Below are positions 1 through 49,564 of a DNA stretch of 49,564 nucleotides, piece after piece. A program made the position numbers and the translations under genes. How positions within the stretch are numbered: position 1 is the stretch's first letter; each line of letters opens with the position of its first letter. This DNA comes from Muribaculaceae bacterium (GTDB lineage Bacteria; Bacteroidota; Bacteroidia; Bacteroidales; Muribaculaceae), in NCBI GenBank assembly GCA_017547845.1, contig JAFYNZ010000052.1:1-49564 (forward strand), read 5' to 3'. The notes under the pieces were generated by a model that was not told where the DNA came from, did not search any database, and saw only the letters and a list, made by a program, of their open reading frames with translations.

Positions 1-295
1 AATTATCACAGCAACAACGACCGACGGCACAAACCTTTCTGCTACTTGCCATATAAATATCTATTCTTCCGATATAGATGGCATTGACGATGATGAAATT
101 ATTGTAGCGACTATCGGTGATAATATCGTAGTGAAGAATGCACCGCTTGGTGACATTGTCAATGTGTATTCCTCAAACGGCGCGCTGATTGCATCTGAAG
201 TTGCGACAGACGGCAATGTAGTAATCGCAGCTCCTATCAAGGGCATCTACGTTGTCACTGTTGACGGCAAGTCATTCAAGGTAATGGTGAAGTAA
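1..295 (+). CDS. 3' end of a secreted protein with a Big_2-like segment and C-terminal sorting-type domain (partial)
   Basis: Only the last 97 codons are present; the 5' end lies outside the window. The reading frame starts at base 2 and ends with TAA at 293-295. The first residues (ITATTTDGTNLSATCHI) resemble the last strand of a bacterial Ig-like group 2 domain. The tail reads VVKNAPLGDIVNVYSSNG, then a GIYVV strand, and ends VMVK. That layout is typical of Bacteroidales C-terminal sorting domains of the type IX secretion (Por) class. The protein is therefore probably exported and surface-attached, but its enzymatic role cannot be seen here. A strong hairpin terminator follows 55 bp downstream. 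Confidence 0.75.
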   Translation, partial: IITATTTDGTNLSATCHINIYSSDIDGIDDDEIIVATIGDNIVVKNAPLGDIVNVYSSNGALIASEVATDGNVVIAAPIKGIYVVTVDGKSFKVMVK

Positions 296-349
296 TCCAT
301 ACAGCAGCATGTAAGTCAAATGCTCAATTGACGATACGACACAATCATT

Positions 350-386
350 AAATCCCCAAGGAAACCGATGTCTCCTTGGGGATTTT
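350..386 (+). terminator. Terminator after the partial secreted-protein gene
   Basis: Perfect 13-bp inverted repeat: AAATCCCCAAGGA at 350-362 pairs with TCCTTGGGGATTT at 373-385 around a 10-nt loop. The T-rich right arm makes it terminator-like on both strands, so it may also stop minus-strand transcription leaving the S41 protease gene. Confidence 0.75.
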
Positions 387-517
387 AGCATATGACATTT
401 GTTGGCTTGATGTCGCCTTATGTAAACAATTTATGGGAGTTTAGCAAGGCACACTCTTGACAGATCTGTTGCTGACGATACTGCTCCAAGAGGACTAATC
501 GACCACGAGTTGTGAGA

Positions 518-2188
518 TTAGGGGCGGAGGAGGTGGCGGAGGAGGTGGGGGTCGTTGAGGATGAGGGCGGCTGAGTCGACGGCTGCATCGTCTTTGAGGT
601 CGGCTATCACTTCGCCTTTGGTGTGATAGTAACGACTGAGTATGTCGGACATCAAGTAGCCCGATATCTCGCGACGATGGGTGTCGAGGTCTTTGTTGAG
701 GTCGTGAGTGAGCATCTTGGCAAGGATGTCGATCTGTGCCTTGGTGCTGTCGTTCATGTAACCCTCGATTTCTACGATTTCACGCAAGTTTTTGACATAG
801 TCTTCGCACGCTTTGTCGTATTTGAAGCGTTCGGGGTCGATAAATGATTTGAAGTCGTCGTAGATTTCGTCGGTGATCTCAAATTCGTAGGCCGATGGAG
901 CTTGAGGGTGCTCGGCGACATATTTGGTCGCAAAGTCAAACGACCAGTGGTCGCGTACGATGTTGTAGACGATGCGACTGACTTTGCCCCAGTCTATCAC
1001 AATGTCGGGTATCAATCCTCCGCCGTCGCGCACTTCTCTGCCGTGGGCTGTCTTGTAGACGTTGGTGAGGCTGTCGGGAGTACGGGCAACGGATCCGTCG
1101 GGGTTGCGATGTGAGTAGTCGAGTGCCTGAATCAGGCGGCCTGACGGAATGTAGTATTTTGATACTGTCACTTTGAGCATGCCGTCGAATGGCAATGGGC
1201 GTGTCGACTGCACAAGTCCTTTACCAAACGAGCGTGAGCCGATGAGCACTGCACGGTCGAGGTCCTGGAGTGCACCGGCTGTAATCTCTGATGCTGATGC
1301 CGATCCACCATCGATTAGGACTGCCAATGGTATGTCTTCCCAAATCGGTTTCTTTGTGGTCTTATAGATTTTTTCTGTCGACTTGTCGCGACCGCGGGTG
1401 CGCAACACTTCTGTGCCTTTTGGCACAAACATGCCGACTATCTCTACTGCACTTTCCAGTATACCACCACCGTTGCCACGGAGGTCGAGCACCAGGCTTT
1501 TCACTGCAGGATTTTTCTTCAGCTCTTCGACTGCCACGCGTACCTCATCGGCCGATTTGTCCATGAATGATGTGAGGCAGATGTAGCCCACGTTGTCGCG
1601 TGTCACTCCGTAGTAGGCAACTGACGGCAACTGCAATTTGCGACGCTCGATGCGAAATGTCTTGATGCTATCCGCGTCGTAAGGGCGATGCACTGTGACT
1701 GTCACAATAGTGCCCGGCTGTCCTTTGAGCAAGCTGCTGACTTCGTCGCTGGTCTTGCCACTGAGGTCGAGTGTGTCGATGCGCAGAATTTTGTCGCCCG
1801 ACTTCAGACCGGCTTCGGCCGCCGGCGAGCCTTCGTATGGTCCTGAGATATAGGTCCAGCCGTCGCGTTGCATGATATAGCTACCGATACCACCATATTC
1901 GCCTGAGGTCATCGCCATAAATTCCTTCTGCTCCTCGGGAGTGTAGTAGATGGTGTAGGGGTCGACCTCCGAGAGCATTGCATTGATGGCGTTTTTGAAT
2001 GACTTGTCGGTATTAATGGAGTCTACATAGTTCATCTCCAGCTCCTTAACGATGGAGTTGAAGATAGTCAAATTGCGATTTACGCCGTTGTCGTGACTCT
2101 TTTGAGCGCGACCGATAAAGGCCGGCAAGCTCACCATTGTGGCCAGCACTCCTAAAGCCAGACCACGCAATATCTTTGTCTGTTTCAT
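518..2188 (-). CDS. S41 family carboxy-terminal processing peptidase (CtpA/Prc type)
   Basis: Serine endopeptidase of the tail-specific protease family, which trims C-termini of exported proteins. It has 556 residues. The N-terminal hydrophobic stretch (residues 8-25) is a signal peptide or membrane anchor, so it acts in the periplasm. A PDZ domain spans about residues 98-170 and contains SPAAEAGLKSGD. The catalytic core carries the family motif GGSASASE. By alignment with plant D1 protease the nucleophile is Ser298 and the general-base lysine is Lys323 in FGKG, 25 residues apart as expected. The C-terminal 200 residues are a family extension of unknown role. The start at 2188 gives a complete signal peptide. 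Two Bacteroidota-type promoter boxes lie upstream (2206-2213 and 2290-2297). The physiological substrate cannot be inferred. Confidence 0.93.
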   Translation of the reverse strand: MKQTKILRGLALGVLATMVSLPAFIGRAQKSHDNGVNRNLTIFNSIVKELEMNYVDSINTDKSFKNAINAMLSEVDPYTIYYTPEEQKEFMAMTSGEYGGIGSYIMQRDGWTYISGPYEGSPAAEAGLKSGDKILRIDTLDLSGKTSDEVSSLLKGQPGTIVTVTVHRPYDADSIKTFRIERRKLQLPSVAYYGVTRDNVGYICLTSFMDKSADEVRVAVEELKKNPAVKSLVLDLRGNGGGILESAVEIVGMFVPKGTEVLRTRGRDKSTEKIYKTTKKPIWEDIPLAVLIDGGSASASEITAGALQDLDRAVLIGSRSFGKGLVQSTRPLPFDGMLKVTVSKYYIPSGRLIQALDYSHRNPDGSVARTPDSLTNVYKTAHGREVRDGGGLIPDIVIDWGKVSRIVYNIVRDHWSFDFATKYVAEHPQAPSAYEFEITDEIYDDFKSFIDPERFKYDKACEDYVKNLREIVEIEGYMNDSTKAQIDILAKMLTHDLNKDLDTHRREISGYLMSDILSRYYHTKGEVIADLKDDAAVDSAALILNDPHLLRHLLRP

Positions 2189-2198
2189 TTTATCAGAA

Positions 2199-2320
2199 TT
2201 TAATGCAAAGTTACTACAAACGAGCGAGAAATATGAAGCGTGCTCCGATATTTTTCACAACGAGTGTCATCAAACTTCGAGATTTATCACAAAGTTACTA
2301 TGAATCGAGCGCAGAAGCAA
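2199..2320 (-). promoter_or_regulatory. Tandem promoters upstream of the S41 protease gene
   Basis: Two minus-strand TAACTTTG boxes (CAAAGTTA on the plus strand) lie at 2206-2213 and 2290-2297. Each is followed on the plus strand by nearly the same text, CTAyrAA(y)CGAGCG, so the pair arose by local duplication about 84 bp apart. The distal box has a CTTG -33-like element at 2318-2321 with 20-bp spacing; the proximal one has no clear -33 match. Both resemble the promoter inside the repeat array at 40142-40456. Confidence 0.55.
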
Positions 2321-2338
2321 GCGGCTCGTTTAAAACCG

Positions 2339-2374
2339 CAGACTTCGCAGCAAAGCGAGTCGCCACGAAGTCTG
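2339..2374 (-). terminator. Hairpin downstream of the coiled-coil protein gene
   Basis: CAGACTTCG at 2339-2347 and CGAAGTCTG at 2366-2374 form a perfect 9-bp stem around an 18-nt loop. Read on the minus strand it is followed by CGGTTTT, so it may terminate the coiled-coil gene ending at 2403. It is fused to the promoter-like duplication next to it. Confidence 0.45.
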
Positions 2375-2402
2375 ATATGAATAGTTTTTGAGAAAGTTTC
2401 GT

Positions 2403-3317
2403 TTAATTCAACGTGAAGCGACGAGAAGTCAATCGGTTGCCATCGATAAAGATTTCGACAGTGTATTCGCCGGCAGTGAGAGATGTGTTGACATCCCAAT
2501 AGATTACGGTCGAAAGTTCTTCGTTGGCATATTCCACCTGACGCTTAGTCGTGTACTCCAATTGCGTACCCTCAGCAGAGAACGAACCATTGCCCTTGAG
2601 GAGGTTGCCTTCAGGCGAAGTGATGCGTACGTAGACATCCTTCAGACCCGGTTTGGCAGTATTGTTCGGAGTAATAGTGAGGCTTACGCCGAGCGTCTTT
2701 GCTTTCTTCACCTTCTTCTCTGCCTTACCCTTCTTATTGAATGCTTGAAGCGACACGCCTGTGAGAGTAAGCTTTTCAGCAAGTTGCACCTTCTGAGTCA
2801 ACTCCTCATTCTTAGTCGTAGCAGTAGTCACGGCCGACGATAGCTGCTCATTCTTCTGGCTGATTTCCTCAATCTCTTTGCGGAGACCTTCATTTTCTTC
2901 GCCAAGACGCTTAATTTCAGCGAGATAGTGCTTCACGATTCCCTTGAGAGTGGCAATTTCAGCCTCAAGATTCTTGATCTTTTGCTTATTTTGAGAGTTG
3001 GAGCGTTTTTCGGCATTCAATTCCTTAAGCAAGGCTTCCACTTTCAGACGAGCCTGGTCATACTTCTGCACCAGAGAGTCATTCTTGAGATAGATCTGCT
3101 GGTCTTCATATGCTTTGAAGTCGGCATTGAGTTGGTTAAACTCATTGGTAAGTTTCAACTGGTCGTTAGCAAAGCGTAGGCTATCGAGTTCGGTTTGCAC
3201 TTGGTCAAACTCAGAGCTTTGGCGAGAGTTTGTAAATATCAAAGCCACGGCAAGCACCACCAACGCCGCAACGACGCCGATGCCCGCATAGAAAATGGTT
3301 TTCTGTCGTTTATCCAT
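2403..3317 (-). CDS. Membrane-anchored coiled-coil protein, function unknown
   Basis: The protein has 304 residues and no family that I recognise by name. Residues 8-29 form one hydrophobic segment after a short positive N-terminus (MDKRQK), giving an N-in, C-out single-pass anchor. Residues 33 to about 185 are rich in Leu, Glu, Lys and Gln with heptad spacing and predict a long coiled coil. After a basic linker containing KKGKAEKKVKKAK, the last 110 residues alternate beta strands (for example VYVRITSPEGNLL and YTVEIFIDGNRL) and probably fold as a small beta-sandwich. This suggests a periplasmic scaffold or spacer protein. It is transcribed separately from its neighbours, with a degenerate TAACTTTA box at 3340-3347. 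Confidence 0.8.
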   Translation of the reverse strand: MDKRQKTIFYAGIGVVAALVVLAVALIFTNSRQSSEFDQVQTELDSLRFANDQLKLTNEFNQLNADFKAYEDQQIYLKNDSLVQKYDQARLKVEALLKELNAEKRSNSQNKQKIKNLEAEIATLKGIVKHYLAEIKRLGEENEGLRKEIEEISQKNEQLSSAVTTATTKNEELTQKVQLAEKLTLTGVSLQAFNKKGKAEKKVKKAKTLGVSLTITPNNTAKPGLKDVYVRITSPEGNLLKGNGSFSAEGTQLEYTTKRQVEYANEELSTVIYWDVNTSLTAGEYTVEIFIDGNRLTSRRFTLN

Positions 3318-3468
3318 ACTTGAAAATTAAATTTGGTTGTAAAGTTACACAATCCCTCTCAAATTCCCAAAACAGAAGCCCTTAAAATAGGTTAAAGGAG
3401 AGATTTTGATAACCTCTCCTTTATATGAAATTTCAAAAATCTCTACAAATCGATTTATCGAAGTTCAC

Positions 3469-3810
3469 TTAGCGGACGTAGTGTGGCATCTCTTGAGGGA
3501 TGACCATAGAGATTTCGACAAGTCCTGCGACTTGGCCGTTTTCGCGCCATGGAGTCTGATAAATCATCTTCTTAACGCCATTCTTGTCGATGGTGTAGGC
3601 GTTGCTTTCGCCTGACTCAAGGAGGTGGGCGATAATCTGCTTTGAGCGGTCGGAGTGACAGTTGAGCATATTTTTGCCAATCAAGTCGCCATGCGCTGCG
3701 AATGTCTCACGCGCTTTTTGATTCATATAGAGGATGATGCCTTCTTTGTCGCACACAGTCACTGCGCAGTTCATTCCTTCTGCCCAGTCGAATATTTCTT
3801 GTTTTGCCAT
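3469..3810 (-). CDS. Single PAS-domain protein
   Basis: A PAS fold of 113 residues with no kinase or other output domain. The visible elements are the N-terminal strand CAVTVCDKEGIILYMN, the helix QKARETFAA, GKNMLNCHSD before the long helix, and the closing strands (YQTPWRENG, VAGLVEISM). Such stand-alone PAS proteins bind a small ligand or cofactor or act as partner subunits; the Cys-His pair in NCHSD could take part, but this is inference. I chose the start at 3810 (MAKQEIFDW). An in-frame start at 3846 would add 12 residues, but that sequence runs into a dispersed repeat (3831-3890) and is not PAS-like. It stands alone, with a terminator on its upstream side. Confidence 0.75.
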   Translation of the reverse strand: MAKQEIFDWAEGMNCAVTVCDKEGIILYMNQKARETFAAHGDLIGKNMLNCHSDRSKQIIAHLLESGESNAYTIDKNGVKKMIYQTPWRENGQVAGLVEISMVIPQEMPHYVR

Positions 3811-3830
3811 GAGTTGATATTGAGTAATAG

Positions 3831-3890
3831 TTAAGGGGACTTCCAAAAGTTCCCGGATTTAGTTAATACTTTTGTTTCAGAGACTCTTCC
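3831..3890 (+). repeat. Dispersed intergenic repeat, copy 1
   Basis: About 60 bp shared with 12515-12576 (plus) and 23018-23075 (minus). The conserved skeleton is TTAAGGG, ACTTC, 17 bp, AGTTAATAC and a trailing CTTCC. In this copy GGGGACTT and AAGTTCCC can pair with one G-T wobble. It lies 21 bp upstream of the PAS start. Confidence 0.65.
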
Positions 3891-3970
3891 TTGTGTCGTA
3901 TAGGTGGCAAAGCACGCCGGCCTATAGTATTCTAACGTGGGGAGAGGTGGAAAAGTTGTGTAGCGTATAT

Positions 3971-4007
3971 AAAAAAGAAACCGGCCCCTTCTTGGAAGGT
4001 CCGGTTT
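3971..4007 (-). terminator. Terminator of the small lipoprotein gene
   Basis: AAACCGG at 3978-3984 pairs with CCGGTTT at 4001-4007, with further pairing inside (CCTTC with GAAGG). On the minus strand it is followed by C and a run of six T. It is 23 bp past the lipoprotein stop codon. Confidence 0.8.
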
Positions 4008-4029
4008 AAATCTTGCTTGCTGATTAAAA

Positions 4030-4233
4030 TTAAGCAGCTGGAGCTTCTTCTACAGCAGGAGCAGCAGTGTCAACAGCAGCAGCAGTGTCAGCTGGAGCGT
4101 TAGTGTCTTCTACAACAACTTCTTCAGTGCAAGTTGTGTCTGCACAGCAAGTGTCAACAGCCTTTTCAGTGTTACCACAAGATACCAAAACTACGCTGAA
4201 CAATACAGCAAGAGATAAAGCTAATTTCTTCAT
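4030..4233 (-). CDS. Small acidic lipoprotein
   Basis: The protein has 67 residues. The N-terminus MKKLALSLAVLFSVVLVSC is a lipoprotein signal peptide with lipobox LVSC and the modified cysteine at residue 19. The mature part is only about 48 residues, acidic and low complexity: a short cysteine cluster (CCADTTC), then Val/Glu and a tail of Ala, Asp, Pro and Thr. No folded domain is evident. The start at 4233 is preferred over the longer frame from 4278 because it begins the signal peptide directly and has the usual A-rich leader. A minus-strand box TACCTTTG at 4287-4294 is a likely promoter. It is monocistronic with its own terminator. Function unknown; small Ala/Pro-rich lipoproteins of this kind often decorate the envelope. 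Confidence 0.8.
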   Translation of the reverse strand: MKKLALSLAVLFSVVLVSCGNTEKAVDTCCADTTCTEEVVVEDTNAPADTAAAVDTAAPAVEEAPAA

Positions 4234-4278
4234 TTTTCTAAATTTTAAAAATAATAAAACAATATTTTTTGCTATCAA

Positions 4279-4580
4279 AAACGGCGCAAAGGTAATGCTT
4301 TTTTTTCATTCGCAAATTATTTCGCACAAAAAAAGTGCGATTTTTTGTGGATTTTTCGCTTTTTAACTCTGTTTTTGTTAAAATTCCACCCATTTTAACA
4401 CTTCGCACCCTCATTTGAGGCCTCGAAACCATAGTCTCTGCGACCACCCAAAAATGCTGCAAATCCCGGGAGTGACACAGAATTTTCAAAAAGTAAACTC
4501 ACTATCAGCAGAGATTGCGAAAAAAGAGTTAACTTTGCACCCAAATTTATAATATTAAAGTATAAGACCGATTTCTAATC
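4279..4580. promoter_or_regulatory. Divergent intergenic region between lipoprotein and porin genes
   Basis: This 302-bp AT-rich region has no supported gene. It contains a minus-strand TACCTTTG box (4287-4294) for the lipoprotein and a plus-strand TAACTTTG box (4530-4537) 43 bp before the porin start. Neither has a perfectly spaced TTTG -33 element. Confidence 0.55.
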
Positions 4581-5600
4581 ATGAAAAAAGGATTATGCCT
4601 ATTGGCAATGGCAGCATCGTCGATGATGCTTTGGGCGCAGAATGATATTGTCGATCTTAAAATCGAAGTTCGTGCCGATTATCAGAGAGAATACAACGAT
4701 GGTCACTCTATCGAGGAAAATTGCGGATTCCGCGGTAAATACCTCAACATGGCTATCAGTGGCAACATCAATGACCATTTCTCTTATTCATGGCGTCAGC
4801 GCTTCAACAAGATGATTGGCTCTAATGGCAGCAGCTTCTTTGATGCAACCGACTGGGTGTGGTTGGCCTATAATATCAACAACTTTGAGGTTTCGGCCGG
4901 TAAGCAAGTAGTCGGCATCGGTGGCTATGAATACGACCGTGCACCGATCGACCTCTATTTCTGCTCTGAATTCTGGAACAATGTGGCATGCTACCAGTTT
5001 GGTGTCAGCGGCGCTTACTCATTCAACGAGGGCAAGGACAAGCTCATGTTCCAATTCTGCCAAAGCCCATTCCGCACAATCAATCCCGACATGTATGCCT
5101 ACAACCTTATGTGGTATGGCAATCACGGCATCTTCTCATCGATCTATTCGGTCAACATGATGGAGTATGCTCCGGGTCGTTTCATCAACTATATCTCACT
5201 TGGCAACAAGTTTACTATCGACCGCGTATCGCTTGAACTCGACTTCATGAATCGCGCGACCGACCATCAGACATTCCTCTTCAGAGATATGTCGCTCATC
5301 GGCGAATTGGCATGGAAGCCACTCGACTGCCTCAACGTATTCGGCAAGGTCAGCTACGATGTCAACAACACCGACAACAATGACTACTACGTGCTTCCTG
5401 GCACAGAGATGACTCGCGTGGGCGCCGGCGTCGAATACTACCCTCTCCAAAACGATCGCCACGATATCCGTCTTCACGCCAACTATTGCCACACATTCGG
5501 CACCAACACCAACACAGACAGCCAGCTGCGTGAAAACCACTCAATGTTTGACATCGGCGTGACATGGAAATTCGACGTGTTGAAAATCGCAAAGAAATAA
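4581..5600 (+). CDS. Outer-membrane porin-like protein
   Basis: The protein has 339 residues. A signal peptide (MKKGLCLLAMAASSMMLWA) is cleaved before QND. The rest is a run of amphipathic beta strands separated by turns rich in Asn, Asp and Gly, with many aromatic residues at strand ends (WRQRF, WVWLAY, GVEYYPL). It ends in the strand GVTWKFDVLKIAKK. This layout matches the OprO/OprP-like porins of Bacteroidota, although the family call rests on pattern and not a search. It lies 23 bp before an inner-membrane transporter-like gene and is probably co-transcribed from the TAACTTTG box at 4530. Together they may move one solute across both membranes. Confidence 0.75.
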   Translation: MKKGLCLLAMAASSMMLWAQNDIVDLKIEVRADYQREYNDGHSIEENCGFRGKYLNMAISGNINDHFSYSWRQRFNKMIGSNGSSFFDATDWVWLAYNINNFEVSAGKQVVGIGGYEYDRAPIDLYFCSEFWNNVACYQFGVSGAYSFNEGKDKLMFQFCQSPFRTINPDMYAYNLMWYGNHGIFSSIYSVNMMEYAPGRFINYISLGNKFTIDRVSLELDFMNRATDHQTFLFRDMSLIGELAWKPLDCLNVFGKVSYDVNNTDNNDYYVLPGTEMTRVGAGVEYYPLQNDRHDIRLHANYCHTFGTNTNTDSQLRENHSMFDIGVTWKFDVLKIAKK

Positions 5601-5623
5601 TTTAAAACATAGCATAGAAGAAT

Positions 5624-6781
5624 ATGAGTTCAGTAACAAAAAAACTATTTGGATGGATTCCTAAGGGCATCCCATGCTTATTGCTTCTCTCATTATTGTT
5701 TGGCTATCTTGGCAACCAAATGGGAGCAGCCAACATGCTCAACACTATCATGAAGACTGCCCACGACCTTCTTCTCAACACTTGCTTCTACCTCATGGGT
5801 ATCTGTGTCATCACTGGTGCATTGGGCAAAGTGTTTGTAGAGTTTGGCGTCGTAAGCCTCATCGAAAAATTGCTTCGTCCATTGATGAAGCCACTCTTCA
5901 ACCTTCCGGGCGTAGCTTCATTGGGAGCAGTGTTGACATTCCTTTCTGACAACCCTGCGATTATCTCGTTGGCTCACGACAAGAAATTCAGCACCTACTT
6001 CAAGAAATACCAATTCATCTCGTTGACCAACTTCGGCACAGCGTTCGGTATGGGCTTGCTCGTTATCGTATTTATGATCGGCCAGGGCTATTTCATCGAG
6101 CCAATCGTCGGCTTGGTGGGCGCAATGTTTGGCTGTCTCATCTCTACACGCTTGATGCAACGCGCTGTCGTAAAGGCATATCCTTCATATGCGACAGAAG
6201 ATGTAGTGACAGAAACTGTGGCTGACACAGATATGGAACAACAGAGCAACGAAGGCAAATCTACATTCATTCGTGCCCTCGACGCATTGCTCGAAGGTGG
6301 CAAGTCGGGTGTCGACATCGGCTTGGCTATCATTCCGGGCGTGTTGATTATCTCAACACTCGTCATGATGCTCACATTCGGCCCTACAGGCGCTGAAGGC
6401 GAATACACCGGCGCTGCATACGAAGGTGTAAAACTCCTCCCTTGGATTGGCGAAAAGATCGACTTCGTATTCGAGTGGTTGTTTGGTTTCACCAACCCTA
6501 ACTTGATTGCCTTCCCTATCACAGCCCTTGGCGCAGTAGGTGCAGCATTGAGCCTTGTGCCTAACTTCATCTCTCAAGGCTGGATCGACGGCAACGCCAT
6601 CGCAGTATTCACAGCTATCGGTATGTGCTGGAGCGGTTTCCTTTCTACTCACACAGCGATGCTCGACTCACTCGGCTATCGCCAATTGATCTCAAAAGCA
6701 ATCCTTTCGCACACAGTCGGCGGTCTTTGCGCAGCATTCGCAGCTCACTGGATCTACGTCCTTGTAATGCTCTGTTTCTAA
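5624..6781 (+). CDS. Inner-membrane Gate-domain protein (CD0519/CD1768 type, nucleoside-recognition fold)
   Basis: The protein has 385 residues and about ten hydrophobic segments. It matches my recollection of the CD0519/CD1768 membrane family, which carries two nucleoside-recognition (Gate) regions. The first half contains LSDNPAIISLAHDKKF after a glycine-rich helix; the second contains FGFTNPNLIAFPITALGAVGA, cut here in sense by the Gate-type NPN turn. A charged cytoplasmic loop (about residues 195-215, DTDMEQQSNEGKS) separates the halves. The substrate is unknown; related Gate proteins move nucleosides, metal ions or spore components. Its pairing with the porin supports a transport role. 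A bidirectional terminator follows. Confidence 0.75.
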   Translation: MSSVTKKLFGWIPKGIPCLLLLSLLFGYLGNQMGAANMLNTIMKTAHDLLLNTCFYLMGICVITGALGKVFVEFGVVSLIEKLLRPLMKPLFNLPGVASLGAVLTFLSDNPAIISLAHDKKFSTYFKKYQFISLTNFGTAFGMGLLVIVFMIGQGYFIEPIVGLVGAMFGCLISTRLMQRAVVKAYPSYATEDVVTETVADTDMEQQSNEGKSTFIRALDALLEGGKSGVDIGLAIIPGVLIISTLVMMLTFGPTGAEGEYTGAAYEGVKLLPWIGEKIDFVFEWLFGFTNPNLIAFPITALGAVGAALSLVPNFISQGWIDGNAIAVFTAIGMCWSGFLSTHTAMLDSLGYRQLISKAILSHTVGGLCAAFAAHWIYVLVMLCF

Positions 6782-6833
6782 CGCAGACAAATCCGCACAA
6801 CAAAGTTGCACATTTCGCAACCCACCATAACAC

Positions 6834-6870
6834 AAGCAGGAGTCTCCATTTCGAGACTCCTGCTTAACTT
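6834..6870 (+). terminator. Bidirectional terminator after the Gate-domain gene
   Basis: AAGCAGGAGTCTC (6834-6846) and GAGACTCCTGCTT (6853-6865) form a perfect 13-bp stem with a 6-nt loop, followed by AACTTTT. It is 53 bp after the stop codon. I see no gene in the rest of 6871-7053. Confidence 0.85.
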
Positions 6871-7053
6871 TTACCCTAAACACTTTGCACTATTCACCCC
6901 GGCATTTTACAATTAATCGTTAACCCAACGGCGTCAAGACTGCAGCACATTGCCGACTTCAGCCGCATCCATCGCCACCGCCACATCATTAGATGCCTTC
7001 TTTATCCATCGGATTCACGTCTATTTACTGACTCTACAGCGACGAATGTGGTG

Positions 7054-7521
7054 CTACAATGGGAGCTCAGGATACTGGACAGATAAGGGCTTATCCTTTT
7101 GCGATAGGTAGAACATATAAAGAACTACAGGCTCCGTGCCTCGGTTCTCGCCATGATGTATGGTATCGACCATTTCCACTACCACATCACCCGCACGCAT
7201 CACCTTTGTCTTTCCATCGAGCGCGATTATGGTCAATTCGCCTTGCACCAACACCCCGTGATTCATGACCAGATGATGATGCCAATTCAATTTCTTACCC
7301 GGTGGGATAATATACTTAATTGCCACCAATTCCGGTTGTCCTTGTGGATAGTCCGGCAAGTTCGCACCGTCCCAACTTTGACAGGTGCGCAACAGTTCAA
7401 CACTCTCGGCTTCGCCATCGGTGGCTTGCGGGAGAACTGCCGCGTCACAACCATCAATGTTGCTTGCACCGTCAACACTGAGCGCTTGGTCAGCAAATAC
7501 ACTTTTCTTTGATTCATTCAT
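7054..7521 (-). CDS. Cupin-domain protein
   Basis: The protein has 155 residues. The single cupin barrel covers about residues 60-145. Motif 1 is PPGKKLNWHHHLVMNHGVL followed by VQGE, and motif 2 is AGDVVVEMVDTIHHGEN. The histidines of WHHH and IHHGEN are likely metal ligands. The first 45 residues are low complexity and not part of the barrel; they do not look like a strong signal peptide. Small stand-alone cupins of this form include sugar-binding and oxidoreductase-like proteins, and the ligand cannot be named from sequence alone. It is monocistronic, with a minus-strand TACCTTTG box at 7576-7583. Confidence 0.85.
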   Translation of the reverse strand: MNESKKSVFADQALSVDGASNIDGCDAAVLPQATDGEAESVELLRTCQSWDGANLPDYPQGQPELVAIKYIIPPGKKLNWHHHLVMNHGVLVQGELTIIALDGKTKVMRAGDVVVEMVDTIHHGENRGTEPVVLYMFYLSQKDKPLSVQYPELPL

Positions 7522-7575
7522 ACGAGCGTGATTTTATTTGAATGCATTTGCGACATTATTTGCCACAACACCCTA

Positions 7576-7583
7576 CAAAGGTA
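7576..7583 (-). promoter_or_regulatory. -7 box for the cupin gene
   Basis: CAAAGGTA on the plus strand reads TACCTTTG toward the cupin start, 55 bp away. No well-spaced TTTG -33 element is seen. Confidence 0.5.
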
Positions 7584-7639
7584 CAAAATGTTTTTGAATT
7601 GGGATATCTCGCGCATTGTCCTTCGTGCACAGAGAGAAA

Positions 7640-7676
7640 GAGAAAGGGTTGGCTCGTGGTGTGAGTCAACCCTCTA
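7640..7676 (-). terminator. Terminator of the ftsX-queA operon
   Basis: On the minus strand AGGGTTGACTC and GAGCCAACCCT form an 11-bp stem with one mismatch, followed by TTTCTCTTTC. It lies about 60 bp past the queA stop. Between them is a 20-bp perfect palindrome at 7707-7726 (half site TCGTCTACTC). Confidence 0.65.
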
Positions 7677-7733
7677 TGTGGCATTGCCGATATCGACTTT
7701 GATATGTCGTCTACTCGAGTAGACGATTGGGGA

Positions 7734-8786
7734 TTAGCGGAGGACGAGCATTGCGTCGCCGTAGGCACCGAATTTGTAGCCCTCTTTGACTGCTTCTTCG
7801 TAGGCCTTGATGACAAGTTCGTAGCCACCAAATGCCGCTACCATCATGAGCATTGTGCTGAGTGGCATGTGGAAGTTGGTGACAAGTGCGTTGCAGACTG
7901 TGAAGTCGTAAGGAGGGAAGATAAATTTGTTGGTCCAGCCGGAGTAGGTCATGATGTGACCGTTCATGCATACCGAGCTTGCGATGCCTCGCAATACAGA
8001 TGTGCCGACAGCACACACTTTTGACTCGCGGTCTTTAGCAGCGTTGACGATGTCGACAAGATTGCCATCGACCACCATTTCTTCGCTATCCATACGGTGC
8101 TTTGTGAGGTCTTCGACATCGATTTCGCGATAGTTGCCACGGCCTGAGTGGAGTGTAAGGAATGCGCGTTCGACACCTTTGATTTCCATGCGTTTGAGCA
8201 ATTCGCGGCTGAAGTGCATACCGGCAGCAGGAGCTACCACAGCACCTTCTTTTTCAGCAAAGATACATTGATAGCGTTCGGCATCTTCAGGCTCTACAGG
8301 GCGAGTGATATAGTCCGGGAGTGGAGTTTCACCGAGGGCATAGAGTGCTTCTTTGAACTCGTCGTGCGGACCATCGTAGAGGAATCGGAGTGTACGACCG
8401 CGTGATGTGGTGTTGTCGATGACTTCAGCCACCATCGAGTCATCCTCGCCGAAGTATAGTTTGTTGCCGATACGGATTTTACGAGCCGGCTCCACGAGCA
8501 CGTCCCAGAATTTGTTTTCGGCATTGAGTTCGCGCAACAAAAACACTTCGATGCGTGCTCCTGTCTTCTCCTTGTTGCCGAAAAGGCGTGCAGGGAAGAC
8601 TTTGGTGTCGTTGAATACCATCACGTCGCCTTCGTCGAAATATTGGAGGATTTCTTTGAAGACTTTGTGTTCGATAGTGCCTGTGCGTGAGTCTACGACC
8701 ATGAGGCGACACTCGTCACGATTGTCTGAAGGATACTGTGCGATGAGTTCTTCAGGAAGTTTGAATTTGAATTGCGATAGTTTCAT
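7734..8786 (-). CDS. queA: S-adenosylmethionine:tRNA ribosyltransferase-isomerase QueA
   Basis: QueA transfers and isomerises the ribosyl part of S-adenosylmethionine onto 7-aminomethyl-7-deazaguanine at tRNA position 34, giving epoxyqueuosine. The protein has 350 residues, normal length for the family. Recognisable segments are the N-terminal [36 protein letters not shown], and the C-terminal [17 protein letters not shown]. It acts in the cytoplasm. It is the last gene of a minus-strand operon with ftsX, a DUF3098 gene, uppP and truB; truB ends 54 bp upstream. The pairing of two tRNA-modifying enzymes with envelope genes is a conserved Bacteroidota arrangement as I recall it. No defect is visible. 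Confidence 0.97.
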
Positions 8787-8840
8787 ATCTTACTATTTTT
8801 GTTGTGTTTTTTAATCGGTTAATGGTGAGACGACGGAGCA

Positions 8841-9560
8841 TTATTGTGCAGGCTGATAGTCGTCGGGGAATGTGAGTTCGACGGTGTTGAGTTTCTCTAC
8901 GGCATCGTCGACGCTGAGGCAGTCGGCAATCGCTATTGCTCCCACTCTTGTGCGACGCAATGCTGTGAGGTGACCGCCGCTTTGGAGTGCCTCGCCGATG
9001 TCGCGAGCCAATGCGCGAATGTAGGTGCCTTTGCTGCAGACCACGCGTATCTCGATGGTCGGCAACTCGCAACTGAGCAGTTCAATCTCGCTGATGACAA
9101 GAGGCTTGGCTTTGAGTTCCACCTCTTTGCCTTTACGAGCATATTTGTAGGCACGTTTGCCGTCGATTTTGACTGCTGAAAACACAGGCGGCACTTGCAT
9201 GATGGTGCCCTGAAATTGTGGCAACACTTCACGCACCAAGTCTTCGGTGATGTGCTCCACAGGATAGGTCTGATCGATTTCGGTCTCGAGGTCGTAGCTT
9301 GGTGTGGTGGCACCCAGACGAATCTGTGCTATATATTCCTTCTCGCCACTCTGCAACTCTTCGATGCGGCGTGTGGCACGACCGGTGCAGATGATAAGCA
9401 CCCCTGTGGCAAGGGGGTCGAGCGTGCCGGCATGACCCACTTTGAATTTCTTGACGCCAAGTCGGCGCTGAATCACTCCTCTGACACGCTTGACAGCGTC
9501 AAACGAAGTCCAGCCGAGTGGCTTGTCAATCCCTATGATTTCTCCACTGATAAAATCCAT
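8841..9560 (-). CDS. truB: tRNA pseudouridine-55 synthase TruB
   Basis: TruB converts uridine 55 in the T-loop of tRNAs to pseudouridine in the cytoplasm. The protein has 239 residues, about the length of the catalytic domain alone; it lacks the long C-terminal PUA extension seen in enterobacterial TruB. Visible motifs are the start IIGIDKPLGWTSFD, the catalytic loop GHAGTLDPLATGVL with the active-site aspartate, PPVFSAVKIDGKRAY, and CSKGTYIRALARDIG. It lies 15 bp downstream of uppP and 54 bp upstream of queA, in the same operon. Confidence 0.97.
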   Translation of the reverse strand: MDFISGEIIGIDKPLGWTSFDAVKRVRGVIQRRLGVKKFKVGHAGTLDPLATGVLIICTGRATRRIEELQSGEKEYIAQIRLGATTPSYDLETEIDQTYPVEHITEDLVREVLPQFQGTIMQVPPVFSAVKIDGKRAYKYARKGKEVELKAKPLVISEIELLSCELPTIEIRVVCSKGTYIRALARDIGEALQSGGHLTALRRTRVGAIAIADCLSVDDAVEKLNTVELTFPDDYQPAQ

Positions 9561-9575
9561 CGTTATGCGTTGTTG

Positions 9576-10412
9576 TTAGATTTCAAGGCTCACTCCACAG
9601 AGCATCATCACGATAATAGCTCCGCCGACGATGATGCGATACCACCCGAAGGCCTTGAATCCATATTTTGAAACAAATTCTATAAAAAACTTGATAGCCA
9701 AAAGGGCTACGATGAAGGCTACGACATTGCCGACGATGAGCGTCGTCATATTGTCGACAAGCACTGCGCGTTGCACAGGGTCCATAATGAGTTTGAGCAA
9801 CTTATAGGCCGTCGCTGCAAGCATCGTAGGCACTGCGAGGAAGAATGAGAACTCGGCAGCCGCTTTGCGTGTCAAGCCTTGCGACATACCGCCGACGATG
9901 GTCGCCATCGAACGGCTTACGCCCGGAATCATCGAGATGCACTGATAGAGTCCGACCATTAGCGCGTTGCGCTCGGTCATCTTCTCCTTGGTGCCCTTGC
10001 CGAATATCTTGTCGCAGAAGAGCATGAAGATGCCCCCAAGCACAAGCGTTATCGCCACCACCTCTACCCTCTCAAGCATCGCATCGATGGCATCGGAGAA
10101 TAGCAAGCCAAAAACAGCTGCCGGAAGAAATGCCACAAGCAATTTCCAATAGAAGTCGTATTTGATGAGGAATGCCTTTGCGCCGGTGACACCCTGTGGC
10201 ACCTCATTGAGATGAAAGAATTTCTTCCAGTAGAGACACACCACCGAAAGGATTGCGCCAAACTGAATGATGAACGTGAATGCCTTGACAAAGTCGGTGC
10301 TTTCGACGCCCAACACGTTTTGCGCTATGATCATGTGTCCGGTCGATGAGACAGGCAGAAACTCGGTCAAGCCCTCGACGATGGCTATGATTATGGTCTC
10401 AAATATTCCCAT
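9576..10412 (-). CDS. uppP: Undecaprenyl-diphosphatase UppP (BacA type)
   Basis: This integral membrane phosphatase turns undecaprenyl diphosphate into undecaprenyl phosphate, the lipid carrier for peptidoglycan and surface polysaccharides. The protein has 278 residues with about eight hydrophobic segments. Motif 1 is EGLTEFLPVSSTGH near the N-terminus; motif 2 is PGVSRSMATI in the middle. Both carry the expected acidic, serine and arginine residues. The ATG at 10412 is preferred: it overlaps the TGA of the DUF3098 gene by one base (TGATG), which suggests coupled translation. A GTG three bases earlier is possible. The family can confer bacitracin resistance when overproduced. Confidence 0.96.
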   Translation of the reverse strand: MGIFETIIIAIVEGLTEFLPVSSTGHMIIAQNVLGVESTDFVKAFTFIIQFGAILSVVCLYWKKFFHLNEVPQGVTGAKAFLIKYDFYWKLLVAFLPAAVFGLLFSDAIDAMLERVEVVAITLVLGGIFMLFCDKIFGKGTKEKMTERNALMVGLYQCISMIPGVSRSMATIVGGMSQGLTRKAAAEFSFFLAVPTMLAATAYKLLKLIMDPVQRAVLVDNMTTLIVGNVVAFIVALLAIKFFIEFVSKYGFKAFGWYRIIVGGAIIVMMLCGVSLEI

Positions 10413-10699
10413 CACTTACCGTCCTTCTTTTTAGGTGAGTAGACGATGGCAAATGCCATTGCGAGGAAGCCGAGGAATGCGATAGTCGGACCGACCACGA
10501 TGCGACGTGTGCTGAAAATATCGGGATTGAAACCACCCTCTACGGTGCTACCCGGACCTGCCATCAAAGCAAAGCCGATGATAATCATGAGCAGACTGAT
10601 GCCCATGAAGATGATGTTGCGCTTCACGAATGGCTTTTCCGATGCACTTTGTTTTTTGAGTTGACCATCTTGAGATGGCTTTTTGTCGATTGAAATCAT
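10412..10699 (-). CDS. DUF3098 small membrane protein
   Basis: The protein has 95 residues. After a charged N-terminal region (residues 1-26) there are two hydrophobic helices (IIFMGISLLMIIIGFALMA and IVVGPTIAFLGFLAMAFAI) joined by a loop containing FNPDIFSTRR, then a lysine-rich end. This is the layout of DUF3098, a Bacteroidota family found next to ftsX. Function unknown. Its position between ftsX and uppP, with a one-base stop/start overlap to uppP, suggests a role in the division or wall-synthesis membrane complex, which is inference from context only. Confidence 0.88.
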   Translation of the reverse strand: MISIDKKPSQDGQLKKQSASEKPFVKRNIIFMGISLLMIIIGFALMAGPGSTVEGGFNPDIFSTRRIVVGPTIAFLGFLAMAFAIVYSPKKKDGK

Positions 10700-10719
10700 A
10701 TTGTGATTTTGATATATAG

Positions 10720-11595
10720 TTACTTAAACAATTGGTCGTAGTCACGGCGCAGATATTTGGTCGTAGCAGCCCATGCAGCCGCCGAGCATATCGCCGCCCC
10801 GAAGAGAAAGAGTCCGATGATGATTATGCCCACATTGCCCCACGACATGTACTGCGTAAGTTGCGGAAATTCGTAGCTGACGATGTATTGCACCACCGAT
10901 GCCAAAATCGCACTTGCCAAGACTGCCGCAATGACACCCGAGAGCATATTGCCCACGATAAACGGACGACGTATGAAGCCGTTGGTTGCACCGACAAGTT
11001 GCATGGTGTGGATTGTAAATCGGCGAGAATATATCGAGAGATGCACCGTGTTGTTGATTAGCACAAACGAGATGACTATCAGTGCCAACGCTATGATAGC
11101 CAAGATGATACTGAGATTTTCGATATTGTCAATCGTACTGACCACCTCCTCTGAATTCTGTCGAGCCACGCCTTCTACCAAAGGATTAGCCTCCAATGCG
11201 CTGACGATGCGACTGATGCTGTCAGCATGGGTGTATTCAGCCTTCAGCGTCATCGAAATCTCAGGAGAGAGAGGATTGACTCCGAATATCTCCTCAAGGT
11301 TTTCACCCGTGTCACGAGTCCAATTCTGCATAGCTTGCTCCTTGGATATGAAGTCGATAGTATTGACATACGACTGCGACTTCAACTGCTCACAAAGAGC
11401 CAACGCTTGCTCATTGGCAACCGAGTCTTTCATGATAGCACTAATCTCTATCTGCTCTTTGACTTGACGGCCGACACCGGCACCGCAGACCGAAATCATC
11501 GCAATAACACCGACGATAATCAGCACCAAAGTGACACTGACAATCGTAGTGATATGTGCCGCAAAATATGATATTTTAGTATCCTTCTGTTTCAT
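10720..11595 (-). CDS. ftsX: Cell division protein FtsX (ABC permease-like)
   Basis: FtsX is the membrane partner of FtsE and links the division ring to cell-wall hydrolases. The protein has 291 residues: a cytoplasmic tail, a first transmembrane helix (about residues 12-36), a periplasmic domain of about 130 residues with IDFISKEQAMQNW and NPLVEGVARQ, then three more helices with the conserved cytoplasmic segment YSRRFTIHTMQLVGAT. The start at 11595 (MKQKDTKIS) is preferred; a frame from 11670 would add 25 residues rich in Cys and Arg that overlap the promoter. ftsE is not in this window. It is the first gene of the ftsX-queA operon. Confidence 0.93.
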   Translation of the reverse strand: MKQKDTKISYFAAHITTIVSVTLVLIIVGVIAMISVCGAGVGRQVKEQIEISAIMKDSVANEQALALCEQLKSQSYVNTIDFISKEQAMQNWTRDTGENLEEIFGVNPLSPEISMTLKAEYTHADSISRIVSALEANPLVEGVARQNSEEVVSTIDNIENLSIILAIIALALIVISFVLINNTVHLSIYSRRFTIHTMQLVGATNGFIRRPFIVGNMLSGVIAAVLASAILASVVQYIVSYEFPQLTQYMSWGNVGIIIIGLFLFGAAICSAAAWAATTKYLRRDYDQLFK

Positions 11596-11656
11596 CTTCA
11601 CATTGTGTTTACAACGGGAGGCGTCGCGAAAGGCCATACCTCGCCATAATACACTG

Positions 11657-11688
11657 CAAAGATAATACATCTCAATCCGCTTGTCAAG
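11657..11688 (-). promoter_or_regulatory. Promoter of the ftsX operon
   Basis: A minus-strand TATCTTTG box (11657-11664) with a CTTG -33-like element (11685-11688) at 20-bp spacing. It lies 62 bp upstream of the ftsX start. Confidence 0.6.
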
Positions 11689-11833
11689 ACTTTAAGCGTT
11701 ATTTTTTGTTATCATGGCAAGTATCAATGCTTTTAACTTTGATTACCAAGTGAAACTACGCTCAGCATCTCCTTGCCCACGATATTTAATGGAAACTTAA
11801 CACATCTGCAATACACATTAAACATTATCACAC

Positions 11834-11841
11834 TAATTTTG
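11834..11841 (+). promoter_or_regulatory. -7 box for mgsA
   Basis: TAATTTTG 30 bp before the mgsA start fits the TAnnTTTG pattern. No clear TTTG -33 element. Confidence 0.5.
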
Positions 11842-11871
11842 CATTACATTAAAAAAGAATGAAATTTATTT

Positions 11872-12345
11872 ATGGAAAAAAGATTGACAGTAGCACTTGT
11901 TGCACACGATGCTATGAAACATGACCTTGCAGAATGGGTCGCATGGAATTGGGAGAAATTATTGCCTCATCGACTTATTTCAACAGGCACAACGGGGCGA
12001 ATTGTTGCCGAAACACTAATGGATCGCCGAGGCAATGGAGCTCCAAACACAAGATTTGACATCACAATGCTTAAATCAGGCCCTCTTGGTGGTGACCAAC
12101 AATTAGGCGCAATGATTGCAAACGATGAAATTGATATGCTTATTTTCTTTTGGGACCCTATGTCGGCACAGCCACACGATGTCGATGTGAAGGCTTTGCT
12201 CAGATTGGCTACGCTCTACAACGTACCGACTGCTATCAATCGCTCATCTGCCGACTTTATGATCTCATCTTCATTGATGGCAAATGCCGACTACAAACCA
12301 GTCATTAAGGATTATGCATCCTACATTGAGCGAACAGTAAAGTAG
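11872..12345 (+). CDS. mgsA: Methylglyoxal synthase
   Basis: The enzyme converts dihydroxyacetone phosphate to methylglyoxal and phosphate, a bypass of lower glycolysis used when sugar phosphates accumulate. The protein has 157 residues, normal for the family. The conserved segments are all visible: VALVAHDAMKHDLAEW at the N-terminus, the phosphate-binding STGTTGRI, SGPLGGDQQLGAMI, and the catalytic FFWDPMSAQPHDVDVKALLR. It acts as a cytoplasmic oligomer. It is monocistronic, with its own promoter box and a terminator at 12417-12440. Confidence 0.96.
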   Translation: MEKRLTVALVAHDAMKHDLAEWVAWNWEKLLPHRLISTGTTGRIVAETLMDRRGNGAPNTRFDITMLKSGPLGGDQQLGAMIANDEIDMLIFFWDPMSAQPHDVDVKALLRLATLYNVPTAINRSSADFMISSSLMANADYKPVIKDYASYIERTVK

Positions 12346-12416
12346 GTCATCTTCCGATGTCGATACTTTGTCGGTATATGCAACGACAAACCCATACACA
12401 TTATCATTGATTATTC

Positions 12417-12440
12417 GAAGGCCGACAGCCTTCTTTTTTT
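12417..12440 (+). terminator. Terminator of mgsA
   Basis: GAAGGC (12417-12422) pairs with GCCTTC (12428-12433) around CGACA, followed by seven T. Confidence 0.9.
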
Positions 12441-12456
12441 GCTCCAAACAATCGAC

Positions 12457-12494
12457 AAAAAAGCAGAGAGCGGAAGCGCGATGCCTCCACTCTC
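12457..12494 (-). terminator. Terminator of the BspA-like gene (shared-loop type)
   Basis: On the minus strand GAGAGTGGA and TCCGCTCTC pair with one mismatch, followed by TGC and six T. The loop and inner stem share 18 identical bases (AGTGGAGGCATCGCGCTT) with the terminator at 14638-14676, although the outer stems differ. Confidence 0.8.
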
Positions 12495-12514
12495 GTATAT
12501 CTGCCGGTCATGGG

Positions 12515-12576
12515 TTAATGTAACTTCCATTAATTCCCGGGTTTAGTTATTACTTTAGCTTTGGGGATCTTCCGAG
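12515..12576 (+). repeat. Dispersed intergenic repeat, copy 2
   Basis: This shares ACTTC, 17 bp, AGTTAnTAC and TTTAGCTTT with the copies at 3831-3890 and 23018-23075. It sits between the stop codon of the BspA-like gene and that gene's terminator. Here the left side has diverged (TTAATGTAACTTC), but GGGTTAATG and CATTAATTCCC can still pair. Confidence 0.65.
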
Positions 12577-12615
12577 TGGAAAATCACCGAGATTCTGAAA
12601 TTGCATAAAAGCTTG

Positions 12616-14523
12616 TTATCTGACAATGCTTTTGCTTACCTTATTGCCTCGCTTGATGATGTAGATACCTTCCTTTTCAGGATTTTTCACGGGGAGACCT
12701 TGAAGGTCGAAATATTCAGCCTCTTGCTCAGCTTCAACATACTCAATTGCGTTTGACTCTTCTATTTCAATTATATTGAAGTTTTCCCAATACTCAGTCG
12801 TTTCATAAGCAGATTTGCAACCTGCCGGAACATATAGGTCTGCATTATAATTTGAAAATGTGTCGTAATAAACAGATGGAGGAGTTGTTGCCAAACATGT
12901 AATTTTGGTCAAATTGTAACATTCATCGAACACTCCGGATTTAATATTAGTTACGCTATTACCGATAACTACGCTAGTCAAATTTAAGCAATTATAGAAT
13001 GTATATAAGTCAACACATGTTACGCTATTACCGATAACTACGCTTGTCAAATTTGAGCATGAACTGAACGCTGCAAATCCAATACTCGTTACACCATCAC
13101 CGATAACTACACTTATCAAATTTGAGCACTCAGCGAACGCGTAATATCCAACACTTTTCACGCTATCAGGAATTTCGACGCTTGTCAAACCATTACAATA
13201 AACAAACGCGCTCTCTCCAATACTCGTTACACTATTCGGAATTTCAATGCTTGTCAAATTGTAGCAACTATAGAATGCATACAATCCAATATTAGTTACG
13301 CTATTAGGGATTTCGATGTTTGTCAAATCATAGCAATGAGCAAACGCTGCTTCTCCAATATTGGTTACGCTATTAGGAATTTTACTATTTTTACAACCTA
13401 TAATAATAGTATTTGAGGCTGTTTCTATAATAGCATTACATTCTTCTCGTGAATCATATATAGTATTGTCTGATTCTACGATAATACTTGCCAAACTTGT
13501 GCAGCTTGAGAATGCCCACTCTCCAATTTTAGTTACGCTATTAGGTATCTCAATATTTGTCAAACTTGTGCAATCATAGAATGCAGAATTTCCAATATAA
13601 GTTACACTATTAGGAATTTCAATATTTGCCAAACTTGTGCAGTTTGAGAATGCCCACTCTCCAATATAAGTTACACTATTAGGAATTTCAATATTTGCCA
13701 AACTTGTGCAATTATCAAACGCATACGCTTCAATATTGGTTACGCAATTAGGAATTTCTATGCTTGCCAAACTCGTGCAATAAGTGAACGCATATCTTCC
13801 AATACGAGTTGCACTGTCAGGAATTTGGATATTTGTCAAACTTGTGCAATGAGCGAACGTTGAGGACATAATTTCTGTTACACGATTAGAAATTTGTACA
13901 CTTGTCAAACTTGTGCAATACTGGAACGCTGCGAGTCCAATAATAGTTACGCTATCAGGGATTATAATACTAGTCAAACTTGTGCAATGAGCGAACGCAG
14001 AACCTCCAATATAAGTTACACTATTCGGAATTTCGATGTTTGCCAAACTTGTGCAGTTTGAGAATGCCCAATCTCCAATTTCAGTTACACTATTCGGAAT
14101 TTCGATGTTTGCCAAACTTATACACCACTCGAAGGCAGAATTACCAATTTCAGTTACGCTATTCGGAATTTCTACACTTGCCAAACTTGTGCAATACTGG
14201 AACGCTGCGACTCCAATATAAGTTATACTATTAGGAAATTCAATACTTGTCAAATTTGAGCATGAATTGAACGCTGCAAATCCAATTCTCGTTACGCTAT
14301 AAGAAATTTCGTTTAATGTAACAGTTTTAGGAATTACAACATCCCCCTCATAGACTAAAGAATTACCAAAATAAGAGCCTTTGTAAGTGACCTCAACGTT
14401 ATTGTCTGATAGTATGTTGTAGTAGATACCATCAACCTCAAAGTCATGGGCAAGTGATGGTAGCCAACCCATGAGCATTATCGCTATAGCGACAATAGTT
14501 TGATGAAATCTTGAGTGCTTCAT
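12616..14523 (-). CDS. BspA-like leucine-rich repeat surface protein
   Basis: The protein has 635 residues. A signal peptide ends near residue 25 (LPSLAHDF). About 19 tandem repeats of 23 residues follow, with consensus SVTxIGxxAFxxCTSLxxI then EIPN, the LRR_5 (BspA/TpLRR) type. One irregular insertion of about 30 residues interrupts the array (SDNTIYDSREECNAI region, near residue 350). The C-terminus has YVPAGCKSAYETTEYW and then a sorting-type end (YFDLQGLPVKNP, GIYIIKRGNK). Such proteins are surface adhesins or binding proteins. The gene is clearly more AT-rich than its neighbours, and the repeats are near-identical at DNA level over 69-bp units, so copy number may vary by recombination. 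A TATATTTG box at 14578-14585 may be its promoter. Confidence 0.93.
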   Translation of the reverse strand: MKHSRFHQTIVAIAIMLMGWLPSLAHDFEVDGIYYNILSDNNVEVTYKGSYFGNSLVYEGDVVIPKTVTLNEISYSVTRIGFAAFNSCSNLTSIEFPNSITYIGVAAFQYCTSLASVEIPNSVTEIGNSAFEWCISLANIEIPNSVTEIGDWAFSNCTSLANIEIPNSVTYIGGSAFAHCTSLTSIIIPDSVTIIGLAAFQYCTSLTSVQISNRVTEIMSSTFAHCTSLTNIQIPDSATRIGRYAFTYCTSLASIEIPNCVTNIEAYAFDNCTSLANIEIPNSVTYIGEWAFSNCTSLANIEIPNSVTYIGNSAFYDCTSLTNIEIPNSVTKIGEWAFSSCTSLASIIVESDNTIYDSREECNAIIETASNTIIIGCKNSKIPNSVTNIGEAAFAHCYDLTNIEIPNSVTNIGLYAFYSCYNLTSIEIPNSVTSIGESAFVYCNGLTSVEIPDSVKSVGYYAFAECSNLISVVIGDGVTSIGFAAFSSCSNLTSVVIGNSVTCVDLYTFYNCLNLTSVVIGNSVTNIKSGVFDECYNLTKITCLATTPPSVYYDTFSNYNADLYVPAGCKSAYETTEYWENFNIIEIEESNAIEYVEAEQEAEYFDLQGLPVKNPEKEGIYIIKRGNKVSKSIVR

Positions 14524-14637
14524 GATAGTTGATATGTTTTTTATTATGTTTAAAATTTACTTTTAAGGAATGAATTGCAAATATAACTAAATTTTTGGTA
14601 GTGATGAGGATTTTCAATTGAAAAATGAAGTGTCCGT

Positions 14638-14676
14638 AAAAAGCAGATAGTGAAAGCGCGATGCCTCCACTATCTG
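14638..14676 (-). terminator. Terminator of the SusC-F operon (shared-loop type)
   Basis: On the minus strand CAGATAGTG and CACTATCTG form a perfect 9-bp stem, followed by C and a T run. It lies 31 bp past the stop of the SusF-position gene and has the same 18-base core as the terminator at 12457-12494. Confidence 0.88.
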
Positions 14677-14706
14677 AGAAGTGTCTTGTCAATCTGTTAG
14701 GACTGA

Positions 14707-16128
14707 TTATTTCTTAGCTACGCTTACAGTGTAAGGGAGCTTAGAAAGATCCAAAGTCACAGTGTAAACGCCTTCGCCAGGAGTAGCGATGTTGCTACCA
14801 TCCTTAGAAAGGTTGTTCATGTCGCCACCGAGGTTAACATCCCAAGCGTTGTTAGCGCGGAGCTTCCATTCGCCACCGGCCTTGAACTCAACATCACCTG
14901 TCCATACGAGGAAGTCAGCTGATGGAGTAAGAGCTGTAGAGTTATCCCAAGCGCCTGGAGTTGCATCACCGATTACGCCGAGAGTTTCAGCGAGGTAGAG
15001 TGAGTAAGTCAACTCAGTAGTGTTGACATTACACCAGAAGAGACCATTGCCACCTGCATTGAGGTTGCCAGCGCTGCCATCAGTTGAGAGCTTGCCTTCT
15101 TCTGCGAAACCGTAGTTAGTATGACCCCAGTCTGGAGCGTTAGTAAACTTGAAATCACCATCGAGGTGAGCGAAGCCCATATAGTTTACGAAGTCGTAAG
15201 TGTAAAGCATTTGAGCAGAAGCGTGGTTCCAACCATTAGAATTACCAGGTGTCCAAAGGTTAGGAGAACCCAAATTGATTTCGTATGTGCAATTGAGCAT
15301 ATCGATCTTAATTTGGATTGTACCTGTGATTTTGAGACATCCGGCGCCACAATCAGCTTCATTTGTGCGAGCAAACAATTTACCTGTCAACTCTTCGTTG
15401 CCATCTTCAGGACCGTATGAAGCATAATCAGCGCTTACCCAATTGCCTGTCTTGTATGTAGATTCAGGAACGATCTTCCACCACCATTCTGTGCAATCGT
15501 CTGGGATAACAGTAGTAAGCGTAAAAATAGGATCTTCATATACATTAGCACCTGAGTGGTTAAACTTGATAGCTTCAGCCACATTCCAATTTGTCGCTGT
15601 ACCTACAAGATAGTATGCTTCTTCGAGAGGAATAGCTACCGGAGTAACATTAACACTCTTTTGAGCATAAAATTTATCGATGCCACCAAGACGAACCTTA
15701 GAAGTGCCTTCTACGACGTAAGCAGCGAAACGCACATAGTTCACTTTTGTGTCAGGAGCATAGCCAATAGTAGAACGGAACCAATTGTCCCATTCTGTAG
15801 CTGACACAGCACCATTTTCTACTACAAATGAAGTAGCGTTAGAGTAGTCTTCGTTGGCAGAGAGTTGCATAGTGTATTCCACTGTTGCACCTGCAGGGAG
15901 GTTTTCAACAGCTTCGGTAGTGATTACGTTCACTGCGCCACCGGTAGCCACCAAAGTAGCAAGGTCGATTGATTCGCCTGCAAGGTCAGCACCGAAAGCG
16001 ACTGTCAAGCCGTCGGCAGTCATGGTAGCTTCTTGAGGATTTGACTGAGGGATTGCCGATGATGTGTCTTCGCAAGCAACGAAGCCCAACGACAATGCAG
16101 CCATTAACATTAAGCCTATCTTTTTCAT
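14707..16128 (-). CDS. SusF-position surface glycan-binding lipoprotein
   Basis: The protein has 473 residues. A lipoprotein signal peptide with lipobox GFVAC puts the lipidated cysteine at residue 19. An N-terminal SusE-like domain (about residues 25-140) contains QLSANEDYSNATSF. Three carbohydrate-binding modules of the SusE/SusF C-terminal type appear to follow, starting near AYYLVGTATNWNVAEAIKF, PNLWTPGNSNGWNHASAQ and VIGDATPGAWDNSTAL, each with a tryptophan in the binding loop. It should sit on the outer leaflet and hold polysaccharide for the SusC/SusD pair. It is the last gene of the operon, 76 bp after the SusE-position gene, and is followed by a strong terminator. The glycan cannot be named from sequence; starch-like alpha-glucan is the default guess for this domain set. 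Confidence 0.85.
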   Translation of the reverse strand: MKKIGLMLMAALSLGFVACEDTSSAIPQSNPQEATMTADGLTVAFGADLAGESIDLATLVATGGAVNVITTEAVENLPAGATVEYTMQLSANEDYSNATSFVVENGAVSATEWDNWFRSTIGYAPDTKVNYVRFAAYVVEGTSKVRLGGIDKFYAQKSVNVTPVAIPLEEAYYLVGTATNWNVAEAIKFNHSGANVYEDPIFTLTTVIPDDCTEWWWKIVPESTYKTGNWVSADYASYGPEDGNEELTGKLFARTNEADCGAGCLKITGTIQIKIDMLNCTYEINLGSPNLWTPGNSNGWNHASAQMLYTYDFVNYMGFAHLDGDFKFTNAPDWGHTNYGFAEEGKLSTDGSAGNLNAGGNGLFWCNVNTTELTYSLYLAETLGVIGDATPGAWDNSTALTPSADFLVWTGDVEFKAGGEWKLRANNAWDVNLGGDMNNLSKDGSNIATPGEGVYTVTLDLSKLPYTVSVAKK

Positions 16129-16158
16129 GTTGTTTTCTCTTTATTGATTTAATCAACC

Positions 16159-16188
16159 CTTTGGGGCTTGCTATTGCTTACCCCAAAG
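16159..16188 (-). promoter_or_regulatory. Intercistronic hairpin between SusE- and SusF-position genes
   Basis: CTTTGGGG (16159-16166) and CCCCAAAG (16181-16188) form a perfect 8-bp stem with a 14-nt loop. On the minus strand no T run follows, so it is more likely an mRNA-stabilising or processing hairpin, or a weak attenuator, than a full terminator. Confidence 0.55.
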
Positions 16189-16204
16189 AGCCTGTTAATT
16201 AATC

Positions 16205-17446
16205 TTATTTTTTTGCGAATGTCACTTTGTTGTTAGCAGTGTCGACAGTGATAGCAACCTTGCCACCTTCCCAACCAGGAAGATTCCAGCTACCCTTACC
16301 ATCTGTAGATTCACCAGTGTAGACACCATCTGTCATTGTGATGTCGATAGCAGCATCGTCAACTTGTGAGCCGTAAGATGCGCCGCCGTCCCAACCAGTG
16401 AGTTCCTTATAGAAACGGAATGTGAAGCCATCAGCAGGGATGTCGAATGTCGCAGTGTAAACGCCATTGTCTTGGAGGTCGTAAAGCTTCCAAGCTTCGT
16501 ATTCAGCAGCGAAGTCAGCCTTTGGTTCAACCCAACCAGAAGGAACACCTACGAGGTAGATGAATGCCTTGCCGTTTGTGTCAACGCCACCGGCTTCGAG
16601 AGTCACTGTGAGGTCGTTCATGTTGACTACAATCTTCATCGCGCCACCTTCCCATTCAGGAATGCGAACAGAACCCTTACCAGGAGCAACGAGTTGTTCC
16701 TTAGCAGCACCGTCAACGAGAGTTACGTCTACAGGGTTGTCATCTACTTGCATACCAACTGATGCACCGCCGTCCCAACCAGTCAATTCAGTGTAGAAAC
16801 GGAAGATGAGTTCGCCTGCAGGCATGTCGAATACGCCAGAGTAGATCTTGCTACCGATAGCGTTGTCGCTTTCGAAGAGACGCCAGTCAGCCAATGCAGC
16901 AGCGTTAGCAGCATCAGGACCAACCCAACCACCTACGTTACCGATGAGGTAGATGTAGCCTGCTGATTGGATAGCACAGTATTCTTTCACTTGATTGAGA
17001 ACGATTACGTTAGAAAGGATTTCGCTACCTTCGATACCATCGATGAATGCACGGATACGCACGTAGAGAGCGCGAGCATCTTCATCTGTGTAGTCGTCTT
17101 CGCTTTCGATGCCGCGAAGCATACAGATAGCTTCAGCGATTTCAGATGCCTTAACGTGAGCATCACACAACACATAAGTAGTGCCGAGTTCCTTGAAATC
17201 TGCGAAGTCTTCAGTCAAAGACACTTGCACAGCGTATGTAGCAGCTGCAGCATAGCCATAGTCAGGCTGCGACCATGTAAGGTTTACAGTGCCATCTGGA
17301 GTGAGTTCGTAATACTCTTGAGCGAGAGCCGGAGTATTGAGCTCAAATTCTGTCGGTGTATTGAAGCGAGGATAAGTGTCCTCCTTACAACTGTTAAGAG
17401 AGATAACAGCCACCAACATTGCAAAAAGAATTGATATTTTTTTCAT
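16205..17446 (-). CDS. SusE-like surface glycan-binding lipoprotein
   Basis: The protein has 413 residues with lipobox SLNSC and cysteine at residue 20. The N-terminal SusE domain (about residues 25-155) includes the fibronectin-like strands VNLTWSQPDYGYAAAATYAV and the segment ALYVRIRAFIDG. Two tandem carbohydrate-binding modules follow, each starting with YLIGNVGGW or YLVGVPSGW and each containing the same core ELTGWDGGAS and QVDD. They are so alike that a recent internal duplication is likely. It is a surface protein that binds the operon's target glycan. It lies 41 bp after the SusD-like gene in the same transcript. Confidence 0.88.
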   Translation of the reverse strand: MKKISILFAMLVAVISLNSCKEDTYPRFNTPTEFELNTPALAQEYYELTPDGTVNLTWSQPDYGYAAAATYAVQVSLTEDFADFKELGTTYVLCDAHVKASEIAEAICMLRGIESEDDYTDEDARALYVRIRAFIDGIEGSEILSNVIVLNQVKEYCAIQSAGYIYLIGNVGGWVGPDAANAAALADWRLFESDNAIGSKIYSGVFDMPAGELIFRFYTELTGWDGGASVGMQVDDNPVDVTLVDGAAKEQLVAPGKGSVRIPEWEGGAMKIVVNMNDLTVTLEAGGVDTNGKAFIYLVGVPSGWVEPKADFAAEYEAWKLYDLQDNGVYTATFDIPADGFTFRFYKELTGWDGGASYGSQVDDAAIDITMTDGVYTGESTDGKGSWNLPGWEGGKVAITVDTANNKVTFAKK

Positions 17447-17487
17447 TTTACTTTTACTCTTTTAAAGATTAAACTTTGAGATAAGTA

Positions 17488-19140
17488 TTAGTAACCAGGG
17501 TTTTGCTTGTAGCCTTGGAAGCTGATCACTGTTGAAGGAATTGGGAAGAGGTTCATGTGCTCAGGAGTAGCTGCGCCACCAGCGCCTACGTTGCCCTTCC
17601 AGTTCCAGTTGTAGTTGCCACCTGCGTATTTGTTGTGACGCACGAGGTCGGTACGACGGCAGTTTTCGCCATAAAGTTCGCGGCAACGTTCGTCAAGGAT
17701 ATTGTCAGCTGTAAGATTAGCTGCAGTCCAAGCGTTAACGCCTGCACGTTCGCGGATATAGTTGACATATTCAAGAGCCTTAGTTTGGTCGCCGGCCTTA
17801 CCTACTACGTTAGCTTCAGCAGCTGTGAGGTAGATTTCAGCAAGACGGATCACACACCAGTCAGCATCAGCAAATGCGTTAGAGCCGTCAGGTGAGTTAT
17901 CAGTGTCAACATCGCCATTGTCGGTGTAAGCCCAGTTAGTGTACTTCACAGGAGCGTAACCATCAGCAAAGTTTGTGATGTCGCCGTTTGTGATGTTGAA
18001 GCCTTGATTAGAAGTGCACCAGAGTTCGGCACGCTTGTCAGACGATACGCCATTCGCCCAGTCAAACTTGTTGGAGAATTGCTCACGAGCATTCATACAA
18101 GTCCAAGAAGCTGAAAGGTTGTAGTTAGCTGAGTTCATCTCTGTACCAGGAGTTGAGTTTGAAGTCGATGCAGCCATGTAGAATGTAGTACCACCGTAGT
18201 TTTGGAGCTTGATACCATCTTGTGGGATACCCCAGATGATTTCGTTCACGCGGCTACCTTGTGACATATATTCGTGGTTGTTAGCACCGAAGACAGCCTT
18301 GTAAGAGTTAGCAAGACCTGAGCCATTGAAACCGGCACCCTTGTGGTGAGCGATAATCTTTTCGCAGATGTTCCAGCACTTGTCGTAAGCAGGAGTACCT
18401 GTGAAGACTTCAGCATTGAGATAGAACTTAGCGAGAAGAGCGTCGCAAGCTTCCTTACCTACATAGCCGTAAGCAGGCACAGCGTAAGTTTCGCCCCATT
18501 CTGCAGAGACAGCTTCTAGACCTGCTACTACCTTGTTGTAAAGGTCAGCGCGGTCATATTGTTCAGGAGCTGTACCGGCAGGCATAGTTTCGTCTTGGTA
18601 ACCTGCGTTACCAAACATGTCAATAGCGTAGAAGTAGCAGAGACCACGGAGCACCTTAGCTTGACGCTTGTATTCAGCAGCCTTGTTTTGGAGTTCAGGA
18701 GTGTCGAGAGTGAACTTGCCATTGTCGACTGAACGGATGAACTCGTTGCAGAGAGCCACGACAGTGTAAAGACGAGAGTAAGTAGTGTACATCACACCGT
18801 TGTCGGCAGCAAATTGCATAGTAGCGAGTTCGTATTGACCTGCGTCACCGAATTGCTTCCAAGCGAATTCGTCGGTAGTCAATTCGTTGCACACGAATAC
18901 GGCACGAGTGAAAGAGTTTGCACCGGCGTCACCACCAGAGATGATAGATGAGCCTGCACCATTGTAGCCTGAAGTAGCGAGACCTTGGTAGCACTCAGCG
19001 AGTACGCGGTCCATTTCTCCGGATACGTCTGTCATTACATTAGGGTCCTTAGGAGCTACATTCAAATCGTCCACACAAGAAACGAATGACAATGATGCAG
19101 TCAATCCTAATGCGATAAATAATTTATTTAATGATTTCAT
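17488..19140 (-). CDS. SusD/RagB-family nutrient-binding lipoprotein
   Basis: The protein has 550 residues. The lipoprotein signal peptide ends in FVSC with cysteine at residue 22. The tetratricopeptide-like helical scaffold of SusD is recognisable: LRGLCYFYAIDMFGN, WCVIRLAEIYLTAAEA, ALEYVNYIRERAGV, ILDERCRELYGENCRRTDLV and the end HMNLFPIPSTVI. It forms the lid over the SusC-like channel and binds the glycan. It lies 24 bp downstream of the SusC-like gene. Aromatic residues likely to stack on sugars are present, but the ligand cannot be assigned. Confidence 0.96.
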   Translation of the reverse strand: MKSLNKLFIALGLTASLSFVSCVDDLNVAPKDPNVMTDVSGEMDRVLAECYQGLATSGYNGAGSSIISGGDAGANSFTRAVFVCNELTTDEFAWKQFGDAGQYELATMQFAADNGVMYTTYSRLYTVVALCNEFIRSVDNGKFTLDTPELQNKAAEYKRQAKVLRGLCYFYAIDMFGNAGYQDETMPAGTAPEQYDRADLYNKVVAGLEAVSAEWGETYAVPAYGYVGKEACDALLAKFYLNAEVFTGTPAYDKCWNICEKIIAHHKGAGFNGSGLANSYKAVFGANNHEYMSQGSRVNEIIWGIPQDGIKLQNYGGTTFYMAASTSNSTPGTEMNSANYNLSASWTCMNAREQFSNKFDWANGVSSDKRAELWCTSNQGFNITNGDITNFADGYAPVKYTNWAYTDNGDVDTDNSPDGSNAFADADWCVIRLAEIYLTAAEANVVGKAGDQTKALEYVNYIRERAGVNAWTAANLTADNILDERCRELYGENCRRTDLVRHNKYAGGNYNWNWKGNVGAGGAATPEHMNLFPIPSTVISFQGYKQNPGY

Positions 19141-19164
19141 ATCTTTCTTAATTAATTTATGTGA

Positions 19165-22100
19165 TTAGAATGTTGCAACGAGACCAAGTGTAAATGTCAC
19201 AGGACGTGGGTAAACGTTGTTGTCTACACCTGAGAATACTTCCGGATCAAGACCTTTGTATTTTGTGATAACAAATGGGTTTTGAACTGCACCGTAGAGA
19301 CGGAGACGGAGGTTGTTGTTGAGAAGCTCGTTCCAAGTATAACCGAGTGTGATGTTGTCGCAACGTACGAAACCTGCGTTTTCGAGGAAGTAGTCGCTAC
19401 GCACGAGGTTGGAGTTAGCAGCATTGTTATTGAAGTAAACGTCTGATTCAATCACGTTGTTGAGACCATAGCGGTCAACAGTTGTGAGGTTGGTGCGAGC
19501 TGCACGAACACTGTTGAATACATAGTTACCGATAGATGCGCGGAGAGTGAAACCAAGGTCGAAGCCCTTATAGTTGAAAGTATTGTTCCAAGACATAGTC
19601 ACCTTAGGATCGCGAGAGTGCTTGATCACGAGGTCATTGTCATTGATCATACCGTCACCATTTTGGTCAACGTATTGGTTAGGGATTGGGTTGCCTGCTT
19701 GGTCATAAACTTGTTCGAGCAAGTAGAATGAGTAAGCTGGGTAGCCTGCCTTGTGGATTTGGAGTGCACCTGCATTTTCAGAAGCAGGGTTGCCTGCTGC
19801 TTGGAGGTAGTAGTTTTGGTCTTCAGCTGTAGAACCTGTAAGCTTAGTAAGCTCGTTCTTGTTCCATGCTACGTTGTAGCTTGTAGTCCAGATGAAGTCG
19901 TCTGTATCGATAACGCGAGCGCCGATAGTAGCTTCCACACCGATGTTGCGGAGCTCACCGATGTTGCGGTCCATGTAGTTGGTAGTTGTCATACCTGCAG
20001 GCACAGGAACGTAAGCGAGGAGGTCCTTAGTGTCGCGGAGATACCAGTCCAAAGCCACTGTCAAACGATTGTTCCACCAGCCCATGTCGAGACCGACGTT
20101 CCAAGTAGTAGTTTCTTCCCACTTGATTTCTTCGTTGTAAGCGTTAGGATAGAGAGGGTTGATCCAACCAGCAGTCACACCATCAGGAGATGGATATTGA
20201 ACAGATGGGTTAGACTGAGTGTAAACAGGGATGTAAGGGAAGTAACCACCGACAGCCTGTTGACCTGTGATACCCCAACCAAGACGAAGCTTGAATTCGT
20301 TCATATCTTCTTTAGCCTTTTCCATGAATGGCATGTTGATAATCTTCCAACCGAGAGCCAACGATGGGAAGAGACCCCAACGAGTGCTTGGAGAGAAACG
20401 AGATGTACCGTCATCACGAAGAGTGAATGTGAGCAAGTAAGTGTCGTCGAATGCATAGTTCAAGCGACCGAAGAATGAAACGAGGTTCAATTGTTGAGCC
20501 CACTTGTACATGTAGTTAGGATCGTCGCCATAAGCCTTACCAATGTGGTCAGCAGAAGCAGGGTCTTCGTCCAATGTGTAAGCACCATCAGCATAAGCAT
20601 AGTTGAAGCCGAGAGTGTTGATGCGAGTCTTGTCGTTTCCGTGGAAGTCGAAACGTTGCCAAGAGTAACCGACCATTACGTCGAGGTTAGACTTGATAGC
20701 TTCGAAGTCCTTCTTATAGTTGGCATAGAAATCGAGCAAAGTATTGCGTTGGAGCTCATACTTGTTGTAGACTGTGCCCGCACCATCCTTATAGTTGCTT
20801 CTCCAAGCTTGTGGAGAGTTTTGAGCCATTGTGCTGACAGTTTCGTTCTTAGAAACGTCGTAACCGAGGTTAAGGTTAAGGTGGAGTTCTGGGAGGAAGT
20901 GGAGAGCATAGTCGATCTGGAGGTTACCAGTCGAACGATAGATGCTTGAAGTGTTGTCAACTTCAGTAAGAAGTGCCAATGGGTTAGTCGCAGAGTTGTC
21001 GAGAGGACGACCTGTAACGTCTGTCAAAGTAGTGTAGCCATTGTACATAGTCTTGCCTGCGTTGCCCAATGTGTTGTAGGCGGTATATACAGGAAGAGTT
21101 GGGTTGTAAGTAAGAGCTGCACCTACTGCGCCAGTGTTAGCTTCGCGGTTGCGGATGTAGCTACCCTTAGCGTTAGCACTGATCTTGAGGAGACCGTCGA
21201 AGAACTTAGGAGTGAGGTTGAAACCGACAGTCGTACGTTCCATCTTAGAAGTCTCGAGGATACCGCTGTTGGAAGTGTAAGAACCTGACACACGGTAAGG
21301 AAGCCATCCCACAGTACCACCTACGCTGAGGCTGTAGTCGTGAGAGATAGAAGTACGGAGCACTTCGTCTTGCCAGTTGGTGTTAGCGTCACCAAGTTGA
21401 GCGATAGCCGACTCAGTACCGATTTGTTCAGTCACCATAGTGCGGAATTCATCAGCTGTAAGCACATCCCAAGTCTTGCGAGCTGTGTTAACGTGCATGT
21501 TGGCTGTGAAGTTCACTTGTGGACGACCTGCCTGACCCTTCTTAGTAGTGATGATGATGACACCGTTAGACGCGCGCGAACCATAGATAGCAGTCGCAGA
21601 AGCATCCTTGAGGATAGTCATCGACTCGATGTTGTCAGGAGAAATCATAGTCAATGGGTTAACGCCGCCATAAGTCTGATCGCTCAAAGGCACACCGTCG
21701 AGCACGATCAATGGGTCGTTAGAAGCTGACAAAGAAGCACCACCACGGATACGGATAGCAGCACCACCTGTCGGGTTACCACCGTCAGGAGTTACAACCA
21801 CACCCGGAGAAGCACCCACAAGGAGGTCTTGTGCAGAAGTAGCGATACCTGCTTCCACTTCATCAGGTTTAATCAAAGCCACCGAACCGGTTGCATCCTG
21901 CTTTCTAACAGAACCGTAACCGATCACCACAGTTTCCTGAAGCATAGTGGCATTTTCTTTCATCACAATGTTGATAGTAGTCTGACCGTTGACAGCTACT
22001 TCCATCGGATCATAACCGACGTAGGATACCACCAAAGTGGCTTGAGGATTAACAGACAACTGGAAGTTACCATCGAAATCAGTTGCTGTACCATTAGATG

Positions 22101-22263
22101 TGCCCTTCTCGATAATAGTGGCACCAATCATAGCTTCGCCCAACTCATCCGACACGTTACCGTGCACGGCGATCTTCTGAGCCAAAGCAGGGAAAGTAAG
22201 GACCAAAAGCATAGCTATGGCCATCATTACTCTCCGATTCATGTGAAAACAAATGTTCTTCAT
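19165..22263 (-). CDS. SusC/RagA-family TonB-linked outer-membrane transporter
   Basis: The protein has 1032 residues. After the signal peptide (ending FPALAQ) comes a carboxypeptidase-D regulatory-like beta domain (about residues 30-110, with GEAMIGATIIEKGTSNGTAT), a TonB-dependent plug (about 115-235, with VLDGVPLSDQ and the signature DASATAIYGSRASNGVIIIT), then a 22-strand-type barrel ending FTLGLVATF. It imports oligosaccharides using TonB energy. It is the first gene of a susC-D-E-F operon. No SusR/HTCS regulator, sigma/anti-sigma pair or glycoside hydrolase is seen in the window. An internal start at residue 8 (MNRRVMM) is possible. A weak TATTTTTG box at 22468-22475 would give a leader of about 200 nt. 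Confidence 0.96.
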   Translation of the reverse strand: MKNICFHMNRRVMMAIAMLLVLTFPALAQKIAVHGNVSDELGEAMIGATIIEKGTSNGTATDFDGNFQLSVNPQATLVVSYVGYDPMEVAVNGQTTINIVMKENATMLQETVVIGYGSVRKQDATGSVALIKPDEVEAGIATSAQDLLVGASPGVVVTPDGGNPTGGAAIRIRGGASLSASNDPLIVLDGVPLSDQTYGGVNPLTMISPDNIESMTILKDASATAIYGSRASNGVIIITTKKGQAGRPQVNFTANMHVNTARKTWDVLTADEFRTMVTEQIGTESAIAQLGDANTNWQDEVLRTSISHDYSLSVGGTVGWLPYRVSGSYTSNSGILETSKMERTTVGFNLTPKFFDGLLKISANAKGSYIRNREANTGAVGAALTYNPTLPVYTAYNTLGNAGKTMYNGYTTLTDVTGRPLDNSATNPLALLTEVDNTSSIYRSTGNLQIDYALHFLPELHLNLNLGYDVSKNETVSTMAQNSPQAWRSNYKDGAGTVYNKYELQRNTLLDFYANYKKDFEAIKSNLDVMVGYSWQRFDFHGNDKTRINTLGFNYAYADGAYTLDEDPASADHIGKAYGDDPNYMYKWAQQLNLVSFFGRLNYAFDDTYLLTFTLRDDGTSRFSPSTRWGLFPSLALGWKIINMPFMEKAKEDMNEFKLRLGWGITGQQAVGGYFPYIPVYTQSNPSVQYPSPDGVTAGWINPLYPNAYNEEIKWEETTTWNVGLDMGWWNNRLTVALDWYLRDTKDLLAYVPVPAGMTTTNYMDRNIGELRNIGVEATIGARVIDTDDFIWTTSYNVAWNKNELTKLTGSTAEDQNYYLQAAGNPASENAGALQIHKAGYPAYSFYLLEQVYDQAGNPIPNQYVDQNGDGMINDNDLVIKHSRDPKVTMSWNNTFNYKGFDLGFTLRASIGNYVFNSVRAARTNLTTVDRYGLNNVIESDVYFNNNAANSNLVRSDYFLENAGFVRCDNITLGYTWNELLNNNLRLRLYGAVQNPFVITKYKGLDPEVFSGVDNNVYPRPVTFTLGLVATF

Positions 22264-22783
22264 GTAAGAATTAATTTAGTTTTACATCGGGTTATTAATA
22301 ATTAAAATTTATTCACTCTTTTATTTAGTAATAATGCAGAAAATATGGCTATTATAGCATATATACGCAAAATGAAACCATGCCCTCCATCGTCACTTGA
22401 CGTCAAGACACGAGTCATCAGGTCGCTATATCACAACACTACACCTGCTATTATACCAAAAACAGCACAAAAATAGGATATTTTAAGACATAATAGCCCT
22501 TTTAACACTGTGATTAACATATGTTATTAACACTTTTAACATACGAAACCCGACTGCTTTCGTTTCGAAAACTTCGAGAATCATATCAGTTTTTCATACC
22601 ATTCGCACCCCACGCTGCCACCTTTTCAAGTGCAACGCTCATGCATATCTTTTTTCGGGGTATATCGCGGATTGTATCGTGCCCCATCGGCATCCTACCG
22701 AAGAAGCACCTCCTTCGAGCACCTGCGACAGACCCACCTATCCACTACAACAAAATCACATCAAAAAAGACTGCCCGCAAACA

Positions 22784-22819
22784 CAAAAAAATGGCAGCCG
22801 ACATAAAATCCGACTGCCA
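22784..22819 (-). terminator. Terminator for minus-strand transcripts from the carbonic anhydrase side
   Basis: TGGCAG (22792-22797) and CTGCCA (22814-22819) form the stem; on the minus strand a run of T follows directly. It is 254 bp past the carbonic anhydrase stop. Confidence 0.6.
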
Positions 22820-22838
22820 CAATCTATGCCATGTCATC

Positions 22839-22885
22839 GATGCCCCCTTTAGTTTTCGGCGACTTCGGATGTTGTCGGGGGCATC
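22839..22885 (+). other. Long hairpin
   Basis: GATGCCCCC (22839-22847) and GGGGGCATC (22877-22885) form a perfect 9-bp stem. Inside, GGCGAC and GTTGTC can pair with two G-U wobbles on plus-strand RNA only, leaving loop TTCGGAT. No T run follows. Confidence 0.5.
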
Positions 22886-22935
22886 TATAAATTGCTTTGT
22901 GTTGATTTATGATTTTTTAGGCGAGTAGATTTTTG

Positions 22936-23001
22936 TTTTTTACGCAAGGAGTATAGCGAGCTATACGACTGAGTTAAAGGCGAAAAGATACCCGTAAAAA
23001 A
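22936..23001. repeat. 66-bp element with terminal inverted repeats and central palindrome
   Basis: TTTTTTACG (22936-22944) and CGTAAAAAA (22993-23001) are perfect 9-bp inverted repeats. They enclose a 16-bp near-palindrome GTATAGCGAGCTATAC (22951-22966). The size and form resemble a miniature mobile or structured-RNA element; no second copy occurs in this window. Confidence 0.45.
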
Positions 23002-23017
23002 GATAGAGCACACAAAA

Positions 23018-23075
23018 GGAAGCTCTCGAAAGCTAACGTATTAACTAAATCAGGAAATTAATTGAAGTTCCCTTA
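23018..23075 (-). repeat. Dispersed intergenic repeat, copy 3
   Basis: Read on the minus strand it begins TTAAGGGAACTTC, then 17 bp, AGTTAATAC, GTTAGCTTT and a final CTTCC. Its first TTAA supplies the TAA stop codon of the carbonic anhydrase gene, so the repeat abuts the coding sequence exactly. Confidence 0.65.
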
Positions 23076-23723
23076 ATATGTCACCTTGCCTGTTTTTACA
23101 TCATAGTAGGCTTTCTTGACGAGCAATTCTCCATTCGCTATTTTCTCCGCTACGTGAGGATAAGCAATGATGCGTTCCACCTGAACCTCTGCGTGATGAT
23201 GTATTGCTGCATTAAGACAGTCCGGCTTGCCAACATAGTCACTCACATCATTACGGATGATGTCGAGAAGATGTCCGATATTTCCATGCTCGTCTTCTCC
23301 CTCAGAAATAGCACCTGTCACACCTCCACATGAACCGTGACCGAGTACAAGGACGAGTTTTACACCAAGGTGCTCGATTGCATAATCAATACTTCCCATA
23401 ACCATTTCGCTATTGACATTGTTTCCGGCAGTACGGATGACAAAAATATCACCGATTCCTTGATCGAAAAGCAATTCCACAGGCACTCGCGAATCCGAAC
23501 AACCCACCACCGCCGCAAATGGGGCTTGATGTGGAGCAGTTTCCGCTACTCTATCCATATTCGTATGCGGATGAATGCTTTTTTCATTCACATAACGTTC
23601 ATTTCCCGCACTCAATTCAGCCAATGCCTCCTCCGGTGTTGAAGGCACAGCAGCCGACATGTTAATCGTGAAGGCCATAACCACAAGGACAAGCCCAATC
23701 AAATCAAATAGTCTTTTATTCAT
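23073..23723 (-). CDS. Secreted beta-class carbonic anhydrase
   Basis: This zinc enzyme interconverts carbon dioxide and bicarbonate. The protein has 216 residues. The beta-class motifs are complete: VVGCSDSRVP with the first cysteine ligand and the Asp-Arg dyad, and LVLGHGSCGGV with the histidine and second cysteine ligands. Residues 7-24 form a signal peptide (LIGLVLVVMAFTINMSAA), so the mature enzyme should be periplasmic, unlike the usual cytoplasmic form. It lies 33 bp downstream of a calcium-pump gene, probably on one transcript. The stop codon falls within a dispersed repeat. Confidence 0.93.
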   Translation of the reverse strand: MNKRLFDLIGLVLVVMAFTINMSAAVPSTPEEALAELSAGNERYVNEKSIHPHTNMDRVAETAPHQAPFAAVVGCSDSRVPVELLFDQGIGDIFVIRTAGNNVNSEMVMGSIDYAIEHLGVKLVLVLGHGSCGGVTGAISEGEDEHGNIGHLLDIIRNDVSDYVGKPDCLNAAIHHHAEVQVERIIAYPHVAEKIANGELLVKKAYYDVKTGKVTY

Positions 23724-23756
23724 AATCGTTAATTCACTGATGTTTTAGGGAATGTT

Positions 23757-26459
23757 TTATTTATTCAATAAATATTTTCGCACAAAGCGATATAGTTCAG
23801 GGACTACCCACACCACTGATGTAGCACCAATAATTATAGTCCAATCAATGAGTTGAAGTTTCGTTACAGAGAACATCTCGCCACCAAAGGTCACGATAAA
23901 CCACTGTCCCACTGCTATCACGGCTGCAATTGCCACAAATGAGCCTGCACCCTTGAAATGCAATGCCGACTGACCGGTGTCGAACGAACGAGCGTTGAAC
24001 ATGTTCCAGAATTGCAAGAAGACGAAGATTGAGAAGAAGCAACTGATTTCGAAGATGCTCAATCCTGCCACCTTCTCACCCCACTCTCCAAGCACCAACG
24101 CCTGCATCGAGGTGATGTCGTAGCTCTGGAACACCCAAAGCAACGCCGCCAACACTCCGAAGAAGAGCAAGCCCGTAAAGACGATGCTTCGCGTCATCTT
24201 CTTGGTGATGATGAAGTCTTCACGACGGCGCGGACTGTCGCCCATCACCTTCTGCGAAGGAGGCAACGACGCAAGTGCCATAGCGGCAAATGTGTCCATG
24301 ATGAGATTCACCCAAAGCATCTGCGTCACGGTCAGCGGCGACTGTTCGCCCGTGAATGCCCCTGTCAAGACTATCAAGCAAGCCACCACGTTGACTATCA
24401 GCTGGAATAGCACAAAGCGTTGAATATTTTTGTACAACGAGCGTCCCCACATCACAACTCGCGCAATCGAAGCAAACGAGTTGTCGATGATAGTGATGTC
24501 GGAAGCTTCCTTAGCGACAGCCGTACCGTCGCCCATCGACAAGCCGACATGTGCCGCCGACAATGCCGGAGCATCATTTGTGCCGTCGCCGGTCACTGCC
24601 ACGACTTGTCCCATCGACTGAAGCGTCTCGACGAGTCGCTTTTTGTCCAACGGACGAGCGCGAGAGATAATCTTCAGTCCAAGAATGCGTTGACGCAATT
24701 CTTCGTCGGAAAGAGCGGCAAATTCAGGACCGGTGATGATATTCATTTCGTTGTCGGTCGCATCGTTCCAAAGACCTATCTGACGACCGATTTCCTTAGC
24801 CGTTGCCGATGTGTCGCCGGTCACAATCTTGATGGCGATGCCTGCGCTGGTGCAGTCGCCCACCGCTGCCGGCACATCAAGACGCACAGGGTCGGAGATA
24901 GCCACTACGCCCATGAAATGCAACTCTACATTGCCTATCTTTGAGTCGACTATCGCATCGACACCCTCAGGCACTACGGCATAAGCAAACGCAAGTGTGC
25001 GCATCGCTTGCTGCTGATAGCCGAGTAGCATCTGCTCAATCTGCTCCTTGGTCTTGTCACCATCTATTTTGGCACAAAGTCCGAGCACAATCTCCGGAGC
25101 ACCCTTCACATGGAGCACGCGCTTGCCCTCCATCGCTTTGGAGTCGACCAATGTCGCCATATATTTGCGTTCGGTTGAGAACGGTATTTGTCCAACCACA
25201 GAGATGTCGTTCTTGACCGAGAGATAGTCCACCTTCTTGCCGTCAAGCCAGAGCAGCAATGCGCCCTCCGTAGGGTTACCAAGCACCTTTGGGCTCTGAG
25301 GATTTGAACGGTCGAGCGTAGCAGTTGAGTTGACAGCCACACCCTCGACGATGAGTCTGCCCATCTCGTCACCAAGCCCTTGAGCATCAAGAGCGAAGAA
25401 CTGTGCATCGTTGACAGTCATCTTGTTTTGCGTCAATGTGCCTGTCTTGTCCGTGCAGATGACGGTCGTTGCACCCATTGTCTCGCAAGCATGCATCTTA
25501 CGCACCAGATTGTTGGTCTTGAGCATGCGACGCATAGAGTAGGCAAGACTCAAAGTGACAGCCATCGGCAGACCTTCCGGCACCGACACTACGACGAGCG
25601 TCACTGCAAGCATCAGAGTCTCAAGCAGATAAGTCGTGAGTTCGATCCACGAAAACGCATCAGTTGAGCTGAAGAATATCACCAGACGACCGATGACGAT
25701 AAGTGCCGCTATGCAGTAGCTAATCTTGCTAATCATCGAGCCGAGTCGCTCAAGTTGCTCATTCAGAGGCGTTTTGACCGATGAGTCTATCTGCGCCGCC
25801 TCAAACACCTTACCATTCTCCGTAGCATCGCCGACTGCAGTGACACGATAGACACCTGTACCCTCCTTGACACCTGTGCCTCTCAGCACCTGATTAGACG
25901 GAAATGTCGCCTCGTCATCAAACTCGGCAGGATCGGTTGTCTTATGGCAAATAGGTTCGCCGGTCAGCGACGACTCATCGACTTGCAGTGCCATAGCCTC
26001 AAGCAATTCGCCATCGGCAGGCACCTCGTTGCCGGTGTTGAGCATCACGATATCGCCCACGACCACCTCTCGTTTAGGCACTTCCATAGAGTTGCCATTG
26101 CGAATCACGACCACAGGCTCTTCATCGTTGACCTGATTGAGAATTTCAAACTCCTTCTCGGCCTTATATTCGAAATAAAACGAAAGACCGGTGGCGAGGA
26201 TTATAGCCACAAAGATACCGATTGGCTCGAAGAAGACCTCTGCGCCCTCATTGAGTCCGATATATTCATACAAGGAGATACCGATCGACAACGCCCCCGC
26301 GACGAGCAGGATTATTATCAGCGGGTCGTTGAATTTTCCCAAGAATTTCTTTAGCAACGACTCCTTCTTGGGTGGAGTCAACACATTCTCGCCATGCGTC
26401 AGGCGAGATTGTCTGACCTCATCTTCCGTGAGGCCCATATATTTCTGAATCTTTTGCAT
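23757..26459 (-). CDS. Calcium-translocating P-type ATPase (PMCA/SERCA-like, type II)
   Basis: The pump uses ATP to move Ca2+ out of the cytoplasm. The protein has 900 residues. It shows the N-terminal cation-ATPase domain, the actuator motif SSLTGEP, the M4 calcium-site sequence VPEGLPMAVTLSLAYSMRRM, the phosphorylation site CTDKTGTLTQNKM, the hinge VAVTGDGTNDAPAL, and the type II C-terminal helices starting after WVNLIMDTFAAMALAS. All catalytic residues are present. It lies 28 bp after an ABC permease gene and 33 bp before a secreted carbonic anhydrase. The shared transcript suggests that calcium export and bicarbonate chemistry in the periplasm are linked, which is inference. Confidence 0.94.
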   Translation of the reverse strand: MQKIQKYMGLTEDEVRQSRLTHGENVLTPPKKESLLKKFLGKFNDPLIIILLVAGALSIGISLYEYIGLNEGAEVFFEPIGIFVAIILATGLSFYFEYKAEKEFEILNQVNDEEPVVVIRNGNSMEVPKREVVVGDIVMLNTGNEVPADGELLEAMALQVDESSLTGEPICHKTTDPAEFDDEATFPSNQVLRGTGVKEGTGVYRVTAVGDATENGKVFEAAQIDSSVKTPLNEQLERLGSMISKISYCIAALIVIGRLVIFFSSTDAFSWIELTTYLLETLMLAVTLVVVSVPEGLPMAVTLSLAYSMRRMLKTNNLVRKMHACETMGATTVICTDKTGTLTQNKMTVNDAQFFALDAQGLGDEMGRLIVEGVAVNSTATLDRSNPQSPKVLGNPTEGALLLWLDGKKVDYLSVKNDISVVGQIPFSTERKYMATLVDSKAMEGKRVLHVKGAPEIVLGLCAKIDGDKTKEQIEQMLLGYQQQAMRTLAFAYAVVPEGVDAIVDSKIGNVELHFMGVVAISDPVRLDVPAAVGDCTSAGIAIKIVTGDTSATAKEIGRQIGLWNDATDNEMNIITGPEFAALSDEELRQRILGLKIISRARPLDKKRLVETLQSMGQVVAVTGDGTNDAPALSAAHVGLSMGDGTAVAKEASDITIIDNSFASIARVVMWGRSLYKNIQRFVLFQLIVNVVACLIVLTGAFTGEQSPLTVTQMLWVNLIMDTFAAMALASLPPSQKVMGDSPRRREDFIITKKMTRSIVFTGLLFFGVLAALLWVFQSYDITSMQALVLGEWGEKVAGLSIFEISCFFSIFVFLQFWNMFNARSFDTGQSALHFKGAGSFVAIAAVIAVGQWFIVTFGGEMFSVTKLQLIDWTIIIGATSVVWVVPELYRFVRKYLLNK

Positions 26460-26486
26460 ATTGTGTTGTCTGTCTTAATTAATCTA

Positions 26487-27668
26487 TTAAAAGGCTGAAG
26501 CCACTTTGCGGTTGATGCTGATGATGTTGAAGAGGACGACTGCGAGCGTGATAGCTGCACCTACGCCCAACGACAGCCACACCGTCGCATCTGATGCTCC
26601 CATGGCACGCACGGCATCGATGTAGAGCATTCGCATTGCCAACATTGCCCCGGCCGCCAATAGGTAAGCCACTGCGTTGACCGCCACGACGAGTTGTCGA
26701 TATGGTCGACCGACCTCCTTGAGTTCATAGCCCAACATGATAAGCGAGTGCATCTTCTGACGGTTTTTCTGCATCAACAGCGAAATAGAGAGCAGCAGCA
26801 CGAAGAGCGAGAGGACAGTGATGACCGCGCCGATGGCAAGCACCACGCCGGTCGCCACGTTGAGGAAGTAGCTGGCTGTCGAGTTGGCTTTATCGCCGGC
26901 TATCTCGTAGCCATGCTCAGCGATATAGTCCTTTATCTTGACATCACCCGGGCTGCTGACATCGATTATCAAGCGTGAGGGGTCGGCACGCGCTCCGGCT
27001 GTGCGGCCGTAGCGAGAGTTGCTCCAATCCATAAACTCTTGAGGCACAAGGATTGTGTTGAGTCGATTGGAGAAGCCGACGATGCGTCCTTGCATCTCGG
27101 CACTACCTCTATCCGACGAGATACGTAGTCGCATCGGTATCGACCCTATCATCGTCTCCGAAAATTGAGGCAATCCTGTCGACGATGCAAAGCCGAAGTT
27201 GTAAAGACTGAGGTAGTCCTTAGATATGATGATAGGCACGACATTGTCGCCCTCTTCGTAGCCCCACTCATCGCTATCGACATCGACAAATTCCGATGGT
27301 ATGGACTCGAAAAACATGTAGGTCGACATGCCTCGTCCACCCTGCTGTACGGAGGCTGTCAAACTATAGTCTGCCGAGGTGAATTGTCCGACTTTTCTCA
27401 CCCACGATTGCTTCTCGATGTCGGCGATTTCCTCTGCCGAGAATGATGCACGTTCGCCGGTCAAAAATCCTGAACCCGACACCTTCTTATTGACTATCAG
27501 ATAGTCCTTCTTCATGAAGCTGTCTTCGTCTTGCCAGATTGAGCGCACATCGGTGTAGAATTGCAGACCGAGCAACACGATGAGCAACCCGATAAAATTG
27601 GCAAGCGTAAAGCCCACCAATTGTGCCATGCTCAGATTTTTTCGCAATAGTCGATGGATTATGTTCAT
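26487..27668 (-). CDS. ABC transporter permease, FtsX/MacB-like
   Basis: The protein has 393 residues. One N-terminal helix (about residues 17-37), a periplasmic domain of about 225 residues, then three C-terminal helices: this is the type VII (MacB/LolCE/FtsX) permease topology with a single set of four helices. The cytoplasmic loop RQKMHSLIMLGYELKEVGRPYRQL matches the coupling region of these permeases. It overlaps the ATPase gene by 4 bp (ATGA). The substrate is unknown; family members move lipoproteins or peptides, or transmit signals to envelope enzymes. Confidence 0.85.
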   Translation of the reverse strand: MNIIHRLLRKNLSMAQLVGFTLANFIGLLIVLLGLQFYTDVRSIWQDEDSFMKKDYLIVNKKVSGSGFLTGERASFSAEEIADIEKQSWVRKVGQFTSADYSLTASVQQGGRGMSTYMFFESIPSEFVDVDSDEWGYEEGDNVVPIIISKDYLSLYNFGFASSTGLPQFSETMIGSIPMRLRISSDRGSAEMQGRIVGFSNRLNTILVPQEFMDWSNSRYGRTAGARADPSRLIIDVSSPGDVKIKDYIAEHGYEIAGDKANSTASYFLNVATGVVLAIGAVITVLSLFVLLLSISLLMQKNRQKMHSLIMLGYELKEVGRPYRQLVVAVNAVAYLLAAGAMLAMRMLYIDAVRAMGASDATVWLSLGVGAAITLAVVLFNIISINRKVASAF

Positions 27669-28321
27669 AGTCGGAGTGTTGAGTCGGTTGATATTTTGAT
27701 ATTATTGCCCACTGATGTGGCTATTATGGACGCGCCTTGCAGACGTGCCTGCTCCATTATAATGCTTGCGGCTATCTGATTGTTCTGCTCGTCGAGGTGG
27801 CTCACCGGCTCATCAAGCAAGAGAAACGAGAACGGTTGACACAAGCATCGTATGATTGCCACACGCTGCTGCTGACCGATCGACATTCGACCGACCGGGT
27901 AGTGCTTGCGTGAGTCGATACCCAACTGATGAAGCCACTCCTCCACCTGTGCCGGCGACACATGGGAGGTCAGACGATTTTTGAGCTCAATATTCTGCAA
28001 CGCCGTAAGTTCGGGGAAGAGGTCGAGCTCTTGAGGCAGATAAGCCAACGCCTCGCGACGGATACGCTGCCACTCTGCGACACTGAATTGCGACACATCG
28101 CGACCATCTATCATGATGCGACCACAGTAGTCACGACGATTGCCATACATATAGGCACACAGCGACGACTTGCCGGTGCCGCTTGCCGCCTCTATGATGT
28201 AATGCTTGCCACGCTCAAACGCCACATCGCATTTCCACACATCTGATGCCGGAATCGCCTCATGTTCAAACACTCGAGGCAATGCATTGCGCAGCTCTAT
28301 TCTATCTATTTTCACGCTCAT
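27665..28321 (-). CDS. ABC transporter ATP-binding protein with atypical motifs
   Basis: The protein has 218 residues. Walker A reads AASGTGKSS, with alanine at the usual first glycine; Walker B is FLLLDEP, followed by a D-loop (SHLD). The signature is MSIGQQQR instead of LSGGQ, and the switch histidine position reads IIATSV. The enzyme is probably active since GTGKS and DEP are intact. The start at 28321 (MSVKIDRIEL) is preferred over 28387, whose extra 22 residues would lie across a 9-bp stem hairpin (28370-28399). It is the partner of the overlapping permease. Confidence 0.85.
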   Translation of the reverse strand: MSVKIDRIELRNALPRVFEHEAIPASDVWKCDVAFERGKHYIIEAASGTGKSSLCAYMYGNRRDYCGRIMIDGRDVSQFSVAEWQRIRREALAYLPQELDLFPELTALQNIELKNRLTSHVSPAQVEEWLHQLGIDSRKHYPVGRMSIGQQQRVAIIRCLCQPFSFLLLDEPVSHLDEQNNQIAASIIMEQARLQGASIIATSVGNNIKISTDSTLRL

Positions 28322-28369
28322 TTTCTGATTATGCCGACTGAAGATTATACCCGGAGTCGGCAGATTGGT

Positions 28370-28399
28370 GCGTGCGACCGACTTCACTCCGTCGCACGC
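28370..28399 (-). promoter_or_regulatory. Hairpin between the DUF4836-like gene and the ABC genes
   Basis: GCGTGCGAC (28370-28378) and GTCGCACGC (28391-28399) form a perfect 9-bp stem just after the DUF4836-like stop (28409). No T run follows, so partial read-through into the ABC and calcium-pump genes is likely. Confidence 0.5.
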
Positions 28400-28408
28400 T
28401 GCATACTA

Positions 28409-29860
28409 CTATCTTAGAATATCCTCGTAATCCAACTCCGCCTCTTCCAAAGCCGGATTGGTGATCTCTTTCTCATTTTGGGCTATTATCATAGCGATAG
28501 CCTCCAATATGTTGGCATGGCCGTCGTTCTTGACCTTGATGCGTGTAGTCATGCAGTCCATGGTCTCTGCGCTAATCACGCAATATTCCGCCATGTCGGC
28601 ACCTCCCACCAGTTCATTGATAAATCGGCCGTCCATATATACAGCCATCAACTTGCCGTCGAAATAGCTCTTCAGATTGTCGACACCGGTCTCGGTGACA
28701 TCACCCATCACGAATTTCACAAGTTTGTCGTCGGTAGTCAACGACATCTCAGCAGGCATTTCAGGGACAAACATTGCGACCAGATTCATCACATCGCGTG
28801 CAGCCGATGCGTCCTTGGTTTCCACCAACGCCATCAACTTAGGTTCATACCCCGGCACCGGCGAAATCTCAGCACCGGCCATCACCGTGCCGTCAAGACC
28901 TCTGACAGCATTGACCACCTTCTCCACGATAGCATTGTCTTGCGAGCCGCCTGTCAACGCAGCCATCGCCTCACTGAACGCAGAGCAGAGCGTCGCCCAC
29001 ATCTTGCTGTCGGCACCAAACGCCATCACGAAATTGCTGCTCTCAGGCAATTTACCGAGCAACGAAGCATCTATCTTAGTGAGTTCCACCACATACTCGG
29101 CAGCCTCAAACTTAGAGTTGTAGCTGCGCACTTCCACGACCACCTCATCTTTACCGAAGTCGAGCCAACCTCCTGAGTAAGCCATATCGCGCACAAACAT
29201 CTCCTGCATCATCTGCATCGCCATCTTCTGCTCCATATCGAGCTTTCCGAGCTGCATCACACGGTCGACATCATAGCAAAAGCGCAAATCCTTTTCGACG
29301 ACAGCCAAGTCTGCGACAAGTTTATTGGTCGCATAAGCTGACTCCGCCTCCTTCAAGTTGGCCCAACCGAGGATAGTGGCTGTCGACACTCCGTCAGAGA
29401 GAAACCAAAACTGATCGCCTCTGACAGCCATATTTCTATACACATCGAGATTGTCTTCAGCGGCATTCCATTCGCCACCGTCGCCATACATCTCGTCCTT
29501 CACATAGCTGCGAAACGCCTCTTGGTCTGACACATAGCCTGTCACCACTGCAGTCTTACGGTGCATAAACACCACCAAAGCGTCAGTCTTGACACCCTTC
29601 ATCTTTTCAAACTTAGCAGCGGCGTCTTCGCCCATAGCCTCTTTAAGCTTGGCTGGAAGCACAAGCTCGCCATCTTTTGCCTCTATGCCTACCTTATCGA
29701 GCACACGACCCATATCGATCACCACGACAGCCGACGTCTCTTGTGGCACAGTCTTCAACAACGCCTCTACATCAGAATTTGACGAATCGCTACAAGCACT
29801 CATGACCATCATGAACATCGCCACGACAGCCATCGGCAACCAATTGATAAACCTCTTCAT
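28409..29860 (-). CDS. DUF4836-like lipoprotein
   Basis: The protein has 483 residues with a lipoprotein signal peptide, lipobox VMSAC and cysteine at residue 23. The body begins with VPQETSAVVVIDMGRVLDKV, a start typical of the Bacteroidota DUF4836 family as I recall it, and alternates amphipathic helices and strands throughout, rich in Met, Ala and Glu. There are no catalytic motifs. It is an envelope protein of unknown function. It could head a transcript that also includes the ABC unit, the calcium pump and the carbonic anhydrase (88 bp to the ABC ATPase, with a hairpin between). A degenerate TAACTTTA box lies at 29895-29902. Confidence 0.75.
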   Translation of the reverse strand: MKRFINWLPMAVVAMFMMVMSACSDSSNSDVEALLKTVPQETSAVVVIDMGRVLDKVGIEAKDGELVLPAKLKEAMGEDAAAKFEKMKGVKTDALVVFMHRKTAVVTGYVSDQEAFRSYVKDEMYGDGGEWNAAEDNLDVYRNMAVRGDQFWFLSDGVSTATILGWANLKEAESAYATNKLVADLAVVEKDLRFCYDVDRVMQLGKLDMEQKMAMQMMQEMFVRDMAYSGGWLDFGKDEVVVEVRSYNSKFEAAEYVVELTKIDASLLGKLPESSNFVMAFGADSKMWATLCSAFSEAMAALTGGSQDNAIVEKVVNAVRGLDGTVMAGAEISPVPGYEPKLMALVETKDASAARDVMNLVAMFVPEMPAEMSLTTDDKLVKFVMGDVTETGVDNLKSYFDGKLMAVYMDGRFINELVGGADMAEYCVISAETMDCMTTRIKVKNDGHANILEAIAMIIAQNEKEITNPALEEAELDYEDILR

Positions 29861-30312
29861 AATTCCTAAAGTTTTTTAATTTTATATAAGTGTGTAAAGT
29901 TAGACATTTTATCCCACGCAACGACTATCCCAATCGTTAAAATTGCTTAACCACCTTAGTTTCCCCCATCCTCTCCATTGCACATTAAACCCTAAACATT
30001 AAACATTACCCCTTCAAACCCTTTTAGGCATGTTAGCCCTTTGCCCATTACACATTCACACACCCCCATTATGCATTCAATCGTCGCTGATACTCCCCCC
30101 GGAGGGGGTTACACCTCGATAACCGGTGGTCGGTGAGTACAGAGAACGCCACCACCGGATGCTGCCGCCCCCGGATAAGAGCAAGGGCGCGACCTTGACA
30201 GCCACGCCCTCTGCTTTCATGCTATATTAGTGCCTTATCTTGGTTTTGCACCACTCGTCATGCGACCATCACTTCGCCGCCTGAATAAGAGACTTAATAC
30301 CTTATGAAAAAT
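29861..30312. other. Gene-free region with a GC-rich structured island
   Basis: There is no supported ORF. The left part is AT-rich and contains ATTAAACATTAAAC-like tracts. From about 30091 to 30210 it becomes GC-rich with three inverted repeats: CCCCC/GGGGG (30094-30108), CCGGTGGT/ACCACCGG (30123-30130 and 30151-30158) and AGGGCG/CGCCCT (30184-30189 and 30205-30210). Confidence 0.55.
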
Positions 30313-30915
30313 TTAATTTTCAGGTTTTTGAAGGAATACAACAAGGCAACCTTTCGTGGTTGGATCACTAAGACTTATGGCTGTTACTTTATTCCCTTTT
30401 TCTTCAGACTTTGGTATTCGGCACTCAAGTTTGAAATGTTCTTTGTGCTCAAAATATCCGATTTCTGTATCGTATTTCCATCGTCTCCAGCCGTCGTCTA
30501 AAAATTCAAGTCTTCCTTCCAAAAATGGATCCTCATAGTACCACCAAGAATAGTCTTTATATTCTTTGACGATGCCTTTAAATGTTCCTAACGTTATGTC
30601 ACCTAATTTGAATTCAGGATCCTCAGTAGTTAGTGTAAATTCCGCTCCTTCTCTTGGTATTTCTATCTGATAAAAATACCAATGATTATCACCACCCATC
30701 GGGAGCATTTCGAAAGGAAATTTAATCTCACATGTATCTAAATACATTTGTTTATATTGCAAACCTACAGGGTAGTCTTCTTCAATAGTATCAGAAACTA
30801 TGGTATCCGATTCAATTGTATCACGTTCGTATACAGGTGGCATCTCATCTTCTTTGGAACAAGAGATTACCATTAAGCTCGTCACGAGCATTACTGCGAA
30901 ATGTAATCTTTTCAT
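30313..30915 (-). CDS. Lipoprotein of unknown function following the C10 peptidase
   Basis: The protein has 200 residues and I recognise no family. The signal peptide ends in VISC with cysteine at residue 19. A short acidic Asp-Thr-Ile repeat (IESDTIVSDTIEED) is followed by about 150 residues of mixed strands rich in Trp, Tyr, Phe and Glu. The gene begins 9 bp after the C10 peptidase stop (an alternative ATG is 6 bp closer) and shares its low GC content, so the two were probably acquired together. C10 peptidases are often followed by genes for their inhibitors, which makes a dedicated inhibitor or surface partner a fair guess, but no inhibitor motif is visible. Confidence 0.7.
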   Translation of the reverse strand: MKRLHFAVMLVTSLMVISCSKEDEMPPVYERDTIESDTIVSDTIEEDYPVGLQYKQMYLDTCEIKFPFEMLPMGGDNHWYFYQIEIPREGAEFTLTTEDPEFKLGDITLGTFKGIVKEYKDYSWWYYEDPFLEGRLEFLDDGWRRWKYDTEIGYFEHKEHFKLECRIPKSEEKGNKVTAISLSDPTTKGCLVVFLQKPEN

Positions 30916-30924
30916 AATCATATA

Positions 30925-32208
30925 TTATTTATTAGGGACAAAACCGCACATGAATTTAACGTTATAATTAAACAGAAGGTCTGATGAATCTTGGATATTT
31001 CCAGGATAATCATCCTCCTCTTTTTCCCTCGGATCTCCGCTAAACGAATTATATTTGTCCCACCAAAAATATCCATTACTTTGACCATCCCAGCCCCAAA
31101 CACAATGGAATAGAGTGTCATGCAACAAATACCCACCTGGGACCAATGAACCCTTGGATTCATATTGAATATAACCATCTATCACCCAAGCATGGCCTAA
31201 TACTTCCTGATCGTTAGAGTTCTTTTGGTATCCGTTTACTAACACTGGACCACCTCCAACTTCACCTGTTAAGGCTTTATCAAGGTAAATTTTTACTGCT
31301 AAGGAATAAAAGCTTTGTAAACTATTTGGAGTAAGATATCCCATATTAGCAAATGTAGGGATATATCTTTCTGGATATGCAGAGCTACCGTTGTCGAATT
31401 GCCCCCCTCGTCCATAAGTCATGTCAAGGTTCTCGGGATTTCCTAATTGTCTTAAAAATTGAGCTAAATTCATGTATGAACCACCATTGTTTATGCTGTT
31501 CCAGTAAAAAGAAATTCCATTGTAAGACTGTGGCCATGAGTGATATGACATGATTTGACCAACTGCTACTGCCGCACATCCGACTTTAGCTTGATATCCT
31601 TCACTTGTAAAGCATTGTGAACTATATGGAAGTCCCTGCCCCCACTCTCTAACAGAAGGAGTTAATAGTGGAGCAACTTTACTCTTGATATATGTGCCAC
31701 CGAAATCTGGAATAATTGGATTGTATATCGATGAATCTGATGGGTTAAATGGGAGTGGATTGTCAGGAAAACCAACAAGTTCGGATTCTACACCACGGGC
31801 AAAGAGGGCAAGGCCTTTGTTGTAGGTAGTGTCGGAGAATGACATCGAGCCTTCGTCGGAAATTGCGTAGATAGGTCGCAGACGACTGTCAGCCGAGAGC
31901 AATGCGAAGCCAGCATCGTCGGCATAGTTCACAAGATAGAGCAATGTGTCGCCTCCAAGTGCGCGTGTGCCCGGGCGAGAGTAGTATTCCACCGACTCAA
32001 CCTTGCGCTCTGTAGAGCGTGTAGCTTCCCCCTCGCCAAGTTCGCCAAGCAAAGCATCAGCATTTTTAAGGGCATCAGTCAGACTTACGCGATAAGGATT
32101 CGCACCAACCGCGTCATTTTTTGTCATCGGAGGAGTAATAGGCTCTTCCGAACTGCACGCTGTCAACACTAATGCAACAGCTGCAAAAGAAATTAGCTTC
32201 TTGTTCAT
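30925..32208 (-). CDS. C10 family (streptopain-like) cysteine peptidase, lipoprotein
   Basis: The protein has 427 residues with lipobox LTAC and cysteine at residue 18. The propeptide (about residues 35-145) carries VEYYSRPG and LLYLVNYADDAGFALLSADS, typical of the Spi/propeptide fold. The mature peptidase has the nucleophile Cys211 in AKVGCAAVAVGQIMSYHSWP and the catalytic His339 in LGHAWVIDGY; a tryptophan-rich segment (FHCVWGWDG) follows. It should act at the cell surface. The coding DNA changes composition near 31790 (about residue 140): two sampled 60-bp lines of the propeptide are 52-55% GC, while two in the catalytic part are 33-37%. This coincides with the domain boundary. It is probably co-transcribed with the upstream DUF3244-like gene. 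Confidence 0.92.
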   Translation of the reverse strand: MNKKLISFAAVALVLTACSSEEPITPPMTKNDAVGANPYRVSLTDALKNADALLGELGEGEATRSTERKVESVEYYSRPGTRALGGDTLLYLVNYADDAGFALLSADSRLRPIYAISDEGSMSFSDTTYNKGLALFARGVESELVGFPDNPLPFNPSDSSIYNPIIPDFGGTYIKSKVAPLLTPSVREWGQGLPYSSQCFTSEGYQAKVGCAAVAVGQIMSYHSWPQSYNGISFYWNSINNGGSYMNLAQFLRQLGNPENLDMTYGRGGQFDNGSSAYPERYIPTFANMGYLTPNSLQSFYSLAVKIYLDKALTGEVGGGPVLVNGYQKNSNDQEVLGHAWVIDGYIQYESKGSLVPGGYLLHDTLFHCVWGWDGQSNGYFWWDKYNSFSGDPREKEEDDYPGNIQDSSDLLFNYNVKFMCGFVPNK

Positions 32209-32297
32209 CGTAGTTAAAATTAAAATTAATTTATTATTTTATTGTTTTTTGAGTTGGGTTATTATCATAACATTCAATGTTTGATCGGTTAATTACT

Positions 32298-32645
32298 TTA
32301 TGCTCGTTCGTTTACAGGGACGTAATCGAATACGCCTTGATAGGATGCTGACGCTGACTGCACATATATATAATATGTACCGCTGCTCCAATCGGAAGTG
32401 TCGATGTCGACTTGACCGAAGGCGCTGACTGAGGTTGACTCAATCAATATGCCTTGCCAGGTGTAGACATTGACGGTGGCAGCTTCGGGGTTGGCATAGA
32501 CGAGGTTGATGGTCTGATTGAAATAGACAGCCTCAGGCTCGATGAAACGAGATGGGAAATTAGATGGTTCGAAGATAATTTCTTCTGATAGAGGACTGCC
32601 ATATGGCATCATTGCAAGTAGCAAATAGAGTAAAAATTTGAGCAT
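32298..32645 (-). CDS. Small exported DUF3244-like protein
   Basis: The protein has 115 residues. It has a short hydrophobic signal peptide (MLKFLLYLLLAMMPYGSPLS). The mature 90 residues form a beta-sandwich-like pattern (VYFNQTINLVYANPEAATV, VNVYTWQGILIES, SGTYYIYVQS) that matches DUF3244 and the type A C-terminal sorting domain in outline. It stands alone without another domain. It is 89 bp upstream of the C10 peptidase, and a promoter (TAACTTTG at 32668-32675) lies just upstream. Small proteins of this kind occur near C10 peptidases in Bacteroidota; a chaperone or accessory role is inference. Confidence 0.7.
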   Translation of the reverse strand: MLKFLLYLLLAMMPYGSPLSEEIIFEPSNFPSRFIEPEAVYFNQTINLVYANPEAATVNVYTWQGILIESTSVSAFGQVDIDTSDWSSGTYYIYVQSASASYQGVFDYVPVNERA

Positions 32646-32667
32646 GATTTTGTGGTTTTGTTTGCCA

Positions 32668-32699
32668 CAAAGTTAAGATATGGAACTCAAAAAATCAAG
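32668..32699 (-). promoter_or_regulatory. Promoter of the DUF3244-like / C10 peptidase unit
   Basis: A minus-strand TAACTTTG box (32668-32675) with a CTTG -33-like element (32696-32699) at 20-bp spacing, 22 bp before the DUF3244-like start codon. Confidence 0.65.
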
Positions 32700-32718
32700 T
32701 CATCACCCCAATTATTTT

Positions 32719-32800
32719 TCTAATCACTGGCTTGTAACATATTGATAATCAGTAGGGGTAAAAATAAAATTTCTAATCACCCCATTTTAAAATCTAATCA
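32719..32800. promoter_or_regulatory. Three direct TCTAATCA repeats upstream of the protease-unit promoter
   Basis: TCTAATCA occurs at 32719-32726, 32772-32779 and 32793-32800, offset by 53 and 21 bp (about five and two helical turns). ATCACCCCA also occurs twice (32702-32710 and 32776-32784). They lie just upstream of the -33 element and may be activator sites. Confidence 0.45.
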
Positions 32801-32824
32801 ATGGATTTTTGAGCGTTTTTGGGG

Positions 32825-34594
32825 CTATTTTGAGTCAATTCCGGTCAGTTGCTGGAGATATTTAGACACCGAGACATTTATACCGAGGCGTTTTTTGAGT
32901 CGGCTTCTTTTATTGTTCAATGAGGCTCTATCGGCATATCCCATGCAGATGACAATCATCGATGTGTTGTAGCCGGCAAGCATCAGAGCCATGAGGTCGA
33001 TGTCGTCATCTTTGATATTTGGATGTGATGCACGCAAACGCTCAAGCACATTATCATAACGCGCGTTTACATAGGAGCGGACTTCGCTGATGAAGTCTTG
33101 TGATAGCACTTTGTCGTCTGCAAGCGAGCTAACCATTTTCTTAATTAGATTCAGATTATTGCTATCACTTGAGATGAAATCACTCAGCTCGCTAATTTTG
33201 TAAAAGACCTCTAAATATCGACGATAGACCTCATTAAATCGAGCATTGCTAATGTGTGCATCAATAGCTGAGTCGCCACTCTCATCTTGCTGAGAATCAT
33301 GAGTGAGCCTCTGCTGTCGGAGGTTTTCTTCCAGCAATGCAAGGTTTTGTTGCAGTTCGGCGACAAGCAACTCATGTTGCAACTGCTTTCTCTTGATAAG
33401 CGAACGACGATAAAGCATAATGCAGACCATGACTATCACGATGGCAAGCATCAGCACCACCCACAACTGCAGACGCGAATTGGAGGCTTTGAGTTTTGTC
33501 ATGTCGTATTTCTTTTGGATTTGAAGCAATTCGTTAGTTCGCTCAATATTTAGTTCGTTATAGGTTATATCATTAACTTGACGTAAATAATTCAGCGCTG
33601 ATTTATAGTCGCCCCCTGCTTCTGCTGCAAATAGAAGCGTGTTGACGTACATCAGATTTTCCTTAATGCTTGTCGTATCAAAGTTGGCTGTATGCGCCAC
33701 GATGCGTGCCGAATCAAGCAGACCAAGCCGTAAGTAAGAACTACACAGCACATATTTCGTCTCAGCGACATTCTCATATCCGTCGCTAATGCTCAACGCG
33801 CAGCGAGCTTCGGCGATGGCATCACGGTAATTGTGCATCATATAATGGCGGCCTGCGCGATATCCGACGTTAGCAGCCATTTGCGTCTCGTCGTCAATAG
33901 TGGTAAGCATCTGCTTTGCTAAGTCCAGATAATATAAAGAGCTATCCATGTCTCGAGTGATACGATAGGTTGCACCCGTCTCATTGAGCATTTCAATAGT
34001 TTGAATTGGCATTTCTGCTTTGCCATAGTTTTCAGCAGAGAGGCGTCGGTGGGTAATCAGTATCGAATAATCACTCTTGGCATAGGCGTGAATCGTGGCA
34101 AGCTGTCGATGGAAGTCGCCAAGCAAACTATAGTCGGCTGAGTCCATTATGCTATAAGAGCGCTGCATCTTCTCTGAGGCAAGATCATATTCTTGGTTAA
34201 TCATGTAGATGCGGGCTTTCTGCATCAGTGCGCGAGCATAGATGCGAGTGTTGCTGTCGGAGAGCCATGAGCGCAGGCGATAATAACCGACGGCGATGTC
34301 GACCAGAGAGTCGGCTGCAGCCACTTGGTCGTCATAGCGTCCGACTTCGTTGGCAAGCAAGGCGTAAAGGGCGGCATTGGCGCGACTGCCGAGCGAGTCG
34401 GCATCGAGACTGCGAATGATGCTGTCGGCAGCCTCCGGGGCATCGTAGCGCAGCGAGTCAGCCATAGCCAACGCTGAGCCGACAGCCGCCTCATCGCCTG
34501 CGTAGCGACGGCACGACGATAGCGAGCCGACCATAGTCAGCACCACTACGCAAAGGCTTGCGAGTCGGAAGATATGTCGCGCGGAGCGTATCAT
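32825..34594 (-). CDS. TPR lipoprotein/membrane regulator with C-terminal helix-turn-helix (DUF6377-like)
   Basis: The protein has 589 residues. A signal sequence ends in LSSC (cysteine 28). Residues about 35-370 are TPR-like helices (ALMQKARIYMINQEYDLAS and others). One transmembrane helix covers about residues 375-394 (LWVVLMLAIVIVMVCIMLY). A basic coiled coil follows, then a cytoplasmic C-terminal domain with ISELSDFISSDSN and a LuxR-like HTH at about 525-575 (DIDLMALMLAGYNTSMIVIC, then ADRASLNNKRSRLKKRLGI). Such one-component proteins may sense periplasmic signals and bind DNA. It sits next to the C10 protease unit, its likely target by context. Its promoter appears to give a leaderless mRNA. 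Confidence 0.85.
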   Translation of the reverse strand: MIRSARHIFRLASLCVVVLTMVGSLSSCRRYAGDEAAVGSALAMADSLRYDAPEAADSIIRSLDADSLGSRANAALYALLANEVGRYDDQVAAADSLVDIAVGYYRLRSWLSDSNTRIYARALMQKARIYMINQEYDLASEKMQRSYSIMDSADYSLLGDFHRQLATIHAYAKSDYSILITHRRLSAENYGKAEMPIQTIEMLNETGATYRITRDMDSSLYYLDLAKQMLTTIDDETQMAANVGYRAGRHYMMHNYRDAIAEARCALSISDGYENVAETKYVLCSSYLRLGLLDSARIVAHTANFDTTSIKENLMYVNTLLFAAEAGGDYKSALNYLRQVNDITYNELNIERTNELLQIQKKYDMTKLKASNSRLQLWVVLMLAIVIVMVCIMLYRRSLIKRKQLQHELLVAELQQNLALLEENLRQQRLTHDSQQDESGDSAIDAHISNARFNEVYRRYLEVFYKISELSDFISSDSNNLNLIKKMVSSLADDKVLSQDFISEVRSYVNARYDNVLERLRASHPNIKDDDIDLMALMLAGYNTSMIVICMGYADRASLNNKRSRLKKRLGINVSVSKYLQQLTGIDSK

Positions 34595-34598
34595 AACG

Positions 34599-34629
34599 CA
34601 AATTTAGACAAAAAATCCGAATTATCAAA
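34599..34629 (-). promoter_or_regulatory. Promoter of the TPR/HTH regulator (leaderless arrangement)
   Basis: A minus-strand TTTG (34626-34629), 19 bp and TAAATTTG (34599-34606). Only four bases separate the -7 box from the ATG at 34594, so the predicted transcription start falls on or beside the start codon. Confidence 0.65.
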
Positions 34630-34739
34630 GAGTAAGCGAATGATTAGGGGATTTAAGGAGATTAGGGACACCAAGGACGCTAAGGACCGCTAACACCCAT
34701 TAAACATCACCCCCTTCCACTTGCCTTCAGAAACGCTGA

Positions 34740-34771
34740 GGACCTTAAAGACTCTGAAGTCCTTAAGGTCC
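34740..34771. terminator. Hairpin downstream of ribH
   Basis: GGACCTTAA (34740-34748) pairs perfectly with TTAAGGTCC (34763-34771). No T run follows on either strand. Around it are ATTAAAC-type tracts and GGAC/CTTAAGG repeats. It may end the recF-ribH transcript. Confidence 0.4.
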
Positions 34772-34802
34772 ACCCCCGTTAAACATTAAACGTTAAACAA
34801 AA

Positions 34803-35303
34803 TCACCCTCTTTGCATCAACGAGGTCTTGAGATTGGACATCTCGATGGCTGCTACTGCTGCCTCAGCGCCCTTGTTGCCAAGGCAACCGCCGGCGCGGT
34901 CGATTGCTTGCTGCTCAGTGTCGACTGTCAGCACGCCGAAGATGACTGCTGCACGCCCTTCGACATTGAGAGCCGTAATGCCTTGAGTGGCAGACTCACA
35001 GACATAATCGAAGTGTGGCGTATCGCCACGGATAACACAGCCGATAGAGATGACTGCGTCGGGCTTCAACGCATCGATAACGACTCTTGTGCCGTAGACG
35101 AGCTCCACCGAACCCGGAACGCGATGAACGTGAATGTTTTCTTCCTTGACACCTGCTTGACGCAACACATCGAGTGCACCGTCGAGCAATGCGTCGGTGA
35201 TGTGGCTATTCCATTTAGCTACGACGAGAGCGCAAGAGAAGTCTTCTTTGAGAGGTTGTGGAATCTCGAGATTCGCACCATTGGTATTAAGTATTGTTGA
35301 CAT
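34803..35303 (-). CDS. ribH: 6,7-dimethyl-8-ribityllumazine synthase
   Basis: RibH condenses the ribityl-aminouracil precursor with dihydroxybutanone phosphate, the penultimate step of riboflavin synthesis. The protein has 166 residues. Family motifs are present: VVAKWNSHITDALLDGAL, HRVPGSVELVYG, GCVIRGDTPHFDYVCES with the catalytic histidine, and FGVLTVDTEQQAIDR. It should form the usual icosahedral or pentameric assembly in the cytoplasm. It is the last gene of the recF operon, 22 bp after the TPR gene. A ribF gene lies 6 kb away on the other strand. Confidence 0.97.
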   Translation of the reverse strand: MSTILNTNGANLEIPQPLKEDFSCALVVAKWNSHITDALLDGALDVLRQAGVKEENIHVHRVPGSVELVYGTRVVIDALKPDAVISIGCVIRGDTPHFDYVCESATQGITALNVEGRAAVIFGVLTVDTEQQAIDRAGGCLGNKGAEAAVAAIEMSNLKTSLMQRG

Positions 35304-35325
35304 ATTGATTTAATGTGTGTGTTTC

Positions 35326-36180
35326 TTAGTCTTCTTTCTTGTCGGACTTGCTTGAGAAGGAGAACTTGTTGAGCATTGTTTTCCACTTCGGTTCGCGCTC
35401 GAGATCAAGGTTGATGATTTCGAGCAATGCGAGGATATCTTCTTCGAGTTCGATGGTCTCGAGAGCGATGGCGTGAGGAAGCACGGCGTTGAGCAACTGT
35501 GCGGCGCGCTGACGCATCGAGCGAATGCGAATCATGATTTCAGCCATCTCGATGGTCATCTTAATCTCTTTGCGAGTGACCTTACCGGTGCGACGCTTAG
35601 AGTATTTGATGGCTTCGGCATAGAACTTGAGTGCCACCTTGTAGTCGCCGGCAGCGGTCTGAAGTTGCGCTTCCTTGCGGAGAGAGTCGACGAGTTTGTC
35701 GGTAGCAGCCACGACGCCGGAGTTGACCTTATCGTAGAGCATGGCCGATGTCATCTGCTGCTTGACGAGCATGTCGAATGTCTTCTTACGCGAGCGAAGA
35801 ATGCGTGTCGAGAGGTCCATCGCCAAGATGTGGAACTCTCCGAAGCGTTCCTTGTCGACGGCAATCAACTTGTCGAGCACACGGAACAATATCTCGAGCA
35901 CATGCTCACTCTGCTTGTAATCCTTAAGGTCGTAGTAGATCTCCGCCAAGTCGAATAGGAGCGAAGCGAAGACTGCACGAAACTCTATGTTGTCGAAATC
36001 CGGATATTCGCGGAGTGTGCGCATGGCTTCGATGGTGCGTTCTAAGGCATCACGATAGCGCTCCTCCTTTGCCAACACGAGTGATGTCGCACGACAAGCG
36101 AGTGCTTCACTGATGATGTTATGCTCTGCCGAGCCCGCAGTCAGGGTCTCAAGGCGCAAAGGGATTTCATATTCTGTCAT
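35326..36180 (-). CDS. TPR-like helical protein, function unknown
   Basis: The protein has 284 residues with no signal peptide. It is built of paired amphipathic helices in TPR-like spacing, for example RYRDALERTIEAMRTLREYP, LFDLAEIYYDLKDYKQSEHV and AAGDYKVALKFYAEAIKYSK. It ends in a lysine/serine-rich tail (FSFSSKSDKKED). It is probably a cytoplasmic adaptor. It is located between the thioesterase and ribH genes, a place where Bacteroidota often carry a TPR gene. No more specific function can be given. Confidence 0.8.
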   Translation of the reverse strand: MTEYEIPLRLETLTAGSAEHNIISEALACRATSLVLAKEERYRDALERTIEAMRTLREYPDFDNIEFRAVFASLLFDLAEIYYDLKDYKQSEHVLEILFRVLDKLIAVDKERFGEFHILAMDLSTRILRSRKKTFDMLVKQQMTSAMLYDKVNSGVVAATDKLVDSLRKEAQLQTAAGDYKVALKFYAEAIKYSKRRTGKVTRKEIKMTIEMAEIMIRIRSMRQRAAQLLNAVLPHAIALETIELEEDILALLEIINLDLEREPKWKTMLNKFSFSSKSDKKED

Positions 36181-36226
36181 AGCTGTATGGTGTTTTTATG
36201 ATTTATATTCTTTGTGGAAAATTGTG

Positions 36227-36691
36227 CTACTTGGCAGGGGCTTGAAGGTCGCGCTGCTCGTAGTCGCGGAATTGTTGCTTCCATGTCTCAGGTATCTCGC
36301 AAGAACGCTTTGTCTCACGACTGATGCTGACCATCACTGTCTCACAGACCGACTTCACCTCGCCGGTGCTTTTCTCCACAAGCATTTGACGAAGCTTGAA
36401 GCTCTTCTCGCCAAGCACTTCGCAACGCGTGTAGACCTCCACCTTCTCGCCGAAAAGTATCGGACTGAGGTAGGAGCAATTGACATTGGCGATGACCGTG
36501 TCGACCTCACGCCAATTCATCTGACCACGACGCACGGCGTTGAAGTAGTAGGCCTTGCCGGTGTCGTAGAACGAGAAATAGACGGTGTTGTTGACATGCC
36601 CGAGTATGTCAATGTCGTTGAATCGGATTTGCACATCGGTGTGATGGCGGAAACCCTCTGTGGTATATTGTTGTCTATGATCCATAATCAT
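36227..36691 (-). CDS. Acyl-CoA thioesterase, 4HBT/YbgC-like
   Basis: The protein has 154 residues with a single hotdog fold. The signature IRFNDIDILGHVNNTVYFSF carries the catalytic aspartate and the GHVNN turn of the 4-hydroxybenzoyl-CoA thioesterase family. It hydrolyses acyl-CoA thioesters; the natural substrate is unknown and could be a short- or medium-chain acyl-CoA. Either of two ATGs (36691, 36685) could start it. It sits in the recF-ribH operon, 46 bp before the TPR gene. Confidence 0.9.
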   Translation of the reverse strand: MIMDHRQQYTTEGFRHHTDVQIRFNDIDILGHVNNTVYFSFYDTGKAYYFNAVRRGQMNWREVDTVIANVNCSYLSPILFGEKVEVYTRCEVLGEKSFKLRQMLVEKSTGEVKSVCETVMVSISRETKRSCEIPETWKQQFRDYEQRDLQAPAK

Positions 36692-36718
36692 TTACTTTTT
36701 ATCATGTTTTTATAAGTG

Positions 36719-37009
36719 TCAGATGAAACGTATTTCGCGTATCACCTCTTTGCCGAGTGCACGATTGAGCCCTTCGATCAAGGAGCTGCGACTCATCTGA
36801 AGCTCGCTGCGTATCACTGCCGATGTGACTCTGACCGACAGCACCCCGTTGTCGACACGGCGTTCGACAGTGTTGCGGTTGACCACATATCCCACTATCT
36901 TCGGCCATAACTCAAGAGCACGACGCTCGAGCAGGCGGTCTTCCATGTTACGGTCTTGGAGATACTCGTCTATTATCTCTCCGACGGTCAACGCATCTTT
37001 ACGCTTCAT
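36719..37009 (-). CDS. DUF721 (DciA-like) protein
   Basis: The protein has 96 residues. It has the DUF721 pattern: an N-terminal helix (VGEIIDEYLQDRNMEDRL), ELWPKIVGYVVNRNT, then VDNGVLSVRVTSAVIRSELQM. Proteins with this domain include DciA, which helps load the replicative helicase. The gene overlaps recF by 4 bp (ATGA), supporting a DNA replication or repair connection. Confidence 0.9.
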   Translation of the reverse strand: MKRKDALTVGEIIDEYLQDRNMEDRLLERRALELWPKIVGYVVNRNTVERRVDNGVLSVRVTSAVIRSELQMSRSSLIEGLNRALGKEVIREIRFI

Positions 37010-38121
37010 GGCATTGACTCGCTTATGGGAGCAAATCGACCATGATCCACTTCAAGCAGTCGATAGTCTCCACCTATTTGAACAAGTATCTCGTCAAGAT
37101 GTTTACGATTGGTGTCGGTGATGAATATCTGACCAAACACATCGTTGGCACTCACCACCTCCATAATCTTCTGCACCCTGTCGGCATCAAGCTTGTCGAA
37201 TATATCGTCGAGCAGCAACAATGGCGTCACGCCCGAATGTCGCTTGAGATACTCAAAGATGGCGAAACGTAATGCGATGGTGAAGGTCTTGAGCTGTCCC
37301 TGACTGCCCAATCGACGCATCGAGTAGCCATCAAGCCCCATTTCGAGGTCGTCGCGATGTATGCCGCGCGATGTGTAGCCGAGCACTTCGTCTTTTGCCC
37401 TGCATTGCTCAAAGACATCGGTGAGCGACATGTCGTTGAGCACACTGCGATAGGCTATCGATGCCACCTCGTCAGACGAAGCGATGCGACGATAGTAGCG
37501 TTCGAACGCTTCCTTCATCTCTTGCTCCACCCAGCGCGTGCGTGCAGCGTGAATGTAGTCGGCCGACTGCGCCATCTGCGACTCAATGGAATCGTAGAGC
37601 AATTTATCCTTGAAACCGACGCGCAGCATCTTATTGCGCTGCTCCAGCGACTTATTGTAGCGTATCAACTGCGACAGATAGGTCTTATCGGCTTGGGATA
37701 TCACCATATCCATCAGTTTGCGACGCTCCTCGCCACTGCCCGACACGATGCGACTGTCCTGAGGGGAAACGACCACTATCGGAAACTGTCCGATGTGTTC
37801 CGACAGCTTGTCATACTCCTTACCGTTGCGTTTGAGCGTCTTGCGTTTGCCGGCGACGATGCCACAAGAGATATTCTCCATCGAGCCCGACTGCTTCTGA
37901 TAGACACCCTGCACCATGAGCATCTCTTGCCCGTGGCGTATCAATGCCGAGTCCGGAAGCTGACCGAAACTGCGCACAAAACTCAGAAAGTAGATCGCCT
38001 CGAGCAGATTGCTCTTGCCCATACCATTCAAGCCGAGAAAGCAATTGACCCTCGGCGAAAATTCAAGCGTGGCATCAGCGATGTTCTTGAAGTTTAATAT
38101 GGATATTCTCTCTATGTACAT
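37006..38121 (-). CDS. recF: DNA replication and repair protein RecF
   Basis: RecF is an SMC-like ATPase that helps load RecA at gapped DNA. The protein has 371 residues. Walker A is LGLNGMGKSNLLEAIYFLS, the signature is GSQGQLKTFTIALRFAIFE, and Walker B is PLLLLDDIFDKLD. Other RecF features are LKRNGKEY and RKLMDMVISQ. It is the first gene of a five-gene operon (DUF721, thioesterase, TPR, ribH). A well-spaced promoter lies just upstream. The order recF-DUF721 is common in Bacteroidota. Confidence 0.97.
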   Translation of the reverse strand: MYIERISILNFKNIADATLEFSPRVNCFLGLNGMGKSNLLEAIYFLSFVRSFGQLPDSALIRHGQEMLMVQGVYQKQSGSMENISCGIVAGKRKTLKRNGKEYDKLSEHIGQFPIVVVSPQDSRIVSGSGEERRKLMDMVISQADKTYLSQLIRYNKSLEQRNKMLRVGFKDKLLYDSIESQMAQSADYIHAARTRWVEQEMKEAFERYYRRIASSDEVASIAYRSVLNDMSLTDVFEQCRAKDEVLGYTSRGIHRDDLEMGLDGYSMRRLGSQGQLKTFTIALRFAIFEYLKRHSGVTPLLLLDDIFDKLDADRVQKIMEVVSANDVFGQIFITDTNRKHLDEILVQIGGDYRLLEVDHGRFAPISESMP

Positions 38122-38131
38122 ATATCTTTGC

Positions 38132-38163
38132 CAAAATTACAAAATCAGAAGCAGACTGCCAAA
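38132..38163 (-). promoter_or_regulatory. Promoter of the recF operon
   Basis: A minus-strand TTTG (38160-38163), 20 bp and TAATTTTG (38132-38139), 11 bp from the recF start codon. The spacing is ideal; the mRNA leader should be very short. Confidence 0.75.
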
Positions 38164-38424
38164 CTTTTCTTTCTAAATATTTGCAATCAACCCAACATTT
38201 CGACATATAGACCGACATTTCTCGCTTTTAGGACCTCAAAACATTCGCCTCCAAAAGTTATCGACATGACACACTCGGCATCATTGTGGCAGAAACGACT
38301 GCAAAATTAACACGTTTCAACCCAAAAACTCCTCGATTTTGGCAGTATTTATTGGTGTAATTGGAATATAATTGTTCTTATTGGGGTAATTCGCAATTTT
38401 TTCGATAGATTTTTCTCTAAAAAA

Positions 38425-38456
38425 TTTGCACATGTGAAATTTCCGTCTTAACTTTG
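38425..38456 (+). promoter_or_regulatory. Promoter of the predicted small RNA
   Basis: TTTG (38425-38428), 20 bp and TAACTTTG (38449-38456) is a full match to the Bacteroidota housekeeping promoter. No ORF follows within 300 bp. Confidence 0.75.
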
Positions 38457-38462
38457 CACACA

Positions 38463-38556
38463 GAAAAACAAATCCAACAGAAAAGTTTAAGTCAGTAATA
38501 CAATAAAGTCAGTAAGAAGATTGGGACGTTGAGATAACGGCCCCTTTTTCTTTTTT
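38463..38556 (+). ncRNA. Predicted orphan small RNA of about 90 nt
   Basis: It lies between a perfect promoter (38425-38456) and a strong terminator. The terminator stem is GGGACGTT (38523-38530) with AACGGCCC (38536-38543), one A-G mismatch, loop GAGAT, then C, five T, C and six T. The body is A-rich (AAAACAAATCCAACAGAAAA) and contains AGTCAGTAA twice (38490-38498 and 38508-38516). There is no ATG anywhere in the transcript, so it is probably non-coding. I do not recognise it as 6S RNA, tmRNA, SRP RNA or RNase P RNA, which are longer. The exact 5' end is inferred from the -7 box. Confidence 0.6.
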
Positions 38557-38764
38557 ATACGTTTCCTATTTCCACCTCACCCCACTTCCCCACCCTCTTC
38601 TCGCTCCCCTATCCCCCACCACTGTAAGACCAACCTCACCCTCCCTCCCTCAACATTCCCATACATCCCGCTGCACGGTTAACCCCATCCACCACTTCAC
38701 CCTCCACCACATCTCACACAAAATCCCAACCAACAGGCAACTCGCATCGGTCGACTCGGAGATG
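38557..38764. other. Pyrimidine-rich gene-free tract
   Basis: The plus strand is strongly C- and T-rich with very few G (3 G in 38581-38640). It contains no ORF, promoter or hairpin that I can support. Confidence 0.5.
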
Positions 38765-38831
38765 CCTAATCCCAAATTATCGGGATATTTTGGGATTATA
38801 AACCTAAATTATCCGTATATTTTGGGTTTAG
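38765..38831. repeat. 67-bp direct repeat, left copy
   Basis: It is identical to 40032-40098 except for one base. It is two diverged tandem units of about 33 bp. Each begins AATCCCAAA or AACCTAAA, passes through TTATCsG, and ends ATATTTTGGG, making an interrupted palindrome (CCCAAA with TTTGGG). It overlaps the -33 element of the ATPase promoter. Confidence 0.85.
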
Positions 38832-38851
38832 CCATTTTTTTACTAACTTTG
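38821..38851 (+). promoter_or_regulatory. Promoter of the AAA/DUF4143 ATPase gene
   Basis: TTTG (38821-38824) lies inside the left 67-bp repeat; 19 bp later TAACTTTG (38844-38851) completes the promoter, 28 bp before the start codon. A protein bound to the repeat would block it. Confidence 0.7.
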
Positions 38852-38879
38852 CAGCAGATTTATAAAATATCACAAACCT

Positions 38880-40004
38880 ATGTTTACACGTTCTCTCCAA
38901 AGCGTAATCGAAAACAGATTGCACCAAAAAAAGGCTATTATTCTCATTGGCGCCCGACAGGTCGGCAAAAGCACCCTTTTCAACAATATAGTCCAACAAA
39001 TCCAACTGCCTACTTTGACTCTAAACTGCGATGAACCGGAAACAAGACAGATTCTGACCGACATCAATAGCAAACAATTGGCTCTGCTTATCGGCAAAAA
39101 CAAAGTAGTGGTTATCGATGAAGCTCAGCGCGTCGACAACATAGGCATGACACTCAAACTTATAACCGACAACTTCCCCGACATTCAACTCTTGGCAACC
39201 GGCTCGTCATCGTTCGAGCTCAGAAACAGGCTGAATGAGCCCTTAACAGGAAGAAAATACGAGTACACGCTATACCCGATATCGACCGAAGAGTTGATGC
39301 ACGACAAAGGTCTGCTCTATGTAAAGCAGACCCTCGACAGCCGCCTGCTTTATGGCTCATATCCCGATGTGCTCAACAACCCCGACAACGCCAAAGAAAT
39401 CCTAATGAATCTCGCTTCAAGCTATCTCTACAAAGATATTCTGGAGCATGAAGGAATACGCCGACCGGAGCTAATCAATAAGTTGCTGATAGCTTTGGCT
39501 CTGCAAGTCGGAAGCGAAGTGTCCTACAACGAACTCGCCAAGACCATCAGCACCGACAACAAGACCATCGAGCGCTACATCGATATGCTGGAAAAATGCT
39601 ATGTCATCTTCAGACTCCCGGCATTCAGTCGAAATCTCCGCACCGAACTACGCAAAAGCAAGAAAATATATTTCTACGACAATGGCATTCGCAACGCAAT
39701 TATTCAGAACTTTGCACCACTCGCGATGCGCCAAGATGTAGGGGCTCTTTGGGAAAATTTCTTCATCAGCGAACGCATTAAACGCAATCACTACAACGGT
39801 TCGTACGCACAAAGCTATTTCTGGCGAACAACTCGCCAACAAGAAGTAGACTACATCGAAATCGAAAATGGCGAAATCTCGGCGTTCGAAATGAAATGGA
39901 ATCCCAACAAAAAAGGCACACCTCTACCCAAAACATTCGAAGAGACATACTCTCCGAAACAATCGATAGTCGTTACCCCCGAAAACTTCTACGAATGGGT
40001 CTGA
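38880..40004 (+). CDS. AAA ATPase with C-terminal DUF4143 domain
   Basis: The protein has 374 residues. Walker A is GARQVGKSTLF (about residues 24-34) and Walker B is VVVIDEAQRV; the AAA_14 core ends with TGSSSFELRNRLNEPLTGR. A winged-helix-like segment follows (VSYNELAKTISTDNKTIERY, then IDMLEKCYVIFRLPAFSRN). The C-terminal DUF4143 part contains RQQEVDYIEIENGEISAFEM and then KW, in which D..E.K resembles a PD-(D/E)XK nuclease core. These ATPases are widespread, often in variable regions, and of unknown biological role. This one is bracketed by 67-bp direct repeats, and its promoter overlaps the left one. Confidence 0.93.
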   Translation: MFTRSLQSVIENRLHQKKAIILIGARQVGKSTLFNNIVQQIQLPTLTLNCDEPETRQILTDINSKQLALLIGKNKVVVIDEAQRVDNIGMTLKLITDNFPDIQLLATGSSSFELRNRLNEPLTGRKYEYTLYPISTEELMHDKGLLYVKQTLDSRLLYGSYPDVLNNPDNAKEILMNLASSYLYKDILEHEGIRRPELINKLLIALALQVGSEVSYNELAKTISTDNKTIERYIDMLEKCYVIFRLPAFSRNLRTELRKSKKIYFYDNGIRNAIIQNFAPLAMRQDVGALWENFFISERIKRNHYNGSYAQSYFWRTTRQQEVDYIEIENGEISAFEMKWNPNKKGTPLPKTFEETYSPKQSIVVTPENFYEWV

Positions 40005-40031
40005 AAAATGCAAAAAACACTCATCATCACC

Positions 40032-40098
40032 CCTAATCCCAAATTATTGGGATATTTTGGGATTATAAACCTAAATTATCCGTATATTTTGGGTTTAG
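40032..40098. repeat. 67-bp direct repeat, right copy
   Basis: It has 66 of 67 bases identical to 38765-38831 and begins 28 bp after the ATPase stop codon. The only difference is T for C in TTATyGGG. No -7 box follows at promoter spacing, so this copy is not a promoter. Confidence 0.85.
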
Positions 40099-40141
40099 AC
40101 TCATTCGTAAGGAGTAAATTAAGAGGACACTATTGACTATC

Positions 40142-40456
40142 TGCTCGTTTTTTTGCGTAACTTTAGATAAGTTCGGCTGCACTCGGCGCCCGCAGGGCAG
40201 GAGCCATTATGCGACTTGTGCCAACAAAACGATAATACAATACTGAAATCTGCGATTTCGTTTGGTACTCTGCTCTCGTTTGCGCAACTTTGGACAAGCC
40301 GAAGTTAGACGGCGGTTCGGAAAAATCGCAAACAAGTTTGCTTTTTCGCTCACCTTGCACTAACTTTAGATAAGTTTGGCGGCACTCGGCATAAACCAAA
40401 CTTGAAATCTGCGATTTCGTTTGGTGTTCTGCGCTCGTTTGCGTAACTTTGCATAG
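40142..40456 (+). repeat. Degenerate tandem repeat array carrying promoters
   Basis: It contains three to four diverged copies of a unit of roughly 90-130 bp. Shared blocks are GAAATCTGCGATTTC followed by GTTTGGT (40252 and 40404), CTCGTTTGCG (two copies), AACTTTrGAyAAG (three copies) and GCACTCGGC (two copies). The last copy includes a hairpin, CCAAAC-TT-GAAATC with GATTTC-GTTTGG (40396-40424), whose right arm supplies the -33 TTTG of a full promoter. A second hairpin, GCAAAC/GTTTGC (40328-40340), precedes a T run. Confidence 0.65.
40420..40451 (+). promoter_or_regulatory. Promoter of the HAD-ribF-PP2C transcript
   Basis: TTTG (40420-40423), 20 bp and TAACTTTG (40444-40451) is a perfect match that lies inside the repeat array. 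The leader to the HAD start codon is about 95 nt. Confidence 0.75.
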
Positions 40457-40551
40457 CTTTTTCAGAGCGCACAAAAAGATGCTGTCGAAAAGCCAAAACC
40501 ATTAACAATCCGGGGCACTATATAAAAACGCCCTCTAATACGCAATAGAAT

Positions 40552-41175
40552 ATGATTACGAAGTATGACAATATAGTGTTTGACCTTGGTGGAGTCATTG
40601 TCGACATCGACCCTCAAGCATGTATCGATGAGCTCAACAAAATCGGTCTCCACGATGCAGCAAAAATCATCGACCCTTACAAGCAACAAGGCGCTTTCCT
40701 CGACCTCGAGGAGGGCAGAATCACTGCTGCCGAGTTCTTCGACATTATGCGCTCAATGTGCAACGACAAGCAGATCAGCGACAAGGCTCTCGAAGATGCG
40801 TTCTGCGCATTTATCCCAAGCCTCCCTGTCGAACGCCTCAAGGCTCTACGCGAGCTTCGCAAGACCAAGAAGGTCTATGCCCTTTCCAACACCAACGCTA
40901 TCCTCTTCAACTGCGTAATCGACCGTCTTTTCCGTCAAGAAGGCTATGCTATCAACGACTATTTTGATGGCATCGTCACTTCATTTGCCGACCGTGCTTG
41001 CAAACCGAGTCCGAAGATTTTCAACACACTCCTTCAGCGCTACGACCTCGCCGGATCGCGCACCCTTTTCCTCGACGACTCTCAAGCCAACTGCGATGCC
41101 TCGATAGCGTGCGGCATGGACGCAATGCTTGTGCCTAAGGGCGTGGAATTTATGAACCTCCTCAACCTTGCGTGA
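40552..41175 (+). CDS. HAD superfamily hydrolase (subfamily IA)
   Basis: The protein has 207 residues. Motif I is VFDLGGVIVDID with the nucleophilic aspartate, motif II is ALSNTN, motif III is the lysine in CKPSPKIF, and motif IV is FLDDSQANCDAS. An alpha-helical cap is inserted after motif I. It is probably a sugar-phosphate or nucleotide phosphatase. It is directly coupled to ribF by a one-base stop/start overlap, so it could be the missing phosphatase step of riboflavin synthesis (dephosphorylating the ribityl-aminouracil phosphate); this is inference from context. Confidence 0.88.
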   Translation: MITKYDNIVFDLGGVIVDIDPQACIDELNKIGLHDAAKIIDPYKQQGAFLDLEEGRITAAEFFDIMRSMCNDKQISDKALEDAFCAFIPSLPVERLKALRELRKTKKVYALSNTNAILFNCVIDRLFRQEGYAINDYFDGIVTSFADRACKPSPKIFNTLLQRYDLAGSRTLFLDDSQANCDASIACGMDAMLVPKGVEFMNLLNLA

Positions 41176-42077
41176 TGACGCAGCGACGAAGACGCATCAC
41201 CACCATCGGCTCTTTCGACGGTATCCACTGCGGACACCGTCTTGTGGTCGATATGCTCCTATCGACAGCACAAGAGCGTGGTCTGACGCCATCAGTCTTC
41301 GCCTTCGCACAACACCCGTTGGAGATAATCGACCCATCACGCACTCCCCCAAAACTGATGACCTTCGAGCGTCAGCAAGCGACATTCAAAGCCCTTGGAC
41401 TCGAAGTGTTTCCTATCTATTTCACTGCCGAGATGCGACGCATGACCTCATCGGAATATATGCGTATGCTCCACGCCGACTACGATGTCGATGTGCTTGT
41501 CATCGGTTTTGACAATCGCTTTGGTTCCGACCGCGAGTCGACCATCGACGACTATCGCAAAGCAGCCGCCGAGATAGGCATTGAGGTAATCCAAGCGCCA
41601 CAGATGCCCGACATCAGTTCCACTATTATCCGCAATCTCATCAGCAATGGCGACATCGAGCAAGCCAACCACAAACTCGGCTACCACTACCCTCTGACCG
41701 GCATCGTCGAGCATGGCAAGGAATTGGGACACACCATCGGTTTCCCTACTGCAAACCTTCGCCCCGACGACGACCGCAAATTGGTGCCTGCCAATGGTGT
41801 ATATGCCGCTATCGCCATTCTGCCCGACGGCTTACGCCATGGTGCAATGGTCAACATAGGCCACCGTCCCACTATCCGCGACGGACGCACCTACCGCTCA
41901 ATCGAAGCCAACATCTTCGACTTCGACGGCAACCTCTACGACCGGACGATTACACTCGAATTCGTGGCATTTATGCGCCACGAGATACGCCTCAACTCTA
42001 TCGAAGAGTTGCGTCAACGACTCATCGACGACCGCACACAAGCTGTCGACATCCTCTCACGACTACAACAAGACTGA
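41175..42077 (+). CDS. ribF: Bifunctional riboflavin kinase / FAD synthetase
   Basis: RibF makes FMN from riboflavin and then FAD. The protein has 300 residues. The N-terminal nucleotidyltransferase domain has GSFDGIHCGHR (the HxGH motif) and QMPDISSTIIRNLI. The C-terminal riboflavin kinase domain has GIVEHGKELGHTIGFPTANL, GVYAA and NIGHRPTI. The ATG at 41175 overlaps the HAD stop by one base (TGATG); a GTG at 41172 is possible. It is part of the transcript starting in the 40142 repeat array. Confidence 0.96.
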   Translation: MTQRRRRITTIGSFDGIHCGHRLVVDMLLSTAQERGLTPSVFAFAQHPLEIIDPSRTPPKLMTFERQQATFKALGLEVFPIYFTAEMRRMTSSEYMRMLHADYDVDVLVIGFDNRFGSDRESTIDDYRKAAAEIGIEVIQAPQMPDISSTIIRNLISNGDIEQANHKLGYHYPLTGIVEHGKELGHTIGFPTANLRPDDDRKLVPANGVYAAIAILPDGLRHGAMVNIGHRPTIRDGRTYRSIEANIFDFDGNLYDRTITLEFVAFMRHEIRLNSIEELRQRLIDDRTQAVDILSRLQQD

Positions 42078-42139
42078 TAGACTGTGCCGATTTGCCTACT
42101 CTTTAACAGTAGACAACAATCAACAACGTATATAGAGTT

Positions 42140-42823
42140 ATGGAAATAGGATACGCAACATTCTCCGAAGTCGGACGACGATTTGAAAACCAAGATGTTC
42201 TCAAAGTGATTCAGATGCCACAGGCCAATCGTGCGCTGATGGTGGTATGCGACGGTATGGGTGGACACGAAATGGGCGATGTAGCAGCACAAGTGGTCAG
42301 CAAGTCGCTCTGCGAATACTGGCTCGACAACCCCTCCATGCCCGACTCCGAGCAAAAGATAATCGAAGCGTGTGAGGTCGCAAGTCGTCGACTATATGCA
42401 CGCGCCAACACCCCTTATCGCTTTATCGAGATGGGCACCACTATGGTCATGGCAAGCATCGAGGGCAATATGGTGACTATCGCTCACTGTGGCGACAGCC
42501 GTTGCTACCTCCTTCGTGGCAATGAAGTAATCCATCAGACCACCGACCATGCCGACTGCATTCCTCAGTCGGAACGAGTGCTCAAATGCTTCTTCTCGCT
42601 CGACCCCGATGTGTCACAGCCGGAAGTGATTCGCTTCGAGGTGCAGAAAGGCGACCGACTCTTCCTCTGCTCTGACGGAGTCAACAAGTATGTCGCTCCA
42701 CAGATCCTCACCGACCTGCTGCAAGACGACCTGCCACTCGAGCAAATCCTCGACGGCGTCTCTTTCCTCTGCCTTAAAAATTCGATGGACAACTACACCG
42801 GCATTCTCGCCGAAATTCTATAA
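42140..42823 (+). CDS. PP2C-family protein serine/threonine phosphatase
   Basis: The protein has 227 residues and is soluble. The metal-dependent PP2C motifs are in order: GRRFENQD, VVCDGMGGHEMG, MGTTMVMA, AHCGDSRCYLL, LFLCSDGV and, near the end, MDNYTGI. The acidic metal ligands are all present, so it should be active. It removes phosphate from Ser/Thr residues; its partner kinase is not in this window. It is 62 bp after ribF, probably on the same transcript. Confidence 0.93.
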   Translation: MEIGYATFSEVGRRFENQDVLKVIQMPQANRALMVVCDGMGGHEMGDVAAQVVSKSLCEYWLDNPSMPDSEQKIIEACEVASRRLYARANTPYRFIEMGTTMVMASIEGNMVTIAHCGDSRCYLLRGNEVIHQTTDHADCIPQSERVLKCFFSLDPDVSQPEVIRFEVQKGDRLFLCSDGVNKYVAPQILTDLLQDDLPLEQILDGVSFLCLKNSMDNYTGILAEIL

Positions 42824-42883
42824 TTGTCTTTATTTCAACAACTTAACCTTATATTAAGAAAACCTAAAACTACAGCACTGATT

Positions 42884-43309
42884 ATGAACGACAAGATTTT
42901 ACACATTGAAGATTTAGTTGATTTTATCAATTCACACGAAAAATTCCCACACGAAGAGGTGGAAGAAATCTGCAACGAAAATGGTTGGTGGTGGAAAGAA
43001 TCCAATCGCATATCCTCCGGCTACGACGAGCACGACATAGTCATTGACGAAGATGGCAAGGCTCGTTTGGAACTTATCGAAGGGGGATTTGACGGACCTG
43101 TCGAAACCACTCTCTTTGACACCCGAGAAGAAGCCGAAGAATATGCCAGAAATATCCCAAACTGCAAAGAGTTAAGCGAAGGCGATTTTCTTAACGAAAT
43201 ATTCACACACGAAGATGACGAAAATCCTGATTCGCCAAACTACACCTCTGCTATAATCGCAATGAACGAACGAGGCACAATCTTGGGCATCATCGGCTAC
43301 CTCAACTGA
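42884..43309 (+). CDS. Small acidic protein, function unknown
   Basis: The protein has 141 residues, is very acidic (many Asp and Glu) and has no signal peptide or membrane segment. It starts MNDKILHIEDLVDFINSHEK and contains a Trp cluster (GWWWKES) and a closing hydrophobic strand TILGIIGYLN. I recognise no family; the size and charge recall SMI1/immunity-type proteins, but no motif supports it. The ATG at 42884 is preferred over an upstream TTG directly after the PP2C stop. It lies 60 bp downstream of the phosphatase gene. Confidence 0.7.
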   Translation: MNDKILHIEDLVDFINSHEKFPHEEVEEICNENGWWWKESNRISSGYDEHDIVIDEDGKARLELIEGGFDGPVETTLFDTREEAEEYARNIPNCKELSEGDFLNEIFTHEDDENPDSPNYTSAIIAMNERGTILGIIGYLN

Positions 43310-43365
43310 GAACACAAAACTTTCGCCAATAAGCCTTATAATTGATTGGTTAGGCATAAACGAAA

Positions 43366-43400
43366 AAGAGCGACGGTCATTGAAGACTATCGCTCTTATT
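43366..43400 (-). terminator. Terminator of the tRNA-Tyr gene (bidirectional)
   Basis: AAGAGCGA (43366-43373) and TCGCTCTT (43390-43397) form a perfect 8-bp stem, flanked by A5 on the left and a T-rich run on the right, so it can terminate both strands. Confidence 0.85.
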
Positions 43401-43405
43401 TTTTG

Positions 43406-43488
43406 TGGGCGAAGATGGATTCGAACCACCGAAGGCATAAGCCAGCAGATTTACAGTCTGCCCCATTTGGCCACTCTGGTATTCGCCC
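43406..43488 (-). tRNA. tRNA-Tyr (anticodon GTA)
   Basis: It is 83 nt with a long variable arm. The acceptor pairs GGGCGAA with TTCGCCC; the anticodon stem-loop is GCAGA-CTGTAAA-TCTGC with anticodon GTA; the T arm is GGTGG-TTCGAAT-CCATC. The discriminator base is A, and CCA is not encoded. It decodes tyrosine codons. Confidence 0.97.
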
Positions 43489-43515
43489 AGCACCAATCAT
43501 TTCTGATTGCGAGTG

Positions 43516-43547
43516 CAAAGTTAGACATTATTTTTGATTTCTGCAAA
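43516..43547 (-). promoter_or_regulatory. Promoter of tRNA-Tyr
   Basis: A minus-strand TTTG (43544-43547), 20 bp and TAACTTTG (43516-43523), 27 bp before the mature 5' end. Confidence 0.8.
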
Positions 43548-43626
43548 TTTTCAACCAAAAATATTTTTCTTTCACCTAAAATCGGTCTCCAAACCACTCT
43601 CCTTCAAGCCTCTGACTTCGCCTTCG

Positions 43627-44424
43627 TCAACGCCTTTCCCGCTTAAATTCAGGATATTCAGCGAGGAATGCTCGCAGGTCGGTCATCATCTGCTCATACA
43701 TTTCCCTCTTGTTTTTCAGCACCGAGGGATGGTAACTGTCGATTACCACTTTGTGAGTCAAAGGAGAATACCACACCCATCCATCATCGGAAAATCTCAC
43801 CAAGTCGGGCAAGTAGCAACGATTCACAAAATCCCTTATCACGCCACCTCCTCCGCAGCAGAGGATCACGTCGGCATCATACATCTCTACTTGCTCTGCT
43901 AAGAACAAGGCATATCGCTCGATGTGCGACTTCAGGCACTCATTGCTTATCGTCGAGTCGCCTATCTGCTTCTTGCAATTGACACGCGCTATCGGCGATG
44001 TGGCGTAGATTTCGCGAAGACGATCCCAGTCGGGAGTGTCATCATAACTGAGAATCCTACCGCCTTGTAGGGCATTCAGCAGAGCATACGACCAGAGCGT
44101 CAGATTTTTGTAGAATGTTGCCAACGATGTCCTTACTTCGACACCCGTATGATTCTGACGAGCCGACTCGATGCGCATGTCGTCCATTCCACCATTAAGC
44201 GTCGTGTCTTTGGTCAGGATAAGCAATCGGCAACGGGCATCATTCCACAACTCTGTCTCATCGCCGGGTTGCATCTCCCAACAGCCGTTGATACTCCTAC
44301 ACTCACCACGAAATAGCAAACCATCGCGAGCAAATTCGTCGGTGCTTATCCCATCTCTTTCAATGCACGCCTGCAGCCACCTCGCAAACAATGCTTCTTC
44401 TCTTTGACGAAATGTCACGCTCAT
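43627..44424 (-). CDS. Uracil-DNA-glycosylase-superfamily-like protein
   Basis: The protein has 265 residues. I see a UDG-like order of elements: CRLLILTKDTTLNGG early (strand plus active-site loop), ADVILCCGGGG in the middle (the usual second-strand position), and VVIDSYHPS near the end, matching the family's HPS motif. The usual GxDP motif is not obvious, so the activity is uncertain; it may act on a different base or be a divergent member. The start at 44424 (MSVTFRQREE) overlaps the TGA of a 60-codon gene by 4 bp (ATGA), so translation is coupled. A longer frame from 44562 would read through that small gene in another phase and is rejected. Confidence 0.7.
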   Translation of the reverse strand: MSVTFRQREEALFARWLQACIERDGISTDEFARDGLLFRGECRSINGCWEMQPGDETELWNDARCRLLILTKDTTLNGGMDDMRIESARQNHTGVEVRTSLATFYKNLTLWSYALLNALQGGRILSYDDTPDWDRLREIYATSPIARVNCKKQIGDSTISNECLKSHIERYALFLAEQVEMYDADVILCCGGGGVIRDFVNRCYLPDLVRFSDDGWVWYSPLTHKVVIDSYHPSVLKNKREMYEQMMTDLRAFLAEYPEFKRERR

Positions 44425-44606
44425 CACTTGCCTGATTTTGAGGACAGTATCGCACCACCGACACAACCAACGGCTGCACCTATCAATATGGCCGGCAAAG
44501 TGATTGGCGCACTGACTGCTGCAGCGATTGCTGCTACTGCGCCGGCTCCTGCTGTTGCACATGTTCCTGCGATTGCGATTTCTTCTTTTGCGTTATTCTT
44601 ACTCAT
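44424..44606 (-). CDS. Small Gly/Ala-rich hydrophobic peptide
   Basis: The peptide has 60 residues. A charged start (MSKNNAKEE) is followed by about 45 residues of small and hydrophobic amino acids with Gly-zipper spacing (TAGAGAVAAIAAAVSAP, then GAAVGCVGGAI) and a short basic end (SSKSGK). It could be a membrane-inserting peptide, bacteriocin-like or toxin-like, but no processing protease or exporter is adjacent. It has an ATGA overlap with the UDG-like gene and is first in the two-gene unit. A promoter box TAACTTTG lies at 44691-44698. Confidence 0.7.
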   Translation of the reverse strand: MSKNNAKEEIAIAGTCATAGAGAVAAIAAAVSAPITLPAILIGAAVGCVGGAILSSKSGK

Positions 44607-44662
44607 TGTCTTATGATTTAAAAGTTTATAATTAGCCGCCGAGTAGTCTTACAAAACGACGA

Positions 44663-44698
44663 GCGACAGACTTCGTTCTGAAATCTGTCGCAAAGTTA
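44663..44698 (-). promoter_or_regulatory. Promoter and overlapping palindrome of the peptide/UDG-like unit
   Basis: A minus-strand TAACTTTG at 44691-44698. A perfect inverted repeat GCGACAGA (44663-44670) and TCTGTCGC (44684-44691), with inner TTC/GAA pairing, ends on the last base of the -7 box. It would cover the transcription start and so looks like an operator. Confidence 0.5.
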
Positions 44699-44740
44699 CC
44701 GCCTCTCCGAAAGTCAATAAATGACGTCAATTAGATTTAC

Positions 44741-45778
44741 TTATTTTTCTGCTTTCATGCGTCGCATCAACTCATCTAAAATGTCTTCAATCTTTCCATC
44801 GACTCTGGTGGTGTCGCCATCTCGCCCCTTTCTGATTTCGTCTATTTTCTCATGTTGTGAAGACAAAATTATCGGCGTAAAAAGGCTCCACGGAATTCTA
44901 TCCGGCAACACTACTTTGATTTCACTAACTTCGAAAAACCTTTGAATCAAATACGCAAATTCGAAATTTTCCCAATCGTTTATAACCCAACATTTTTCGT
45001 ACAAAGGATAAGGCGCGATTATATTCTCCTCTTCCAATATCTTCAGAAATGTCGTGAAATATCGTGCAGCATCATCTTTATAGACTCTTTGCCGGCTTGT
45101 GGTCTTCTCGTCAAACTGTTTCAGCACGCCATCATAGACCTTGAGAGTGTAGCGAGTGCGAACTTCCGTGTTTTTCTTACGCCCCGATTTTTTCTTTGCC
45201 TTGGCAGGCTTTTCCATTATCCTATCATAGTTTTCAGGTCGCAAAAACCATTGATAGACATTGCGAATCACCTTGGTAGCCACCGCCGCCACATCTTCGA
45301 CACTCTCCTCCTCGCCCAATCTGAACCAGAAAGGCCAGTAGGTCATGTCGCTGACATTATCGGTCGGTATGTCACGCTTGAAGAAGTCCAAATCGACAAA
45401 CGTATGATTCAACGCGCCTATCACTTCTCGATGAATATTTCTCCACTCTTTATTGCACACCCTGACTTGTGTGGCAATTTTCTCATCGGCATTAAGAGTG
45501 CAACGACAGCCGAAATAGATGCCATAAGCAAGATTGTAAGGGTCAAACTCTACCAAGAACACATACTTTCGTCCATCTTTACCCTCCAAATAGAGATTAC
45601 CGTCATCACAGCGAAGCTTATACATGATAATCGGATCGATAGGTTTATCTCTCACAAAGTTGTCGCACACAAAGTCGGGATGATTATCCAAGACCTTGAT
45701 ACGCTCACTGTATCTATCAATACACTCTTGCACCAATCTCTTATTGATGCGTTTCACTTCGTCTTGACAATTTGACAT
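44741..45778 (-). CDS. Protein of unknown function, 345 residues
   Basis: I do not recognise this protein. It has no signal peptide or membrane helix. The N-terminal half is mixed alpha/beta with GRKYVFLVEFDPYNLAYGIY and a cysteine (GCRC). A strongly basic linker (EKPAKAKKKSGRKKNTEVRT) splits it from a helical C-terminal half with DDAARYFTTFLKILEEENII and WENFEFAYLIQRFFEVSEIK. The basic linker suggests nucleic-acid contact. The minus strand is chosen because it has a full promoter; a 277-codon antisense frame lacks one. It is next to the peptide/UDG-like unit and near tRNA-Tyr, in what may be a variable site. Confidence 0.75.
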   Translation of the reverse strand: MSNCQDEVKRINKRLVQECIDRYSERIKVLDNHPDFVCDNFVRDKPIDPIIMYKLRCDDGNLYLEGKDGRKYVFLVEFDPYNLAYGIYFGCRCTLNADEKIATQVRVCNKEWRNIHREVIGALNHTFVDLDFFKRDIPTDNVSDMTYWPFWFRLGEEESVEDVAAVATKVIRNVYQWFLRPENYDRIMEKPAKAKKKSGRKKNTEVRTRYTLKVYDGVLKQFDEKTTSRQRVYKDDAARYFTTFLKILEEENIIAPYPLYEKCWVINDWENFEFAYLIQRFFEVSEIKVVLPDRIPWSLFTPIILSSQHEKIDEIRKGRDGDTTRVDGKIEDILDELMRRMKAEK

Positions 45779-45802
45779 GGCTCATCGGTTTTGATTTATT
45801 CG

Positions 45803-45833
45803 CAAAGATATTAGTTTATTTCGTATTATCAAA
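45803..45833 (-). promoter_or_regulatory. Promoter of the 345-residue unknown protein
   Basis: A minus-strand TTTG (45830-45833), 19 bp and TATCTTTG (45803-45810), 25 bp before the start codon. Confidence 0.7.
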
Positions 45834-46002
45834 ATCCCGACGACATTTACGACAATGATAGCCGACCGGCAAACGATCGACTTCCGACCGAGAGTGGCTT
45901 AACCATATTGACCCGATCCGCAAATTGACAAGAGTTGTCTTAATAGTGGCGAAATAGGGTTAAAACGAGTTAAAAGAGCGTAGCGTTTGGATAATTTTTA
46001 GT

Positions 46003-46010
46003 ACCTTTGT
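46003..46010 (+). promoter_or_regulatory. -7 box for the membrane protein / DUF4919-like unit
   Basis: TACCTTTG 17 bp before the start codon. The nearest TTTG (45987) is too close for a standard -33 element. Confidence 0.45.
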
Positions 46011-46027
46011 GAAATATTAGATTAGAA

Positions 46028-46555
46028 ATGTCTATCTTACTGGTCATATTGAGCTTACTGATGTGGATTGGGGCATTTATATTGCTGTTTCGACATCAGA
46101 TGCTTGCCCCGTTGGCATCGTGGGCAGGTCTTTGTTGTGTATGGCTTTCAGAGACACTTCCCCTCAACAGCACCATCATCGTCAGCTGGATGGGCATGAC
46201 GCTTATCACCATGATTGCGACATGGCTTCAGCCGGAGCCTTTGCGTCAGCAGACGCGTGGCGTGGGCTACATGCTCGGCGGCGGATTGACAGGCATGATT
46301 ATCGGCCTTCTGGGCAACTCGATAGCCGACTCTCTCAGTCTCCTCTACGGCATCATGGTGGCAGCGACGGCTGTGGGCGTAGTCATCGGTGGATTTCTTT
46401 TCACCAACACCCCCGACGGCCAAAAGGTCAACATTAAGAGCGGACATTTCTTGACTTACCTATCGGCAAAGGGGTTTCCTATCGGCATCACCGTGATGCA
46501 GATGGGCATCGTGCTGGTGCTGCTCCTTGCCATGAAAGACAATTATTGGATATGA
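46028..46555 (+). CDS. Small integral membrane protein, function unknown
   Basis: The protein has 175 residues and about five hydrophobic helices, starting MSILLVILSLLMWIGAFILL. A glycine-rich pair of helices (GGGLTGMIIGLLGNSIAD, then VGVVIGGFLF) precedes a polar loop and a last helix (MQMGIVLVLLLAMK). I recognise no family. It overlaps the next gene by 4 bp (ATGA), so both products are made together. Confidence 0.8.
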   Translation: MSILLVILSLLMWIGAFILLFRHQMLAPLASWAGLCCVWLSETLPLNSTIIVSWMGMTLITMIATWLQPEPLRQQTRGVGYMLGGGLTGMIIGLLGNSIADSLSLLYGIMVAATAVGVVIGGFLFTNTPDGQKVNIKSGHFLTYLSAKGFPIGITVMQMGIVLVLLLAMKDNYWI

Positions 46556-47454
46556 AAAAAAGCAGACTTCTAATACTCGCCATCATAGCAGTCATCGGCA
46601 CAATACTCGCGCCGACGACCTTCGCGCTTAAGAAGATCGAGGTGCAAAAGCCCGACCTTGAGGAGATTCGCGCTCGCGTCAACAACCCCAACGACCGATA
46701 CTACTACCCCAAACTGCGCAAGCTCTACAATCGCAACGACACCGTGATGACGCCCGAAGAGTATCGCTACTACTATCTCGGCTATCTCTTCCAAGAAGAC
46801 TTCAACCCTTATCGCGTCTCGGAGTTTTCTTCGGTCACCGACTCACTGTCCTACCTTGCAAAGCACACCAAGCAAGAGTGCGACACCATCATCAAATATG
46901 CCGAGTTGTCGTTGGACGACAATCCGTTTGACCTCAAGCAGATGTCGTTTCTCATCTATGCCCTCAAAGAGAAACGCAAAGATATGCGTGCCAAGATATG
47001 GCAATATCGCTTGGAAAACATCTTGGGCGCCATCAAGAGCACCGGCACCGGCGAAGATGCCGACAACGCATGGTATGTCATCTCGCCTGCCCACGAATAC
47101 GCACTCATCAATGCGATGAATTTCACAGCGACCGGCTACAACGAAGTAGCTCCCGGCATCGACTACATCGCTATCGAACGCGCTGACGGCAAACCTCGCC
47201 GTCGCAACGACAAGACTCCGGAAGGCTTCTTCTTCAATGTCAAAAACCTCCAAGAAGAATACGACCGCAAATTCCCCGACGAGACCGGCTACGACGATGC
47301 TGCCGTAGAGGAAGAAATCCCGGCGGAACAACCTGCTGAAGAGTCGACCGAAACAGAAATCTCTGAAGAGGAAGCAGCCGAGGAAGAAATCGTCCAACAG
47401 GAATCCACCATCGAAGAATCCACAGAGGAGGAAGAGTCTCCTCTGCTACAATAA
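46552..47454 (+). CDS. Exported DUF4919-like protein with acidic tail
   Basis: The protein has 300 residues with an N-terminal signal peptide (MKKSRLLILAIIAVIGTILA). The core contains NDRYYYPKLRKLYNRNDTVM and PEEYRYYYLGYLFQED, the hallmark of the Bacteroidota DUF4919 family as I recall it. The last 65 residues are a low-complexity acidic tail of Glu, Thr, Ser, Ala and Pro. Function unknown; it is likely periplasmic. It starts inside the membrane-protein gene by an ATGA overlap, and 33 bp separate it from the FKBP gene. Confidence 0.85.
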   Translation: MKKSRLLILAIIAVIGTILAPTTFALKKIEVQKPDLEEIRARVNNPNDRYYYPKLRKLYNRNDTVMTPEEYRYYYLGYLFQEDFNPYRVSEFSSVTDSLSYLAKHTKQECDTIIKYAELSLDDNPFDLKQMSFLIYALKEKRKDMRAKIWQYRLENILGAIKSTGTGEDADNAWYVISPAHEYALINAMNFTATGYNEVAPGIDYIAIERADGKPRRRNDKTPEGFFFNVKNLQEEYDRKFPDETGYDDAAVEEEIPAEQPAEESTETEISEEEAAEEEIVQQESTIEESTEEEESPLLQ

Positions 47455-47487
47455 ACTAAACATAACAAAAAATCCAATCAGAAACAT

Positions 47488-48066
47488 ATGAGCAATACAA
47501 ATCACAAAGTAGGCGAAGGAATGTTTGTAGCATTCAGCTACCGCCTCACAAATGCCGAAAACGGCGACTTGCTTTTCGAAGCAAAAGAAAACGCACCTGA
47601 CGTAATGGTCTATGGCGCAACTCCTGATGTTATCCCGGGTCTCCTCGCGACCCTCAAAGGTCTCGGCACAGGCGACAAGTTCTCTGTCACTCTCACTCCT
47701 GAAGTGGCTTTCGGTCCTCGCATGGACGAAAACGTGATGGAACTCGAAAAGGAAATCTTCATGCGCGACGGCGAGTTGGCTGAAGAGGTGGTCGTAGGTG
47801 CTGAATTGCCTATGATGACTCAAGAAGGCTTCACCGTGAAGGGCAAAATCCTTGACATCACCGACAAGATTGTAAAGATGGACTTCAACCACCCATTCGC
47901 AGGTATGACCGTAGAATTCAACGGCAAGGTGGAAGAAGTGCGCGAAGCTACTCTTGAAGAACTCAACCCTCACCACGGCTGTGGTTGCGGTTGCGGTGAC
48001 CACGGTTGTGGCGATGGTTGCGACTCAGGCTGTGGCGACCACGGTTGTGGCGGTTGCGGCTGCTAA
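47488..48066 (+). CDS. SlyD-like FKBP-type peptidyl-prolyl isomerase with Cys/His tail
   Basis: The protein has 192 residues. The FKBP core with an IF (insert-in-flap) domain is clear: VAFSYRLTNAENGDLLFEA, VIPGLLATLKGLGTGDKF, VAFGPRMDENVMELEK, then MDFNHPFAGMTVEFNGKV. The last 31 residues form a metal-binding tail rich in Gly with nine cysteines and four histidines (HHGCGCGCGDHGCGDG and onward). SlyD proteins fold other proteins and deliver nickel or other metals. There is no signal peptide, so it is cytoplasmic. It is 33 bp after the DUF4919-like gene and has its own hairpin terminator. Confidence 0.95.
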   Translation: MSNTNHKVGEGMFVAFSYRLTNAENGDLLFEAKENAPDVMVYGATPDVIPGLLATLKGLGTGDKFSVTLTPEVAFGPRMDENVMELEKEIFMRDGELAEEVVVGAELPMMTQEGFTVKGKILDITDKIVKMDFNHPFAGMTVEFNGKVEEVREATLEELNPHHGCGCGCGDHGCGDGCDSGCGDHGCGGCGC

Positions 48067-48159
48067 TCTGCCATCAAGTTCTCTCTGGGACAGGTGTCCC
48101 CGAGGAGGGCATCCCTAGGACATGGGACAGTGGGACAGATTCCACGACACAAAATAACG

Positions 48160-48200
48160 AAAGCAGGAGAATGCCATCACAGCACTTTCCTGCTTTGTTG
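48160..48200 (+). terminator. Terminator of the FKBP transcript
   Basis: AAAGCAGGA (48160-48168) and TCCTGCTTT (48188-48196) form a perfect 9-bp stem around a 19-nt loop, with GTTGT after it. Upstream (48085-48135) the heptamer GGGACAG recurs three times near a GGGAC/GTCCC hairpin. Confidence 0.65.
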
Positions 48201-48267
48201 TAATATTGACTTCTATTCTTATCGCCTGCACTGTCTATCAGATGCAGACGGCGACATCACCCCGACA

Positions 48268-49248
48268 CTATATCGATAGACGATGGAGAGTGTCGAGAAG
48301 ATTGCGATTGATCGGTTTCTCGTTCTTAATCGCCTTTGAGAATGGCACATAGACTATCTCGTCATTCTTAACACCTATCATCACATTGCGTTGATCGTCG
48401 AGCAAGGCATCGATGGCAGCAGCTCCCATGCGTGAGGCAAGAATGCGGTCGTAGGCCGTCGGTCGGCCGCCACGCTGAAGGTGACCGAGGATTGTGACAC
48501 GCACATCATATTCGGGATACTCGTTCTTGACACGCTCAGCAAGGGCCATCGCTCCACCTGTGACAGGGCTTTCTGCCACAAGCACAATCGATGAGTTTTT
48601 CGACTTACGGAAGCCCGCCTTAATGAGTTCGCCAAGCTGATCGACTTCGGTCGATATCTCAGGGATAATGGCAGCTTCGGCTCCCGATGCAATCGCACCG
48701 TTGAGAGCAAGGAAACCGGCATCGCGTCCCATCACCTCGATGAAGAAAAGTCGCTCATGGCTGGTCGCTGTGTCGCGTATCTTATCGACACACTCAAGTA
48801 TAGTGTTGAGTGCTGTGTCGTAGCCTATGGTGCAGTCGGTGCCGTAGAGGTCGTTGTCGATAGTGCCCGGCAGTCCGACGATAGGCACAGAAAACTCGTT
48901 GCCGAAAATGCGTGCGCCTGTCAGCGAGCCGTCGCCTCCGATTACGACCAAAGCATCGATTTTGTATCGGCGCAACGTCTCGTAGGCTTGACGGCGACCC
49001 TCTTCAGTCTGAAACTCCTTGCAACGAGCCGTCTTGAGAATAGTGCCTCCACGCTGAATGATATTCGAAACATTCTGAGTCGAAAACTCCTCTATTTCAT
49101 CGGCTATAAGGCCGCGGTAGCCATGATAGATGCCATAGACTTTAATGCCGGCATAGATAGCGGCACGAGTGACGGCGCGTATAGCGGCATTCATGCCCGG
49201 AGCATCACCCCCGGAGGTCAAGATGCCGATGGATTTTATTGTTGACAT
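48268..49248 (-). CDS. pfkA: ATP-dependent 6-phosphofructokinase
   Basis: PfkA phosphorylates fructose 6-phosphate to the 1,6-bisphosphate, the committed step of glycolysis. The protein has 326 residues, standard for the bacterial enzyme. Motifs are [28 protein letters not shown] (glycine after GGD indicates ATP, not diphosphate, as donor), [13 protein letters not shown] with the catalytic aspartate, [11 protein letters not shown] and LGHLQRGG. It is monocistronic. The upstream 18 bp is followed by TTAAGGG, which resembles the start of the dispersed repeat. Confidence 0.97.
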
Positions 49249-49564
49249 ATTGATGTAAGAATTTAGTTAAGGGTATTTCTAAAATTAACACTATTGCTTC
49301 AGGGTTATTCCCTTACGATTAATAATAAACGTATGCAGTCGGCAATATGTTTTATCCCTCAATATTTTTTGTTGATGCTTCGGATATTCCATTATGTGCT
49401 GCAATGGGGTGATTTTAGTGAAACCTAAATTAAAAAACGAAGTGCGAAAAATATGATGTTTAAATTATCATCAATACTTCAAACTAATAAGGTTTGATTT
49501 ACATTTTGGGCATGCCCAAAATGTAAATCGGCAGCAGAAAAACGAGCAATACGAAAAAAGGAGA
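49249..49564. other. Gene-free right edge with weak repeat and palindrome
   Basis: There is no supported gene. AGTTAAGGG followed by TTTCTAAAA (49264-49284) resembles the left end of the dispersed repeat and is placed 18 bp upstream of pfkA, as copy 1 is upstream of the PAS gene. The rest is AT-rich up to the palindrome at 49496-49529. Confidence 0.5.
49496..49529. repeat. 34-bp perfect palindrome
   Basis: The half site GATTTACATTTTGGGCA (49496-49512) is followed by its exact reverse complement (49513-49529), centred on GCATGC. Its TTTTGGG/CCCAAAA core resembles the palindromic units flanking the AAA/DUF4143 gene. Confidence 0.85.

Follow-up and report, generated by a model that had tools for sequence, protein, structure and literature searches.

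A PDC-S01-type AAA/DUF4143 ATPase that very probably recognises the tandem dyad array in its own promoter

We present evidence that an AAA/DUF4143 ATPase encoded by a Muribaculaceae bacterium very probably binds, through the recognition helix of a predicted winged-helix domain, a tandem array of dyads that stands in the promoter of its own gene; the helix and the half-sites of its own array change together under an amino acid-base code, and it is from this that we draw the conclusion. The gene lies in the 49,564-nucleotide stretch of DNA analysed here (the window, from the assembly we call G000). We think it likely that it encodes a self-recognising, probably autoregulated ATPase-nuclease, and that paired arrays, of the kind that bracket the gene in the window, let it be lost or gained as a unit.

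The two 67-bp repeats on either side of the gene (Table 1) are identical at 66 of 67 bases, with a single mismatch, an identity far beyond chance, and the near-identical pair described in an earlier note on this DNA is thus borne out. They are the only two matches to the repeat in the 2.32-Mb assembly, which is 89.83% complete. Some details of the earlier note need correction, in that we count 48 bp from the left repeat to the ATG and 27 bp from the stop codon to the right repeat, not 49 and 28 bp, and in that the tandem units do have dyad symmetry but are 32 bp and not 33 bp long. The dyad arms of the first unit are 15 nt at 93% complementarity in the left array and 14 nt at 93% in the right; the CCCAAA/TTTGGG dyad that had been ascribed to every unit is present in unit 1, whereas unit 2 has CCTAAA/TTTGGG. 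The left repeat also appears, as had been proposed, to hold the -33 element of the gene's promoter, since a -33-like TTTG lies within it, 19 bp before a TAnnTTTG box; a TAnnTTTG box together with a TTTG at -33 is the Bacteroidetes promoter consensus. We note separately that partial repeats of two families (61 nt at 85% and 30 nt at 93%) are found to the right of the right array, at 40158-40452, and that 40361-40452 has a 77% match elsewhere in the related genome G104 and resembles a dispersed repeat.

Table 1. Positions of the arrays, the promoter, the ATPase gene and the parts of its product in the window
Feature	Position	Strand	Description and basis
Left array	38765..38831	.	Two tandem 32-bp dyads, 38767-38798 and 38799-38830; proposed operator and ATPase binding site
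Right array	40032..40098	.	Near-identical second copy; units 40034-40065 and 40066-40097
Putative promoter	38821..38851	+	TTTG at 38821-38824, inside the array; TAACTTTG at 38844-38851; read from sequence
AAA_14/DUF4143 ATPase gene	38880..40004	+	374 aa, PADLOC PDC-S01 type; ORF, Pfam, PADLOC model
Winged-helix part, residues 196-266	39465..39677	+	AlphaFold2 model, weak HTH profile matches at about 202-242, covariation
Recognition helix, residues 227-239	39558-39596	+	Lys228 codon at 39561-39563
Nuclease-like PD-(D/E)xK part, residues 287-365	39738..39974	+	E298, D324, E337-x-K339; conservation and helix/strand order of the model

An array in front of the gene is a trait of the family. Upstream tandem repetition exceeded that of shuffled sequence in 89 of 99 relatives' loci, nearly all with a period of 32 or 33, and an upstream dyad did so in 74 of the 99 (4 of 103 loci having been dropped as short or containing N, and a few records being repeated under two locus ids). 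A larger set of 183 loci, which remained once 4 duplicates among 190 loci and then 3 short or N-rich loci among 186 had been removed, had an upstream array that reached a fixed score in 132, with periods of 32 (86 loci), 33 (42), 34 (2), 24 (1) and 28 (1). The same score was attained, with scattered periods, by 9 of 179 control stretches taken 300-460 bp downstream. A four-half-site model scored above its shuffled 95% limit in 157 of the 183. The sequence of the array is diverse among relatives, while its geometry and position are kept, and its end lies 14-18 bp before the TAnnTTTG box in 70 of 119 loci (119 of 131 had both). Most relatives carry the upstream array only, so bracketing by repeats is not a general feature of the family, and the array, which has what appears to be the anatomy of an operator, would be first of all a promoter element.

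The ATPase matches Pfam AAA_14 at residues 17-139 (98.7 bits; curated cut-off 27) and DUF4143 at residues 185-341 (150.4 bits; curated cut-off 28.1). It also matches the PADLOC PDC-S01 model PDLC04789 over its full length, residues 1-374 of 374 (549.5 bits, E 9.1e-166, with no curated cut-off displayed for the model), and the relatives tested likewise match PDC-S01 models. An AlphaFold2 model built with 66 sequences (pLDDT 89.7) comprises a predicted AAA+ part (about residues 1-160), the winged helix and the nuclease-like part. The latter agrees with the nuclease-like C-terminal motif pointed out in the earlier note, both in its conserved residues and in the modelled order of its fold: E298 and K339 are invariant among the 66 sequences, with D324 and E337 each conserved at 90% or more, and we take this pattern to be a PD-(D/E)xK motif. 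A search of solved structures by sequence found no relative at E 0.01; the best fold match of the model is the archaeal AAA+ ATPase SSO1545 (2fna; E 5.5e-9, TM 0.51), and further matches include RuvB and Orc1/Cdc6 (2qby, origin-bound Orc1/Cdc6). We note that the same assembly encodes a second PDC-S01-type DUF4143 protein, of another subtype (L004 on contig C4, gene at L004:799-2139; PDLC04786, 508.9 bits); its leader contains, by eye, a direct repeat of about 33 bp, and period-33 repeats may reach other DUF4143 subtypes.

That the protein and the array belong together is indicated by covariation. Half-sites were registered from the DNA alone, in a half-period register, and 26 of 157 loci were dropped from the covariation set (array score below 10, or at least 90% identical to another). 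Among 318 alignment columns, residue 228, at the start of the predicted recognition helix, was the one that best tracked half-site distance after correction for overall distance (0.393, the next column reaching 0.256). Partial correlations over all pairs were 0.266 for the winged helix, 0.117 for the AAA part, 0.006 for the helical part and 0.114 for the nuclease part; among near pairs the recognition helix was highest (0.305), and the nuclease part (0.228) exceeded the winged helix as a whole (0.178). The identity of residue 228 goes with that of base 6 of the half-site, lysine with C in 69 of 71 loci, asparagine with A in 16 of 17, glutamate with G in 14 of 16, aspartate with G in 3 of 4 and valine with A in 4 of 4. 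On either strand, lysine and arginine prefer G, asparagine prefers A, and glutamate and aspartate prefer C, and the pairings of the code fit these preferences.

The code was frozen, together with the register, before it was applied to held-out loci: K or R predicts C; N, V, S, I or H predicts A; and E, D or Q predicts G. A class-wide search supplied 89 such loci, of which 88 were usable (one being short or N-rich) and 70 of the 88 had an array above the limit (63 with period 32 and 7 with period 33). Thirteen of these 70 carry A, G, L or T at residue 228, outside the code, and among the 57 scored the prediction was correct in 50, against a permutation mean of 19.0 and a maximum of 34 in 10,000. 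By residue, K-C held in 20 of 21, N-A in 20 of 20 and E-G in 9 of 10, with 30 of 36 correct when lysine is left aside; the seven misses fall on K (1), E (1), V (1), Q (2), D (1) and S (1). Over all 201 loci the counts are 89 of 92 for K-C, 36 of 37 for N-A and 23 of 26 for E-G, and in 77 disjoint closest pairs with differing predicted bases both members were right in 62 and one in 15. Of the 9 held-out loci with Ala228, 6 (L356, L358, L365, L371, L380 and L392) have T at base 6, a pairing that was not predicted beforehand and is a possible further line of the code.

Tests that take the tree into account point the same way for N-A, with 6.9 pairs changing in the same direction and 0.0 in the opposite one (median p 0.016), and for K/R-C (5.0 versus 0.2) and E/D-G (4.6 versus 0.0; median p 0.0625 for each of these two), the pairs being few and only partly reaching p below 0.05. 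In an analysis of co-change along branches (2464 tests), the first three ranks went to residues 226, 230 and 228, paired with bases 6, 8 and 5 respectively. The combination of residue 228 and base 6 is missing from the 20 tests listed, of which 4 were winged-helix tests, no more than about their share. A test on 65 disjoint pairs placed residue 228 third of 315 columns, behind residues 129 and 221, and when registers were mixed the four domains behaved alike, with residue 228 narrowly ahead. Recognition by the ATPase of a site in its own promoter is what the covariation indicates, and the suggestion made earlier that the gene product binds the borders of its own gene is, at the level of sequence, strongly supported by the residue-base code and the held-out test.

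Outside Bacteroidota, a homologue on a Treponema plasmid (L317, Leu228) has, by eye, a period-32 array, and one on a Desulfosarcina plasmid (L316, Glu228) has, also by eye, a dyad in which the expected base is G; among five homologues from plasmid and phage collections inspected in this way, L317 and L319 have arrays, L316 the dyad, L318 at best a weak one and L320 none that is clear. Relatives of the ATPase account for 521 plasmid records, all below 60% identity, and for 23 records of the phage collection, 19 of them named only 'Bacteriophage'. A scan of IMG/VR for relatives gave four pattern matches, none of which was confirmed; viral carriage was among the readings rejected.

The right-hand array is a recurrent minority trait. 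An array, or in L048 a half-array, follows the gene in 12 of 183 loci, the window and G104 included, as judged from inspection of the best direct repeats, and three held-out loci (L337, L373 and L327) appear to have a similar downstream array. When each locus was scanned strictly for its own half-site, a downstream array came up in 7 of 153 loci, as against 2 of 1530 with foreign half-sites. The downstream arrays are of several unrelated types, and in most cases the end of the block shared with the upstream side coincides with that of the array, give or take a few bases; in L048 it takes in 12 further bases on the promoter side, and L106 has a far larger repeated block of which the array is a part. 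The two copies within a genome are more alike than the arrays of different species, and both arrays are identical to each other in G302 and likewise in G711. We considered whether the bracket in the window is the remnant of a tandem gene duplication, and rejected this because the two sides share no sequence beyond the ends of the arrays.

Arrays also occur without the gene. A strict tandem pattern, which the window's own array does not fit, was present in 18 of 397 family genomes and its reversed control in 0 of 397, with at most two array sites in each of the 18; with this and the two copies in the assembly, the repeat is not frequent away from such ATPase genes. A single-unit pattern was found in 24 of 297 genomes, with one match for its control. 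The ATPase gene stands between two arrays in G298, G212, G302 and G711 and behind one in G863, G177, G011, G042 and G717. Five solo arrays have no ATPase gene in their 1.5-kb flanks (G193, G301, G142, G749 and G210, the last with an ATPase elsewhere in the genome), and in G873, G134 and G730 the array lies at a contig edge. In L415 (G772), at 1067-1594, the C-terminal part only of an ATPase (profile 233-374) lies beside an array of three near-identical units and looks decayed.

The clearest comparison is between G302 and G298, where the order is melibiase, array, ATPase, array and AI-2E transporter, and G193, where it is melibiase, one array and transporter, with both flanking genes at 92-98% protein identity to those of G302/G298. 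With regard to a target-site duplication past the ends of the element, no repeated sequence was seen at the G302/G298/G193 site other than the array and a few bases next to it, and over the interval from array to transporter G302 and G193 align poorly. G212 has the array-ATPase-array order before the same transporter, with no melibiase match in the contig retrieved; the sequence retrieved for the other five genomes of the genus has no array pattern except for the solo array of G301, about 1.2 kb from the transporter. Between G302 and G298 the ATPase gene is 73.3% identical at the nucleotide level and its flanking genes 86.8% and 79.4%, and a divergence no smaller than that of the neighbours fits a gene that stayed in place rather than one that arrived recently; the ATPase may predate the split of G302 and G298 and have then been lost from G193. 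We note that in G297 (L231, 291-1370) a distant ATPase, 24% identical, lies at the same transporter without the array pattern.

A second, messier case is the PEPCK-mutS locus, at which G749 has a solo array and L048/G717 has array, ATPase and half-array; there the half-array and a 5' segment of mutS are also repeated, so this locus has been rearranged. Empty sites with a single copy, which the earlier note had proposed to look for, therefore exist at one clear locus and one messier one, and none of the gene-free sites examined retains both copies. A formate/nitrite transporter gene of G142 takes its stop codon from the solo array; the relative G131 has no array there. The gene next after the ATPase in G131 is preceded in G056 and G058 by a single unit, promoter-like sequence and 18 bp resembling the end of the ATPase gene, an arrangement that we read as a decayed locus. 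From the one clean locus, the messy one and the solo arrays, we infer that the gene has been lost or gained at arrays.

We suggest that the gene product may act as a three-part DNA enzyme, in which an AAA+ ATPase is combined with a winged-helix reader and a nuclease of PD-(D/E)xK type, and whose reader very probably recognises the tandem dyad array of its own gene. Because the upstream array overlaps the -33 promoter region, protein bound there would be expected to repress or meter its own gene. Exchange between the arrays could remove or add a bracketed gene as a cassette, and would be driven either by the protein itself or by ordinary recombination between direct repeats; passive recombination of this kind would leave the same single array, and so an active role for the protein is not implied. 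A special case of this explanation, for which we judge the chances to be about even, is that the arrays are autoregulatory sites of which a copy is occasionally duplicated, and that RecA recombination or slippage deletes the gene and leaves one array behind. The upstream array is the common state and sits at the promoter position, the gene in G302/G298 has diverged in step with its surroundings, and ordinary deletion occurs readily between direct repeats of 67 bp at a spacing of about 1.2 kb. What such passive loss explains less well is that the downstream copy recurs with unrelated array types, mostly ending at the array ends, and that copies within a genome resemble each other more than copies from different species do.

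It is also conceivable, although we regard it as doubtful, that the ATPase is an anti-phage effector that is kept low and parked on its own arrays and freed by infection, in which case the second array would offer extra parking. PDC-S01 is a phage-defence candidate and is counted among the most common defence types, being, according to the passages that concern it, the fourth most common defence across prokaryotes (PMC12988326) and the most frequent individual locus in a rumen survey (PMC13356809). Against this, validation is described as pending for most such candidates in the relevant passage (PMC12988326), no neighbouring defence gene is found by Pfam among the 16 annotated proteins of the window, and nothing in the present results links the arrays to infection. 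The passages on PDC-S01 in these two papers (PMC12988326, PMC13356809) give no function for it, nor do they mention arrays, a residue-base code, a downstream array or gene-free single-array sites. In one open-access literature library we found no description of the arrays in print.

The whole locus can be compared with that of the sister genome G104 (contig SUXG01000005.1, a Bacteroidales MAG; L012/L041), which has the same gene, with a 97% identical protein, in the same place and with both arrays. At fourfold-degenerate sites the ATPase genes of G000 and G104 differ at 34 of 144 positions (0.24), whereas seven other compared genes, from 34803 to 42077, have a divergence of 0.51-0.66, and the block of homology extends from the left array to about 40292. 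This low divergence would support exchange, only weakly, because nine other window genes are also low (0.13-0.41). We note that the segments 23757-29860 and 43627-45778 have low fourfold divergence from G104 (0.13-0.39) and lie beside genes whose divergence is at least 0.5, in a mosaic of segments that were either exchanged or inherited, and that the phosphofructokinase gene at 48268-49248 has 94.5% DNA identity to the G104 copy, which is inverted and elsewhere relative to its neighbours. No empty site of the window locus was found among 30 fetched loci of the HAD neighbour (75 genomes had a match); among these 30 the ATPase is seen in G000 and G104 only, and the other 28 loci are without the recF-like or dciA genes and so give no synteny by which to judge.

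We consider it unlikely that the ATPase-nuclease actively cuts or synapses the arrays and so brings about excision, gene conversion or homing-like insertion into a lone array. The nuclease residues are conserved, the same protein probably recognises the array, solo arrays exist, G302 and G711 each have identical arrays, and the low-divergence patchwork of G000 and G104 begins at the left array. Nevertheless, with nine other window genes also low in divergence, that patchwork is not specific to the unit, the ATPase is absent from the IMG/VR scan, and the same unit was not found at two unrelated places, either in G000, which has one copy of the type, or in the compared loci, among which those between species are few; the self-contained mobile unit envisaged earlier was thus not caught moving. 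We would likewise give little credence to the idea that such PDC-S01 ATPases are selfish cassettes which target themselves, and not plain defence genes, with arrays read by the code, exchange triggered by the nuclease, homing-like spread into lone arrays and the promoter array as a brake. That the repeats are the ends of an insertion sequence, a MITE or a terminator not connected with the ATPase is highly improbable, for although palindromic repeats do stand at both ends of one gene and two single-unit pattern matches (L155 and L159) look terminator-like by eye, a Pfam search of the ATPase returned AAA_14 and DUF4143 and no transposase domain, the arrays go with this family of genes and vary with its recognition helix, the array lies within the promoter, and Rfam at gathering thresholds gave no match across 38400-40600. 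The array as an RNA element is disfavoured by the same Rfam search.

The self-recognising ATPase that we favour has points in common with several known systems. RAYTs and their REP/REPIN sequences, in the accounts we drew on, likewise consist of a palindrome-bracketed gene whose product is thought to recognise the palindromes, and gene-free copies exist. RAYTs, however, are tyrosine (HUH) transposases, and the protein here is predicted to have AAA+, winged-helix and PD-(D/E)xK-like domains; REPs are present in many copies per genome, whereas the repeat described here has two, and the pattern-bearing family genomes no more than two sites each. Orc1/Cdc6 and SSO1545 share with the modelled protein an AAA+ fold and a DNA-binding winged helix, but here the arrays are at promoters without sign of an origin, and the third domain is nuclease-like. 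Homing endonuclease genes are present or absent at the site that their product recognises, and the gene splits and so hides its target. The gene described here similarly codes for a nuclease-like protein and occupies some, but not all, of the sites which that protein could recognise, but whole arrays stand on both sides of it and the target is not split. Lastly, the likeness to PDC-S01 is that of a full-length protein match; PADLOC defines PDC-S01 by the protein alone, and the arrays and the residue-base code are what is added here.

For an abundant and uncharacterised family, a DNA target together with the residue that would select it turns these ATPases into a testable DNA-binding system, and the prediction of targets from sequence becomes possible. 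The findings also raise the question of whether all PDC-S01 genes are rightly counted as defence.
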